Shown here piece by piece: positions 1-64,000 of a DNA stretch of 64,000 nucleotides. Under the pieces are notes generated by a model, which was not told the DNA's origin, did not search any database, and worked only from the letters and a program-made list of their open reading frames with translations. The translations under genes and the position numbers were made by a program. Source of the DNA: Cynocephalus volans (taxonomy: Eukaryota > Chordata > Mammalia > Dermoptera > Cynocephalidae); assembly GCF_027409185.1 (NCBI RefSeq), contig NC_084478.1:85047624-85111623 (forward strand). Reading direction: 5' to 3'. The first letter of the stretch is position 1. The number at the start of each line of letters is the position of its first letter.

Positions 1-676
1 CATAGTTAGCAAAAATTTTTCCCACTCAGTAGGTTGTCATTTCACTCTGTTGATTGTTTCCTTTGCTGTGCAGAAGATTTTTAGCTTGATATAGTCCCAT
101 TTGTTCATTTTTTCCTTTGTTGCTTGTGCTTTTGGGCTCATTTTCATAAAGCCTGTGCCCAGACCTAGTTCCTGAAGTGTTTCACCTCTATTTCCATTAG
201 TAATTTTACAGTTTCTGGTCTTATACGTAAGTCTTTAATCCATTTTGAGTTGATTTTAGTATATGGTGAGAGGTGCATATCTAGTTTCATTCTTCTTTAT
301 ATGGATATCCAATTTTCCCAGCACCACTTATTGAAGAGGCAGTCTTTTCCCCAATGTAGATTTTTGTTGCCTTTGTCCAATATCAGATGGCTGTAAGCCT
401 GAGGGGTGGTTTCTGGGTTCTCAATTCTGCTCCACTGGTCTGAGTGTCTATTTTTTATGCCAGTACCATGCTGTTTTGGTTACTATAGTTCTATAGTATA
501 ATTTGAAGTCAGGTAGTGTTATGCCTCCAGCTTTATTATTTTTGCTCAGGATTGCTTTGGCTATTTGGGGTCTTGAATGTTGAGATTTTTTTTCCATTTC
601 TGTGAAGAATGTCATTGTTATTTTGATAGGGATTACATTGAATCTGTAGATCACTTTGGGTAGTATAGTGTAGGCT
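1..676 (-). mobile_element. L1 LINE, 3' part of ORF2, runs off the left edge
   Basis: Read on the minus strand, this stretch encodes the C-terminal half of an L1 ORF2 protein. The open piece at 448-654 has the conserved run of residues ending in TAWYWHKK that follows the reverse transcriptase domain, and lower coordinates continue toward the ORF2 end. The copy is broken by frameshifts and lacks its 3' UTR because the window starts inside it. It stops near 676, where MaLR internal sequence on the same strand begins. It is older than L1-A and L1-C. Confidence 0.9.
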
Positions 677-1121
677 GTTGCAAGTATCTACGCAGCTTCC
701 TTAATGCTTTGCTGTTTAGAAATTTCTTCTGCCAAATACCCTGGGTCAGCACCTTTATGTTCCACATTTCATAAAGTTTTTGGTCATGAATAGAATGCAG
801 CCAAGTTCCTTGCAATTTCACAGCAAGAGATCTTTTCCCCAGTTTCTGGTAAGCTCCTTCTCATTTACAGCTGAGATCTCCTCAGTGTGATCTTTATTGT
901 CCATATTTCTATCAGCAGTCTGGTCATCACCATTTAACCAGTCTCTAAGATGTTCTAAACTTTCCCTGGTCTCCTTGTCTTTTAAACCAGAATCTAGGCT
1001 TTTTCTATCCTGCTCCTTCAAATTCTTCTAGCCTCCACCCATTACCCAGTTCCAAAGCTGCTTCTATAAATATGGAAGTATTTGTTATAAGCAACATCCC
1101 CCCCCACTTGGTACCAATTTT
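677..1121 (-). mobile_element. MaLR (MST/THE1-like) internal sequence, 5' part
   Basis: On the minus strand this directly follows the LTR at 1122-1562. It has the typical start of MaLR internal sequence: a primer-binding-like TTGGTACCAA, then a region encoding a gag-like stretch with GNW(G)KD and LRDWLNGDDQ-type words (818-1021). The same internal sequence recurs at 35801-37335 and 49868-50620. It is cut off at 677 by the L1 fragment, so no second LTR is seen. Confidence 0.75.
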
Positions 1122-1562
1122 GTATATTAGTCTGTCTCTGTTGCTTATTACAGAATATCTGAAACTGGGTAGTGTACAAAGAAATGAAATTTATTTCTTA
1201 CAGTTGATAGGCTGGGAAGTCCACAATCTGGGGGGTATATCCAGTGAGAGCCTTGTTGGTGGTGACTCTAGTCAGCAATGCAGGGTGTCACTAGGCAAGA
1301 ATGGCAGAGCAAGAGAGACTAAGATTCTCACTTGCTCTCCTTTTAAAGACATTAGAACCATGTCCATTAGCACCCATTAAACCATCAACTTATTACTCCA
1401 TGAATGGATCAATCCATTCATGAGGATACAGTCTTCACAATCTAATCACCTCCTTAAGGCTCCACCTTTCAATTACCATAATAGGATTTCCCACCTTCTT
1501 AACACAGTGGGGATTAAGTTTACAATACATTTAACTTTGGGGGACACATTCAACCCATAGCA
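1122..1562 (-). mobile_element. MaLR LTR (MST-like)
   Basis: On the minus strand it starts TGCTATGGGTTGAATGTGTC and ends near CAGACTAATATA, the usual borders of MST/MLT1 LTRs. A polyadenylation-like AATAAATTTC lies near the 3' end of the LTR. It is the 5' LTR of the element whose internal part is at 677-1121. Confidence 0.8.
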
Positions 1563-1569
1563 CAATCAG

Positions 1570-3270
1570 TGAAAGAAAAATAGCCTTTTTATAACTTGTG
1601 CTTGTGCAATACATATCTCCATAAGCAAAAAAAAATAATTTTGATGTGAATCTCACAGCTTATGTAAGTATTAACTCAAAATGGATTATGTAAAGCATAA
1701 AACTTTTAGAAGAAAACACAGGAGAAAATCTTCAGGACCTAGGGCATCATGAAGAATTCTTAGACTTGACATGAAAAGCGTAATTCATAAAAAGAAAAAG
1801 TCAGTACACTGGACTTAAAATTTATGGGAAAAACCTCGTGAAGAGGGAAAGACAAATCATGGACTAGGGAAAAATATTTGCAAACCACATTTCAGAGAAA
1901 GGACTTGCATCTAATTATATTAAATAATTTCCAAAGTTAATAGTAAAAGAATAATCAATTTTTAGCACGATGTCGAAGAGATATTTCACAGGAGAGCATA
2001 CATGGATGGCAATTAAACACATGAAAGAATGTTCAATATAACAAGCCTTAGGGAAATGCAAATTGAGACCACGAAGAGAAATTACTACATTTCTATCAGA
2101 ATAGCTAAAATAAAAAATAGTGACAAACCAGATTCTGGCAAGGATGTGGAGAAATTGTATCATGAATACATTGCTGAAGGAAAATAAAATGGTACAAACA
2201 CTCTGGAAAAGTTTGGCAGTTTCTTTAATACTAAACATGCAACTACCATACAATTGAACAATTGCATTATTGAGGATTTATCCCACAGAAATGAGAACTT
2301 ACGCCTACAGAAAACTCTAGCAGCTTTATTCACAAGAGCCAAAACTGGAAACAAACAAAATCTCTCTTAATAGGTGAATGGTTAAACCAATTGTGTTATA
2401 TCCATACCTTAGCAATAAAAAGGAACTAGCTATTGATACATGAAACAACTTGGATAGAGTTTGCTACAGTCTGAATGTTTGTGTCCCCAAAAATTCATAT
2501 GTTGAAACCTAATTTCCAATGTGGTGGCATTAAGAGATGGGTGATGATTTGGTAATGATGGAGATGATTAGGAGATGATTAGGTCATGAGGGCTCCACCC
2601 TCATGAATGGGATTAGTGCTCTTATAAATGAGGCCAGAGAAAGTCTGTTCCTTCTACCATGTCAGGACAGAACAAAAGGGTGTCATCCATGAAGCAGAGA
2701 GCAAGCCATCACCAGATACTGAACCTGCTAGCACCTTGATCTTGGATTTCTTAGCCTCCAAAACTGTGAGCAATAAATTTCTATTGTTTATAAATTGCCC
2801 AATTTAAAATATTTTGTTATAGCAGCCTGAACAGACTAAGGCAGATCAGAAGGGCACTGCACTGAGTGAAAAGAGCCATCTGAAAAGGTTACTTACTATA
2901 TGATTCTATTTATATATCATTCCTGAAATGACAAAATTATAGAGATAGAGAACATGTTAGTGATGGCCAGCGTTTATGGATGACAAGGGGGGGATGACTA
3001 TAAAGGGGTAGCAGAAGGGAGATCTTTATGTTGATGGAACAGTTCTGTATGTTGATTGCAGTGGTGGCTACAGGAGCCTACACATAATAAAATGACACAT
3101 AACTATAAACATAAATTATACCAATGTCAATTTCCTGGTTTTCATATTGTACTATAGTTATGAGAGAAGTAACCAGTAGGGGAAACTGGGTGAAAGGTGC
3201 ACAGTTTCTCTCTATACTATTTTCGCACTTCCTGTGAGTCTATAATTAATTCAAAATTAAAATTAGAAAA
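1570..3270 (+). mobile_element. Old L1 (L1M-type) 3' end, split by an LTR
   Basis: The plus strand shows a degraded L1 ORF2 C-terminus: words such as GGAAATGCAAATTGAGACCA and the 'gcaaggatgtggagaaattg' block. It continues into a 3' UTR after the LTR at 2462-2842, and ends about 3270 in sequence rich in AAATTAAAA. The 3' UTR resembles the one at 47260-48600, so both come from related old L1 families. No reading frame survives. Confidence 0.8.
2462..2842 (+). mobile_element. MaLR-type LTR (MLT1-like), solo
   Basis: It starts TGCTACAGTCTGAATGTTTG and ends GACTAAGGCA, with GAGCAATAAATTTC near the end. This is the layout of MLT1-type LTRs. It lies inside the old L1 at 1570-3270, so it inserted later than that L1. 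No internal sequence remains, which fits LTR-LTR recombination. Confidence 0.75.
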
Positions 3271-3724
3271 CAAGCTATTAATTGTACCAAGGAACCTGAA
3301 ACTGTTGAACACTACACTACTTTCTGGCCACATGAGAAGACCTTAGATATAGTTGTTATTATCTCAAAATTTATGAAGAGCTATTATGGAAAAGATACAC
3401 ACCTATCCTTTGAAGTATAAAGGATTTCTAGAACTAGGACCAATAGCTAGAAGCTTCAGAATGAAATATTTTAGTACAGTAGAAGGAAAAATATTCTATC
3501 CTTCAGAGCTGTTTGGGCAGGGAGGCAGCTGAACAAAGCTGCTGCCATCATGAAGTACTTGCAAACTCTTCTTAGCGTTTCCAAAGTGGTTTACATAACC
3601 CTCACTTTTGTCCATCCCACTGTCACTGTTCCACTGGAGACCCTCACTCCCTTTTCTCCCTCTATAGCTGTAGACTCCAAAGCAGTTCAAATGCCTCCAA
3701 TATTTCCCCCTCTAATGTGTCAGC
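3271..3724. other. No recognised feature
   Basis: This is a stretch between the old L1 and the L2 fragment. I see no repeat family, RNA gene or credible coding exon here. Short open frames at 3496-3750 look like chance. Confidence 0.5.
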
Positions 3725-4170
3725 TGTTCTCCACATTGCCACAAGAGTGATCTTACTGGAATAGAAATCAGACTCTTTTTCTCCTCTACTTAGAGCCTTT
3801 CAATAGTTCTCTACTGCCTAAAAAGTTAAGTCCAAACACCTCAAATTCACATGATCAAAGTCCTCAGTAAAGTTCCCTGCCCACGTTTCCAGCCTCCATC
3901 TCTCACTTCACCCTCCCTTGCACACTTACCCTCCAGTCTCATAGAACTCAAAGCCATTCCCCAGGTATGCCTTGTACTTGCCAGCACCCATGCTTTCTTC
4001 CTGTTCTGTCATGTTAAATGCTTTTTCATCTTATTCCCCACTCCAACCTCTCTTTTCCCCAATCTTTTAAAAAGCTATTCACCCAACGATACTGATTTCT
4101 AGTGTTGCCTCTCTCATGGAGCTTTACTTGATCCTCCTCATCACTATCACCCTCATTCAGGTTTAATTAG
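3725..4170 (+). repeat. L2 LINE 3' fragment
   Basis: It carries a diverged form of the L2 3'-end sequence: a 'ccacattgccacaagagtga' block, then 'aagtccaaacacctcaaat', then pyrimidine-rich sequence with 'catgctttcttcctgttct'. L2 is an ancient mammalian LINE, and the divergence here fits that. The coding frame is lost. Confidence 0.6.
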
Positions 4171-4279
4171 TCCTTCTTCGTTGCCGCACTGGCCATTTGC
4201 CTATTGCCTCTCAGTTTCAACCCCACTCTTCTATATGCTGGTCTCTAATGGATTCTTCAAACCACATTTCCCTGACCAG

Positions 4280-4485
4280 TCTTGGTCTACAAAGAACTTT
4301 CACATACATTCTCTCATTTGATCATCACAATAACCCTATGAGATATTACCACTATCCCCTTTTAACAGATGAGGAAACAGAAACTCAAAGATGTGAAATG
4401 ACCATCCAAGGTTTCTTAGCTGACATAGAAAGAAGTTGGAATTTGAATATAGATACTCTGACTCCAAAAGCTCTTGAGCTATTTC
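4280..4485 (-). repeat. MIR SINE
   Basis: It contains the MIR core in reverse orientation: 'cagatgaggaaacagaaact', followed by the reverse of the MIR head with 'ttggaatttgaatatagat'. MIRs are ancient tRNA-derived SINEs mobilised by L2. Confidence 0.75.
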
Positions 4486-4545
4486 CATGACATGCTTTGA
4501 GTTGATATAAGGGAATCACTATTGGGTATCAACCTCTTGTTGGTC

Positions 4546-4742
4546 CAGTGGTTCTCAAATATGAGTATGCATCAGAATCATGTGAAGGACTTTAATACAT
4601 GTTTTAATAAATGGATTTTGGGCACCAGCCCCAGAGTTATTGATTCAGTAGGTCATTGTGAGGCCTCAGAATTTGCATTTCCAACAAGTTCTCAGGTGAT
4701 TCTGCTGCTGCTTGCCTGGGGATCACACTTTGAGGACCACTG
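4546..4742 (+). mobile_element. MER5-like non-autonomous hAT DNA transposon
   Basis: It is bounded by inverted termini CAGTGGTTCTCAAA and TTTGAGGACCACTG, with an internal 'attgattcagtaggtc' and 'gaatttgcatttccaacaag', all typical of MER5A. About 197 bp, close to full length for the family. It has no coding capacity. I could not see a clean 8-bp target duplication. Confidence 0.85.
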
Positions 4743-5109
4743 GTTTAGGCCAGGATGTTAATACCTATTGCTCTCTAGACCACAAGAATGGGTACCAACC
4801 TATAACCTTACAAAGAAAGGATAAGTAGAGCAGGACTATTTAGAGAGCAAATATCTTCTGCTCCACCATTTTAGTGAATCCTAAAACATCAGAGTTCAAA
4901 GTTAGCCTTAAATATCATTAGGAAGGAAGATGATTGAAAGAGTGAGAATATTTTTAATACACCTAGACAAGCAATATTCAAGCACTCATGCTGCACTGCA
5001 GAATGCCTGCTGCAGGTCTTAAGGGAACAGATAAAGAGGTTAATTCCACATGGTTGTTAAAAGAAGACTTCAAGGAAGAGATGACTTTTGGACAGGACCA
5101 GTGAAATGG
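4743..5109. other. No recognised feature
   Basis: This stretch lies between the MER5-like element and an old L1 fragment. I see no repeat signature or coding signal in it. Confidence 0.4.
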
Positions 5110-5530
5110 GCAAGAAAATAAACTTTTGAAAAAACTTTACACACAAATATATTAATCTCAGTATTATTTATAATAGGTAGAAATTGGTGAATATAGGGCC
5201 GAGCCCATGGCGCACTCGGGAGAGTGCGGCGCTGGGAACGCAGTGACGCTCCCGCCGCGGGTTCGGATCCTATATAGGAATGGCAGGTGCACTCACTGGC
5301 TGAGTGCCAGTCACGAAAAAAGACAAAAAAAAAAAGAAAAGAAAAGAAATTGGTGAATATATGAATGTATAATAATAAAGTATTAATTAGTGGATGACTG
5401 CTCAATGAGCTATTATGCAATCATTAAAAAGGATAATTATAAAGACTAGCAATATAGAAGATGCTTTTATATGATGTTAAGGGTTAACAATACAGAATAT
5501 AGTAGAAAGATCATTTAACTAAAAGTACTG
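5110..5530 (+). mobile_element. Old L1 fragment, split by a SINE
   Basis: Outside the SINE, the sequence reads like a degraded L1 ORF2 end: a 'gtattatttataataggtag' block, then 'gctattatgcaatcattaaa'. No frame is open. Confidence 0.6.
5196..5345 (+). mobile_element. tRNA-derived SINE (CYN-like, short variant)
   Basis: It begins GGGCCGAGCCCATGGCGCAC, has a pol III A-box-like segment (TGGCGCACTCGGGAGAGTG) and a B box (GGTTCGGATCC), a tRNA-unrelated middle, and ends in an AAGAAAAG-rich tail. It is flanked by a perfect 16-bp target duplication GAAATTGGTGAATATA at 5180-5195 and 5346-5361. Two near relatives lie at 22353 and 26137. This fits the tRNA-derived CYN SINEs known from colugos. Confidence 0.9.
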
Positions 5531-5699
5531 TCTCCCCAATTATCCATGCATAGAATGTCCATGACATATTTTAGAATTCCAGGCTGCCTTCTAGCACTCT
5601 TTCTGGGCTGCCTCACCCTCCTATCAATCAGCACATGGAAAGAATAGGAGAAAATAAGCAGACATACAGCAGGTTGTGATCAGGCCAGAGTGCTGAGGA

Positions 5700-6235
5700 G
5701 AATATAGAAGAAGAGGAACATAAATCCTTCCTTTGAGGAGTTTATAGTCTACTTAGGGGTCTAACACAAATAAATGGGAAAGAGTGTGCCCACCACGAAT
5801 TAAATAGTACAGGCTGTAAGTGCTGAAGGAGCACAAGGAAGCTGACGTGGTCTGAAGATGATCTAGAGGAGGTAGAAGTTGAACTTAAAGTTGGATTTAA
5901 CTTAGAAGACAATAAGATAGTGTGAGCTAAAATACAGTGAAGTCTTTGGGGGCTAGTGAAGCAACTACCCCAACTAAAGAACACATGAGAGATGAGGCTG
6001 GAAAGGTTAAGTAGGGACCAGACTACGAGGGTCTTGAGTGCTAGGTCTAGAAATCTGGAGCTTAGCATATATATACTAGAGTTATGGGTAGTTTTTGAAA
6101 AGGAAGTGCCATGATGAAAGCTATTTTTAGAAAATTGTAACATGTACAAGACAGATTACAGGGTCTAAGGATAGACATAAAGAGACCAGGTAGGAAGTCT
6201 TTGCAGTAATCTAACTGACTAGGAACAGAGATTCT
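5700..6235 (+). repeat. Ancient mammalian interspersed repeat, family not resolved
   Basis: It shares word order with the longer copy at 28030-29080: 'ctttgaggagtttatagtct', later 'gaccagactacgagggtctt', then 'gtagtttttgaaaaggaagt' and 'tttgcagtaatctaactg'. I recognise this as an old eutherian dispersed repeat but cannot name it with confidence. No coding frame. Confidence 0.5.
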
Positions 6236-6775
6236 TTAGTTAAACTTTTAAATTGATAAAGATTTTATCTTTAATCTTTGAAAAAATTGAAAAACAGAGA
6301 GAAAAGCTCTTTTCCATGGCTCCCCAACTATCTCTGTCCCCCCAAATACTATTTCTTTATTATATTTGTATTAGACGTGGGTTCCCTTTTACAATGGTAA
6401 ACGAGTCACGTCTCCTTGCCTCTTGCACGTCTGGTGCTCAAATGAATTGTCAATGTTTGGAGCCATTCAGGAGAAAGAGAATTCTGACCGCATCAAGACT
6501 CAGGAGATCAAACTCCCACAAACACATCAATAGATCATTTAAAACAACCAAGAGTACCAAACTTATGTAAATGTCACCGTGGGTCAACATCAAAACATAG
6601 ACCTTTTACCAAATCCAAACAAGCTTTTGAAATTATAAGCAAGAAGAACAGCCTAGCATAGCAACGCAGTTTATGACCCTGCCCAGGGGTCAATATTCTG
6701 GAACATTTCTTCAGAAACTAAGAACAGCGAAATTTTATATCATTTTATTTTTAATGCTTGTTTTCCTAACAAGGG
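6236..6775. other. No recognised feature
   Basis: I see no repeat, RNA gene or convincing coding segment. The 105-codon open frame at 6253-6570 has no recognisable domain and is probably chance. Confidence 0.4.
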
Positions 6776-7262
6776 TGTATTAGATGGGGTTCTCCAGAGA
6801 GAAAGAACCAATAGGATACTTTGATAAAAATATGAGAGGATTTACTAGGGGAAATGGCTCATGCAATTGTGAAGAGGAGGAGGAGTTCCACAACAGGCCA
6901 TCTGCAAACTGTATGACAGTAGCGTGGCTCAGTCCAAGTCCGATGGTGCTGTTGATGTAAGTCCTGGAACCCAAAAGCTGAAGAGTCTCAACTCAAGCTC
7001 TGATGTTCATGAACAGGAGAGCAGAGTGTATCCAAGCTCCAGTGGTTAGAGAGAAATTTTCCTTTTTTCTCCATTTCTTGTCCTCTCTGGGCCGCCAATG
7101 GATTGGATGGTTCCCACCCATACTGAGGGTGGATCTTTCCCTCCCAGTCCATTCAAACTCTAATGCTAATCTCTCCTGGAATCACCCTCATGGGCACACC
7201 TAAAAAGATAGTTTCTTGGTATTCCTTAATATAATCAAGTTGACACCTAGAATTAACATTCA
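6776..7262 (-). mobile_element. ERVL-type LTR (MLT2-like)
   Basis: On the minus strand it starts TGAATGTTAATTCTAGGTGT and ends in the reverse of TGTATTAGATGGGGTTCTCC, matching the MLT2 layout. This includes the CCTATTGGTTCT block and the conserved region before it. Solo, with no internal sequence. Confidence 0.75.
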
Positions 7263-7324
7263 CGAAGGGTAACAATGGCCAGTCATTGGTATACAGAATT
7301 CACATACCACAGCCAGGTTGGTTT

Positions 7325-7460
7325 TTATTGATTGAGCAGTCAGAAAACACCTATTACATGCCAAGTACTATATTACATGCTTAGTTTATGGAAAGAAAGA
7401 AGACATGGATCCTGTCTTTGAGGAGCTCACAGTAGAAGAGATAAGAGGTAAAAGAGCAGT
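7325..7460 (+). repeat. Fragment of an ancient dispersed repeat
   Basis: The 'cacctattacatgccaagta' and 'ctttgaggagctcacagtag' words match the start of the ancient repeat at 28030-29080. It is a short remnant. Confidence 0.4.
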
Positions 7461-8039
7461 AGGAATTTTGTTACCTATTCAGAAGCCACTGTCCTCTTGT
7501 CCCTTGTTAACAATACTTCACTTTTGCTTGGAATGGCAATATACCCCAGCCTCAAGAGATGAGTCATGATTAGTTTAAGCCATTCAAATTATTCCTATTT
7601 CCCTTTGCCAAATCCTCACTTTCCCAGACTCCTTTGCAACCAGAAGTGGTCATACGATGAAGTTCTGTTCAAAGAAATGTGAGAAGACTTATGGAAGACT
7701 TCTGTGGAAGATTTTTCTAGACTTTCTCCAGCAAAATGAGAAGAAAACCTTCTACCCTTGTCCCTTCTGAAAACAGTGTAAGGATGCTGTGCCTGCAGGT
7801 GCAGCAGTTATCTTGCAACCATGAGGCAATAAGAATGAAGACAAAAAGCCATATACTGAAAATGATGGAGCAAAAGGATGGAAATAGTTTAGGTCATTCA
7901 TGATGTCATTGAGCCACTGAATGAATCCTTGAACTACCACCTCCAGGCTTCTTGATAAGTAAACAAAAATGTCCTTATGGTTCAAGACACTGTTAGTACA
8001 GCATTCTGTTACCTGAAGATAATAGAATTCACATATATT
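7461..8039. other. Possible degraded LTR, unresolved
   Basis: The words 'gactcctttgcaaccagaag' and 'atgaagttctgttcaaagaa', then 'cctccaggcttcttgataag', resemble an old LTR family. The resemblance is weak and no borders are visible, so I leave it unnamed. Confidence 0.3.
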
Positions 8040-8690
8040 GGGCAACTACTATCTGCCAGGCAAAACATGCTGTTTAACATATTTTGTCTTATTTAATTTA
8101 ATTCTTACAACAACTCCATAGGACAAACGTTATCATCTCCTTTCTACCAATTATAGTAGATTGTCCCCCCAAAATTCATTGAAGCTTGAATTGTGTTCCC
8201 AAAGTTTTATGTATTAGAAACTTGGCCCCACTGTGACTGTTAAGAGGGTGGGAGATCCTACTGTGGTCATTAAAAGGTGGGGCCTTGAAGGGGTGATTAG
8301 ATTATAGGACCATGCCGTAGTGAATGGATTAAAAATGTGGTCAGGGACATGGTTCTGAGGGCTTTAAAAGGAGAGAGAGGAGAGTCTGCTCTCTCTGCTC
8401 TGCCATTTCACAATGCGATACCCTGCATCACTGAAGTCACCATCAAGACCCTTACCAGATGTGTTCCCTGGACTTTGGGCATCCCGGCCAAAGAAACTGT
8501 ATGCAATAAATTTTGTTTTCTTTATAAATCACCCAGTTCTGTGTATTTTGTTATAAGCAACAGAAACAGACTAATATACCAAAAAAGCTTAAAAGGGGGT
8601 TAGTGTCTTGTCCAAGGCCACAAAACTACTAAGTGATAGAACCAAGATTCAAACTCATATATGTTCAACTCCAAAACTCTTTCTACTAAA
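8040..8690 (-). repeat. MIR SINE split by an LTR
   Basis: The left part (8040-8150) carries the reverse of the MIR tail ('ctactatctgccaggcaaaa', then 'cttacaacaactccatagga'). The right part (8580-8690) carries the reverse of the core ('cttgtccaaggccacaaaac'). The two halves join correctly if the LTR at 8151-8578 is removed, so the LTR is the younger insertion. Confidence 0.7.
8151..8578 (+). mobile_element. MaLR LTR (MST-like), solo
   Basis: It has 'aggtggggccttgaaggggt', a TTTAAAAGGAGAGAG promoter-like segment, TGCAATAAATTTTG near the end, and a border of CAGACTAATATA. The same family occurs at 9288-9722, 30109-30540 and 37336-37768. It is inserted in a MIR. Confidence 0.8.
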
Positions 8691-9287
8691 AATATATTTA
8701 TAACTTTAATACATAACAGAAAGTGGAAAGTTCCTGAAGAGCTGTAGAGATAAAGTTAATCTGAGAGTTAAGTCAAAGAACAGATTGTTTTCAGATAAAG
8801 GGTGAGGTGTCACAAAGGAGGTAACATTTAAGCCAGGCCCTTAGAAATGGGTAGGATTTGTTTATTTAAAAGGGAGAAGAAAGCAGAAGTACAGTCTGAA
8901 CAATTACTACCTTTTGTTGTGGTTTTATGTAAAAGACTCTTGAAAATCTAAGAAAAGCTCTGGACCCTCTCTTCCAGAAAAAAAAAAAATTACATATTCC
9001 CAGACTCACAAAATTTTGCATAAAATTTGTGTACAGCCCTGGACCTTTTGAAGCTCTTCCATTGATCAACAGATTCCAAGTTAAGAACTTCTGCTCTAAA
9101 CAAAGGAAAACAACATGAAGCAAGACACTAAGAGAGGAAAGTACAGGGCATTGGATGAGGTAGTAATTAACGTTTGGCTGAGGTAGAGGCTACCTAAATG
9201 GAAGTTCTGGAAATAACATCAGAAAGATAAAAAATGGTCAGTATTTGAGGCCCTTGGATGCCAAACAAAATAATTTGAATGTTCCGT
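8691..9287. other. Mostly unrecognised; weak ancient-repeat similarity
   Basis: Words such as 'ggaggtaacatttaagccag' (near 8820) recall the ancient repeat at 28030-29080. Nothing else is recognisable. Confidence 0.3.
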
Positions 9288-9722
9288 GCTATGGTTTACA
9301 AGTCCCTTCAAAACTCTTTACAACTTGATCCCCATAGTAAAAGTATTAAGAGGGTGAGAAATTAGACTGTGATATTTGAAAGGTGGGGCCTTTAAGAGGT
9401 GATTGGATTGTGAGAACTCTGCTCTCATGAATGAATGAATCCATTCAGGTGTTAATGGGTTAATGATTTAATGGGTTATCACAGGAGTAGCACTTGTAGT
9501 TTTATAAGAGGAACCATGTTAGTGAGCTCTTGCTCAGCCCTCATTATGTGATATTCTGTGTTGCCAAAGGACTCTGTAGAGAGTCCCCACCAAGAAGAAA
9601 CTCACCAGATGCACCCCTGGACCTTGGGCTTCCCAGGTTCCAAGACTGTAAAAAATAAATTTTGTTTCTTTATAAATTTTCATGTATTATGTTATAAACA
9701 ACATAAAAATGGGCTAATTCAT
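9288..9722 (+). mobile_element. MaLR LTR (MST-like), solo
   Basis: It starts TGCTATGGTTTACAAGTCCC, contains 'aggtggggcctttaagaggt' and AAAAATAAATTTTG, and ends GGGCTAATTCAT. It is similar to the LTR at 8151-8578 on the same strand, only about 700 bp away. No internal sequence lies between them, so they are separate solo LTRs rather than a provirus. Confidence 0.75.
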
Positions 9723-10715
9723 TACCCTATGGGCAATAGGGAGCATTGAAGACTGTTAGATATAAGAGTCATATGATCAAAAGTATATATAATTTACTAA
9801 TGCATTTTCCAACAGTTTCCAGTCTGACATATTGTGACACATTTAGGGAGCATTTATAAACCTTGTCAGCACAAAATCCCATTTCAGTTTGTTATGATAT
9901 AGATCTATATGCAAAAACATATGCAATGGTAAGTTGACTGGCCCATCTTCAAAATGACAAATAATATGTATCATTTTTATGTATCCTTATTTCCTATAAT
10001 GAATAATTATCTTGAGAAAAAAGTATATTCCATCATTTGTGATGGTTTCTTTTGCTATCCATTTCAGAATAAGCTACTAAAAACAGTGAATTCAAAACAC
10101 ACTTTATTTCGTACAATTAAAGAGCTTATTTTTTTCAGAATTATTACCTTTTTTAAGGAATAAGGTTTATTGACTACAAAGAATTGATGATATGTTTCTA
10201 CAGGGTAATCAAATGAGTTATGATATTTGTATATGACATTCTTCCAGGTGAAAGGAGAGATACCACTATTGACTGCTGAGAAAGAGAAAGTAACAGAAAG
10301 ACAACAAAATAGATATTTTTCTTAGACTTGCTCATTTTTCAGGACTGATATATAATGCCTTTTCTTCTGAGGGGATTTTGCATATGTTCTCTGTTGTGCA
10401 TCAAATAAAATGCTTTCAGATTTCTCTTCCAGGGAGTGGAGTTTGGTGGTAAGTATTTTGCTGTCTTGGTCTACCTCCTCACAAACTTTCTTAACCACTA
10501 TGGGTTTGGTGTGCTCCATTGTTTGCCTGGTCATGGGTAGCGGCAGAGCTGGCCTGCAGTCCCCGTCTCAGGATCCCGGGTAGTGATGTGCTCCATTTCT
10601 TGCCTGGTTGTGGGTGGGGGCAAAGTAAAGAGCTTTATAAAGTGAATGGTACTGTTATAGTCACTGAATTTCCACTTTTCTAAGACATTTGCCTGAGCTT
10701 CACTGATCATTAAAC
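9723..10715. other. Probably unique DNA; unidentified open stretches on the minus strand
   Basis: AT-rich sequence without a recognised repeat. On the minus strand, 10322-10534 and 10531-10716 hold adjoining open stretches of 70 and about 60 codons. The former has a lysine- and glutamate-rich, coiled-coil-like composition. They could be a decayed retrocopy or exon remnant, but I recognise no family. Young L1-A is inserted at the right edge. Confidence 0.3.
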
Positions 10716-10731
10716 AATAAAACAAGGTTTC
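10716..10731. repeat. Target-site duplication of L1-A, left copy
   Basis: AATAAAACAAGGTTTC here and AATAAAACAAGATTTC at 17500-17515 flank the element with one mismatch. The downstream copy directly follows the A-rich tail. This shows L1-A arose by target-primed reverse transcription. Confidence 0.8.
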
Positions 10732-12274
10732 AAGATGGCGGTGGCTGCGGCGACTGGCACGTGGAGTAGCTGAGGTGGAAAAGGCGGCCACTGGGCCTCA
10801 GGCAGCCGGGAAACTTGTGGACCTTCCTCTGGCCATCTCTTAAGGGAGGACCGCTGCTGCTGGCCGGTCATGGGGGGTGACCGCCACTTTGCCCCCGGCA
10901 GGAGAGGCTGCCTCATTTACAGGCAACAGCTTTGAAGTGTGGAGCAGGAAAAGAACTGTTTCTTAGCTGCAAAAGCGAGTCTCGAAACAGGGAACACGGC
11001 GCCAGGGCTGCTGTGGATGCAGCCAGGAGCCCGGAGGCCGGGGCCGCGCTGAAGGCGGCCAGCTGCTCTATTCAGGATTCGAGGTTTCAGGCCGACATTA
11101 AAGAAGATTCCTGAGAGCGCCCGAGCCGAGCCGCGCCGCGACTGCACAGCCCAAGGCGGCAGCAGCCGAGAGCACGGAAGGCGACAAACCAGAGACAGAG
11201 AGCGAGCACCCGACCTGGCACAGCAATGTGAGTGACCCCCTGGTCCAGCTCTGTTCGGTGGGCGGATGCCCACCTGGCTCCCGCCTGCACCACCAGGCCA
11301 CTCACCGCCCCTGTGCTGCCTCCATTTTCCCAGGTGCGGGCAGCTCCGCCCTGCTCGGCCATTACTGAGCCCTCCCACTTGCTTGGCCTGGCGCAGGGCT
11401 TTCCGGACCCTGCCGACCAGCCTCCTCTCCCACTCCGTCCCCAGTTCTCTGGTGGGGCTGGTGGCGTGGGGCATCCCCGGCCAGTGTTGGGAGGGCAAGG
11501 AAGTACGGGCGGGCCGACTGTCACTCCACCACACCCTGGACTCCGGCCCCCGGTAAGCTTCCTGTTACTGGGACGCAGATACCATCTCTGCGGCCACCAG
11601 TTTGGAAAAAAGCCTAATGAATTTCTGGTTGGGAATAGTGTGGTAGGAGAGTTCCCAGGTCCGCCTGACCTGCCGGAGAGCAGGCTGCAGGCGGGCGCTA
11701 GGCTCGGTTTATACCAGGGGGATACAAAGGTGAACAAGACCCGAGAAAGATCTACACAGTGCTACAAAGGCACCCAGAGTGACCGGTCGTCTGTGCCTAG
11801 CAGAAACCTGGTAGACTTCCTGGGTGCGGCGGTGCCGAGCAGGGTCTTGAAGGCCCAGCTGATAGACGAGGGGTGCAGAAGACACGCCCCAGCCCAGCAC
11901 AGTGTGCACAGTGGGGGGAGATGTGCGGCCAGGGAGGCGGAGACTCGACAGAAACCACACACCCGGTGGGGTCGCCACTGCACGATCTAACAGCCTGGGC
12001 CAGAGCACACGGAACGGGGAGAATTCCTGCACAGGAAGTGAAAGCTCAACAGAGATCACACACCCTGTGGTACGTGATCCACCAGCCCAGCAGAGTCCAA
12101 GCTGACCAGAAAGGTGGCTCCCCGGAGAAGCCCAACACCCGAGGCAACCACACACACAAGGCGCTAGAGGCCAACTGAGCAGTCACGGAGGGAGCCATAC
12201 CAAATTGGCAACCACAGCAACATCCTAGTTAGTCATTAGTCTCAAACCGGTGGTCTGTGCAACCCCCTGCCACA
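10731..12274 (+). promoter_or_regulatory. L1-A 5' leader / internal promoter
   Basis: It begins CAAGATGGCGGTGGCTGCGG, which contains the YY1 core (AAGATGGC) found at the start of primate L1 promoters. The leader is GC- and CpG-rich and about 1.54 kb long, against AT-rich ORFs. The same leader is present in B2 (22938-24459) and L1-C (51315-52849). Internal promoter function is inferred from the family. Several GC-driven open frames occur on both strands, but they start at GTG. Confidence 0.8.
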
Positions 12275-13255
12275 ATGAATAAACACCAAAAAAAAGACAC
12301 CAGAAATACAAAAAATCAAGAAAGTACACCACCAAAAGTTAATAAATCTCAAACTCTAGATCCTATAGAACAAGAAGCCCTTGAAATGACTGACAAGGAA
12401 TTTCGAGTGATAATTCTAAGGAAACTGAATGAAATACAAGAAAACTCAGCTAGACATCATGATGAAATGAGGAAAAGTATACAGGATCTGAAAGAGGAAA
12501 TGTACAAGGAAATCAATGTCCTGAAAAAAAATGTAGCAGAACTTGCTGAACTGAAGAAGTTATTCAGCGAAATAAAAAACACAACGGAGAGTTTAACCAG
12601 CAGGCTTGTTGAAGTTGAAGAGAGAACCTCTGAACTTGAAGATGGGCTGTTTGAAATAACACAAGCAGACAAAAAGAAAGAAAAAAGAATCAAGGACATG
12701 GAAGAAAATCTGAGAGAGATATCAGACAACCTTAAGCGCTCAAATATCCGAGACATGGGTATTCCAGAAGGGTAGGAAAATGGAGATTCCACTGAAAACA
12801 TATTCAACAAAATAGTGGCAGAAAACTTCCCAGGTATAGGAAAAATCACAGATCTTCAGATCCAGGAAGCTCAATGATCTCCAAACGTATTCAACCCAAA
12901 AAGGCCTTCTCCAAGACATGTCACAGTCAAATTGGCAAAACTCAGAGACAAAGAGAGAATCTTAAAAGCTGCAAGAGAGAAGCGTCAAATCACCTATAAG
13001 GGAGCCCCAATCAGATTAACATCAGACTTTTCATCACAAACCCTAAAAGCTAGAAAGGAATGGGATGATATTTTCAAAATACTAAAAGACAAAGATTGCC
13101 AGCCAAGAATACTCTACCCTGCAAGGCTATCCTTCCGAAATGAGGGGCAAATAGTATATTTCTCAGACAAACAAAAACTGCGGGAGTTCACTACCACACG
13201 ACCAACCTTACAAGAAATCCTCAAGGGTGTATTGGGTTTGGTTCCTGAAAAATAA
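12275..13255 (+). pseudogene. L1-A ORF1 (RNA-binding protein), two premature stops
   Basis: ORF1p is the trimeric RNA chaperone that coats L1 RNA. The ATG at 12275 sits in CACAATGA and matches the start in B2 and L1-C. The frame runs 326 codons to TAA at 13253-13255. The N-terminal basic segment, the heptad coiled coil (about residues 50-150), the RRM-like region and the C-terminal domain are all in one frame. It is interrupted by TAG at 12773 (GAG in L1-C) and TGA near 12874 (CGA in L1-C, a likely CpG decay). There is no frameshift. Confidence 0.9.
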
Positions 13256-13442
13256 CTACCACTGCCATAAAAACCCAAGAAAAATCTAAACCCGCTAGTA
13301 TAATAAAAATGGCATTCATGAAGAGAAAACAAGCTAACAAAAACACTATCTACAACCTAAGGAACCAACAAACAAAGAAAGCAAACAGTAAATCAGAAAG
13401 CAAGGAACAAAAGAAACCTAAGACAACCATACAACCAATAAA

Positions 13443-16400
13443 ATGCTAGGAATAAATCAACACCTTTCAATAACAACTCTTAATGTAGAAGGCTTAAATT
13501 CCCCAATTAAAAGACACAGACTGGCTGACTTGATCAAAAAGTAGGACCCAACTATATGCTGGCTACAAAAGACCCACCTCACCCATAAAGATTCACACAG
13601 ACTAAGAGTGAAAGGATGGAAAAAGATTTACCATGCAAACAGAAAAGAAAAACTAGCTGGAGTAGCTATTCTTATATCTGACAAAATAGACTTTAAACTA
13701 AAAACCATAAAAAGAGACAATGAGGGACACTACTTAATGATAAAAGGTCTGATCCATCAAGAAGACATAACAATCATAAATATGTATGTACCCAATGTTG
13801 GAGCAGCCAGATTTATAAAACAAACTCTATTAGACCTAAAGAAGGAAATAGACACTAATACCATAATAGCAGGGGACCTGAACACCCCACTGTCAATATT
13901 AGACAGATCATCTAGGCAAAGAATCAGTAGAGAAACACAAGATCTAAACAACACTCTAGACCAATTGGAATTGGCAGATATCTACAGAACATTCCACCCA
14001 ACAACCTCAAAATATTCATTCTTCTCATCAGCACATGGATCATTCTCGAGGATAGATCACATATTAGGTCACAAATCAAGTCTCCATAAATTCAAAAAAA
14101 TTGGAATTATCCCATGTATCTTCTCAGACCACAATGGATTAAAACTAGAAATTAATAACAAAAGAAACTCTGGAAACTATACAAACACATGGAAATTAAA
14201 CAGCATTCTACTTAATGACATATGGGTCCAAGAAGAAATCAAGCAGGAAATCAAAAAATTTATTGAATCTAATGAAAACAATGATACATCATACCAAAAC
14301 CTGTGGGATACTGCAAAAGCAGTATTGAGGGGAAAATTTATTGCATTAAATGCTCACTTCAGAAGAATAGAAAGATGGCAAGTGAACAACCTAACACTTC
14401 ACCTTAAAGAACTAGAAAAACAAGAACAATCCAAACCTAAAGATAGCAGACGGAAAGAAATCATAAAGATCAGAGCAGAACTGAATGAAATTGAAAACCA
14501 AAAAACAATTCAAAAGATCAACCAATCAAAAAGTTGGTTTTTTGAAAAGATAAATAAAATTGACAAACCATTAGCATGGCTAACAAAAAAAAGAAGAGAG
14601 AAGACTCAAATAACAAAAATTAGAAATGAAAAAGGTGATATTACAACTGATTCATCTGAAATACAAGGAATCATTCGAGACTACTATAAACAACTATACG
14701 CTAACAAATTTGAAAATCTGGAGGAAATGGATAAATTTCTGGACACACACAAGCTCCCAAAACTGAACTGTGATGACGTAGAAAATTTGAACAGACCAAT
14801 AACAATAAAGGAGATTGAAGCTGTTATCAGAAGGCTCCCAACAAAGAAAAGCCCAGGACCAGATGGATTCACAGCAGAATTTAACCAAACATTCAAAGAG
14901 GAATTGACACCGATTCTTTACAAACTATTCCAAAAGATTGAAACGGACGCAAATCTCCCAAACCCATTCTATGAAGCAAACATCATCCTGATACCAAAAC
15001 CAGATAAAGATATAACCAAAAAAGAAAACTCCAGGCCAATATCCTTGATGAATATAGATGCAAAAATCCTCACTAAAATACTAGCAAACAGAATACAGCA
15101 ACACATACGTAAAATTATTCATCCTGATCAAGTGGGATTCATCCCAGGGATGCAAGGTTGGTTCAACATATGCAAATCAATAAATGTGATACACCATATT
15201 AATAAACTCAAACACGAGGACCATATGATCATCTCTATAGATGCTGAAAAAGCATTTGATAAAGTTCAGCACTCATTCATGACAAAGACCCTCTATAAGT
15301 TAGGTATAGAGGGAAAGTATCTCAACATAATTAAAGCCATATATGCCAAACCCACTGCCAATATCATCCTGAATGGGGAAAAGCTGAAAGCTTTTCCTTT
15401 AAGAACAGGAACTAGACAAGGATGCCCACTCTCACCACTCCTATTCAGCATACTGTTGGAAGTACTAGCCAGAGCAATCAGAGAAGAGAAGAAAATAAAG
15501 GGCATCCAGATTGGAAAAGATGAAGTCAAACTGTCCCTGTTTGCAGATGACATGATCCTATATATCGAACAGACTAAAGCCTCTACAAAAAAACTGTTGG
15601 AATTGATAAATGATTTCAGCACAGTAGCAGGATACAAAATCAACACACAAAAATCAGTAGCATTTCTTTTCTCCAATAGTGAACATGCAGAACGAGAAAT
15701 CAAGAAAGCCTGCCCATTTACAATAGCCACCAAAAAAATAAAATACTTAGGAATTGAATTAACCAAGGAGGTGAAAAATCTCTATAATGAGAACTACAAA
15801 CCACTGCTGAGAGAAATTAGAGAGGATACAAGAAGATGGAAAGATATTCCATGCTCTTGGATTGGAAGAATCAACATAGTGAAAATGTCCATACTACCCA
15901 AAGTGATATACAAATTCAATGCAATCCCCACCAAAATTCCAAAGACATTTTTCTCAGAAATGGAAAAAACTATTCAGACATTTATATGGAACAATAAAAG
16001 ACCACGCATAGCCAAAGCAATGCTCAGCAAAAAAAATAAAGCTGGAGGCATAACACTACCTGACTTTAAGCTGTACTACAAAGCTATAATAACCAAAACA
16101 GTATGGTACTGGCATAAAAACAGACACACTGACCAATGGAATAGAATAGAGAATCCAGAAGTCAACCCACACACTTACTGTCAGCTGATCTTTGACAAAG
16201 GCACCAAGCCTATTCAGTGGCGAAGGGACTGCCTCTTCAGCAAATGGTGCTGAGATAACTGGATATCCATATGCAGGAGAATGAAACTAGATCCATACCT
16301 CTCACCGTATACTAAAATCAACTCAAAATGGATTAAGGATTTAAATATCCACCCTGAAACAAAAAAAAACTTCTTAAAGAAAACATAGGAGAAACACTTC

Positions 16401-17272
16401 AGGAAATAGGACTGGGCACAGACTTCATGAATACAACCCCAAAAGCACGGGCAACCAAAGGAAAAATAAACAAATGGGATTATATCAAACTAAAAAGCTT
16501 CTGCACAGCAAAAGAAACAATTAAAAGAGTTAAAAGACAACCAACAGAGTGGGAGAAAATATTTGCAAAATATATATCTGACAAAGGATTAATATCCAGA
16601 ATATATAAGGAACTCAAACAACTCTACAAGAAGAAAACAAGCAACCCAATTAAAAAATGGGCAAAAGAGCTAAGTAGGCATTTCTCTAAGGAAGATATCC
16701 AAATGGCCAACAGACATATGAAAAAATGCTCAACATCACTCAGCATCCGGGAAATGCAAATCAAAACCACATTGAGATACCATCTAACCCCAGTTAGGAT
16801 GGCTAAAATCCAAAAGACTATGAACGATAAATGCTGGCGAGGCTGCGGAGAAAAAGGAACTCTCATACATTGTTGGTGGGACTGCAAAATGGTGCAGCCT
16901 CTATGGAAAATGGTATGGAGGTTCCTCAAACAATTGCCGATAGATCTACCATACAACCCAGCTATCCCACTGTTGGGAATATACCCAGAGGAATGGAAAT
17001 CATCAAGTCGAAGGTATACCTGTTTCCCAATGTTTATCGCAGCACTCTTTACAATAGCCAAGAGTTGGAACCAGCCCAAATGCTCATCATCGGATGAGTG
17101 GATACGGAAAATGTGGTATATCTACACAATGGAATACTACTCAGCTATAAAAACGAATGAAATACTGCCATTTGCAACAACATGGATGGACCTTGAGAGA
17201 ATTATATTAAGTGAAACAAGTCAGGCACAGAAAGAGAAATACCACATGTTCTCACTTATTGGTGGGAGCTAA
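13443..17272 (+). pseudogene. L1-A ORF2 (endonuclease-reverse transcriptase), broken
   Basis: ORF2p nicks target DNA and reverse-transcribes L1 RNA. The frame starts at ATG 13443 (MLGINQH). The AP-endonuclease domain has N14, E43, GDLNTP and the C-terminal SDH motif. The RT domain has the FADD catalytic motif encoded near 15540. A Cys-rich CWRGCGEKG motif lies near the end. Damage: TAG at 13542 (codon 34; CAG in L1-C), TGA at 16251 (TGG in L1-C) and a 2-base insertion in the A run at 16361-16369. The longest open part is 13545-16250. The gap to ORF1 is about 190 bp, as in L1-C. Confidence 0.92.
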
Positions 17273-17499
17273 AAATTAATATATAAATTCACACACACAC
17301 ACACACACACAAACGGGGGGGAAGAAGATATAACAACCACAATTATTTGAAGTTGATACGACAAGCAAACAGAAAGAACATTGATGGGGGGAGGGGGGAG
17401 GGAGAAGGGAGGGAGGTCTTGGTGATGGGGAGCAATAATCAGCTGCAATGTATATCGACAAAATAAAATTAAAAACAAACAAACAAAAATAAATAAATA
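17273..17499 (+). other. L1-A 3' UTR with CA repeat, G-rich tract and A-rich tail
   Basis: After the ORF2 stop there is (CA)n at 17290-17310, then a run of G blocks at 17384-17416 separated by A or GA that could fold as a G-quadruplex. An A-rich tail with AATAAA repeats follows. The same order is seen in B2 and L1-C. G-rich polypurine tracts are a conserved feature of mammalian L1 3' UTRs. Confidence 0.8.
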
Positions 17500-17515
17500 A
17501 ATAAAACAAGATTTC

Positions 17516-18585
17516 TTTGAGCTTGGCCAGGTACAATTTGTCAAAGAGCTGCTATGCCACTTTTGACAAATAGTGTTCTAAGGGCCCATCACTCCCCAGA
17601 AAAAAAAAAGAACAGAAAATGAGCAAAAATTGTCAGTGTCAACTTTTTCAGAACATTGAAAAATATTCAAAGGTTTACAGCAATGAAGTGAGTGATAAAT
17701 CAAGAAAATGTGACTATAACAATGCAGGGGAGCTTTGAGGCATTTTAACATAAATTTGTTCCACCATCGTCCTCAGTACAGTGGCCATCTTGAAAACAGC
17801 AGCCCATATTTAAGTGTACATACCTGGTTTTTGGAGGGACAGAGAGTACCTTGTTTTGAAATAATTTTGTTTGTCAGTTTTGACCTCTCTGTGGGTTCTC
17901 TTAAGGAATGATACAAGGTGCTTGATTTGTTTCACATAATCCAGAACTCTCTCAGGGCAGAAACTTGGCTATGTGGAAGGCAATTCTTGAGAACACTGAA
18001 AGGTAAATGTACAAGCTGCTGCCATCTGAGGCAAAAGATTACAGTTAAGGCAAATATTGACACTGTAAAAGCCCAGAAGGAAAAGCTAGACATTGAGTTA
18101 CTTTGCAGAATAAGTGCTTTGAAAAAGTTCCCATGTTCTGTAAACCTAAATCTACTATAAGATGCAAAGCCTTTTTTTAATTAATGAAGGATTGATAGAA
18201 TGGACTTACTAGCAGAATGGGCAAAGCACAGTAATGTGTTATTTAAGTTAAAGAGAATAGAAATTATCCAAACAAAAATATAAAGTAATAAGAATAACAA
18301 ACAAAAGTTCCCTCATATAACAGGGAATCTAAGAGCTACACACATGCCCAGGATAGGATGCATATTCAGAAATAACCTGAGAAGACCTTACCTCTCACCT
18401 CTGGACGATTGTTACACTTAGTGAAAGCACTAAGTGAGGGCTAAAGCAGAGTAAAAAGCCTACTGGCTTAGGCCTGAAAAAGTGCCCCAAAGCAAAGTCA
18501 ATCTGCAAAGAGTAGGACAGTTTCGTTGTCTTTTTTACTCCAGGTATTTAAGGAAATCTCAGTCAAATCACTAGCTGACCATCAA
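17516..18585. other. Probably unique DNA
   Basis: This is the right flank of L1-A. I recognise no repeat in it. An 80-codon open frame at 17918-18160 has no recognisable domain. The older L1-B begins near 18590. Confidence 0.4.
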
Positions 18586-18934
18586 CTAAAGGAACAGAAG
18601 GACTCAATCCCCAGCCCAGCTGAGTGTGTGCCAATCAGAGAGGCACCCCACCAGAGAGGCCTGAGATCCACGGAGACCACGCACCCCATGGTGCCAGCGT
18701 GCAAGCCAGCAGCTAAGCCTCGCTGCTGCCAGATTCCATCCCCAGCCCAGCCAAGTGCATGCTGACCAGAGAGGAGCCTCCCTGGAGAGGCCCAAGACCT
18801 GAAGCAACCATGCACCCAAGGCGCCAGTGGGCAGCAGAACAGACACTGAGGCAGCCGTGCCAAATTGGCAGCCCCAGCAGCAGCCTAGCCAGACAATAGT
18901 GTCAAACCAGTGGACCGTGAAACCCCCTAGGACA

Positions 18935-19899
18935 ATGACTAAACATCAAAGGAAAGATACCAGAAATATGAAAAATCAAAAAAGTACACCACCAAAGGGT
19001 AATAACTCTCAAGCTCTAGATCCTATAAAACAAGAAACCCTTGAAATGTCTGACAAGGAATTTAGAATGATAATTCTAAGGAAACTAAATGAGATACAAG
19101 AAAACTCAGCTAGACAACACGATGAAACAAGGAAAAGCATACAGCACCTGAAAGAAGAAATGTACAAAGAAATCAATACCCTGAAAAAGAATGTAGCAGA
19201 GCTTGCCAAGCTGAAGAATTCATTCAACGAAATCAAAAACACAACAGAGAATTTAACCAGCAGGCTTGCAGAAGCAGAAGAGAGAACTTCTGACCTTGAA
19301 GATGGGCTGTTTGAAATAACACAGGCAGACAAAAAAAAAAAAAAAGAATTAAAAACATTGAAGAAAATCTAAGAGAGATATCAGACAACCTTAAGCACTC
19401 AAATATCCGAGTCATGGGTATTCCAGAAGGGGAGGAAAAGGAGATTGCATTGAAAACATATTCAACAAAATAGTGGCAGAAAACTTCCCAGGTATAGGAA
19501 AAGTCACAGATCTTCAGATTCAGGAAGCTCAAAGATCCCCAACTGCATTCAACCTAAAAAGGTCTTCTCCAAGAAGTCAAATTGGCAAAACTCAAAGAAA
19601 AAGAGAGAATCTTAAAAGCTGCAAGAAATAAGCAACAAATCACCTATAAGGAAGCCCAAATCAGGCTAACATCAGACTTTTCATCACAAACCCTAAAAGT
19701 CAGAAAGGAATGGATGATATATTCAAAATACTAAAAGACAGAGATTGCCAGCCAAGAATACTCCACAAGGCTATCCTTCTGAAATGAAGGGAAAATAGTA
19801 TATATCTCAGACAAACAAAAACTACAGGAGTTCACTACCACACGACCACCCTTACAAGAAATTCTCAAGGGAGTACTGGGTTTGGTACCTGAAAAATAA
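18935..19899 (+). pseudogene. L1-B ORF1, frameshifted
   Basis: The ATG at 18935 opens a frame related to L1-C ORF1 (MTKHQRKDT against MNKHQKKDT). The coiled-coil region is open to about 19372, where a run of 14 A's around 19331-19344 has shifted the frame. Further indels follow, such as the loss of bases near 19433 and 19570. The C-terminal part is recognisable up to the TAA at 19897-19899. Confidence 0.85.
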
Positions 19900-20080
19900 C
19901 GACCACTGCCATAAAAACTCAAGAAAAATCAAAACCCACTAGTATAATAAAAGTGCCAACAATGAAGAGAATAAAAAAGTTTATCTACAACCCAAGGAAC
20001 CAACAAATACAGAAGACAAACAGTAAATCAGAAAGAAAGGAACAAAAGACACTAAAGATATCCAAACAAAAATCAGTAAA

Positions 20081-22930
20081 ATGCTAGGAGTAAATCAACA
20101 CTTTTCAATAACAACTCTTAATGTAGAAGGATTGAATTCCCCACTCAAAAGACAAAGACTGACTGACTGGATTACAAAGGAGGACCCAACTATATGCTCC
20201 CTTCAAGAGACGCAACTAACCTGTAAAGACTCACATAGACTAAGAGTGAAAGGATGGAAAAAGATTTACCATGCAAACAAATATGAAAAACAAGTTGGAG
20301 TAGCTATTCTTATATCTGACAAAATAGACTTTAAACTAAAAACCATAAAAAGAGATAATGAGGGCCACTACATAATGATAAAAGGATTGATCCATCAAGA
20401 AAACATAACAATCATAAATATATATGCACCCAATGTCGGAGCAGCCAGATTTATAAAGCAAACTCTATTAGACCTAAAGAAGGAAATAGACACTAATACC
20501 ATAATAGCAGGGGACCTCAACACCCCACTATCAATACTGGACAGATCACCTAGGCAAAGAATCAGCAGAGAAACCGAAGATCTAAACAACACTCTAGACC
20601 AATTGGACTTGGCAGATATGTACAGAACATTCCATCCAACAACCACAGAATATTCATTCTTCTCATCAGCACATGGATCACTCTTCAGGATAGATCACAT
20701 GTTAGGTCACAAATCAAGTCTCAACAAATTCAAAAAAATTGGAATTATCCCATGTATCTTCTCAGACTACAATGGATTAAATTAGAAAACAATAACAAAG
20801 GAAATTCTGGAAACTATACAAAGACATAGAAATTAAACAGCATTCTACTTAAAGACATATGGGTCTGAGAAGAAATCAAACAGGAAATCAAAAAATTTAT
20901 TGAAACTACTGAAAACAATGACACATCATACCAAAACCTGTCAGATACTGCAAAAGCAGTACTAAGGGGGAAATTTATCACATTAAATGCTCACCTAGAA
21001 GAATGGAAAGATGGCAAGTGAACAACCTAATACTTCACCTTAAAGAACTAGAAAAACAAGAACAATCCAAACTGAAAGTTAGCAGATGGAAAGAAATCAT
21101 TAAGATAAGAGCAGAACGTAATAAAATTGAAACCCAAAAAATGATACAAAACATCAATGAATCAAAAAGTTGGTTTTTTTGAAAAGATAAATAAAATTGA
21201 CAAACCATTAGCATGGCTAATTAAAAAAAGAAGAGAGAAGACCCAAATGACAAATATTAGAAGTGAAAAAGGTGATATGAGAACTAATACCTCTGAAATA
21301 CAAGGAATCATTCTAGACTACTATAAACAGCTATATGCCAACAAATTTGAAAATCTGGAAGAAATGGAAAAATTTCTAGACACACACAAACTACCAAAAC
21401 TGAGCCAAGAAGATGGAGAAAATCTGAACAGACCAATAACTATAAATGAGATTGAAGCTGTTATCAGAAGGCTCCCAAAAAAGAAAAGCCCAGCACCAGA
21501 TGGATTCACAGCAGAATTCTACCAAACAGTCAAAAAGGAATTGACACCAATTCTCTACAAACTATTCCAAAAGATTGAAACAGAGGCAATTCTCCCAAAC
21601 TCATTCTATGAAGCAAACATCACTGTGATACTAAAACCAGCTAAACATACAACTAAAAAAAAAAACTAAAGGCCAATATCCTTGAGAACTATAAACGCAA
21701 AAATCCTCAATACAATACTAGCTAACAGAATACAGCAACACATACACAAAATTAAACACCATGATCAAGTGGGATTCATCCCAGGGATGCAAGGTTGGTT
21801 CAACATACGCAAATCAATAAATGTGATACACCATATTAATAAACTCAAACACGAGGACCATATGATCATCTCTATAGATGCTGAAAAAGCATTTGATAAA
21901 GTTCAGCACTCATTCATGACAAAGACCCTCTATAAGTTAGGTATAGAGGGAAAGTATCTCAACATAATTAAAGCCATATATGCCAAACCCACTGCCAATA
22001 TCATCCTGAATGGGGAAAAGCTGAAAGCTTTTCCTTTAAGAACAGGAACTAGACAAGGATGCCCACTCTCACCACTCCTATTCAGCATACTGTTGGAAGT
22101 ACTAGCCAGAGCAATCAGAGAAGAGAAGAAAATAAAGGGCATCCAGATTGGAAAAGATGAAGTCAAACTGTCCCTGTTTGCAGATGACATGATTCTATAT
22201 ATCAAACAGCCTAAAGCCTCTAAGAAAAACTCTTCGAGTTGATAAATGATTTCAGAAAAGTAGCAGGATACAAAATCAACACACAAAAATCAGTAGCATT
22301 TCTTTTCTCCAAGAGTGAACATGCAGAAAGCGAAATCAAGAAATCTTGCCCAGGGCTGAGCCCGTGGCGCACTTGGTAGAGTGCTGCGCTGGCAGCGGGC
22401 GACGCTCCCGCCGCGGGTTCGGATCCTATATAGGACTGACCGGGGCACTCACTGGCTGAGTGCCGGTCACGAAAAAACGACAAAAAAAAAAAAGAAAAAG
22501 AAAAGAAATCTTGCCCATTTACAATAGCCACCAAAAAAAATAAAATACTTAGGAATTGAGTTAACCAAGGATGTGAAAAATCTCTATAATGAGAACTACA
22601 AGCCACTGCTGAAAAAAATTAAACAGAACACAAGAAGATGGAAAGATATCCCATGCTCTTGGATTGGATGGACCAACATTGTTGAAATGTCCATACTACC
22701 CAAAGCGATATACAAATTCAATGCAATCCCCATAGAAATTCCAATGACATTTTTCTCAGAAATGGAAAAAACTATCCAGACATTTATATGGAATAACAAA
22801 AGACCACGCATAGCCAAAGCAATTCTGAGCAAAAAAGTAAAGCTGGAGGCATAACACTACCTGACTTTAAACTCTACTACAAAGCTATAATAACCAAACA
22901 GCATGGTACTGGCATAAAAACAGACAGACT
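20081..22930 (+). pseudogene. L1-B ORF2, fragmented
   Basis: The ATG at 20081 (MLGVNQH) opens the endonuclease domain to a stop near 20783, with N14, E43 and GDLNTP present. The RT domain is in pieces: 21157-21669 and 21682-22242, the latter including the FADD motif. A SINE interrupts at 22353-22502. The palm region resumes at 22573-22854, and the gene is cut at 22930 by B2. The segment 21763-22193 is anomalously similar to L1-A. Confidence 0.88.
22353..22502 (+). mobile_element. tRNA-derived SINE (CYN-like, short variant) in L1-B
   Basis: It begins GGGCTGAGCCCGTGGCGCAC, has a B box GGTTCGGATCC and an A-rich tail with AAGAAAAAG. The target duplication AAGAAATCTTGCCCA is at 22338-22352 and 22503-22517, perfect over 15 bp. 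Same variant as at 5196 and 26137. Confidence 0.92.
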
Positions 22931-22937
22931 GGTTTTT

Positions 22938-24459
22938 TGAAGATGGCGGTGGCTGCGGCGGTTGGCGCAGAGTAGCTGAGGTGGAAAAGGTGGCCACTGG
23001 ACCTCAGACAGCCGGGAAACTTGTGGACCTTCCTCTTGCCATCTCTTAAGGGAGGACCGCTGCTGGTGGCCGGTCGTGGGGGCTGACCGCCACTTTGCCC
23101 TTGGCAGGAGAAGCTGCCTCATTTACAGGCAACAGCTTTGAAGAATGGAGCAGGAAAAAAACTGTGTCGTAGCTGGAAAGCGAGTCTCTAAACAGGGAAC
23201 ATGGCACCAGGGCTGCTGTGGATGCAGACAAGATCCCAGAGGAAGGGGCCACGCTGAAGGCGGCCAGCTGCCCTATTCAGGATTTGAGGTTTCAGGCCGG
23301 CATAAAAGAAGATTCCTGGGAGCGCCCGAGCAAGCAGCCCGAGGCGGCGGTGGCCGAGAACCAGGAAGGCGACAAACCAGAGGCAGAGAGTGAGTGCCCG
23401 ACCTGACACAGCCCTGTGAGTGACCCCTGGCCCAGCCCTACTTGGGGGGCTGATGCCCACCCAGCTTCTGCCTGCATCACAGGGCCACTCACCTCCCAGG
23501 GGCTGCCTCCATTTTCCCAGGTGGGGGCAGCTCCGCCCAGCTCGGCTCCTCACTGAGCCTTCCCACTTGCTTGCCCCGGCGTGGGGCTTCCTGGGGACTG
23601 CGGGCCGGCCTCCCCTCCCACTCCCTCCGTGGTTCTCTGGTGGGGCTGGTGGCGTGGGGCGTCCCCGGCCGGTGTTGGGAGGGCAAGGAAGTACGGGCAG
23701 GGCCGACTGTCACTCCACCACACCCTGGACTCCGGCCCACGGTAAACTTCCTGTTACTAGGAGGCAGATACCATCTCTGTGGCCACCAGTTCGGAAAAGT
23801 GCCTAACCAATTTCTGGTTGGGAATAGTGTGGTAGGAGAGTACCCAAGTCCGCTTGAACCTGCCGGAGAGCTGATTGCAGGCGGACGCTAGACTCGGTCC
23901 ATGCCGGGGGGATACAAAGGTGAACAAGTCCCGAGAAAGATCTACATAGTGCTACAAAGGCACCCAGGGCGACCGGTCGTCTGTGCCTAGCAGAAACCTG
24001 GTAGACTTCCTGGGTGAGGCAGTGCCGAGCAGGGTCTTGAAGGCCCAGCTGATAGACGAGGGTTGCAGAAGACACGTCCCAGCCCAGCCCAGTGTGTACA
24101 GAGTGGGGAGACGTGCAGCCAGGGAGGCGGAGACTCGACAGAAACCACACATCCTGTGGGGTCACCACTGCACGATCCAAAAGCCTGGGCCAGAGCACAC
24201 GGAACAGGGAGAAATCCTGCACGGGAAGTGAAAGCTCAACAGAAATCACACACCCTGTGGTACATGATCCAGCAGCCCAGCAGAGTCCATGCTGACCAGA
24301 AAGGTGGCTCCCGGAGAGGCCCAAGACCCGAGGGAACCACACACACAAGGCACTAGAGGCCAACTGAGCAGTCACGGAGGGAGCCATACCAAATTGGCCA
24401 CCACAGCAACATCTTAGTCAATAGTCTCAAACCGGTGAACCGTGAAACCCCTTGCCACA
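22938..24459 (+). promoter_or_regulatory. B2 5' leader / internal promoter
   Basis: It is colinear with the L1-A and L1-C leaders over about 1.5 kb, including the terminal AAGATGGCGG motif and the segment just before ORF1. CpGs are partly decayed relative to L1-C. Promoter function is inferred from the family. Confidence 0.75.
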
Positions 24460-25434
24460 ATGAATAAACATCAAAAAAAAGATTCCAGAAATACAAAAAA
24501 TCAAGAAAGTACACCACCAAAAGTTAATAAATCTCTAACTCTAGATCCTATAGAACAAGAAGCCCTTGAAATGACTGACAAGGAATTTCGAGTGATAATT
24601 CTAAGGAAACTGAATGACATACAAGAAAACTCACCTAGACATCATGATGAAATGAGGAAAAGTATACAGGATCTAAAAGAAAATGTACAAGGAAATCAAT
24701 GTCCTGAAAAAAAATGTAGCAGAACTTGTTGAACTGAAGAAGTTATTCAGCGAAATAAAAAAACACAACGGAGAGTTTAACCAGCAGGCTTGTCAAAGTT
24801 GAAGAGAGAACCTCTGAACTTGAAGATGGGCTGTTTGAAATAACACAAGCAGAAAAAAGAAAAAAGAATCAAAGACATTGAAGAAAATCTGAGAGAGATA
24901 TCAGACAACCTTAAGCGCTCAAATATCCGAGTCATGGGTATTCCAGAAGGGGAGGAAAATGGAGATTCCATTGAAAACATATTCAACAAAATAGTGGCAG
25001 AAAACTTCCCAGGTATAGGAAAAATCACAGATCTTCTGATCAAGGAAGCTCAATGATCTCCAAACGTATTCAACCCAAAAAGGCCTTCTCCAAGACATGT
25101 TATAGTCAAATTGGCAAAACTCAGAGACAAAGAGAGAATCTTAAAAGCTGCAAGAGAGAAGCGCCAAATCACCTATAAGGGAGCCCCAATCAGGCTAACA
25201 TCAGACTTTTCATCACAAACCCTAAAAGCTATAAAGGAATGGGATGGTATATTCAAAATACTAAAAGACAAAGATTGCCAGTCAAGAATACTCTACCCTG
25301 CAAGGCTATCCTTCTGAAATGAAGGGCAAATAGTATATTTCTCAGACAAACAAAAACTGCGGGAGTTCACTACCACACGACCACCCTTACAAGAAATCCT
25401 CAAGGGAGTACTGGGTTTGGTTCCTGAAAAATAA
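24460..25434 (+). pseudogene. B2 ORF1, frameshifted
   Basis: The ATG at 24460 (MNKHQKKD) matches L1-C. The frame is lost by a 2-base deletion near 24680 (within the coiled coil), with another indel in an A run near 24760. A TGA near 25053 matches the CpG-type decay also seen in L1-A. The C-terminal domain is open at 25111-25317, and the expected stop is at 25432. Confidence 0.88.
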
Positions 25435-25621
25435 CTACCACTGCCATAAAAACCCAAGAATAATCAATACCCACTAGTATAATAAAAATGGCATTCATGA
25501 AGAGAAAACAAGCAAACAAATACACTATCTACAACCTAAGGAACCAACAAACACAGAAGCCAAACAGTAAATCAGAAAGCAAGGAACAAAAGACACCTAA
25601 GACAACCAAACAACCAATAAA

Positions 25622-26426
25622 ATGCTAGGAATAAATCAACACCTTTCAGTAACAACTCTTAATGTAAAAGGCTTAAATTCCCCAATCAAAAGACACAGAC
25701 TGGCTGACTGGATCAAAAAGGAGGACCCAACTATATGCTGCCTACATAAGGACCACCTCACCCATAAAGATTCACATAGACTAAGAGTGAAGGGATGGAA
25801 AAAGATTTACCATGCAAACAGAAAAGAAAAACGAGCTGGAGTAGCTAATCTTATATCTGACAAAATAGACTTTAAACTAAAAACCATAAAAAGAGACAAT
25901 GAGGGACACTACTTAATGATAAAAGGACTGATTCATCAAGAAGACATAACAATCATAAATATGTATGCACCCAATGTTGGAGCAGCCAGATTTATAAAAC
26001 AAACTCTATTAGACTTAAAGAAGGAAATAGACACTAATACCATAATAGCAGGGAACTGAACACCCCACTGTCAATATTAGACAGATCATCTAGGGAAAGA
26101 ATCAGTAGAGAAAAACAAGATCTAAACAATACTCTAGGGCCGAGCCCGCGGCGCACTTGGGAGAGTGCGGAGCTGGGAGTGCGGCGACGCTCCCTCCGCG
26201 GGTTCGGATCCTATATAGGAATGGCCAGTGCACTCACTCACTGGCTGAGTGCGGGTCACAAAAAAAGACAAAATAAATAAATAAATAAATAAAAACAATA
26301 CTCTAGACCAAATGGAATTCGACATTTGCAACAACATGGATGGACCTTGAGAGAATTATATTAAGTGAAACAAGTCAGGCACAGAAAGAGAAATACCACA
26401 TGTTCTCACTTATTGGTGGGAGCTAA
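25622..26426 (+). pseudogene. B2 ORF2 remnant
   Basis: The endonuclease domain is open from ATG 25622 to 26057, where a base loss in GGGAACTGAAC (GGGGACCTGAAC in L1-C) breaks the frame just before the catalytic D145 region. A SINE follows. After the deletion junction at 26320/26321, only the extreme C-terminus remains, ending at TAA 26424. No RT domain is left. Confidence 0.9.
26137..26292 (+). mobile_element. tRNA-derived SINE (CYN-like, short variant) in B2
   Basis: It starts GGGCCGAGCCCGCGGCGCAC, with B box GGTTCGGATCC and a tail of AAATA repeats. The target duplication AAACAATACTCTA is at 26124-26136 and 26293-26305. As it lies inside a young L1, it is among the younger insertions in the window. 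Confidence 0.92.
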
Positions 26427-26650
26427 AAATTAATATATAAATTCACACACACACACACAAAACCGGGGGGGGGAAGAAGATATAACAACCACAATTACTT
26501 GAAGTTGATACGACAAGCAAACAGAAAGGATATTGTTGGGGGGGAGGGGGGAGGGAGAAGGGAGGGAGGTTTTGGTGATGGGGAGCAATAATCAGCCACA
26601 ATGCATATCGACAAAATAAATAAAAATAAAATAAATAAATAAATAAATAA
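26427..26650 (+). other. B2 3' UTR, G-rich tract and tail
   Basis: Same order as in L1-A: a CA repeat near 26444-26459, a G-rich run at 26538-26569, then a tail of AAATA repeats. Target duplication not evident after the tail. Confidence 0.75.
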
Positions 26651-27610
26651 ATAAAAATTTAAAAATTTAAAAAAAGACAACCCACGGAATGAGGGAAAGT
26701 ATTTTCAAACCATATATCTGATAAAGGTCTAGACTCCAGAATATTTAAAGAATGCTTACAACTCAATAACAAGAAGGCAAACAACCCAATTAAAAAATGA
26801 ATGAAGACTTAGATAGTTTTCTAAGGGAAATACACAAATGGCCAAAACGCACATGAAATGATGCTCGACTTTATTAGCCATCAGTGAAATGCAAATCAAA
26901 ACTACTCAAGATACCATTTCACACCCACCAGATGTGAAATGCTGGTGAGTATGTGGAAAAATTAGAGCCCTCATACATTGCTGGTTGGAATCTAAACTGG
27001 TGCAGCTACTATGGAAAATAGTTCGGCATTTCTTCAAAAAGTTAAACATAGACTTGCCACATGACCCAGCAGTTCTGCTTGTAGGTATAGACTCAAACGA
27101 ACTAAAAACAGGAATTCAAGCAAGTACCTGTATACAGATGCTCATTGCAGCACTATTCACGATAATCCAAAATTGGAAACAACTCAAATGTATCTATCAA
27201 TGATAAATGGATTGTAAACAAAATGTGATATATCCATATAATTAAATATTATTTGGCCATAAAAAGGAATGACGTACCAATATATGCCACAACATGGATG
27301 AACTTCGAAAACATTATGCTAAGTAAAAGAAGCCAGACACAAAGGGTCACATATTTCATGATTCCATTTATATTAAATATCCAGAATAGCTAAACCTACA
27401 GGGACAGGAATCAAATTAGTCATTGCCAGGAGCTAGGGGAAGGGGGAAAATGGGAAGTGACTGATTTACATGTATGGAGTTTCCTTTGGGGGTGATAAAA
27501 ATGTTTTTGAACTAGATAGAGATGATGGCTGCACAACACCACAAACGTACTAAATATCACTGAATTATACACATTAAAATAGTTAGCTTTATGTTATGAG
27601 TAACACTTCA
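26651..27610 (+). mobile_element. Old L1 (L1M-type) 3' end
   Basis: A degraded ORF2 C-terminus: 'gaaatgcaaatcaaaactac', then 'acatgacccagcagttctgc' and 'catggatgaacttcgaaaac', followed by an old 3' UTR. It is clearly more diverged than L1-B, so it is not the missing end of L1-B. The open piece at 26985-27203 is a remnant. Confidence 0.85.
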
Positions 27611-27744
27611 AAAAAAGGCAGCAGAAAAACAAAGTGTAAGGAAAACTCAGTCATCCTAAGGACCTCCCTATGACATACTGAAATGTTTTAAGAACATGAT
27701 TTGGAAACAGTGGAAGATGGGAGAAAACTTCTTGGGATGAGAAT

Positions 27745-27850
27745 CTAGAAATCAGGATTTAGGTTCCACTATTAATTAGCTGCATGAGCTGAGGCAAGTT
27801 ATGTAGCATCTTTGGGTATCAGTTTTGAATTTAAGAAGTCTTAAATTTGC
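27745..27850 (+). repeat. MIR SINE fragment
   Basis: 'gctgcatgagctgaggcaag' and 'tttgggtatcagttttgaat' match the MIR core in forward orientation. Confidence 0.6.
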
Positions 27851-28029
27851 TGCCCTTCCCATAAAAAGTCTCAGAAGAGTCACCCATAAGAAGAGCTACA
27901 CACAAACACACCTACCAACCCCATGGATTTGGAGAGACAGAGTAAGTCAATGAGTGGGAAAGCACTTGGCATCAAAGGGCTAGCTGAATTGAAAAATAAC
28001 CAAATCTATGCCTACCTCTTTAATTCATT

Positions 28030-29080
28030 CAGAAAGCAATTACTGAGCACCTATTATATGCTAAACAGTGTGCTAGGTACTGAGAATACAGTGATAAGTA
28101 AGACATTATCTCTTCAAGAGCTGTATAATCTAGTGGGTAAGATAGGTAAACAGATAATTACAATATAGTGTAATAAAGATATACACTATGGAATGTGATG
28201 GGATATTGTGAGATACATAGCTACACCACCTCACTCAGTCTGGAAAGATTTCTGGGATGAAGTAATAAAAAGTTAGCCAGGCAAGATGAGTAGGGAAGAC
28301 TGGATCCAAGAAGACGGAGGCAACAAAAATAAAGTTACAGATGACTTAAACAAAATAGTGTCTGCAGGGGACTTCAAGCAGTTCAGTTTTGCTGGAACAT
28401 AAAGAGCATGACAGGGAATGGCAAAAACAAGACTTACGAAATAAGTAGGGACAGGATTATGAAGGGCCTTGTGGACTCTGAAAGGAGTTCAAACTTTATC
28501 TTAAATGCAATGGGGAGCCACTGAAGAGTTTTAAGTACCCAGAATACCATAATCAGACCTATATTTAAAAATTATTTTGGCAGTATGGAGGATGAAGTGG
28601 AGGGGGCCCAGAATGGAGTCACGGACATCAGGTAGGAGACTATCACAGTAGTTCAAATATGAAGTGATGAGTATTTTAATTAAGGCAGCGGTAATAGAAT
28701 GAAGTGGACAGTTTTGAAATATATTTAGGAAATAAAAATCAGTAGGACTTGCTGATGGATAGGGGTCAAACAGGTGAAGGAAGGAGGTGATTCAAGGATG
28801 ACTCCGTAGTTTCAAGGTTAGGTGACTGATAGGAAATGGAGTCACAAAGTAAAACTGGAAACTCAGGAGTAGGATGATGTTTAAGGGGTAATATGATAAG
28901 GTCCACCTCAGACATATTGGGTTTATAGTCACTGTGGTATATCGGGGTGGTGGACAGCTTGGTATATTAATTTGTAGCTTGGAGATGATGATGGCATATA
29001 GAATCAAGGGCCACCAGTATATAAATGGTAGTTGAAACTCGGAGAGGGGGCACCTCAAGAGGATATATTAGATGTTTTTT
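28030..29080 (+). repeat. Ancient ~1-kb mammalian dispersed repeat, family not resolved
   Basis: A long colinear run of words from a well-known old eutherian repeat: 'gagcacctattatatgctaa', 'gaagggccttgtggactctg', 'aatggggagccactgaagag', 'caaggatgactccgtagttt'. I cannot assign the family name with certainty. Other partial copies: 5700-6235 and 7325-7460. No coding frame. Confidence 0.6.
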
Positions 29081-30108
29081 GGAGAATCTTCCAGCTCCAA
29101 GATTAAGAATGCTTCATGATTACTTTTCTGTTGTCCTTCCTTTGGATGAAATATCCTATGGAAGTGGAAGTGGTAAGTTCTTAGGACAGAACTGAATGAG
29201 GTAAAAAAAAAAATGACAGCTTAATAGATCATAAATAAAAGGCTGTTCTAGATAGGAAGGGAATATAGGCAAGAAATAAATAGGTTTAAGATCTGGTAAA
29301 GCTAGACTCTAGAGTCAGTCATGTGCTGGAACAGATGTACAAGCTCCGTCTGTGCAAAACACCAGGACATCTAGATCTCGGTGTTGATCCAGACAAGACT
29401 GTCCCTACCATTGGCTTGGCATGGCAAATTGGCACCAGATGTTGCTACCTTGAGGCTCATGCCTGCAACTGCCAGTGCAATGGCCTGGGAACTATGTTGG
29501 AAGTCCGTGTGCATGGCTTCTCTGCTCTGCGTCCAAATGGAGGAAATTCATTTGGCTGATTTTCGGAAACACTCTCGAGGAGGAATGTGAAGCAGGTTTC
29601 TATTCTTGCTCTACTTAGACATAAATTAAGATCTTGTTTGTTCAGAACAACTACTGCCAGAAACTCCACTGTGTTCTCTGGGGCGTGCAACCTCTATTTA
29701 TTAGGTTATTTTGTTGGCCGGGGGCTCACACTGTGCTTTGTTCTCAGTGCTCTGCTGCTCCCTGGACTGGCTGCCAAGCAAACCAGACGGTGACCCCTGA
29801 TTCACGCTTTCATCAATTCTATTCATATCTCCTCATTTTGGGGGAGGTGATGTGACCAAGCACCTCAAAGCAGATTCTGTGAGCCTGGTGTGCTACTCCA
29901 GACTGACAATCTCCTCCACACACATAGAAAATCCATCTGCAAGGCCTCTCCTCCTGTCCCCAACTGGCAGTGGCAGTACAGTTGGGGACTTGGATCTCTG
30001 AAAATCTGCCTCTACTAGACTGCTTCGAGCATCAGCAAGGCTGGCCCTGTTTGAAGGCAGAGCAGACAACTGCCTACAAAGGATTTTGAGGGGAACCAAA
30101 AAGACTAT
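29081..30108. other. No recognised feature; probably unique DNA
   Basis: Overlapping open frames of 68-78 codons at 29323-29793 have no domain I recognise. Their codons overlap in two frames, which argues against real coding. A solo LTR begins at 30109. Confidence 0.4.
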
Positions 30109-30540
30109 TGCATTAGACCATTTCTGTTGCTTATAACAAAGTACACAGAACTGGGCCATTTATAAAGAAAATGAAATGTATTGCTTACAGTTTCTGAGGC
30201 TGGGAAGTCCAAAGTCCATCTGGTGGTGGTGACAGTGACCCGGGAGCCTCACATTCAAGATGGTGGAAGCAGAGAGAGCAGAGAGAGATAGACAGTCTGC
30301 TCTGTCCTTTTAAAGTCCTCAGAACCACACCCCTGACCACTATTTTTAATCCATTCACTACTGCACGGTCCTACAATCCAATCACCTCTTCAAGGCTCCA
30401 CCTTTCACTTATCACAATAGGATTTCCCACCCTCTTAACTGTCACAGTGGGAGCCAAGTTTCTAATACATAAAACTCGAGGAACACAATTCAAGCTTCAG
30501 TGAGTTTGGGGGGGGGGGGACATAATTCAATCCACTACAA
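30109..30540 (-). mobile_element. MaLR LTR (MST-like), solo
   Basis: On the minus strand it runs from TGTAGTGGATTGAATTATGT to the reverse of TGCATTAGACCATTTCTGTT. It is highly similar in word order to the 5' LTR of the provirus at 35678-37768. A run of 11 G's lies at 30509-30519. Confidence 0.85.
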
Positions 30541-30654
30541 CGATCTATCCTAAAACATCTCCACTCACCCACCTACACTTCAATGTCCTTAGAGTCACTC
30601 CTTTTGGCTAAGGAACTATGCCTCCAAAAATGCCCCAGAGGCAAATTTATATAG

Positions 30655-30835
30655 GTAAAGGGCCACAACTAGGCATCAAATTACCTAGCTTCCAGCTCCA
30701 ACTCTGCTGTGTGATCTGGGGCAAGTCCCTTCCCTTTTCTGGGCTTCAGTTTCCTCATTATACTACATAAGGAGGGAATTGGATGAGATCATCTCTAAGG
30801 CCCCTTCTGACTGTAACATTCTATGTTACTATGAC
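30655..30835 (+). repeat. MIR SINE
   Basis: 'tgtgtgatctggggcaagtc' and 'gggcttcagtttcctcatta' form the MIR core in forward orientation. It is one of the better preserved MIRs here. Confidence 0.85.
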
Positions 30836-31424
30836 CGAATTCAAGCTCAAATGTTACTTTGTAGGGGCTACCATTTAATTCACCAATATTCATTTATACA
30901 TTTGTTTGAATTGACTAAATATGTCACCAGAAAAAGAGAGAGCTAGGGACATGGATTAGTCACATAGATGCTCCAGAGGCACAGAAACCCTTTATGGAAA
31001 CAAATCCTGACAGGACAACCAGAGAGTAAAGAGGCCCATCCTTTCTGCCCTGATTGTGTCATCTCTACCCCACTCCCCTCTATGCTCCATCTCAGCTAGG
31101 AGAAGGTAAAAAGCAGCTAGAAGGTCGAGAAGCACATTTGGAAAGATGGACAGGACCTTCCAGGCTGGGGAAATAAGACCAAATCCTAGATGAACTGTTT
31201 TCTAAAGATGTCCAGATTGAGGCCCCAGACACAGCAGCTCCAGGGCACTATACAATGGAGGGGCAGAAGATGGCCTTCCCCAAAGGGAGGTGATGTATGT
31301 GTCCAGAGGCCTAGGAAGGCAACCACTAGGCCATCTCTCTTCTCAAAGAAGAGGAAAAGGCTAGATCCTGGAATCGCAGATACTCTACCTGGCTTCTTCA
31401 GGATAGCCCAGGGAAGGAACCCTA
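30836..31424. other. No recognised feature; probably unique DNA
   Basis: I see no repeat or coding signal. Overlapping antisense and sense frames at 31186-31453 look like chance. Confidence 0.4.
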
Positions 31425-31675
31425 TTATAATAATGATAGCTAACATTTATTAGCACTTACTATGTGCCAGGCAATACTGTAAGTGCTTTATATAAATTGA
31501 AACAATCTTTATAACAATCTTATAAGGCAAGTACTATTATTACCCTCGTTTTACAGCTGAGAATACTAAAACAGAGAGGTTAAGTAATTTCTTAAGGTCA
31601 CACAGCCAGGAAAGAATAGGTCCAGGACATAAACCTAGGCAGTCTGGCTCCAGACTTTATGGTTTTAACCCAACT
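31425..31675 (-). repeat. MIR SINE
   Basis: Near full length in reverse: 'gcacttactatgtgccaggc', 'cgttttacagctgagaatac', 'ggtcacacagccaggaaaga' in the order expected for a minus-strand MIR. Confidence 0.9.
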
Positions 31676-31689
31676 AGAGAAGGGCAAAT

Positions 31690-31890
31690 ACCCTCTCAAA
31701 TGTCACAGATCAGAGCTGGGAAGATCCTTAGGGGCCATCAAGGGCCATTCTTTCATTTTATACATGAGGGAACTGAAACTAAGAGAGAATGGAATTTTTC
31801 CAGCGCTACACAATGAGCAAGTAAAAGTATAACAGCTAGAACCAGAGCCCTGGTCTGCTGACTTCCAACCCAGTGCTCTTACCATTACCA
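31690..31890 (+). repeat. Ancient SINE-like repeat
   Basis: 'cagagctgggaagatcctta', then 'atacatgagggaactgaaac' and 'acccagtgctctta' follow the order of an old MIR-related repeat. A second copy is at 33185-33335. Confidence 0.55.
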
Positions 31891-32995
31891 TTTTGAATTT
31901 TTGCTGGGTCTTTTCCTTGAATTGCTTTCCTCATCACCTTACCCTGTTGACGTTTCCGGATTGATCATTTCCATATCCCATCCAACAAGAATGTACAAGT
32001 CATTATCTTCTCTTTCCAAAATATAAATGAGACTAGAGCTGGCTCAAATCAAGCATTTTCCAAATGATTAGATCCCTAAATCCCAATATCACCTCTGTGA
32101 GGGTCACTGATAAAATGCAAAACCAACATTTTCCATTCATAAAGACATCAACACCCAACCATGCCAAGGCCCCAACCTTCTGAGAAGATGAGTGTTTAGG
32201 GATGTATGAGGCCTGCCTCCTGCTCAGACAGATCTGTGGATTCAAATCTGAACTTTTTAAGGGTCATTCAGGGAAACCAATACCCAGCACAGCTGGAAAA
32301 ATTCTGCCTAATTCATTGAGAAGTGGCAAGTAGAACTTATGAAAGTGGAAAGTGGGGCTGGACAGTGGGCTACAGAGGGAGTAGGACTAGCCTGGTTTAT
32401 AATGCCACCAGTATGTAATGGCCAGTGGCAAGGAGATGGACAGCCCAGGTCTTCCAAAGGCCCAGGCTACTCTTTTGTTGGTATTCATGACTCAATGCAT
32501 CAAGGTGTTGGATTTCACAAAGCCATCCTTCCTACTCCACACCCCAGTCCACCCCTCCAGAGGGTGTGGAAAACAAAAGGCTCTAGTACAATGGCAAGTT
32601 TTAAAGGCCTCTTGTGGGGCTCAGCCTTTAACAAACATGAAGCACTCTGTCCATTACCCAATTCCTTTATGGGACTCTGAGCTGGGCACACAACACCAGG
32701 CCTAGTGAGGCAGGGCAGATCTATCTCCCCCTGGGGATGTGAGATATGAGTCCAAGAGCCTTAGAAACACAGGAGGGTGGGGAAAGAGGGAACACTTTAC
32801 TAGGCAGGAGAGGAAAGTGGTCCCAAGAGGCTGGTTGATGTCCCGGGGCAGTATCAGTGCCCCCTTCTATCACATTCAGACTTTCTACTACATAGATTTG
32901 GCACAAAATCTTCATATGATGAAAGAGGAGCAAATGGTTGATTTTGAAGCCACTGTGAGATGAAATACAAATAATAGTCACCTCCTTCACTTAAT
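31891..32995. other. No recognised feature; probably unique DNA
   Basis: Higher GC than the L1 regions. Frames such as 32339-32680 (113 codons) overlap another frame (32418-32705) and have no recognisable domain. I cannot support an exon. Confidence 0.4.
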
Positions 32996-32999
32996 CATT

Positions 33000-33110
33000 T
33001 ATTTATCCAGACAGCAGTTATTGTGTGCCTACTATGTGCAAAGTATCATGGAGAACAGAAATACACAAGTCAGGTGGTTCATTTTCCAAAAGTTCACACC
33101 CACAAGGGCA
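33000..33110 (+). repeat. Ancient dispersed repeat fragment
   Basis: 'gtgtgcctactatgtgcaaa' followed by 'gagaacagaaatacacaagt' matches the start of the repeat at 28030. Confidence 0.4.
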
Positions 33111-33184
33111 CATGTCCTATACACATTCCCAAACATCACCCAGCTGTATATGAAAAAGGCTTTTAAATGTTATAAGTGAGAATA

Positions 33185-33335
33185 TCACAGTCTTACAACT
33201 TGAAGGACCTTAAGAAAGGACCATCTATTCCAGCCTCTTTATTGTACAAGTAAAGACACAAACCTAGAAAGGGAAAAAGCATTCTCAGGGCTACACAGCC
33301 AGGTAGAAATATAGCTGACCTTTCCAGTCAGACCA
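33185..33335 (+). repeat. Ancient SINE-like repeat
   Basis: 'cttgaaggaccttaagaaag' to 'gggctacacagccaggtaga' parallels the copy at 31690-31890. Confidence 0.5.
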
Positions 33336-33379
33336 TTAAGGACTCAAAAATTACTGTGGTTTCATACGGTATGTCAAAA

Positions 33380-34900
33380 TAAAGCTTAGCAGGGGGTTTG
33401 TGTTAGTATTTGAAAAACAGGTAATTTTTGTTTTCCAAAATTGCATTATGAAAAACTTCAAACATACACCCAGGGTCAGCTGGGCCCAACAACATAATTT
33501 GTAGAGCCCGGTGAAAAATGAAAATGTGGGGTCCCTCGTTCAAAAAGCAGAGGGAAAGTGCTGTTACAGATACTAAAATAAAAAGTGTTTCCATTTTTTG
33601 TGTGTGCATTCATGTACTCTCTGTCTTGCACACCTCTCTGTCTCTGTCTCTCTCTCGACATGTCATGGTATTTTCTATTTGCTATTTAATATTGTTCTAA
33701 ATAGAGAATAAAAATTTAAATTATTAGCATGAATGTTACTGTTCATATTTATACACAAATGTAAGAGCATTTAGTTCATATGGAGAATCACCGAAACTAC
33801 ACAATTCATATTTCATAGCTTGTACATGCATATGTATTTTGTTCTTACCAGAACAGTGAAAATGCTGCAAAAAACTAGGCCAACTGTTTTCTATTTTTAT
33901 TTTTGATATGTGCACATTCTACCAACAGTCTCTACCTTCGGTTTACTGATGAGTAAGGAAGGACTGAAAAGAAACGGAATTGTGGATTGCCCTATCTTTC
34001 CCTTTATTTCTATAACATCATGTTCAGCAATAGTGATTGTCTAATACAGAGAAGAAGCATAAGTAAGAAAGAATATAATAAGGTTCTTTGGTTATTAATT
34101 TTTCTTAGAACGCCACTGCCTTCTTTTTTGCATTTGAAGCAAATTCTGGTTTAAATGGAAAGCGTAGCCTCTTGAGGTTGTCAGTGCCCCTGCTTAGTCA
34201 TATGCATAATTTGTTTATCTTGTATTTGATCTGAGTCTTGCTGAATTTCCACAAGCGGTGGGTCCACTGGAATTCTGTGCTCATGGAGCATCACAAACAC
34301 TACATATACATGGGGTGGCAAGGAACAGTAGACACATATTCTGAGTATCTACTCGGCCCATGCATATGCTCCATTGTCCCATTGGACTTTAAACACAAGT
34401 TCAAAGGTGAAATTAAGAATTTCAAAAGAGTGGCAGAAGAGCATTAAACCAAGCACACAAGGACCTTCTGTGCATGAGGGCTTGTGTGACTGCACAGGTC
34501 ACGCACCCATGAAGTTGACCTTGCCATATAGCAAAATAGAAATAATTTTATAGTGAACACCCATACTCCCACCACCCACATTCTACTACACTTTCTTTAC
34601 TATATATCTATCCATCTATTCACCCCTCTATCCATCCATTAAAGTACTTTTTTCTTGTTGCATTTCAGAGCAGCAAACATCAGTATACTTTGCCACTGAA
34701 CACTTCAGCATGCATGACATTAACTAGAATTCAATATATGCTTACAGTTTTTCTGAGGCAAATGTACACACATTTAAAAGCACAAATATTAAGGGACTAT
34801 TTGATGAGCTCTAACAAATGCATATACCTGTGTAACCCAAACCCCTATTAAGATATAGAACCTTACCACCATCCCAGAAATCTGTCCTTTCCAGTCAATC
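33380..34900 (+). repeat. Old repeat split by a hAT-like transposon
   Basis: The left part (to 33470, '...aacttcaaacatacacc') and the right part (from about 34532, '...agtgaacacccatactcccac') join as a familiar old dispersed sequence with 'cttgttgcatttcagagcag' and 'cacttcagcatgcatgacat'. Family assignment uncertain. Confidence 0.45.
33471..34523 (+). mobile_element. hAT-like DNA transposon, ~1.05 kb
   Basis: The left end starts CAGGGTCAGCTGGGCCCAAC. The right end, read in reverse complement, starts CAAGGTCAACTTCATGGGTG. These are imperfect inverted termini. The flanks CATACACC (33463-33470) and CATATAGC (34525-34532) are a plausible decayed 8-bp duplication, as in hAT elements. The subterminal 'gtggggtccctcgttcaaaa' and 'tgactgcacaggtcacgcac' also fit a known hAT-type repeat. 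No transposase domain is readable in the interior. Confidence 0.6.
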
Positions 34901-34984
34901 CTGACTGCCACACTATCCTCGGGAGCAACCACAAAAATAGGTAGGAATTTGATAGATAAAGACTATAAACAGAGAAAATATTCT

Positions 34985-35677
34985 GGATAGCAGGCAAGAT
35001 GGTGGACTAGAGGTGCCCATGGCACATTCCCCCCATGGAAAAGGGCCAGAACAATTAAAAGACAGGTAAATATTAATGGGAGCATAGGAGGGAGCATAGG
35101 ACTGCAGCAGAGAACTGGTAAGATCCAGATGGAGCACAAAAGCCCAGGATGGTGGCATAGAGAGGAGAGAGAGGCATACTACCTCATCTGCCATACCTCT
35201 GACACTGGGATCAGTGCAGGAAGAATTTTACCTTGCAGTAAAAAGGTAGGCAGAGGACCCACACCAACCCCATCCTCACCCCAGAGGCCCACAGATCCTT
35301 TGGCAGGACAAGCCCAGAACCAAGTGTGGGGAGTGGCCTAGAATATACACACTGCATCACTCTAGAACAGTAACACAAACTGCACTCCCCAACCCCATCC
35401 TCAGGACACAAGCTGATGTAGGATGGCACCATCTTAAAACCAGGGCTGTTACAGGAGCACACCCTGCCCTGGGGCCAGGAACCAGGGTACTTCTCCAGCC
35501 TTAAGGCTCTGCCCTCATCCCAGAGAACTCACAGGAATGGTTGCAATGCCGTGATACTGGTGGCTTGAAGCCTGGGCTCACAACAGCTATGACTCTAGTT
35601 CTGCAGTCTGGGAAGCTGACCCAGTCCTGTTGATGCATCCCCATGTCCCTGGCCAGAGATCAGAAACACAGACGATA
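34985..35677 (+). mobile_element. L1 5' leader fragment (older subfamily)
   Basis: It begins GCAAGATGGTGGACTAGAGG, the start of an older L1 promoter class unlike that of L1-A/C. It continues as leader sequence for about 690 bp until the MaLR provirus. After the provirus, L1 ORF2 sequence appears (37769-38043) with no ORF1 between, so this L1 was internally deleted or rearranged. Confidence 0.7.
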
Positions 35678-35800
35678 ATAGGATTCCCATCCTCTTAACA
35701 GTCAAAGTGAGACCAAGATTCTAATACACAAAACTTTAGGGACACAATTCAAGCTTCACTGAGTTCTGGGAGGACATAATTCAATCCATGACATCTGCCC

Positions 35801-37335
35801 CTGGCCCCCCAAAACCCATGCCCTTTCACATACAAATACATTAAATACATTCATTCCATCCCAAAGTATTGTTTCAACTCAAAAGCCCAAAGTAAAAAGT
35901 CCCATCTGTGAAATCAGTACAAGTTATCTACTTCCAAGTTACAATGGTGGGACAAGCATAGGGTACATATCCCCTTTCCAAAAGGGAGAAATAGGCCAAA
36001 AGAAAGATGTAACAGGTCCCAGACAAGTCCAAAATGCAGCAGCACAGGCATTAAATCTCACAGCTAGTGAATCAGGTACCATGAGTCCATGTTTGACCTC
36101 CTCTGCACACTGGTGTGGGGATTGGATCCCCAAGCCCTCAGACAGCTCTGCTTCTATGGATTTCCTGGTCTCAGGCCACACATCAGTTCTCTCAGGCTGG
36201 TGTCCCACTCTGGTAGCTTCAGAGATCTAGGGTCTCCATAGTGGTCTCCCTCTCATGGCTCCACTAGGCATGATGCGGATGGGGTTTCTCTGTTACAACT
36301 CTGACTCTACATTTTCATTCAGCATTGCTCTATGCAGTGACTCCACTCCTGAGACAGATCTCTTCCTGGGCCCCCAGGCTTTTCCATACATCCTTTGAAA
36401 TCAGGGTGGAGACTTCCAAGTTTCCACAGCTCTGGCATTCTGCAAGCCTGCAGAGCCAACACCACGTGGATGCTGCCAAGGCTTCCGGCTAGTATTTTCC
36501 AAGCCTGCACATCCAGACACACCTGGGGCCAATTTAGCCATGGCTGGAGCAGCCAAAGCAGCTGGGGTGCTGGAGTTGGAAGCAGCTTCCAAAGGTGGCC
36601 CTAAGCAGTGAACTTGTGGAGGCTGCCACAGGCCTGTTCCCCAAGACCATTCTGTCTCCCTAGGCCTTTGGGCCTGAAATGGAAGGGTTGGTCTGAGAGG
36701 CTTCTGCAATGCCTTCAGGGCCTTTTTCTTCTTCTCTTGATAATTCTGTTCTTTTGTGTTAATCTTCTTAGTGCCACTGAATTTTTCTTCTGAAAGTGCT
36801 CTCTGCTTCTCTACCACATGGCCAGGTTGCAGATTTTCTAAATCCTTACACTCTGCTTCCCTTTTAAATTCTGGCTTTACATCATGACTTTTCTGACATA
36901 ACTCAGCATAGGCTGTTACTGTTGCAAGTAGCCATGCAGCTGCCTTAATGCTTTGTTGCTTAGAAATTTCTTCTGCCAAACATTCTGGTTCACAACTCTT
37001 AAGACACACCTTTAACAAAGTCCTAGGGCATGGACACAATGCAGCCAAATTCCTTGCTATGGTGTAGCAAGGGTGATCTTTTGTCCAATTCCCAGTAAGT
37101 TCCTAATTTCTATCTGAGACCGTATCATCAACATGGCTTTTACTGTCCACATTTCTATAAACATTCTGGTCACAACCATTTATCCAATCTCTAAAATGTT
37201 CCAAACTTTTCTTCAATTTTTGTCCTTTTCTAAGTCCTCCAAACTCCAAACTTTGCCCATTACCCAGTTCCAAACCTGCTTCCACATTTTAAGGTATCTG
37301 TATAGCAACACCCCATTCCTCTGCTACCAATTTTC
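35801..37335 (-). mobile_element. MaLR internal region with degraded gag-like reading frame
   Basis: The longest open part is 36401-37048 (215 codons), with a Lys/Glu-rich N-terminal half and a Pro/Ala-rich C-terminal half. Similar segments occur at 49971-50213 and 50342-50659. No protease or reverse transcriptase motif is present. Other segments have stops, so it is a relic. 'cttctgcccctggccccccaaa'-like sequence near 35790-35820 marks the junction with the 3' LTR. Confidence 0.7.
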
Positions 37336-37768
37336 TGTATTAGTCCATTTCTGTTGCTTATAACAAAATACACAAAACTGGGTGATTTATGAAGAAAATG
37401 AAATTTATTGCTTACAGTTTCTGAGTCTGGAAAGTCCAAAGTCCACCTGGTGGTGGCAACAGTGACCCAGAGGGCTAACATTGCAAGATGGTGGAAACAG
37501 AGAGAGAAGAGAGTATCCTCCTCATTCACTCTATTTTTAAAAGCTTCAGAACTACTTCCCTGACCACTATTATTAATCTATTCACTACTGCCCAGTCCTA
37601 CAATCCAATAACCTCACCAAAGCTCCACCTTTCAATTACCATAATAGGATTTCCCACCCTCTTAACAGTCACAGTGGGGGCTAAGTTTCTAACACATAAA
37701 TCTTGGGAAACACAATTCAAGCTTCAGTGAATTTGGGGGGAAGGGACATAATTCAATCTGCTATGAAC
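37336..37768 (-). mobile_element. 5' LTR of the MaLR provirus
   Basis: On the minus strand it ends in the reverse of TGTATTAGTCCATTTCTGTT. It has 'aggtggagctttggtgaggt' (read in reverse) and a GCAATAAATTTC signal. Its closest relative here is the solo LTR at 30109-30540. Confidence 0.85.
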
Positions 37769-38043
37769 ACCTACATCAAAAAAAATAGAAAGATTTCAAA
37801 TAAATAACCTAACAATGCACCTCAAGGAACTAGAAAAGCAAGAATAAAACAAACCCAAAATAATTAGAAGAAAATAATGATAAAAATCAGAGCAGAAATA
37901 AATGAATTTGAGATTAAAAACATAATACAAAAAAATCAGTCAAAGAAAAAGCAGGTTCTTTGAAAAGATAAACAAAATTAACAAACCATTAGCAGTCTAA
38001 CCAAGAAAAAAAGAGAAAATACCCAAATAAATAAAATCAGAGT
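37769..38043 (+). mobile_element. L1 ORF2 fragment (region between endonuclease and RT)
   Basis: Words such as 'cctcaaggaactagaaaagc' and 'aggttctttgaaaagataaa' correspond to the L1 segment just after the endonuclease domain (compare L1-C 54950-55200). Broken frames. Confidence 0.8.
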
Positions 38044-38496
38044 GGGCAACCCCCATTGCTCATCAGAAGGCTAAAGGATGCACAGGGTCCTAGGCAGTAG
38101 CCATGGGAAGACCCCACAACCTGGAAGATGGCAGGAACATGCACAGGATCCTCGGCAGGAGCCATGGGCAGTGCTCCTGCCCAGCAAAATGCAGGAACAT
38201 GCCAAAAACACCACTTCTACACAGATGGGACACCACAGCCACTGCCACACCCATGGCTGCCACAAAAACAGCTCACTGCCACAAGAACAGCCACAGCCAC
38301 TGTGCAGGCAGCCCACCAGCCATTTGACTGCATTGACACAAGAAGAGTCACCAGGAGAGACTGGAAAAAGAAAAGGAAGTCTCTCTCCTCAAACCCCATT
38401 CCAGAATAATCAAAGAAGCAACTGCTTGACAAGATGACCAGACATCAATGTAGAGATACTACAAATAGAAAAATCCAAGAAAATATGACACCACCT

Positions 38497-38887
38497 GTTT
38501 TAGTCCATTTTGTGTTGCTATAACAGAACTACCTGAGACTGGGTAATTTATAAAGAACAGAGGTTAATTTGGCTTATGATTCTGGGACAGCTACATCTGG
38601 TACGGGTCTCAGGCTGCTTCTACTCATGGTGGAAAGTGGCAGGTACAAGCAGATCACATGGTGAGAGGAAGCAAGAGAGAGAAAGGAGATGCCAGGGTCC
38701 TATAAACAACCAGCTCTCACAGGAGCTAACAGAGAGAGATCTCACTCAGGACCCCCACCCCCCAGAGAGAGCATTAATCCATTCATGAGGGATCTGCCCC
38801 CATGACTCAAACAGCTTCCAGCACTGCCACATTGGGAATCAAATTTCCACATGAGTTTTGGTGGGGACAACACATCCAAACTCTATC
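38497..38887 (-). mobile_element. MaLR LTR (MSTA/B-like), solo
   Basis: On the minus strand it starts near TGATAGAGTTTGGATGTGTT and ends in the reverse of TTTTAGTCCATTTTGTGTTG. It has 'ctgggtaatttataaagaac' (reverse of the conserved LTR end). Flanking bases are consistent with a short duplication (CACC-like) in L1-D ORF1. Confidence 0.8.
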
Positions 38888-39470
38888 ACCACCAAAAGAA
38901 TACAGTAATTCTCAAATACCAGATGCTATAGAGCCGGAAACCTTGAAATGACTGAAAAGAAATTCTGAGCAACAATCTTAAGGAAACTCAATGAGATATG
39001 AGAAGACTCAGTTAGACAACATAATGAAATGAGAAAAAATATTCACAATAAGGATTAAATTTACAAAGAGATTAATACCTTAAAAAAGAATGTAGCAGAA
39101 CTCTTAGAACTGAAAGATTCATTTGACAAAATAAGAAACACAACCAAGAGCTTAAGCAGCAGGCTAGAACAAGCAGAAGCAAGAAATTCTGATCTTGACA
39201 ATAATCTTTTCAAAATAAACCAGACAGACAGGGAACAAAAGGAAAAAAGATTTTTTTTTAAATGAAGAAAATCTAACAGAGCTAGCAGACAACCTAAAGT
39301 GCACATTCAAATCATGGGTGTTCCAGAAGGGGAGGAGAAAGGATAAGGCATGGAAAATCTAATCAACAGAATAATAATGGAAAAGTTCCCAGATATACAA
39401 AGAGACATGGACTTTCAAAACCAGGAGGCTCAAAGAAGCCCCAAAAATTTCAATCAAAAAGATCCTCTCT

Positions 39471-39619
39471 GGGCCGGCCCGTGGCTCACTCAGGAGAGTG
39501 CGGTGCTGAGAACACCAAGGCCCCGGGTTCGGATCCCATATACGGATGGCCGGTTCGCTCACTGGCTGAGCATGGTGCTCACAACACCAAGTCAAGGGTT
39601 AAGATCCCCTTACCGGTCA

Positions 39620-39646
<27 letters not shown>
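39471..39646 (+). mobile_element. Dimeric tRNA-derived SINE (CYN-like)
   Basis: The first unit starts GGGCCGGCCCGTGGCTCACT, with A-box-like TGGCTCACTCAGGAGAGTG and B box GGTTCGGATCC. The second, from about 39546, repeats GGCCGGTTCGCTCACTGGCT with a degenerate B box (GGTTAAGATCC), followed by a tail of over 20 A's. The duplication AAAAAGATCCTCTCT is at 39456-39470 and 39647-39661. A head-to-tail dimer of tRNA-like units is characteristic of colugo CYN SINEs. Confidence 0.92.
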
Positions 39647-39653
<7 letters not shown>

Positions 39654-41856
39654 TCCTCTCTGAGACACATTAGAGTCAAACTGGCAAAGCTCAAAAACAA
39701 AGATAGAATACTAAAGGTAGCAAGAGAAAAGCATCAAGTCACCTATAAGAGAACCCCTATCAGATTATTAGTAAACTTCTTAAAATACACTCTACAGGCC
39801 AGAAGAAAAGGGGATGATATATCCAAAATACTAAAAAAAAAAAAAAAAAAAAAAAAATTCCAGCAAAGAATACTATACCCAGCTAGGCTATCCTTCAATG
39901 AGGGAGAAATAGTATACTTCCCAGACAAAAACTGCAGTTCACCACCAAAAAAAAAAACCCTGTGAGATATCCTCAAGGGAGTCCTGAATCTGGAATCCAA
40001 AAAATAATAATCACTACCACAAATACTCAAGAAAGAACAAAACCCACAGGTAGAACAAAAACACAAATGAGAAAGAGAAAGAAACTAAATATTGCCACCT
40101 CAAAAAACCAACACACACCAAAGACAAACAATAAAAGGGGAAGAAAGGAACAAAAGATATTTAAAACATCCAAACAAAAATCATAAAATTCCAGGAGTAA
40201 GACAATACCTTTCATTAACAACCCTAATTGTAAATGGATTAAACTTCCCACTCAAAAGACACAGACTGATTGATGGGATTAAAAAGCTAGGCCCAACCAT
40301 ATGCTGTCTACAAGAGGCTCACCTCACCTGCAAAAACAAACACAGACTAATACTGAAGTGATGGAAAAAGATATACCACGCAAATGGAAACCAAAAACGA
40401 GCAGAAGAAGCTATTCTTATATCAGATAAAGTAGACTTTAAACCAAAAACTGTAAAAAGAGACAAAAATAGGCTACTATATAATGATAAAGTGATCTCTC
40501 CAGCAAGAAGACATAACAATCATAAATATATATGCACCCAACAATGGAGCACCCAGATATAGAAAGCAAACACTTTTAGCCCTAAAGAAAGAGATAGACC
40601 CCAATATGATAATAATAGGGGACCTGAACACCCCTCTCTCAACATTGGACAGATCATCTAGGCAACAAATCAACAGAAAAACATGGGATTTAAACGACAT
40701 TTTGGGCCAATTAGACCTGGCAGATATTTGCAAAACATTTCATATAACAACTATAGAATATACATATTTCTCATCAGCACTTGGAACATTCTCCAGGTTA
40801 TACCATATTTTAGGTCTCAAATCAAGTCTCAACAAATTTTAAAAATAGAAATCATTTCAAGTATCTTTTCAGACCACAATGGCTTAAAACTAGAAATCAA
40901 TAACAAGCAAAAGCCAGGAACCTATACAAATACATGGAAATTAAACAGCATGCTCCTGAATGAACTATTAGCCCAAGAAGAAATTAAACAGAAAATCAAA
41001 AAATTTCTTGAAACTAATTTAAATAAAGACACATTATTCCAAAACCTATGAGATACTGAAAAAGCAGTACTAAGAGGGAAGTTTATTGCAATTATTCAAA
41101 TATACAACCTAATGCTACATCTCAAAGAACTAGAAAAACAAGAACAATGCAATGTAAAAATTAGTAGATGGAAAGAAATAATTAAGATCATAGCAGAACT
41201 AAGTGAAATGGAGATCAAAAATATGATACAAAGATATGAAACAAAAAAGTTGCTTTTTTAAAGAAGATAAGCAAAATAGACAAGCTATTAGCTAAGCTAA
41301 CTTAAAAAAGAAGAGAGAAGACCCATGTAACAAAAATCAGAAATGAAAAAGAGACATTCCAACCAACACCACAGAAATACAAAGAATCATTAGAGACTAT
41401 TATAAACAACTATATGCCAACAAACTTGAAAACCTGGAGGAAATGGATAAATTTTTGGAAACATACAAACTGACAAGACTGAACCAAGAAGAAATATGAA
41501 AACCTGAACAGACCAATAACAAGCAAAGAGATTGAAGCAGTAATCAGCAGTCTCCCAACAAAGAAAAGCCCAGGATCAAATGGCTTTATTGCTGAATTCT
41601 ACCAGACATACAAAGAGGAATTAATACCAATTCTCTTCAAACTATTCCAAAAAATTGAAACAAGCCATCAAACAGAATGAAAGAAGAAAACCATATGATC
41701 ATCTTGATAGATGCAGAAAAAAAGTTGATAAAATTCAACATCCCTTCATGATAAAGATTCTTAACAAATCAGGTACAGCAGCCAAGTATCTTAATACAAT
41801 AAAGGCTATATATGACAGACCTACAACTGACATCATACTGAAAGGAGAAATGCTGA

Positions 41857-41990
41857 GGGGGCTGGCCTGTGGCTCACTCGGGAGAGTGTGGTGCTGATAA
41901 CACCAAAGGCCATGGGTTCGGATCCCATATAGGGATGGCCGGTTCGCTCACTGGGTGAGCGTGGTGCTGACAACACCAAGTCAAGGGTTA
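41857..41990 (+). mobile_element. Dimeric tRNA-derived SINE (CYN-like) lacking an A tail
   Basis: It starts GGGGCTGGCCTGTGGCTCAC, B box GGTTCGGATCC, with second unit GGCCGGTTCGCTCACTGGGT. It ends at CAAGTCAAGGGTTA, short of the usual 3' end at 39471's copy, with no A-rich tail. It is flanked by AGAAATGCTGA at 41846-41856 and 41991-42001. Confidence 0.88.
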
Positions 41991-42346
41991 AGAAATGCTG
42001 AAATCTTTCCCCTAAGAACGGGAACAAAACAAGGATGCCCACTCTCATCACTTTTACTCAACATGATACTGGAAGCCCTAGCCAGAGCAATTAGGCAAGA
42101 TAAAGAAATAAAGGGCATACAAATTGGAAATGAGGAAGTCATCCCTGTTTGTACATGATATGATTTTATGTACAGAGACACCTAAAGACTCTACCAAAAG
42201 ACTCTTAGACCTGATAAACAAATTCAGTAAAGTTGTAGGATACAAAATCAACATGCAAAAATCAGTAGCATTTCTATACACCAACAATGAGCTTGCAGAA
42301 AAAGAAACCAAGAAAGCAATTCCACTTACAATAGCTACCAAAAAAA

Positions 42347-42420
42347 ATGTGTGTATGTGTGTGTGTGTATATATATATATATATACACACATACATACAT
42401 ACACACACACACACATAGAC
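42347..42420. repeat. Microsatellite (TG)n-(TA)n-(CA)n
   Basis: Alternating purine-pyrimidine tract within L1-D ORF2, just after a run of A's. It is self-complementary in part, so it could extrude a hairpin or adopt Z-DNA. Confidence 0.9.
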
Positions 42421-44275
42421 ACACCAAGGAATAACTTTAACCAAAGATGTGAAAGATCTCTACAAGGAAAACTATAAAACACAGATTAAAGATATTAAAG
42501 GAGATACACAAAAAAAGAAAAGACATCCCATGTTCATGGATCAAAGAGTCAATATCATCAAAATGACTATATTACCCAAAGTATTCTGTAGATCCAATAC
42601 AATCGCCATCGAACTACCAATGACATACTTTCCAGAAACAAAAAAAGCAATTCAAAAATTTATATGGAACATCAAGAGATACCAAATAGCCAAAGCAATC
42701 TTGAGCAAAATGAACAAAGCAGGGGATATCAAACTCCCTGACTTCAAAATATACTATGAAACAATAGTAATGAAAACAGCATGGTACTGGCACAAAATAG
42801 ACATGTAGACCAATGGAACAGAATAGACAAATCAGAAATAAATCTAAGCACTTAAAAACAATGGATTTTTGACAAAGAAGCCAAGAACATGCACTGGGGA
42901 AAGGATAGTCTCTTCAATAAGTAAGGAAAATTGGACATCCATAAGCAGAAGAATGAAACTAGAATGCTATCTCTCACCATATACGAAAATAAACTCAAAA
43001 TGGATTAAAGACTTAAGTGTAAGACCTGAAACTATAAAACTTCTAGAAGAAAACATTACGGGAAACACTTCAGGACATAGGTCTGGGCAAAGACTTTATG
43101 AATAATACTCCAGAAGCACAGAGAACAAAAGCAAAAATAAACAAATGGGATTGTATCAAACTAAAAAGCTTCTGCACAGCAAAGGAAATAATCAACAGAG
43201 CAAAATGACAACCTGCAGAATGGGAGAAAATATTTGCAAATATGTATCTGACAAGAGATTAATATCCAGAATATACAAGGAATTTTAAAAACTCACAGTA
43301 AAAAAGCAAATAATCCAATTAAAAAATGGGCAAAGAAACTGAATAGATATTTTTCAAAAGAAGACATACAAATGGCTAACAGGCTTATGAAAAAATGCTC
43401 AACATTGCTAATCATCAGAGAAATGCAAGTCAAAACCACACTGACATATCATCTCACCCCAATTAGAAAGGATATTATCAAAAAGACAGAAAATAAGAAA
43501 TGCTGGTGAGGATATGGAGAAAGGGGAACTCTTCTACATTGTTGGTGGGAATGTAAATTTAGTACAGCCACTGTGGAAAAAAGTATGGAGATTTCTCAAA
43601 CAACTACAGATAGAACTACCATACAATCCAGCAATCCCCGTACTGGGTATATATCCAAAGGAATGGAAATCAACAAGTTGAAGGGACACCTGCACTCCCA
43701 TGTTTATTGCGGCTCTATTCACAGTAGCCAAGAGTTGGAACCAACCTAAATATCTTCTCACAGATGATTGGATAATGAAAATGAGGTATATGTACACAAT
43801 GGAATACTACTCAGCCATAAAAAAGAATGAAATTCTGCCATTTGAAGCAACATGGACAAGCCTGGAGAAAACTATGTTAAGTGAAATAAGCCAAGCACAG
43901 AGAAAGAAATACCACATGTTCTCACTCATATGCGAAACTAAAAAAGTTGATCTCATAGAAAGAGAAAGTAGAATAGTGGTTACTAGAAACTTTTAGGGGG
44001 AAGGGAAAGGGGACATGGGGAGAGGGGTGTCAGTGTATACCAAATATTAGAGAGATAGGAGGAATGAGATCTAGGGTTCTATACTAATACAGGGGGAGAC
44101 TACAGTTAACAACAAAGTACTGGGCATCATTGAATAGCTACTCGAGATGTTATTGAATGTTCCTAACAGAAAGAAGTGACAAATGTTTGAGGTGATGGAT
44201 ATACTAAGCACCTTGATTGTACTCCATAAATGTATACAATTATCATTGGTCAATTAAGAAAAATAAATTAAAAGG

Positions 44276-44635
44276 AGGGGAAAAAAGAGAGAAATGGAGT
44301 AGAGTAGTAGTTACCAGAAGCATGGAATGGGAGGGAAAGTGGGGCCTGGGAAAAGGTTGGTAGATTGGTACAAAGTTACAAAGTTATAGTTAGATGGGAA
44401 GAAAAAGTTCTGGTGCCCTAGGATGATTATAGCTAATGATATTGTATTGTATATTTCAAGATAGCAACAAAAGAGGATCCCGAATGTTATAAGCATAAAG
44501 AAATGATAAATGTTTAGGTGATAGATATGCTAATTATTCTGATTAGACCATTATACAATATATGCATTATTGAAACAACAAATTGTACCCCATAAATATG
44601 TACTCATGAAAAAAATAAAATTTTAAAAGACTATA
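44276..44635 (+). mobile_element. L1 3' UTR of another element
   Basis: Sequence similar in order to the end of L1-D ('gtagtagttaccagaagcat', 'caaattgtaccccataaata') but separate. It ends in AAAATAAAATTTTAAAA. It lies directly after the L1-D tail, so L1-D probably inserted into or next to an older L1 end. Confidence 0.7.
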
Positions 44636-44711
44636 ACAGAATCAAAAGGAAAGGAGAAAATAGGAATTTGAGGCTAGCAGATAGAAAAGCTTGTCTGAAG
44701 CAAACATTTGT

Positions 44712-44945
44712 GCAATAATGGTAACAGCTAGCATATTTTGAGCACTATTGGCCAGGTACTATGCTGCTTATATGAACTAATTCAATTTTTACCTCTATAA
44801 CAATCCTATAAAATAGCTACTATTAGTATCCTCATTTAACAAATGAGAAAATTGAGTCACAGAAAATAATTAATAAATGGCAGCACCAGGATTTGAATGT
44901 AGGTGGTCTGGATCCAGAGCCCACACTCATAGGCTATGCTACCCA
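44712..44945 (-). repeat. MIR SINE
   Basis: 'gcatattttgagcactattg', 'aacaaatgagaaaattgagt' and 'gcaccaggatttgaatgtag' in the order of a minus-strand MIR. Confidence 0.85.
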
Positions 44946-45169
44946 TGGTAGAAAATCAAGGGAGAAAATGTGGGATGGCTAGGTGGGCCCTGAGCAGAGA
45001 TGACCTTGGATACCAGGGTTACAAACTTAGACTCTATTCTTAAAGTCATGAGAAATATTCAGAGATTTTTTAGTACAGGATACTGTGAGAAAGTAGAACT
45101 CTTAGGTAAAAAATGAACCACAACCTAAACTTCATATCTGATACAAAAATTAACTCAAAATGCATCACA

Positions 45170-46448
45170 GGACTTCCAGTCAAGATTGTGGAATAGACAG
45201 TCTCCAGCATCACTCTCTCCCACAAATCAACCAATTTACAACTATAAAAAAGCAACAACAGCCAGGCTGGGGCCGCTAGAGCTCAGGGGAAGAGGAGGAG
45301 AGACTTATGTAGTGTATGAAGGCGGGAGAAGGAATGATGAAAGAAAGAGAACCATTCTGACCATTTCAAATCCTGGCCACTTCCAGTCTGGAGCTGCTGA
45401 GTGCACAGAACAGGAGCTGACAAAAGCCACTGCTGTGCCTTTTGGATGAAGTTGCTTGGAGGCAGCAGGGGAGAAGAGGGCCTTGGTGGCCCCGAGGCCA
45501 GCAAGACCACGAATAGGGTTCACATGGACCCACATAGGAGTGAGGAGCCACAACAACTGAAAAAAAGGAGCCACTCAGAGGCTAGTGAGTCATCGCAAGG
45601 GACTAGCACATGGCTGTCCCATAGGAAGTATTTGGAGCATGGGTAATGCAGGAGATAGGCCCCCTGGGGCAAAACTGGGGCACAGCAAGGACAGCTCATC
45701 TGCCCCCAGTCAGCACAGGACCACTCAGAGACTGGTCAGGAATATAGAACTGTATGGGGTGCAGTTTGCTGAAAAGACTTAGGTCCAGACCAGAGTTTCT
45801 ACACAACCCAGGTGCACCAGATCTCAGGAGAGCTGGAAGTACCTATAAAGTCAACCATTAAAACCTATAACACCTAGAAGAACCGGAAGTCCTGTGGGCT
45901 ACCAAGCCAGAAAGGGGTTGGGGTGGGCATGGGCCTCAGCCATTTCTCCTGACACCCTCAATCAATCCTGAGGGTGGGGGCTGAGGTCCTCGGACACACC
46001 CCACTGACATGCACAACCACCCTAATGATGATCACAGAGCCATTGCAGGAAACATCTCAGGCTCTCCCAAGCCATGGCAGTGGGGGTAACCATGGGCCTT
46101 AGCCACGTCTCCCAACATGTGAAACCAGCACAGAGACAACCACTGAGCTGCAGCAAGAAGGGCCCCAGGTTCCCGAGTGGGGGTGGTGGGTGGCAATGGC
46201 TTTTGCCACACCCGCCTGACATCTGCACTCAGCCCAGTAAAGACCAAGCCACTGCTGGAAGCCCCCTGGTCTCCCCTGTGGGAATGAGGGGAGTGCCACA
46301 GGCCTCAATCCTGACCCTCTTCCTTCCTCCTTCTTCTATCCCATTTCCTTCCTCTTTCCCCTTTCACCCTCCCTCCCAGCTGCTCCAGAACAACATCATA
46401 AAATGTGAAAAAATAATAATAATAAACAAAATGAAATGCAAAAAAAAT
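45170..46448 (+). mobile_element. ORF-less 1.28-kb retroposon resembling an L1 5' leader
   Basis: It begins GGACTTCCAGTCAAGATTGT, like an older class of L1 leader (compare AAGATGG starts), and is GC-richer than its host. It ends in pyrimidine-rich sequence followed by an A-rich stretch with AATAATAATAATAAAC. It is flanked by the perfect 13-bp duplication AAAATGCATCACA at 45157-45169 and 46449-46461. No ORF1 or ORF2 sequence is present. This shows it moved as an RNA that had a leader and a tail but no L1 coding region. Confidence 0.75.
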
Positions 46449-47516
46449 AAAATGCATCACACACTCAAATGCAAAATGTGAAACTATGAAACTTTTATAA
46501 GATAACATAAGAGAAAATATTCAAGACCTAGGACTTGATGAAGAGTTCTTAGACATGACATCAAAAGCATAAGCTATAAAAACATTGATAAACCCTGCTT
46601 CATCAAAATTTAAAACTTTCTCTCCGTGAAAGGCTCTGTTAAGATGATAAAAATACAAGCCACAGACTAAAGACAACATTTTTAAGCCACATATCTGACA
46701 AAGGATTTGCATCTAGAATACATAAAGTACTTTTAAAACTCAACAGTAAAAACACACACACACATAATTTAATTAGAAATGAGCAAATAACATGAAGAGA
46801 CATTTGGTAAATATCACTTAGCCATTAGGGAAATGCAAACTAAAACAAAATGAACTATTACTTTACACCTATCAAAGTGGCTTTAAAAAATATCGACAAC
46901 ACCAAATGTTGGCAAAGATTTGCTGGATACTTCACACTTTATTTGGCATGTGTAAAATGGTACAGCCACTATGGGAAATAGTTTGGCAGTTTCTTATAAA
47001 ACCAAATATATAACTACCATTTCACACAGCAATTGCACTTCTGAGTATCTATTTCAGAGATATGTAAACCTATTTTCACAACAGCCTGTACACAAATGTT
47101 TATAAAAGCTTTATTGGCAATAGCCCCAAACTAGAAACAACCCACATATCCTTCACTGGGTGAATGTGTAAACAAACTTTGGTACATCCATACCATGGAA
47201 CACTACTTAGCAGTAAAAAGAAACAACTATTAATACATGAAACAACTTAAACAGATCTCAAAGACATGCTGAGTGGGAAAAAAAAAAAAAGCCAACCCCA
47301 AAATGCCACATATTGTATAACAGCATTTGCATAACTTTCTTAAAATGACAAAATTATAGTGATGGATTGCCAGGAATTAGGGATGAGGAGGGTGTAACTA
47401 TAAAGTGGTAGCACAAGAGAATTTCATCATGCTAATGGAACAGTTCTTTATCTTAATTGTGGTGCTGGTTAACAAATTTATACATGTGATAAAATGTAAA
47501 AGCACTTGTTATGGAC

Positions 47517-47914
47517 TGAATTGTGTTCCACAAAATTCATATGTTGAAGCTCTAACTCCCAGTAACTCAGAATATAGCTGTATTTGGAGATAAGGCTGTT
47601 AAAGGGATGATTAGGTTAAAACAAGGCCTTTAAGGTAGGCCCTAATCCAACCTGACTGGTGTCCTTATAAAAAGAGGAGATTAGAACACACTGAGAGACA
47701 CCAGAGGTGCACATGCACAGAGGATGACCATGTAAAGAGGCAGCAGGAGGGCAGCCATCAGCAAGCCAAGAAGAGAGGCCTCAGAATGAAATTAACCCTG
47801 CTGACACCTTGATCTTGGACTTCTAGCTTCCAGGACTATGAAAAATAAATGTCTGTTGTTTAAGCCATGCAGTATGTGGTATTTTGTTTATGGCAGCCCC
47901 AGAAAACTAATATA
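47517..47914 (+). mobile_element. MaLR-type LTR (MLT1-like), solo
   Basis: It starts TGTTATGGACTGAATTGTGT and ends AACTAATATA, with 5-bp duplications GCACT at 47512-47516 and 47915-47919. It contains 'ccttgatcttggacttctag' and an AAAAATAAATGTC signal. The intact 5-bp duplication proves integration followed by loss of the interior. Confidence 0.88.
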
Positions 47915-47974
47915 GCACTATGTACCAAATAAGAAATTTGTGCATATAAAAACTAGTAAAATAGAATAAGGTCA

Positions 47975-48402
47975 TGTTAGTCAGCTTGGGTTGCCATAAC
48001 AAAATGCCACAGACTGGGTGGCTTAAACAACAGACATTTATTTTCTTACAGTTCTGGAGGCTAGAAGTACATGATCAAGGTGCCAGGGTTGGTATCTAGT
48101 GAGGCCTCTCTTCCCAGCTTGTAAATGGCCACTTCACTTTTTCTCTGTGTCCTCACATGGTCTTTACTCTGTGCTTGTGGGGAGAGAAAGAGAGAAAGAC
48201 AGAGAAAGAGACAGAGAGAGAGATCTAGTGTCTCTTCCTTTTCTTACAAGGACACCAGTTCTATCAGATTAAGGTCATACTCTGTGACCTCATTTAACCT
48301 TAATTACCTCCTTAAAGGCCCTATCTCCAAATACAGTCACACTGGGGGTTAGGACTTCAATACAAAAATTTAGCAGGGGGGGACACAATTCAGGCCATAA
48401 CA
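47975..48402 (-). mobile_element. MaLR-type LTR (MLT1-like), solo, opposite strand
   Basis: On the minus strand it starts TGTTATGGCCTGAATTGTGT and ends in the reverse of TGTTAGTCAGCTTGGGTTGC. A (GA)-rich tract (48183-48222) lies within. Only about 60 bp separate it from the plus-strand LTR at 47517-47914. Confidence 0.85.
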
Positions 48403-48669
48403 AAGGTATATCATTTAGTTAATAGAATTGTACCAATGTCAATTTCTTGGTTTTAAAAATGTTCCATGCTTATGTAAGATGTTATCATTGAGGGAAGCTG
48501 GGTGAAAGGTAAATGGGAACTCTTGTTATGATTTTTGCAACTTCTCGTGAGTTTAAAATTATTTCAAAATGAAAAGTTGAAAACAAAAACTAAAACAAAC
48601 AAAAGAAAGCAGTATTCTAAGAAGAACCACAGTATGCAAGAGTTTGTCTTGACTCTTTCCATACCACAG

Positions 48670-48780
48670 AGGAACCAAGACAGGTTAGATTCTGGCTTCA
48701 CAACTTACTGACTCAGCAACCTTCACCAATTTACCTAAGCTTTCTGAGCCTCAGTGTCTACATCCTCAAAGTCATGGCAT
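48670..48780 (+). repeat. MIR SINE fragment
   Basis: 'gcttcacaacttactgactc' and 'ctgagcctcagtgtctacat' fit a forward MIR core. Confidence 0.7.
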
Positions 48781-49535
48781 GCAGGCAGATCACTTCCCAG
48801 GCCACCAGGAGACCTGGATCTTTGTTCCATAATTTTTATTCCATTAACTTTAGGTAGTTTTTGATTCATGACTTCCTCTCTTTTAGTAAAATTGGGATGA
48901 TCGCTAACCTGCCCTCCCTAACAAAGCTGTAGTGGAGATCTAGGATGCAACACCAAGCATCTAGTTCATTGCTATCCTCATCTTGCTTTTAGCATTTTCT
49001 TCCCCAAGTAGCTTGCATGCAGGCAGGCAGAGCTATAGAAGACAAGAGAAGGGGGAAAGAAATTAGGTAGCATGTAGAAAGTGGGGGCGGGGGAGCTGCA
49101 TGCCAGATGTTTTTTGAGAAATGAAGAAAGTGTGAAGTGAAGTAAGTGTTTGACAAGAATGTTCAGGAAGAAGATTAATTAAACATTTCAGTGTTCTCTG
49201 TCCAAAATGATTATGTCTTTGCTTGTTTGCCTGGGTCTAATTTCAGAATTAGAGAAACCAGCTTTCTCATTAAGGAAGGACAGGGTGCAGGAGGATACAC
49301 CAGAGCTCCTTTAAGATTGGCCACTAATAGAGGACAGATGGAAATGACTGGAATGACCTTAAAGCAGAAAACAGCTGAGAGAAAAACTGTTAAAAGAAAG
49401 TACATAAACAGTTTGACCACAAACTACCAGGTTCTGATTTGCTGATAGGGGTGTAAAGCTAACTTGTCAGCTTGATTTTAAGTGCCAAACAGTGAGTGCT
49501 GAAGTGGCAAGGAAGACCAGTCAACAGGCACAGTC
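48781..49535. other. No recognised feature; probably unique DNA
   Basis: No repeat family, RNA gene or credible exon seen. The 84-codon frame at 49191-49445 overlaps an antisense frame and has no recognisable domain. Confidence 0.4.
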
Positions 49536-49690
49536 ACTCCCACTGTTCAAAATCTTCCCATAGCTTCCCATTGTCTACCAGAAAAGTCCAAACTCCTTTG
49601 TGTTGCATGTGAGGCCCTCGGTAAGCTGGTCCAAACCTTCCGGCCTTCTCCTCAACTATGTCCCAGATCCATGAACTCAGATGAATCTAT
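49536..49690 (+). repeat. L2 LINE 3' fragment
   Basis: 'cagaaaagtccaaactcctt' and 'gcatgtgaggccctcggtaa' match the same L2 region seen at 3725-4170. Confidence 0.6.
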
Positions 49691-49699
49691 TGACTGCCC

Positions 49700-49866
49700 C
49701 TTCAAAACCCACATTGGACTGAAGCTCTGGAAACCTATGTGCAAATCCCTGCATTCCCATTAACTGGCTATGAAACACTGAAAAGAAAAGCACTTAAACT
49801 TTCTGAGCCTTACTTTCTTCCTGTCAAGTGAGGATAATAATCCCCACTCTGATGACATCTCAGATG
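49700..49866 (+). repeat. MIR SINE fragment
   Basis: 'tctgagccttactttcttcc' and 'aagtgaggataataatcccc' fit the MIR core and tail in forward orientation. Confidence 0.7.
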
Positions 49867-50690
49867 TAAATGAGAAGGGACTTATTAGAAACTGGAGTAA
49901 AAAGCACTCTTGCTACCAACTGGCAAGGAATTTGGCTGCATTATGTTCATGCCCAAGAGTATTATAGAATGTGGAAATTAAAGGTGCTGACCTGGGGTAT
50001 TTGGTGGAAGAAATTTCTAAGAAACAAAATATTCAGGAAGCTGCATGGCTACTTGCAACAGCCTATGCTGAGTTATGGAAGAAAAGGCATAATATAAAGC
50101 CAGAATTTAAAAGGGAAGCAGAGCATAAAGATTTAGAAAATTTGCAGCCTGGCCATGTGGTAGAGAAGCAGATAGAATTTTCAGGAGAAAAATTCAATGG
50201 TGCAGCCCAGTGATCATTTACTAAGGAGAATAGTATAGAAGAAAGGGATTATGAGGAAAAGGGATAAAAGATCTTGAAGGCATTTCAGAGATCTTGGAGG
50301 CTGCATCTTCTGTTAAGGGCCCAGTGGCCTAAGGAGACAGAATGGTCTCAGCAACAGGCCTGAGGTGCCCTCCAGGGGTTCACAGCCGAGGACCACCTCG
50401 GGAAGCTGCTTCTAGCACCAGCATCCCAGGTGCTTTGACTGCTCCAGCTGTGACTAAATTGGCCCCAGGTGTGGCTGGACCTGCAGCTTTGAAAGATACA
50501 AGCCAGAAGCCTTGGCAGCATCCACATGGAATTAATTTTGCAGGCTCACAGAATGCCAGAGCTGTGAAGGGTTGGGAGCCTCCACCCCGATTTCAAAGGA
50601 TGTATGGAAAAGCCTGGAGGCCCTTTATAAGTTACCCAGTTCCAAGTATTTTGTTATAAACAACAGAAATGAACTAATACACCATACTTC
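49867..50690 (+). mobile_element. MaLR internal sequence with 3' LTR stub
   Basis: Plus-strand internal sequence similar to the provirus at 35801-37335. It has two gag-like open pieces (49971-50213 and 50342-50659). At about 50620 it jumps directly to the last 60 bp of an LTR ('ctttataagttacccagttc' to CTAATACACC), so most of the LTR is deleted. No 5' LTR is found. Confidence 0.75.
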
Positions 50691-51297
50691 TTTCAAAATA
50701 AAAAGTTAAAATAACCATAACAACAATAACTTATTATTGGATAACAATATAAAAAAGAAGCCAATTGTAACATCAATAACCTAAAATATGAGGGTGGAGA
50801 AGTAAAAGTATAGTATGTTTGTATGTGATTGAAGTTAACTTGTTATCACCTTAAAAAAGGATGTTATAACCATAAGATATTTTACGTATGTCTCATAGTA
50901 ATCACAAAGGGAAAACCTTGTAGCTACACAAAAGATTAAGAAAAGAATCAAAGTATACCACCACAAAAAGTCATCAAATCAAAAAGGAAGAGAGTAAGAA
51001 AGGGAGAAAGGAACAGAGGAACTACATGAGTCAGAAAATAATAAACAAAGTGGCAGTAGTAAGGCCTTATCTATCAATAATTTCTTTAAATGTAAATGGA
51101 TTAAGTTTTCCAATTAGAAGACTTAGAGTAGCTGAATGGGTTAAAATACAAGATCCAACAACATATTGACTATAAGAGACTAGCTTTAAGAACACATAGG
51201 CTGAAAGTGAAGGGAAGGAAAACAATATTCCATGCAATGACAACCAAAACAGAGCAGGGGTGGCTATATTTACAACAGACAAAATAGACTTTAAGTC

Positions 51298-51314
51298 AAA
51301 AACTGTCAGAAGAG
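51298..51314. repeat. Target-site duplication of L1-C, left copy
   Basis: AAAAACTGTCAGAAGAG here is repeated exactly at 58109-58125. It sits in the endonuclease region of L1-E. A perfect 17-bp duplication supports recent insertion. Confidence 0.95.
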
Positions 51315-52849
51315 CTGAGTTTCAAGATGGCGGCGGCTGCGGCGGCTGGCGCGGAGTAGCTGAGGTGGAAAAGGTGGCCACTGGGCTTCAGGCAGCCGGG
51401 AAACTTGTGGACCTTCCTCTGGCCATCTCTTAAGGGAGGACTGCTGCTGCTGGCCGGTCGTGGGGGCTCAACGCCACTTTGCCCCCGGCAGGAGAGGCTG
51501 CCTCATTTACAGGCAACAGCTTTGAAGTGTGGAGCAGGAAAAGAACTGATTCTTAGCTGCAAAAGCGAGTCTTGAAACAGGGAACACAGCGCCAGGGCTG
51601 CTGTGGATGCAGCCAGGATCCCGGAGGCTGGGGCCGCGCTGAAGGCGGCCAGCTGCCCTATTCAGGATTCGAGGTTTCAGGCCGGCATTAAAGAAGATTC
51701 CTGGGAGTGCCCGAGCAGTGCCGCGACTGAACAGCCCGAGGCGGCAGCGCCGAGAACACGGAAGGCAACAAACCAGAGACAGAGCGAGCGCCCAACCTGG
51801 CACAGCACTGTGAGTGATCCCTGGCACAGCTCTGTTCGGGGGGTGGATGCCCACGCGGCTCCCACCTGCACCACCAGGCCACTCACTGCCCCGGTGCTGC
51901 CTCCATTTTCCCAGATGCGGGCAGCTCCGCCCTGCTCGGCCATCACTGAGCCCATTTGCTTGGCCTGGCGTGGGGCTTTCCGGAGCCTGCGGGCCGGCCT
52001 CCTCTCCCACTCCCTCCGCGGTTCTCTGGCGGGGCTGGGGGTGTGGGGCGTCCCGACCAGTGTTGGGAGGGCTAGGAAGTACGGGCGGGCCGACTGTCAC
52101 TCCACCACACCCTGGACTCCGCCCCGGTAAACTTCCTGTTACTGGGAGGCAGATACCATCTCTGCGACCACCAGTTTGGAAAAAAGCCTAACGAATTTCT
52201 GGTTCGGAATAGTGTGGTAGGAGAGTTCCCAGGTCCGCTTGAACCTGCCGGAGAGCAGGCTGCAGGCGGGCACTAGACTCGGTTTATACCGGGGGGATAC
52301 AAAGGTGAACAAGACCCGAGAAAGATCTACACAGTGCTACAAAGGCACCCAGAGAGACCGGTCGTCTGTGCCTAGCAGAAACCTGGTAGACTTCCTGGGC
52401 GAGGCGGTGCTGAGCAGGGTCTTGAAGGCCCAGCTGATAGACGAGGGGTGCAGAAGACACACCCCAGCCCAGCACAGTGTGCACAGAGGGGGGAGACATG
52501 CGGCCAGGGAGGCGGAGACTCGACAGAAACCACACACCCGGTGGGGTCGCCACTGCACGATCTAACAGCCTGGGCCAGAGCACACGGAACGGGGAGAAGT
52601 CCTGTACAGAAAGTGAAAGCTCAACAGAGATCACACACCCTGTGGTACGTGATCCACCAGCCCAGCAGAGTCCAAGCTGACCAGAAAGGTGGATCCCCGG
52701 AGAAGCCCAAGACCCGAGGCAACCACACACACAAGACACTAGAGGCCAACTGAGCAGTCACGGCGGGAGCCATACCAAATTGGCAACCACAGCAACATCC
52801 TAGTTAGTCATTAGTCTCAAACCGGTGGACTGTGAAACCCCCTGCCACA
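51315..52849 (+). promoter_or_regulatory. L1-C 5' leader / internal promoter
   Basis: It starts CTGAGTTTCAAGATGGCGGC with the YY1-like core AAGATGGC at 51324-51331. GC- and CpG-rich, about 1.53 kb. It retains more CpGs than the leaders of L1-A and B2, which fits a younger age. Promoter role inferred from the family. Confidence 0.8.
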
Positions 52850-53830
52850 ATGAATAAACACCAAAAAAAAGACACCAGAAATACAAAAAATCAAGAAAGT
52901 ACACCACCAAAAGTTAATAAATCTCATACTCTAGATCCTATAGAACAAGAAGCCCTTGAAATAACTGACAAGGAATTTCGAGTGATAATTCTAAGGAAAC
53001 TGAATGAGATACAAGAAAACTCAGCTAGACATCATGATGAAATGAGGAAAAGTATACAGGATCTGAAAGAGGAAATATACAAGGAAATCAATGTCCTGAA
53101 AAAAAATGTAGCAGAACTTGCTGAACTGAAGAAGTTATTCAGCGAAATAAAAAACACAACGGAGAGTTTAACCAGCAGGCTTGTCGAAGTTGAAGAGAGA
53201 ACCTCTGAACTTGAAGATGGGCTGTTTGAAATAACACAAGCAGACAAAAAGAAAGAAAAAAGAATCAAGGACATGGAAGAAAATCTGAGAGAGATATCAG
53301 ACAACCTCAAGCGCTCAAATATCCGAGTCATGGGTATTCCAGAAGGGGAGGAAAATGGAGATTCCATTGAAAACATATTCAACAAAATAGTGGCAGAAAA
53401 CTTCCCAGGTATAGGAAAAATCACAGATCTTCAGATCCAGGAAGCTCAACGATCTCCAAACGTATTCAACCCAAAAAGGCCTTCTCCAAGACATGTCATA
53501 GTCAAATTGGCAAAACTCAGAGACAAAGAGAGAATCTTAAAAGCTGCAAGAGAGAAGCGTCAAATCACCTATAAGGGAGCCCCAATCAGGTTAACATCAG
53601 ACTTTTCATCACAAACCCTAAAAGCTAGAAAGGAATGGGATGATATTTTCAAAATACTAAAAGACAAAGATTGCCAGCCAAGAATACTCTACCCTGCAAG
53701 GCTATCCTTCCGAAATGAGGGGCAAATAGTATATTTCTCAGACAAACAAAAACTGCGGGAGTTCACTACCACAAGACCACCCTTACAAGAAATCCTCAAG
53801 GGAGTACTGGGTTTGGTTCCTGAAAAATAA
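52850..53830 (+). CDS. L1 ORF1 protein, intact (326 aa)
   Basis: The only uninterrupted L1 ORF1 in the window. It encodes the RNA-binding trimeric chaperone of the L1 particle. I place the start at ATG 52850 (MNKHQKKDT), conserved in all young copies, not at the in-frame upstream codon at 52832. Layout: basic N-terminus (1-45), heptad coiled coil with many Leu, Glu and Lys (about 50-150), an RRM-like domain containing RVMGIPEGEE (about 155-250), and a C-terminal domain ending LGLVPEK. The length is close to the human ORF1p of 338 aa. It stops 187 bp before ORF2. Expression is not shown by sequence alone. Confidence 0.92.
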   Translation: MNKHQKKDTRNTKNQESTPPKVNKSHTLDPIEQEALEITDKEFRVIILRKLNEIQENSARHHDEMRKSIQDLKEEIYKEINVLKKNVAELAELKKLFSEIKNTTESLTSRLVEVEERTSELEDGLFEITQADKKKEKRIKDMEENLREISDNLKRSNIRVMGIPEGEENGDSIENIFNKIVAENFPGIGKITDLQIQEAQRSPNVFNPKRPSPRHVIVKLAKLRDKERILKAAREKRQITYKGAPIRLTSDFSSQTLKARKEWDDIFKILKDKDCQPRILYPARLSFRNEGQIVYFSDKQKLREFTTTRPPLQEILKGVLGLVPEK

Positions 53831-54017
53831 CTACCACTGCCATAAAAACCTAAGAAAAATCTAAACCCGCTAGTACAATAAAAATGGCATTCATGAAGAG
53901 AAAACAAGCTAACAAAAACACTATCTACAACCTAAGGAACCAACAAACAAAGAAACCAAACAGTAAATCAGAAAGCAAGGAACAAAAGACACCTAAGACA
54001 ACCAAACAACCAATAAA

Positions 54018-57000
54018 ATGCTAGGAATAAATCAACACCTTTCAATAACAACTCTTAATGTTAAAGGCTTAAATTCCCCAATTAAAAGACACAGACTGGC
54101 TGACTGGATCAAAAAGCAGGACCCAACTATATGCTGCCTACAAGAGACCCACCTCACCCATAAAGATTCACACAGACTAACAGTGAAAGGATGGAAAAAG
54201 ATTTACCATGCAAACAGAAAAGAAAAACGAGCTGGAGTGGCTATTCTTATATCTGACAAAATAGACTTTAAACTAAAAACCATAAAAAGAGACAATGAGG
54301 GACACTACTTAATGATAAAAGGACTGATCCATCAAGAAGACATAACAATCATAAATATGTACGCACCCAATGTTGGAGCAGCCAGATTTATAAAACAAAC
54401 TCTATTAGACCTAAAGAAGGAAATAGACAATAATACCATAATAGCAGGGGACCTGAACACTCCACTGTCAATATTAGACAGATCATCTAGGCAAAGAATC
54501 AGTAGAGAAACACAAGATCTAAACAAGACTCTAGACCAATTGGAATTGGCAGATATCTACAGAACATTCCACCCAACAACCTCAGAATATTCATTCTTCT
54601 CATCAGCACATGGATCATTCTCCAGGATAGATCACATATTAGGTCACAAATCAAGTCTCAATAAATTCAAAAAACTTGGAATTATCCCATGTATCTTCTC
54701 AGACCATAATGGATTAAAACTAGAAATTAATAACAAACAAAACTCTGGAAACTATACAAACACATGGAAATTAAACAGCATTCTACTTAATGACATATGG
54801 GTCCAAGAAGAAATCAAGCAGGAAATCAAAAAGTTTATTGAAACTAATGAAAACAATGATACATCATAGCAAAACCTGTGGGATACTGCAAAAGCAGTAT
54901 TGAGGGGAAAATTTATTGCATTAAATGCTCACTTCAGAAGAATAGAAAGATGGCAAGTGAACAACCTAACACTTCACCTTAAAGAACTAGAAAAACAAGA
55001 ACAATCCAAACCTAAAGTTAGCAGACGGAAAGAAATCATTAAGATCAGTGCAGAACTGAATGAAATTGAAAACCAAAAAACAATTCAAAAGATCAACGAA
55101 TCAAAAAGTTGGTTTTTTGAAAAGATAAATAAAATTGACAAACCATTAGCATGGCTAACAAAAAAAAGAAGAGAGAAGACTCAAATAACAAAAATTAGAA
55201 ATGAAAAAGGCGATATTACAACTGATTCATCTGAAATACAAGGAATCATTCGAGACTACTACAAACAACTATACGCCAACAAATTTGAAAATCTGGAGGA
55301 AATGGATAAATTTCTGGACACACACAAGCTCCCAAAACTGAACCGTGAAGACGTAGAAAATTTGAACAGACCAATAACAATAAAGGAGATTGAAGCTGTT
55401 ATCAGAAGGCTCCCAACAAAGAAAAGCTCAGGACCAGATGGATTCACAGCAGAATTTTACCAAACATTCAAAGAGGAATTGACACCGATTCTTTACAAAC
55501 TATTCCAAAAGATTGAAACGGACGCAAATCTCCCAAACTCATTCTATGAAGCAAAAATCATCCTGATACCAAAACCAGGTAAAGATATAACCAAAAAAGA
55601 AAACTACAGGCCGATATCCTTGATGAATATAGATGCAAAAATCCTCACTAAAATACTAGCAAACAGAATACAGCAACACATACGAAAAATTATTCATCAC
55701 GATCAAGTGGGATTCATCCCAGGGATGCAAGATTGGTTCAACATACGCAAATCAATAAATGTGATACACCATATCAATAAACTCAAACACAAGGACCATA
55801 TGATCATCTCTATAGATGCTGAAAAAGCATTTGATAAAGTTCAGCACTCATTCATGACAAAGACCCTCTATAAGTTAGGTATAGAGGGAAAGTATCTCAA
55901 CATAATTAAAGCCATATATGCCAAACCCACTGCCAATATCATCCTGAATGGGGAAAAGCTGAAAGCTTTTCCTTTAAGAACAGGCACTAGACAAGGATGC
56001 CCACTCTCACCACTCCTATTCAACATAGTGTTGGAAGTACTAGCCAGAGCAATCAGAGAAGAGAAGGAAATAAAGGGCATCCAGATTGGAAAAGATGAAG
56101 TCAAACTGTCCCTGTTTGCAGATGACATGATCCTATATATCGAACAGCCTAAAACCTCTACAAAAAAACTGTTGGAATTGATAAATGATTTCAGCACAGT
56201 AGCAGGATACAAAATCAACACACAAAAATCAGTAGCATTTCTTTTCTCCAATAGTGAACATGCAGAAGGAGAAATCAAGAAAGCCTGCCCATTTACAATA
56301 GCCACCAAAAAAATAAAATACTTAGGAATTGAGTTAACCAAGGAGGTGAAAAATCTCTATAATGAGAACGACAAACCACTGCTGAGAGAAATTAGAGAGG
56401 ATACAAGAAGATGGAAAGATATTCCATGCTCTTGGATTGGAAGAATCAACATAGTGAAAATGTCCATACTACCCAAAGTGATATACAAATTCAATGCAAT
56501 CCCCATCAAAATTCCAAAGACATTTTTCTCAGAAATGGAAAAAACTATTCAGACATTTAAATGGAACAATAAAAGACCACGAATAGCCAAAGCAATGCTC
56601 AGCAAAAAAAATAAAGCTGGAGGCATAACACTACCTGACTTTAAGCTATACTACAAAGGTATAATAACCAAAACAGTATGGTACTGGCATAAAAACAGAC
56701 ACACTGACCAATGGAATAGAATAGAGAATCCATAAAACAACCCACACACTTACTGCCATCTGATCTTTGACAAAGGCACCAAGCCTATTCACTGGGGAAG
56801 GGACTGCCTCTTCAGCAAGTGGTGCTGGGATAACTGGATATCGATATGCAGGAGAATGAAACTAGATCCATACCTCTCACCGTATACTAAAATCAACTCA
56901 AAATGGATTAAGGATTTAAATATACACCCTGAGACAATAAAACTTCTTAAAGAAAACATAGGAGAAACACTTCAGGAAATAGGACTGGGCACAGACTTCA

Positions 57001-57845
57001 TGAATACGACCCCAAAAGCACGGGCAACCAAAGGAAAAATAAACAAATGGGATTATATCAAACTAAAAAGCTTCTGCACAGCAAAAGAAACAATTAAAAG
57101 AGTTAAAAGACAACCAACAGAGTGGGAGAAAATATTTGCAAAATATACATCTGACAAAGGATTAATATCCAGAATATATAAGGAACTCAAACAACTTTAC
57201 AAGAAGAAAACAAGCAACCCAATTAAAAAATGGGCAAAAGAGCTAAGTAGGCATTTCTCTAAGGAAGATATACAAATGGCCAACAGACATATGAAAAAAT
57301 GCTCAACATCACTCAACATCCGGGAAATGCAAATCAAAACCACATTGAGATACCATCTAACCCCAGTTAGGATGGCTAAAATCCAAAAGACTATGAACGA
57401 TAAATGCTGGCGAGGCTGCGGAGAAAAAGGAACTCTCATACATTGCTGGTGGGACTGCAAAATGGTGCAGCCTCTATGGAAAATGGTATGGAGGTTCCTT
57501 AAACAATTGCAAATAGATCTACCATACGACCCAGCCATCCCACTGTTGGGAATATACCCAGAGGAATGGAAATCATCAAGTCGAAGGTATACCTGTTCCC
57601 CAATGTTCATCGCAGCACTCTTTACAATAGCCAAGAGTTGGAACCAGCCCAAATGCCCATCATCAGATGAGTGGATACGGAAAATGTGGTACATCTACAC
57701 AATGGAATACTACTCAGCTATAAAAATGAATGAAATACTGCCATTTGCAACAACATGGATGGACCTTGAGAGAATTATATTAAGTGAAACAAGTCAGGCA
57801 CAGAAAGAGAAATACCACATGTTCTCACTTATTGGAGGGAGCTAA
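54018..57845 (+). pseudogene. L1-C ORF2, one frame with two premature stops
   Basis: The frame from ATG 54018 to TAA 57845 is 1275 codons, the family's usual length. Endonuclease (1-240) has N14, E43, GDLNTP (D145, N147) and a FSDHN motif near 228-231. RT has FADD at residues 700-703. [10 protein letters not shown]...HCWWDC Cys/His motif lies near 1130-1150. Only two changes stop it: TAG at 54867 (codon 284; TAC in L1-A) and TAA at 56733 (codon 906, in the stretch following the palm). No frameshift exists. The first stop would leave just an endonuclease fragment. Confidence 0.94.
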
Positions 57846-58112
57846 AAATTAATATATAAATTCACACACACACATACACACACACACACACACACAAATG
57901 GGGGGGGGAAGAAGATATAACAACCACAATTATTTGAAGTTGATACAACAAGCAAACAGAAAGGACATTGTTGGGGGGGATGGGGGGAGGGAGAAGGGAG
58001 GGAGGTTTTGGTGATGGGGAGCAATAATCAGCTACAATGTATATCGACAAAATAAAATTAAAAATAAAAATAAAAAATAAAAGATAAACTGCCTTTTAAA
58101 AAGGAAAAAAAA
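57846..58112 (+). other. L1-C 3' UTR, G-rich tract, A tail and possible transduced segment
   Basis: A (CA)n tract at 57865-57896 is followed by G blocks at 57972-58006 that could form a G-quadruplex. An A-rich tract with AATAAA at about 58049-58082 comes next, then about 22 bp of non-A sequence (GATAAACTGCC... to 58104), then a second pure A run, then the target duplication. Confidence 0.8.
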
Positions 58113-58590
58113 ACTGTCAGAAGAGACAGAGAATGTCATCATATATTGATAAAGGGATTAATTCAAGAAGATATAACAATTACAAATATACACTCAATAT
58201 CAGAGCACATAAATATATACAGCAAAAACCAAGAGAAGTGAAAGGAAAAATAAACAGTAATACAATAATAGTAGGGGACTTTAATAACCAATTCTCAACA
58301 ATGGATAGATCATCAATAAGGAAATGGTAAATTTAACAACTCTATAGACTAAATGGAGCAAACAGATATATATATAATTCCATCCAAAAGCAACAGAATA
58401 TACATTCTTCTCAGGTGCATACAGAACATTCACCAGGATAGAACATATGTTAGTCCACAAAACAAGTCTTAGGAAATTCAGGAAGACTGAAATGATATCA
58501 TATATCTTTTCCAACCACAATGGTATGAAACTAGAAATCAACAGGAGGAAAACTGAAAACTTAAAAAAGGCAAGGGAAAAAATTTTTGAC

Positions 58591-58671
58591 AGCTGGCCAG
58601 TATAGGGATCCAAACTCTTGACCCTGGTTTTATCCGCACCAAGCTCTACAAGTGAGCTAACTTGCCAGCTC
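58591..58671 (-). mobile_element. Monomeric tRNA-derived SINE (CYN-like)
   Basis: In reverse complement it starts AGCTGGCAAGTTAGCTCACT, with A-box-like TAGCTCACTTGTAGAGC and a B box GTTTGGATCC, and ends CTATACTGGCC. This is a single tRNA-like unit of about 80 bp with a short T run (tail complement) at 58583-58587. It represents the ancestral monomer form of the dimers at 39471 and 41857. Confidence 0.8.
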
Positions 58672-58798
58672 TCCTGATATGCATGGAAATTAAACACACT
58701 CCTAAATAATTAATGGGTCAAAGAAAAATCAAAAGGAAAATCAAAAATTATCTTAATATGAATGAAAATGGAAACAACATGCCAAAATGCATGGGATG

Positions 58799-58814
58799 CA
58801 GCAAAAGCAATTCT
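58799..58814. repeat. Target-site duplication of the H3.3 retrocopy, left copy
   Basis: CAGCAAAAGCAATTCT here is repeated exactly at 59902-59917, flanking the retrocopy. It lies in ORF2 of L1-E. Confidence 0.95.
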
Positions 58815-59901
<1,087 letters not shown>

Positions 59902-59917
59902 CAGCAAAAGCAATTCT

Positions 59918-60672
59918 AAAAGGGAAGTTTATAGTGATAAACACCAACATTAAGAAAAAAAGGGTCTCAAACAACCTACCCTTATACCTCAAGGAACTAG
60001 AAAAAGTAAAACAGACTAAGCCCAAAGTTAGCAGAAGGAAGAGAATAGTAAAAATTATAGCAGAAACGAATGAAATAGGGAACAGAAAAATAATAGAAAA
60101 GATTAACAAAACTAAGAGTTGGTGTTCTGAAACTTGGCAAACCTTTGTCTAGACTAAGAAAAAAGAGAGAAGATTCAAATAAATAAAAACAAAAATAAAA
60201 GAGGAGATACTACAACTGATACCACAAAAATGCAAAGCATCATGAGAGACTACTATGAAAAATTATATGCCAACAAGTCAGATAACCTAAAATAAATGAA
60301 TAACTTGCTAGAAAATACAACCCACAAAGACTGAATCATGAAGAAATAGAAAATCTAAACAGACAAATAATGATTAAGGAGGTCGAATCAAAATGAAAAA
60401 TCTTGTGAAAAAGAAAAGCTCAGGACCTGATGGCTACATGGCTGAATTTTACCAAACGTTTAAAGCAGAACTAATATCAATCTACCTCAAACCTTCCTAA
60501 AAAACAGAAGCAGAGGGAACACTTTCAAACACATTTTACAAGGCCAGCTGATACCAAGGCCTGATAAGAAAACAAAGCAACAGGCCAATATCTCTGATGA
60601 ACATACATGTAATAATCCTCAACAAAATACTGGCAAACCAAATTTTACAATACATTAAAAGAATCATATACC
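59918..60672 (+). mobile_element. L1-E ORF2, RT region piece
   Basis: It resumes exactly where 58814 stopped ('agcaattctaaaagggaagt') and reads as the segment between endonuclease and RT through the first RT motifs. The open piece is 59934-60152. Stops and indels are frequent. Confidence 0.82.
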
Positions 60673-61088
60673 TTTCTCCACATCCTTGCCAGCATTTGGA
60701 ACTATAAATCAGTGCAGCCATTATGGAAAACAGTATGGAGTTTCCTCAAACAACTACAGATAGAACTGCCATATGATCTAGCAATCCCACAGCTGGGTAT
60801 ATACCCAAAGGAGTGGAAGTCATCATGTCGAAGTGATACCTGCAATCCCATGTTTATCTCAGCTCTATTTACAATTGCTAAGAGTTGGAACCATCCTAAA
60901 TGTCCATCAATGGATGACTGGATAAGGAAAATATGGAATATATAACAATGGAATGCTACATTGCCTTACAAAGGAATGAAATTCTACCATTCACAGCACC
61001 ATGGATGAATTTAGAGAAAATTATGTTAAGTGAAATAAGCCAGGCACAGAAAGAGAAATACCACATGTCCTCACTCATAAGTGGGAGC

Positions 61089-61155
<67 letters not shown>

Positions 61156-61452
61156 AAAGAGAGAAAGAGAGAAAGAAGGAAAGAAGGAAGGAAGACTGAA
61201 TGAATGAATGAATGAATCACAATGATACATTAAACTTTCAAAAAGAGAGAGAGAGAACAGAACTGTGGTTAGTACAGGTGGGAAAGGCGGAGGAAGAGGG
61301 GGTTGGCAAGAAACTAGTTAAGGGTCACAAAGATTGATTACATTTTGTAAACATGAGTATATTAATTATCCTGATTTGATCACCACATATTGTACACATG
61401 TATGATATTCAATTCTGTACCCCACAAATATATATACTCAATTTTTTAAAGA
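60673..61452 (+). mobile_element. 5'-truncated L1 inserted in L1-E
   Basis: It starts inside the ORF2 C-terminal region ('tttctccacatccttgccag') and runs to an L1 3' UTR ending with ATTTTTTAAAG. Open pieces: 60712-60945 and 60933-61080. Flanking ATCATATACC (60663-60672) and ATCATACACC (61457-61466) are a one-mismatch duplication. Its ORF2 end runs into a large GAAA microsatellite. Confidence 0.82.
61088..61216. repeat. Microsatellite (GAAA)n then (GAAG)n and (TGAA)n
   Basis: About 17 nearly perfect GAAA units at 61088-61156, followed by interrupted GAGAAA/GAAG units and a short TGAA run. It lies just after the ORF2 end of the truncated L1. The long pure run suggests high length variability. 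Confidence 0.95.
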
Positions 61453-61454
61453 AG

Positions 61455-63672
61455 GGATCATACACCATGATCAGGCAGGATTTATCCTTGGGATGCAAGG
61501 ATGGCTCAACACACAGAAATCAATACTATGATACGTCACATTAACAGAATGATGGGGGAGGGGAATCATGTCATTATCTCAAGAGATACAAAAAAGGCAT
61601 TTGACAAAATACAACATTCTTTTATGATAAAAACTCTCAGCAAATTTGGTATAGAAAAGATGCAGCTCAACATTATAAAGGGTGTGTATGACAAGCCCAC
61701 AGCTAACACCATACTAAATGGTGCAAAGCTGAAAAATTTTCCTCTAAGATCAGAAACAAAGGCCAGGGTGTCCAGCACTTTTATTCAACATAGTACGGGA
61801 TGTCCTAGCTAGAGCAATTAGTCAAGGAAAAGTAATAAAAGCCATCCAGATGGGAAAGGAAAAAGTAAAACTGTTTTTACAGGTGGAGTAATCTTACATT
61901 TAGAAAACCCTAAAGACTCCACCAAAAAACTGTTACAACTGATAAAAGAGTCCAACAAAGTTGCAGGATACAAAATCAACATACAAAACTCAGTGGCATT
62001 TCTACATACTAACAATGAACTATCTAAAAAAAGAAATTAAAAGTTAAACCCATTTACAATAGCATTGAAAACAATAAAATAATTAGAAATAAATTTAACC
62101 AAGGAGGTGAAAGATCTGTATACTGAAAACTGTAAGATATTAATAAAAGAAATTGAAGAAGACACAGATAATTGGAAAGATATCCTGTGTTCAGGGACTG
62201 GGAAAATTAATACTGCCAAAATGTCCATACTAGCCAAGGTGAGCTATAGATTCATTGCAATCCCTATCAAAATTGCAATGGCATTTTCCATGAAAATAGA
62301 AAAAGCAATCCTAAAATTTGTGTGGAACCACAAAAAAAAACCTGAATAGCCAAAGCAATCTTCAGCAAGAAAAACAAAAACTACAGTAATCAAAACAGTA
62401 TGGTACTGACATAAAAACAAACACATAAAACAATAGAACAGAATCAAGAGCCCAGAAATAAACCCATGCATATATGGTCAACTAATATTTGACAAAGGTT
62501 GTCAGGAATACACAATGGAAAAAGGATAGTCTCTTCAATAAATGGTGCTGGGAATACTGTATATCCATATGCAAAAGAATAAAATTGTATCCCTATCTTA
62601 CACCCCCAACAAAAATTAACTCAAAATGGATTAAAGACCTAAGCTTAAGACCTGAAACCATAAAATTCCTAGAAGAAAACATAAAGGAAAGTTTCTTGAC
62701 ATTGGTCTCTGCAATGATTTTTGGATAGGACACCAAAAGCAAAGGCAATCAAAGCAAAAATAAACAGGTGTGACATTATCAAATTAAAAAGGTTCTACAC
62801 AGCAAAGGAAAACAATCAACAAAATGAAAAGACAATCTATGGAATGCGAGAAAATATTTGTAAACCATATATCTATTTAAGGGGTTAATATCCAAAATAT
62901 ATCTGGAATGTATGTAACTCAATAGCAAAATACTAATACTAATTTGGTTTTAAATGGGCAAAACTGAATAGATATTTTTCCAAAGAAGACCAACAAATGG
63001 CCAATAGGTACATGAATAGGTGTTTGACATCACTAATCATCTGAAAAATGCAAATCAAAACCACAATGAGGCATCACCTCACACCTGTAAGATGGTCATT
63101 AACAAAAAAACAAGGGTTAACAAGTGTTTACAAGGACATGGAGAAAACAGAACCTTGTGTACTGTCAATAGAAACATAAACTCATGCAACTACTATGGAA
63201 AACAGTATAGATGTTTCTCAAAAAATTAAAAATACAACTACCATATGACCCAGAAATCCCACTTCTGGGTGTATATCGAAAGGAGTCAAATCAGTACCTC
63301 AGAGAGATATCTGCACCCCCATGTGCATTGCAGCATCATTCAAAATACCCAAGAAATGAAACAACCTATGTACCCATTGACAGATGAACAGATAAAGAAA
63401 AAAATATATATATAAAATAAAAATCATACAATTACATATATAGAATATACATTTTTGGAATATATGTACAATGGAATGTATATAATGGAAAAATAATGGC
63501 ATACAATTCAGCTTTAAAAAAAGAAGGAAATCCTGCTATTTGCAACAACATGGATGAAACTTGAGGGCATTATGCTAAGTAAAATAAGTCAGACAGAATG
63601 ACAAATACTGTATGATATCACATATAAGAGTATGTGGAATCTAAAAAATTCTAACTCAAAGATAAACCCCAA
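61455..63672 (+). mobile_element. L1-E ORF2, RT to C-terminus and 3' end
   Basis: It continues the host L1 ('ccatgatcaggcaggattta' motif). RT pieces are open at 61501-61812, with the catalytic Y/FADD region degraded near 61875, and then 62107-62349 and 62489-62728. The final part near 63540 has the 'caacatggatgaaacttgag' block near the ORF2 end. Ends near 63672. Confidence 0.85.
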
Positions 63673-63674
63673 AA

Positions 63675-64000
63675 TGGTAGGGGACCTGAGCACCCAACTC
63701 TCAGCACTGGACAGATCATCTAGGCAACAAATCAACCGAGAAACAAACATTTAAACTACACTTTAGACCAATTGGACCTGGCAGATATCTACAGAACATT
63801 TCAACTGACAACTACAGAATATTCATTCTTCTCATCAACACATGGAAAATTCTCCAGGATAGACATGTTAGGTCCCAAATCAAGTCTCAACAAATTTTTA
63901 AAAACTGACATTATTTCAGGTATCTTTTCAGACAACAACAGATTAAAACTAGAAATCAACAATTAAAAAAATGCTGACAACTATACAAATACATGGAAAT
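63675..64000 (+). mobile_element. L1 ORF2 endonuclease fragment, runs off the right edge
   Basis: 'gtaggggacctgagcaccca' followed by 'ggacagatcatctaggcaac' and 'caggatagacatgttaggtc' matches the second half of the endonuclease domain (compare L1-C 54445-54750). The open piece is 63772-63966. It abuts the end of L1-E directly and is a separate copy, continuing beyond the window. Confidence 0.88.

What the first reader, a model, noticed from the sequence alone, without database searches (positions are those of the whole stretch)
21763..22193. 431-bp near-identical block shared by old L1-B and young L1-A: likely gene conversion
By direct reading, 21763-22193 and 15126-15556 have the same length and differ at one site only (TACGC against TATGC, a CpG-type change). 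Just outside, the two copies differ at roughly 10% of sites (for example 21321-21480 against 14685-14845), with diverged protein words on both sides. L1-C differs from both at six or more sites within the block (such as KLKHED against KLKHKD, FSILLEV against FNIVLEV, EEKKIK against EEKEIK), so B carries A's particular variants. An abrupt patch of identity inside an old element is best explained by recent conversion of B by A or a close relative about 6.6 kb away. The block covers the RT palm.
Basis: partly seen in the sequence, partly recalled or inferred. Interest (0 to 1): 0.8.

Follow-up and report, generated by a model that had tools for sequence, protein, structure and literature searches.

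The report
Gene-conversion patch between neighbouring L1s
A 431-letter stretch inside an older dead jumping gene appears to have been overwritten by a copy of the same stretch from a younger dead relative about 6.6 kb away; this is a clean example of an ordinary DNA-repair outcome, not a new mechanism.

Summary
Over 4066 aligned sites of L1-A, -B and -C, the longest stretch without a B-private base is this one (434 sites; next 61). The window's own genome allowed two further tests. (1) The 8 B-like copies examined lack the block: at diagnostic sites B is B-type at 43 of 47 outside and A-type at 8 of 8 inside. (2) A departs from the majority of 38 other young copies at 5 block sites and B shares 4; each of the 38 carries exactly one of those four, A and B all four. 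The donor is most likely locus A. A is not the recipient: its block is as close to its subfamily as its flanks. Best reading: non-allelic gene conversion, A to B. Assembly error cannot be excluded without reads, but is unlikely in an N-free window of a 181-Mb contig. The kind is well known; interest is low to moderate.

The parts
21763..22193 (+). Conversion tract in recipient L1-B (longest B-private-free interval 21760-22193); encodes part of the reverse-transcriptase domain of ORF2
   Evidence: RVT_1 match of 21670-22239
15126..15556 (+). Donor stretch in L1-A
   Evidence: One mismatch to the tract; among the 40 scored genomic matches the only one besides B with all four shared derived bases
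10727..17506 (+). L1-A, young full-length L1, ORF2 interrupted (902-aa and 304-aa open pieces)
   Evidence: about 11-bp direct repeat AATAAAACAAG at both ends read
18661..22935 (+). L1-B, L1 of another, older type, with in-frame stops and one-base gaps; its 5' limit is approximate and its 3' part is missing beyond the position equivalent to A 16131
22353..22502 (+). SINE-like insertion inside L1-B (named by eye), 160 bp downstream of the tract, flanked by repeated AAGAAATCTTGCCCA
   Evidence: Read; insertion of 165 columns against A in the alignment
51319..58088 (+). L1-C, 96.4% identical to A over its length; third sequence for the test
22936..26660 (+). L1-D, lying directly behind B; 3' end approximate

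Best explanation
A break or stalled repair in L1-B was repaired by copying about 431 to 434 bases from L1-A, 6.6 kb upstream in the same orientation (on the same chromatid, the sister or the homologue), with no crossover. This is non-allelic gene conversion, most likely by synthesis-dependent strand annealing. It replaced B's own RT-palm sequence with A's, together with four changes that A had collected. Later A gained a C-to-T change at 15171 (and probably the change at 15124), while B gained none in the tract. Shown: the patch, its sharp edges, the direction, and that A carries a combination not found in the other copies examined. Inferred: the initiating break, the annealing pathway, the germline timing and the order of A's changes. 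No function is expected; both elements are broken.
For:: the patch and its edges. B departs from the majority of 38 young copies at 4 of 431 sites inside the block and 107 of 1176 outside; A at 5 of 431 inside and 21 of 1183 outside, so A is not the recipient; four bases (15216 G, 15448 G, 15453 C, 15492 A) shared by A and B against that majority; each of the 38 next-best scored copies has exactly one of them; the A/B residues at these codons are rare in 120 L1-type proteins (123-124 aligned rows): S 0 (N in 123), L 1 (V in 122), E 0 (K in 115), K 2 (E in 84, D in 26); among conserved codons where A is the changed copy, B has A's residue at 3 of 4 inside and 0 of 7 outside; diagnostic sites B-type 43 of 47 outside, A-type 8 of 8 inside; the 8 B-like copies differ from B by 5.8-8.8% over the block positions they cover, much as in the flanks; of 59 rows only B shows a clean b-a-b switch.
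Against: The difference at 15171 means B is not a letter-perfect copy of A as assembled; an allele of A or an unscored or unassembled relative could have been the donor. Outside the block B also shares 4 of 18 rare A bases (one of them, 15125, is the base of 7 of 8 B-like copies), so a few shared rare bases alone prove little; the Fisher test on that sharing gives only P=0.03. One B-like copy, L052, is itself A-type at 3 of the 7 diagnostic sites it covers at 15123-15556. No reads, second individual or second species were available.
Confidence: 0.93

Rival explanations
1. Local assembly chimera: A reads, or reads of an A allele, were used to fill B's block.
For: No reads could be examined; the one mismatch is a CpG C/T of the kind expected between alleles. 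Sequencing method and joins of the assembly are not known here.
Against: The window has no N and lies in a 181-Mb contig of a 2.81-Gb assembly in 130 contigs. A and B differ at about one site in ten around the block. B carries the majority base at 15171 (35 of 38 copies), not A's assembled base.
Confidence: 0.04
2. B was born mosaic, through template switching during reverse transcription or from a recombinant master element, and the block is part of its subfamily.
For: The B-A divergence is partly subfamily divergence (third-position bias), so a mosaic birth is a fair question; a few other copies have mixed diagnostic bases.
Against: The 8 B-like copies examined do not have the block. The block has no B-private change where about 22 would be expected even at B's codon-position-1 rate. 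It carries A's rare changes.
Confidence: 0.01
3. The donor was another young L1 (a third copy or an unassembled one), not A.
For: One mismatch to A; the genome search scored only 40 of 781 candidates and skips very common words.
Against: After A, the scored copies differ from B at 4 to 7 sites, and each of the 38 has only one of the four shared bases. A lies 6.6 kb away, in the same direction.
Confidence: 0.05
4. Strong purifying selection on the RT palm explains the identity.
For: The block lies in the RVT_1 match, and A and C share their longest identical run (193 bp) inside it.
Against: B is a broken copy with stops and one-base gaps. Selection would not copy unusual A residues at nearly invariant positions, nor stop at 22194 inside the same domain.
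Confidence: 0.005

Closest known systems
Non-allelic gene conversion between neighbouring transposable elements, surveyed in primate Alu elements (PMC8230782: passages seen)
   Same: Partial replacement of one copy by a relative, giving a mosaic element; the passages cite a range of about 10 kb, and report partial conversion in 38 of 52 AluS/AluY loci and younger AluY replacing older AluS in 40 of those 52.
   Different: Here the elements are L1s about 9-10% apart, the tract is about 431 bp, and the donor can be traced to one copy.
Gene conversion involving LINE elements: repair of a break in a chromosomal LINE by conversion with endogenous LINEs in mouse cells (Tremblay, Jasin and Chartrand 2000, seen only as cited in passages of PMC3055243), and a LINE at the edge of X-Y conversion in primates (PMC3055243, passages)
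   Same: L1 sequence takes part in homology-directed repair.
   Different: Those are an induced break in cultured cells and an X-Y boundary; this is a natural interstitial tract between two L1s 6.6 kb apart.
Interlocus gene conversion in general (Mansai et al. 2011, PMC3924818: passages seen)
   Same: Mean tract lengths mostly 50 to several hundred bp and identity mainly above 80% are described there; the present case fits both.
   Different: Nothing essential.

Membership tests
Non-allelic gene conversion | Stretch of near-identity with abrupt edges on both sides inside otherwise diverged copies | tested here: met
Non-allelic gene conversion | Non-reciprocal: the donor keeps its own sequence | tested here: met
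   A's block departs from the majority of 38 young copies at 5 of 431 sites, its flanks at 21 of 1183
Non-allelic gene conversion | Recipient carries the donor's own changes | tested here: met
   B shares 4 of A's 5 departures; each of 38 other copies has only one of the four
Non-allelic gene conversion | Recipient's relatives lack the tract | tested here: met
   8 B-like copies examined (6 covering 394-434 of 434 sites, 2 only 135 and 176) differ from B by 5.8-8.8% there and are mostly B-type; L052 is mixed, 3 of 7 sites A-type
Non-allelic gene conversion | Both flanks of the recipient stay in place (no crossover, deletion or duplication) | tested here: met
   B is collinear with A across the tract and B-type on both sides
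Non-allelic gene conversion | Patch present in raw reads and in other individuals | not testable with these tools
   No reads or second individual held
L1 (LINE-1) retrotransposon, for A and B | ORF2 with endonuclease and reverse-transcriptase domains | tested here: met
   A: PF03372 and PF00078, and the 902-aa piece aligns over its length to human L1 ORF2p residues 35-936. B: only PF00078 in 21670-22239 was tested; its other parts are placed by DNA similarity to A

The most novel reading that the evidence does not exclude
Conversion between L1 subfamilies about 9% apart is common at close range in this genome, so that many old L1s carry young patches that distort their subfamily assignment and age. 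The present tract would then be one visible example of a genome-wide homogenising process that tolerates divergence at which heteroduplex rejection (recalled, not looked up) is usually expected to act. Among the 57 other genomic copies examined none showed a clean switch of this kind, but they were chosen by similarity, not by neighbourhood.
Probability: 0.07. Interest if true: 0.5.

Novelty: new member of a known kind. Interest (0 to 1): 0.25.

Why it matters
It is an unusually readable case: donor, recipient, direction, edges and relative age can all be read from one chromosome. It could serve as a positive control for screens of conversion among L1s and is a reminder that part of an old element can be misdated by its identity to a young family. 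It changes no view of L1 biology.

Tried and rejected
Conserved-domain explanation: rejected. Mosaic birth: rejected on the copies seen. A as recipient: rejected. Base 15125 as a further shared A-derived base: it first looked so (36 of 38 young copies have the other base), but T is the base of 7 of 8 B-like copies, so it was dropped. Other conversion patches among A, C and D: none stood out (longest D-private-free run 157 sites, longest A=C run 193). One search read only plus-strand loci and lost 9 of 19; it was redone with all 19. Literature, listings of nine searches: (colugo plus LINE-1) listed 4 papers, none about L1 conversion by title and start of abstract. Passages of PMC9675761 and PMC6598467 were seen and not used. 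Tremblay 2000 and Liskay 1987 were not held. Rfam at gathering thresholds found nothing in the window.

Full report
Observation. The block 21763-22193 of L1-B and 15126-15556 of L1-A have equal length and one mismatch. In 50-column windows the A-B difference is mostly 2-9 per 50 in ORF2 on both sides (0 to 13 over the whole alignment) and falls to 1 and then 0 in seven consecutive windows inside, rising to 7 of 49 at 22194. In a three-way alignment of A, B and C (4066 ungapped columns) there are 349 B-private sites, none in the 431 of the block; the longest run without one is 434 sites (21760-22193) and the next is 61. At the outside rate of 9.6% the chance of none is about 1e-19 if sites are independent; shuffles of the 438 polymorphic columns reach the observed A=B score in 0 to 4 of 20000.

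Anatomy. A (10727-17506) and C (51319-58088) are 96.4% identical L1s. B (about 18661-22935) lacks the 3' part, carries a SINE-like insert at 22353-22502, 160 bp after the tract, and has three in-frame stops and several one-base gaps against A in ORF2. L1-D begins directly behind B at 22936. The tract encodes part of the RT domain (PF00078) and its translation ends at FADDM (the motif name is recalled). B-private changes in ORF2 fall 37/44/94 on codon positions 1/2/3, so B belongs to a different subfamily and is not merely older.

Direction. Inside the block A differs from C at 8 of 431 sites. A departs from the majority of 38 young genomic copies at 5 of 431 sites inside and 21 of 1183 outside, C at 3 of 431 and 10 of 1183, B at 4 of 431 inside and 107 of 1176 outside. 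Only B changes character at the block, so B is the recipient.

Donor. The window's genome (2,814,384,482 bases, 130 contigs) was searched with the block; 40 of 781 first-look candidates were scored. After B itself the best match is A. The other 38 scored copies were all fetched; they differ from B at 4 to 7 sites of the block. A departs from their majority at 15171, 15216, 15448, 15453 and 15492; B shares the last four. Each of the 38 copies has exactly one of these four. They were picked by likeness to B's block, so the frequency of each base among them is inflated; what counts is that none of them has two. Against 120 L1-type proteins, the best listed of 3227 (123-124 aligned rows), the A/B residues are rare: S in 0 (N in 123), L in 1 (V in 122), E in 0 (K in 115), K in 2 (E in 84, D in 26). 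At codons conserved in at least 85% of rows where A is the changed copy, B shares the change at 3 of 4 inside and 0 of 7 outside (the fourth shared codon, at 15492, misses that filter). These look like changes of one copy rather than of an active lineage (inference). Against: outside the block B shares 4 of the 18 rare A bases (majority at least 60%), one of which is the B-type base, so sharing alone is only weakly significant (P=0.03); the case rests on all lines together.

Relatives of B. A search with B's left flank (20800-21762) scored 40 of 9144 candidates; 39 are not B itself, and 19 of these came back as loci and were examined, 20 were not. By left flank I classed 8 as B-like (distance to B at most 1.05 times the distance to A, so L052 and L066 are marginally nearer A) and 11 as A-like. 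The 8 B-like copies differ from B by 7.9-10.1% in the left flank and 5.8-8.8% in the block; 6 cover 394-434 of its 434 sites, L052 and L060 only 176 and 135. At sites where A and C agree and at least 70% of the B-like copies have another base, B is B-type at 43 of 47 outside (2 A-type, 2 other) and A-type at 8 of 8 inside. With a stricter set of 35 sites and 59 rows (B, C and 57 copies; the B-like 8 and the 38 young copies defined the sites, B did not), B is B-type at 25 of 27 sites outside the block (1 A-type, 1 other) and A-type at 8 of 8 inside, and by eye only B shows a clean b-a-b switch. L019, L053, L056 and L057 have mixed bases along their length and L052 is A-type at 3 of the 7 sites it covers in the bracket; I take these for older or intermediate copies, untested.

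Timing. B shares 4 of A's 5 departures, so the event falls at roughly 0.7 of A's branch, with a wide interval of 0.36-0.96. 15171 is a CpG site where T recurs (3 of 38 young copies, 6 of 8 B-like), so the single difference carries little weight. No absolute date is claimed.

Mechanism. Non-reciprocal replacement of about 431-434 bp with both flanks kept is non-allelic gene conversion, most simply by synthesis-dependent strand annealing after a break in B (inferred). Published mean tract lengths of mostly 50 to several hundred bp and identity mainly above 80% fit (PMC3924818, passages), as does the roughly 10-kb range cited for Alu elements (PMC8230782, passages). Break repair in a LINE by conversion from other LINEs in mouse cells is cited in PMC3055243 (passage).

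Artefact. Reads were not available, and how the assembly was made is not known here. The window has no N and lies in a 181-Mb contig. B carries the majority base at 15171, not A's assembled one. An assembly chimera is unlikely but not excluded.

Verdict.

Noticed in passing
22900-26700: L1-D starts at the cut 3' edge of B (equivalent to A 16131) and is followed at about 26672 by an older L1 fragment beginning at the equivalent of A 16532 (69-76% to A). No clear target-site duplication was seen by eye (at best AAAAACAGACA against AAAAAAAGACA), so D may have inserted with a deletion of target DNA between B and the older L1.
   Followed up: partly
26100-26340: L1-D jumps from the equivalent of A about 13960 to A about 17156, losing most of ORF2, next to a SINE-like insert with the repeat AACAATACTCTAG on both sides.
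   Followed up: partly
39547-39621 and 41864-41936: tRNA-Val-like and tRNA-Ile-like calls fall in gaps between the matches of an older L1 (38887-43926); probably tRNA-derived SINE insertions rather than genes.
   Followed up: no
L019, L052, L053, L056, L057: L1 copies with mixed A-type and B-type diagnostic bases; they may be intermediate subfamilies or further mosaics.
   Followed up: no
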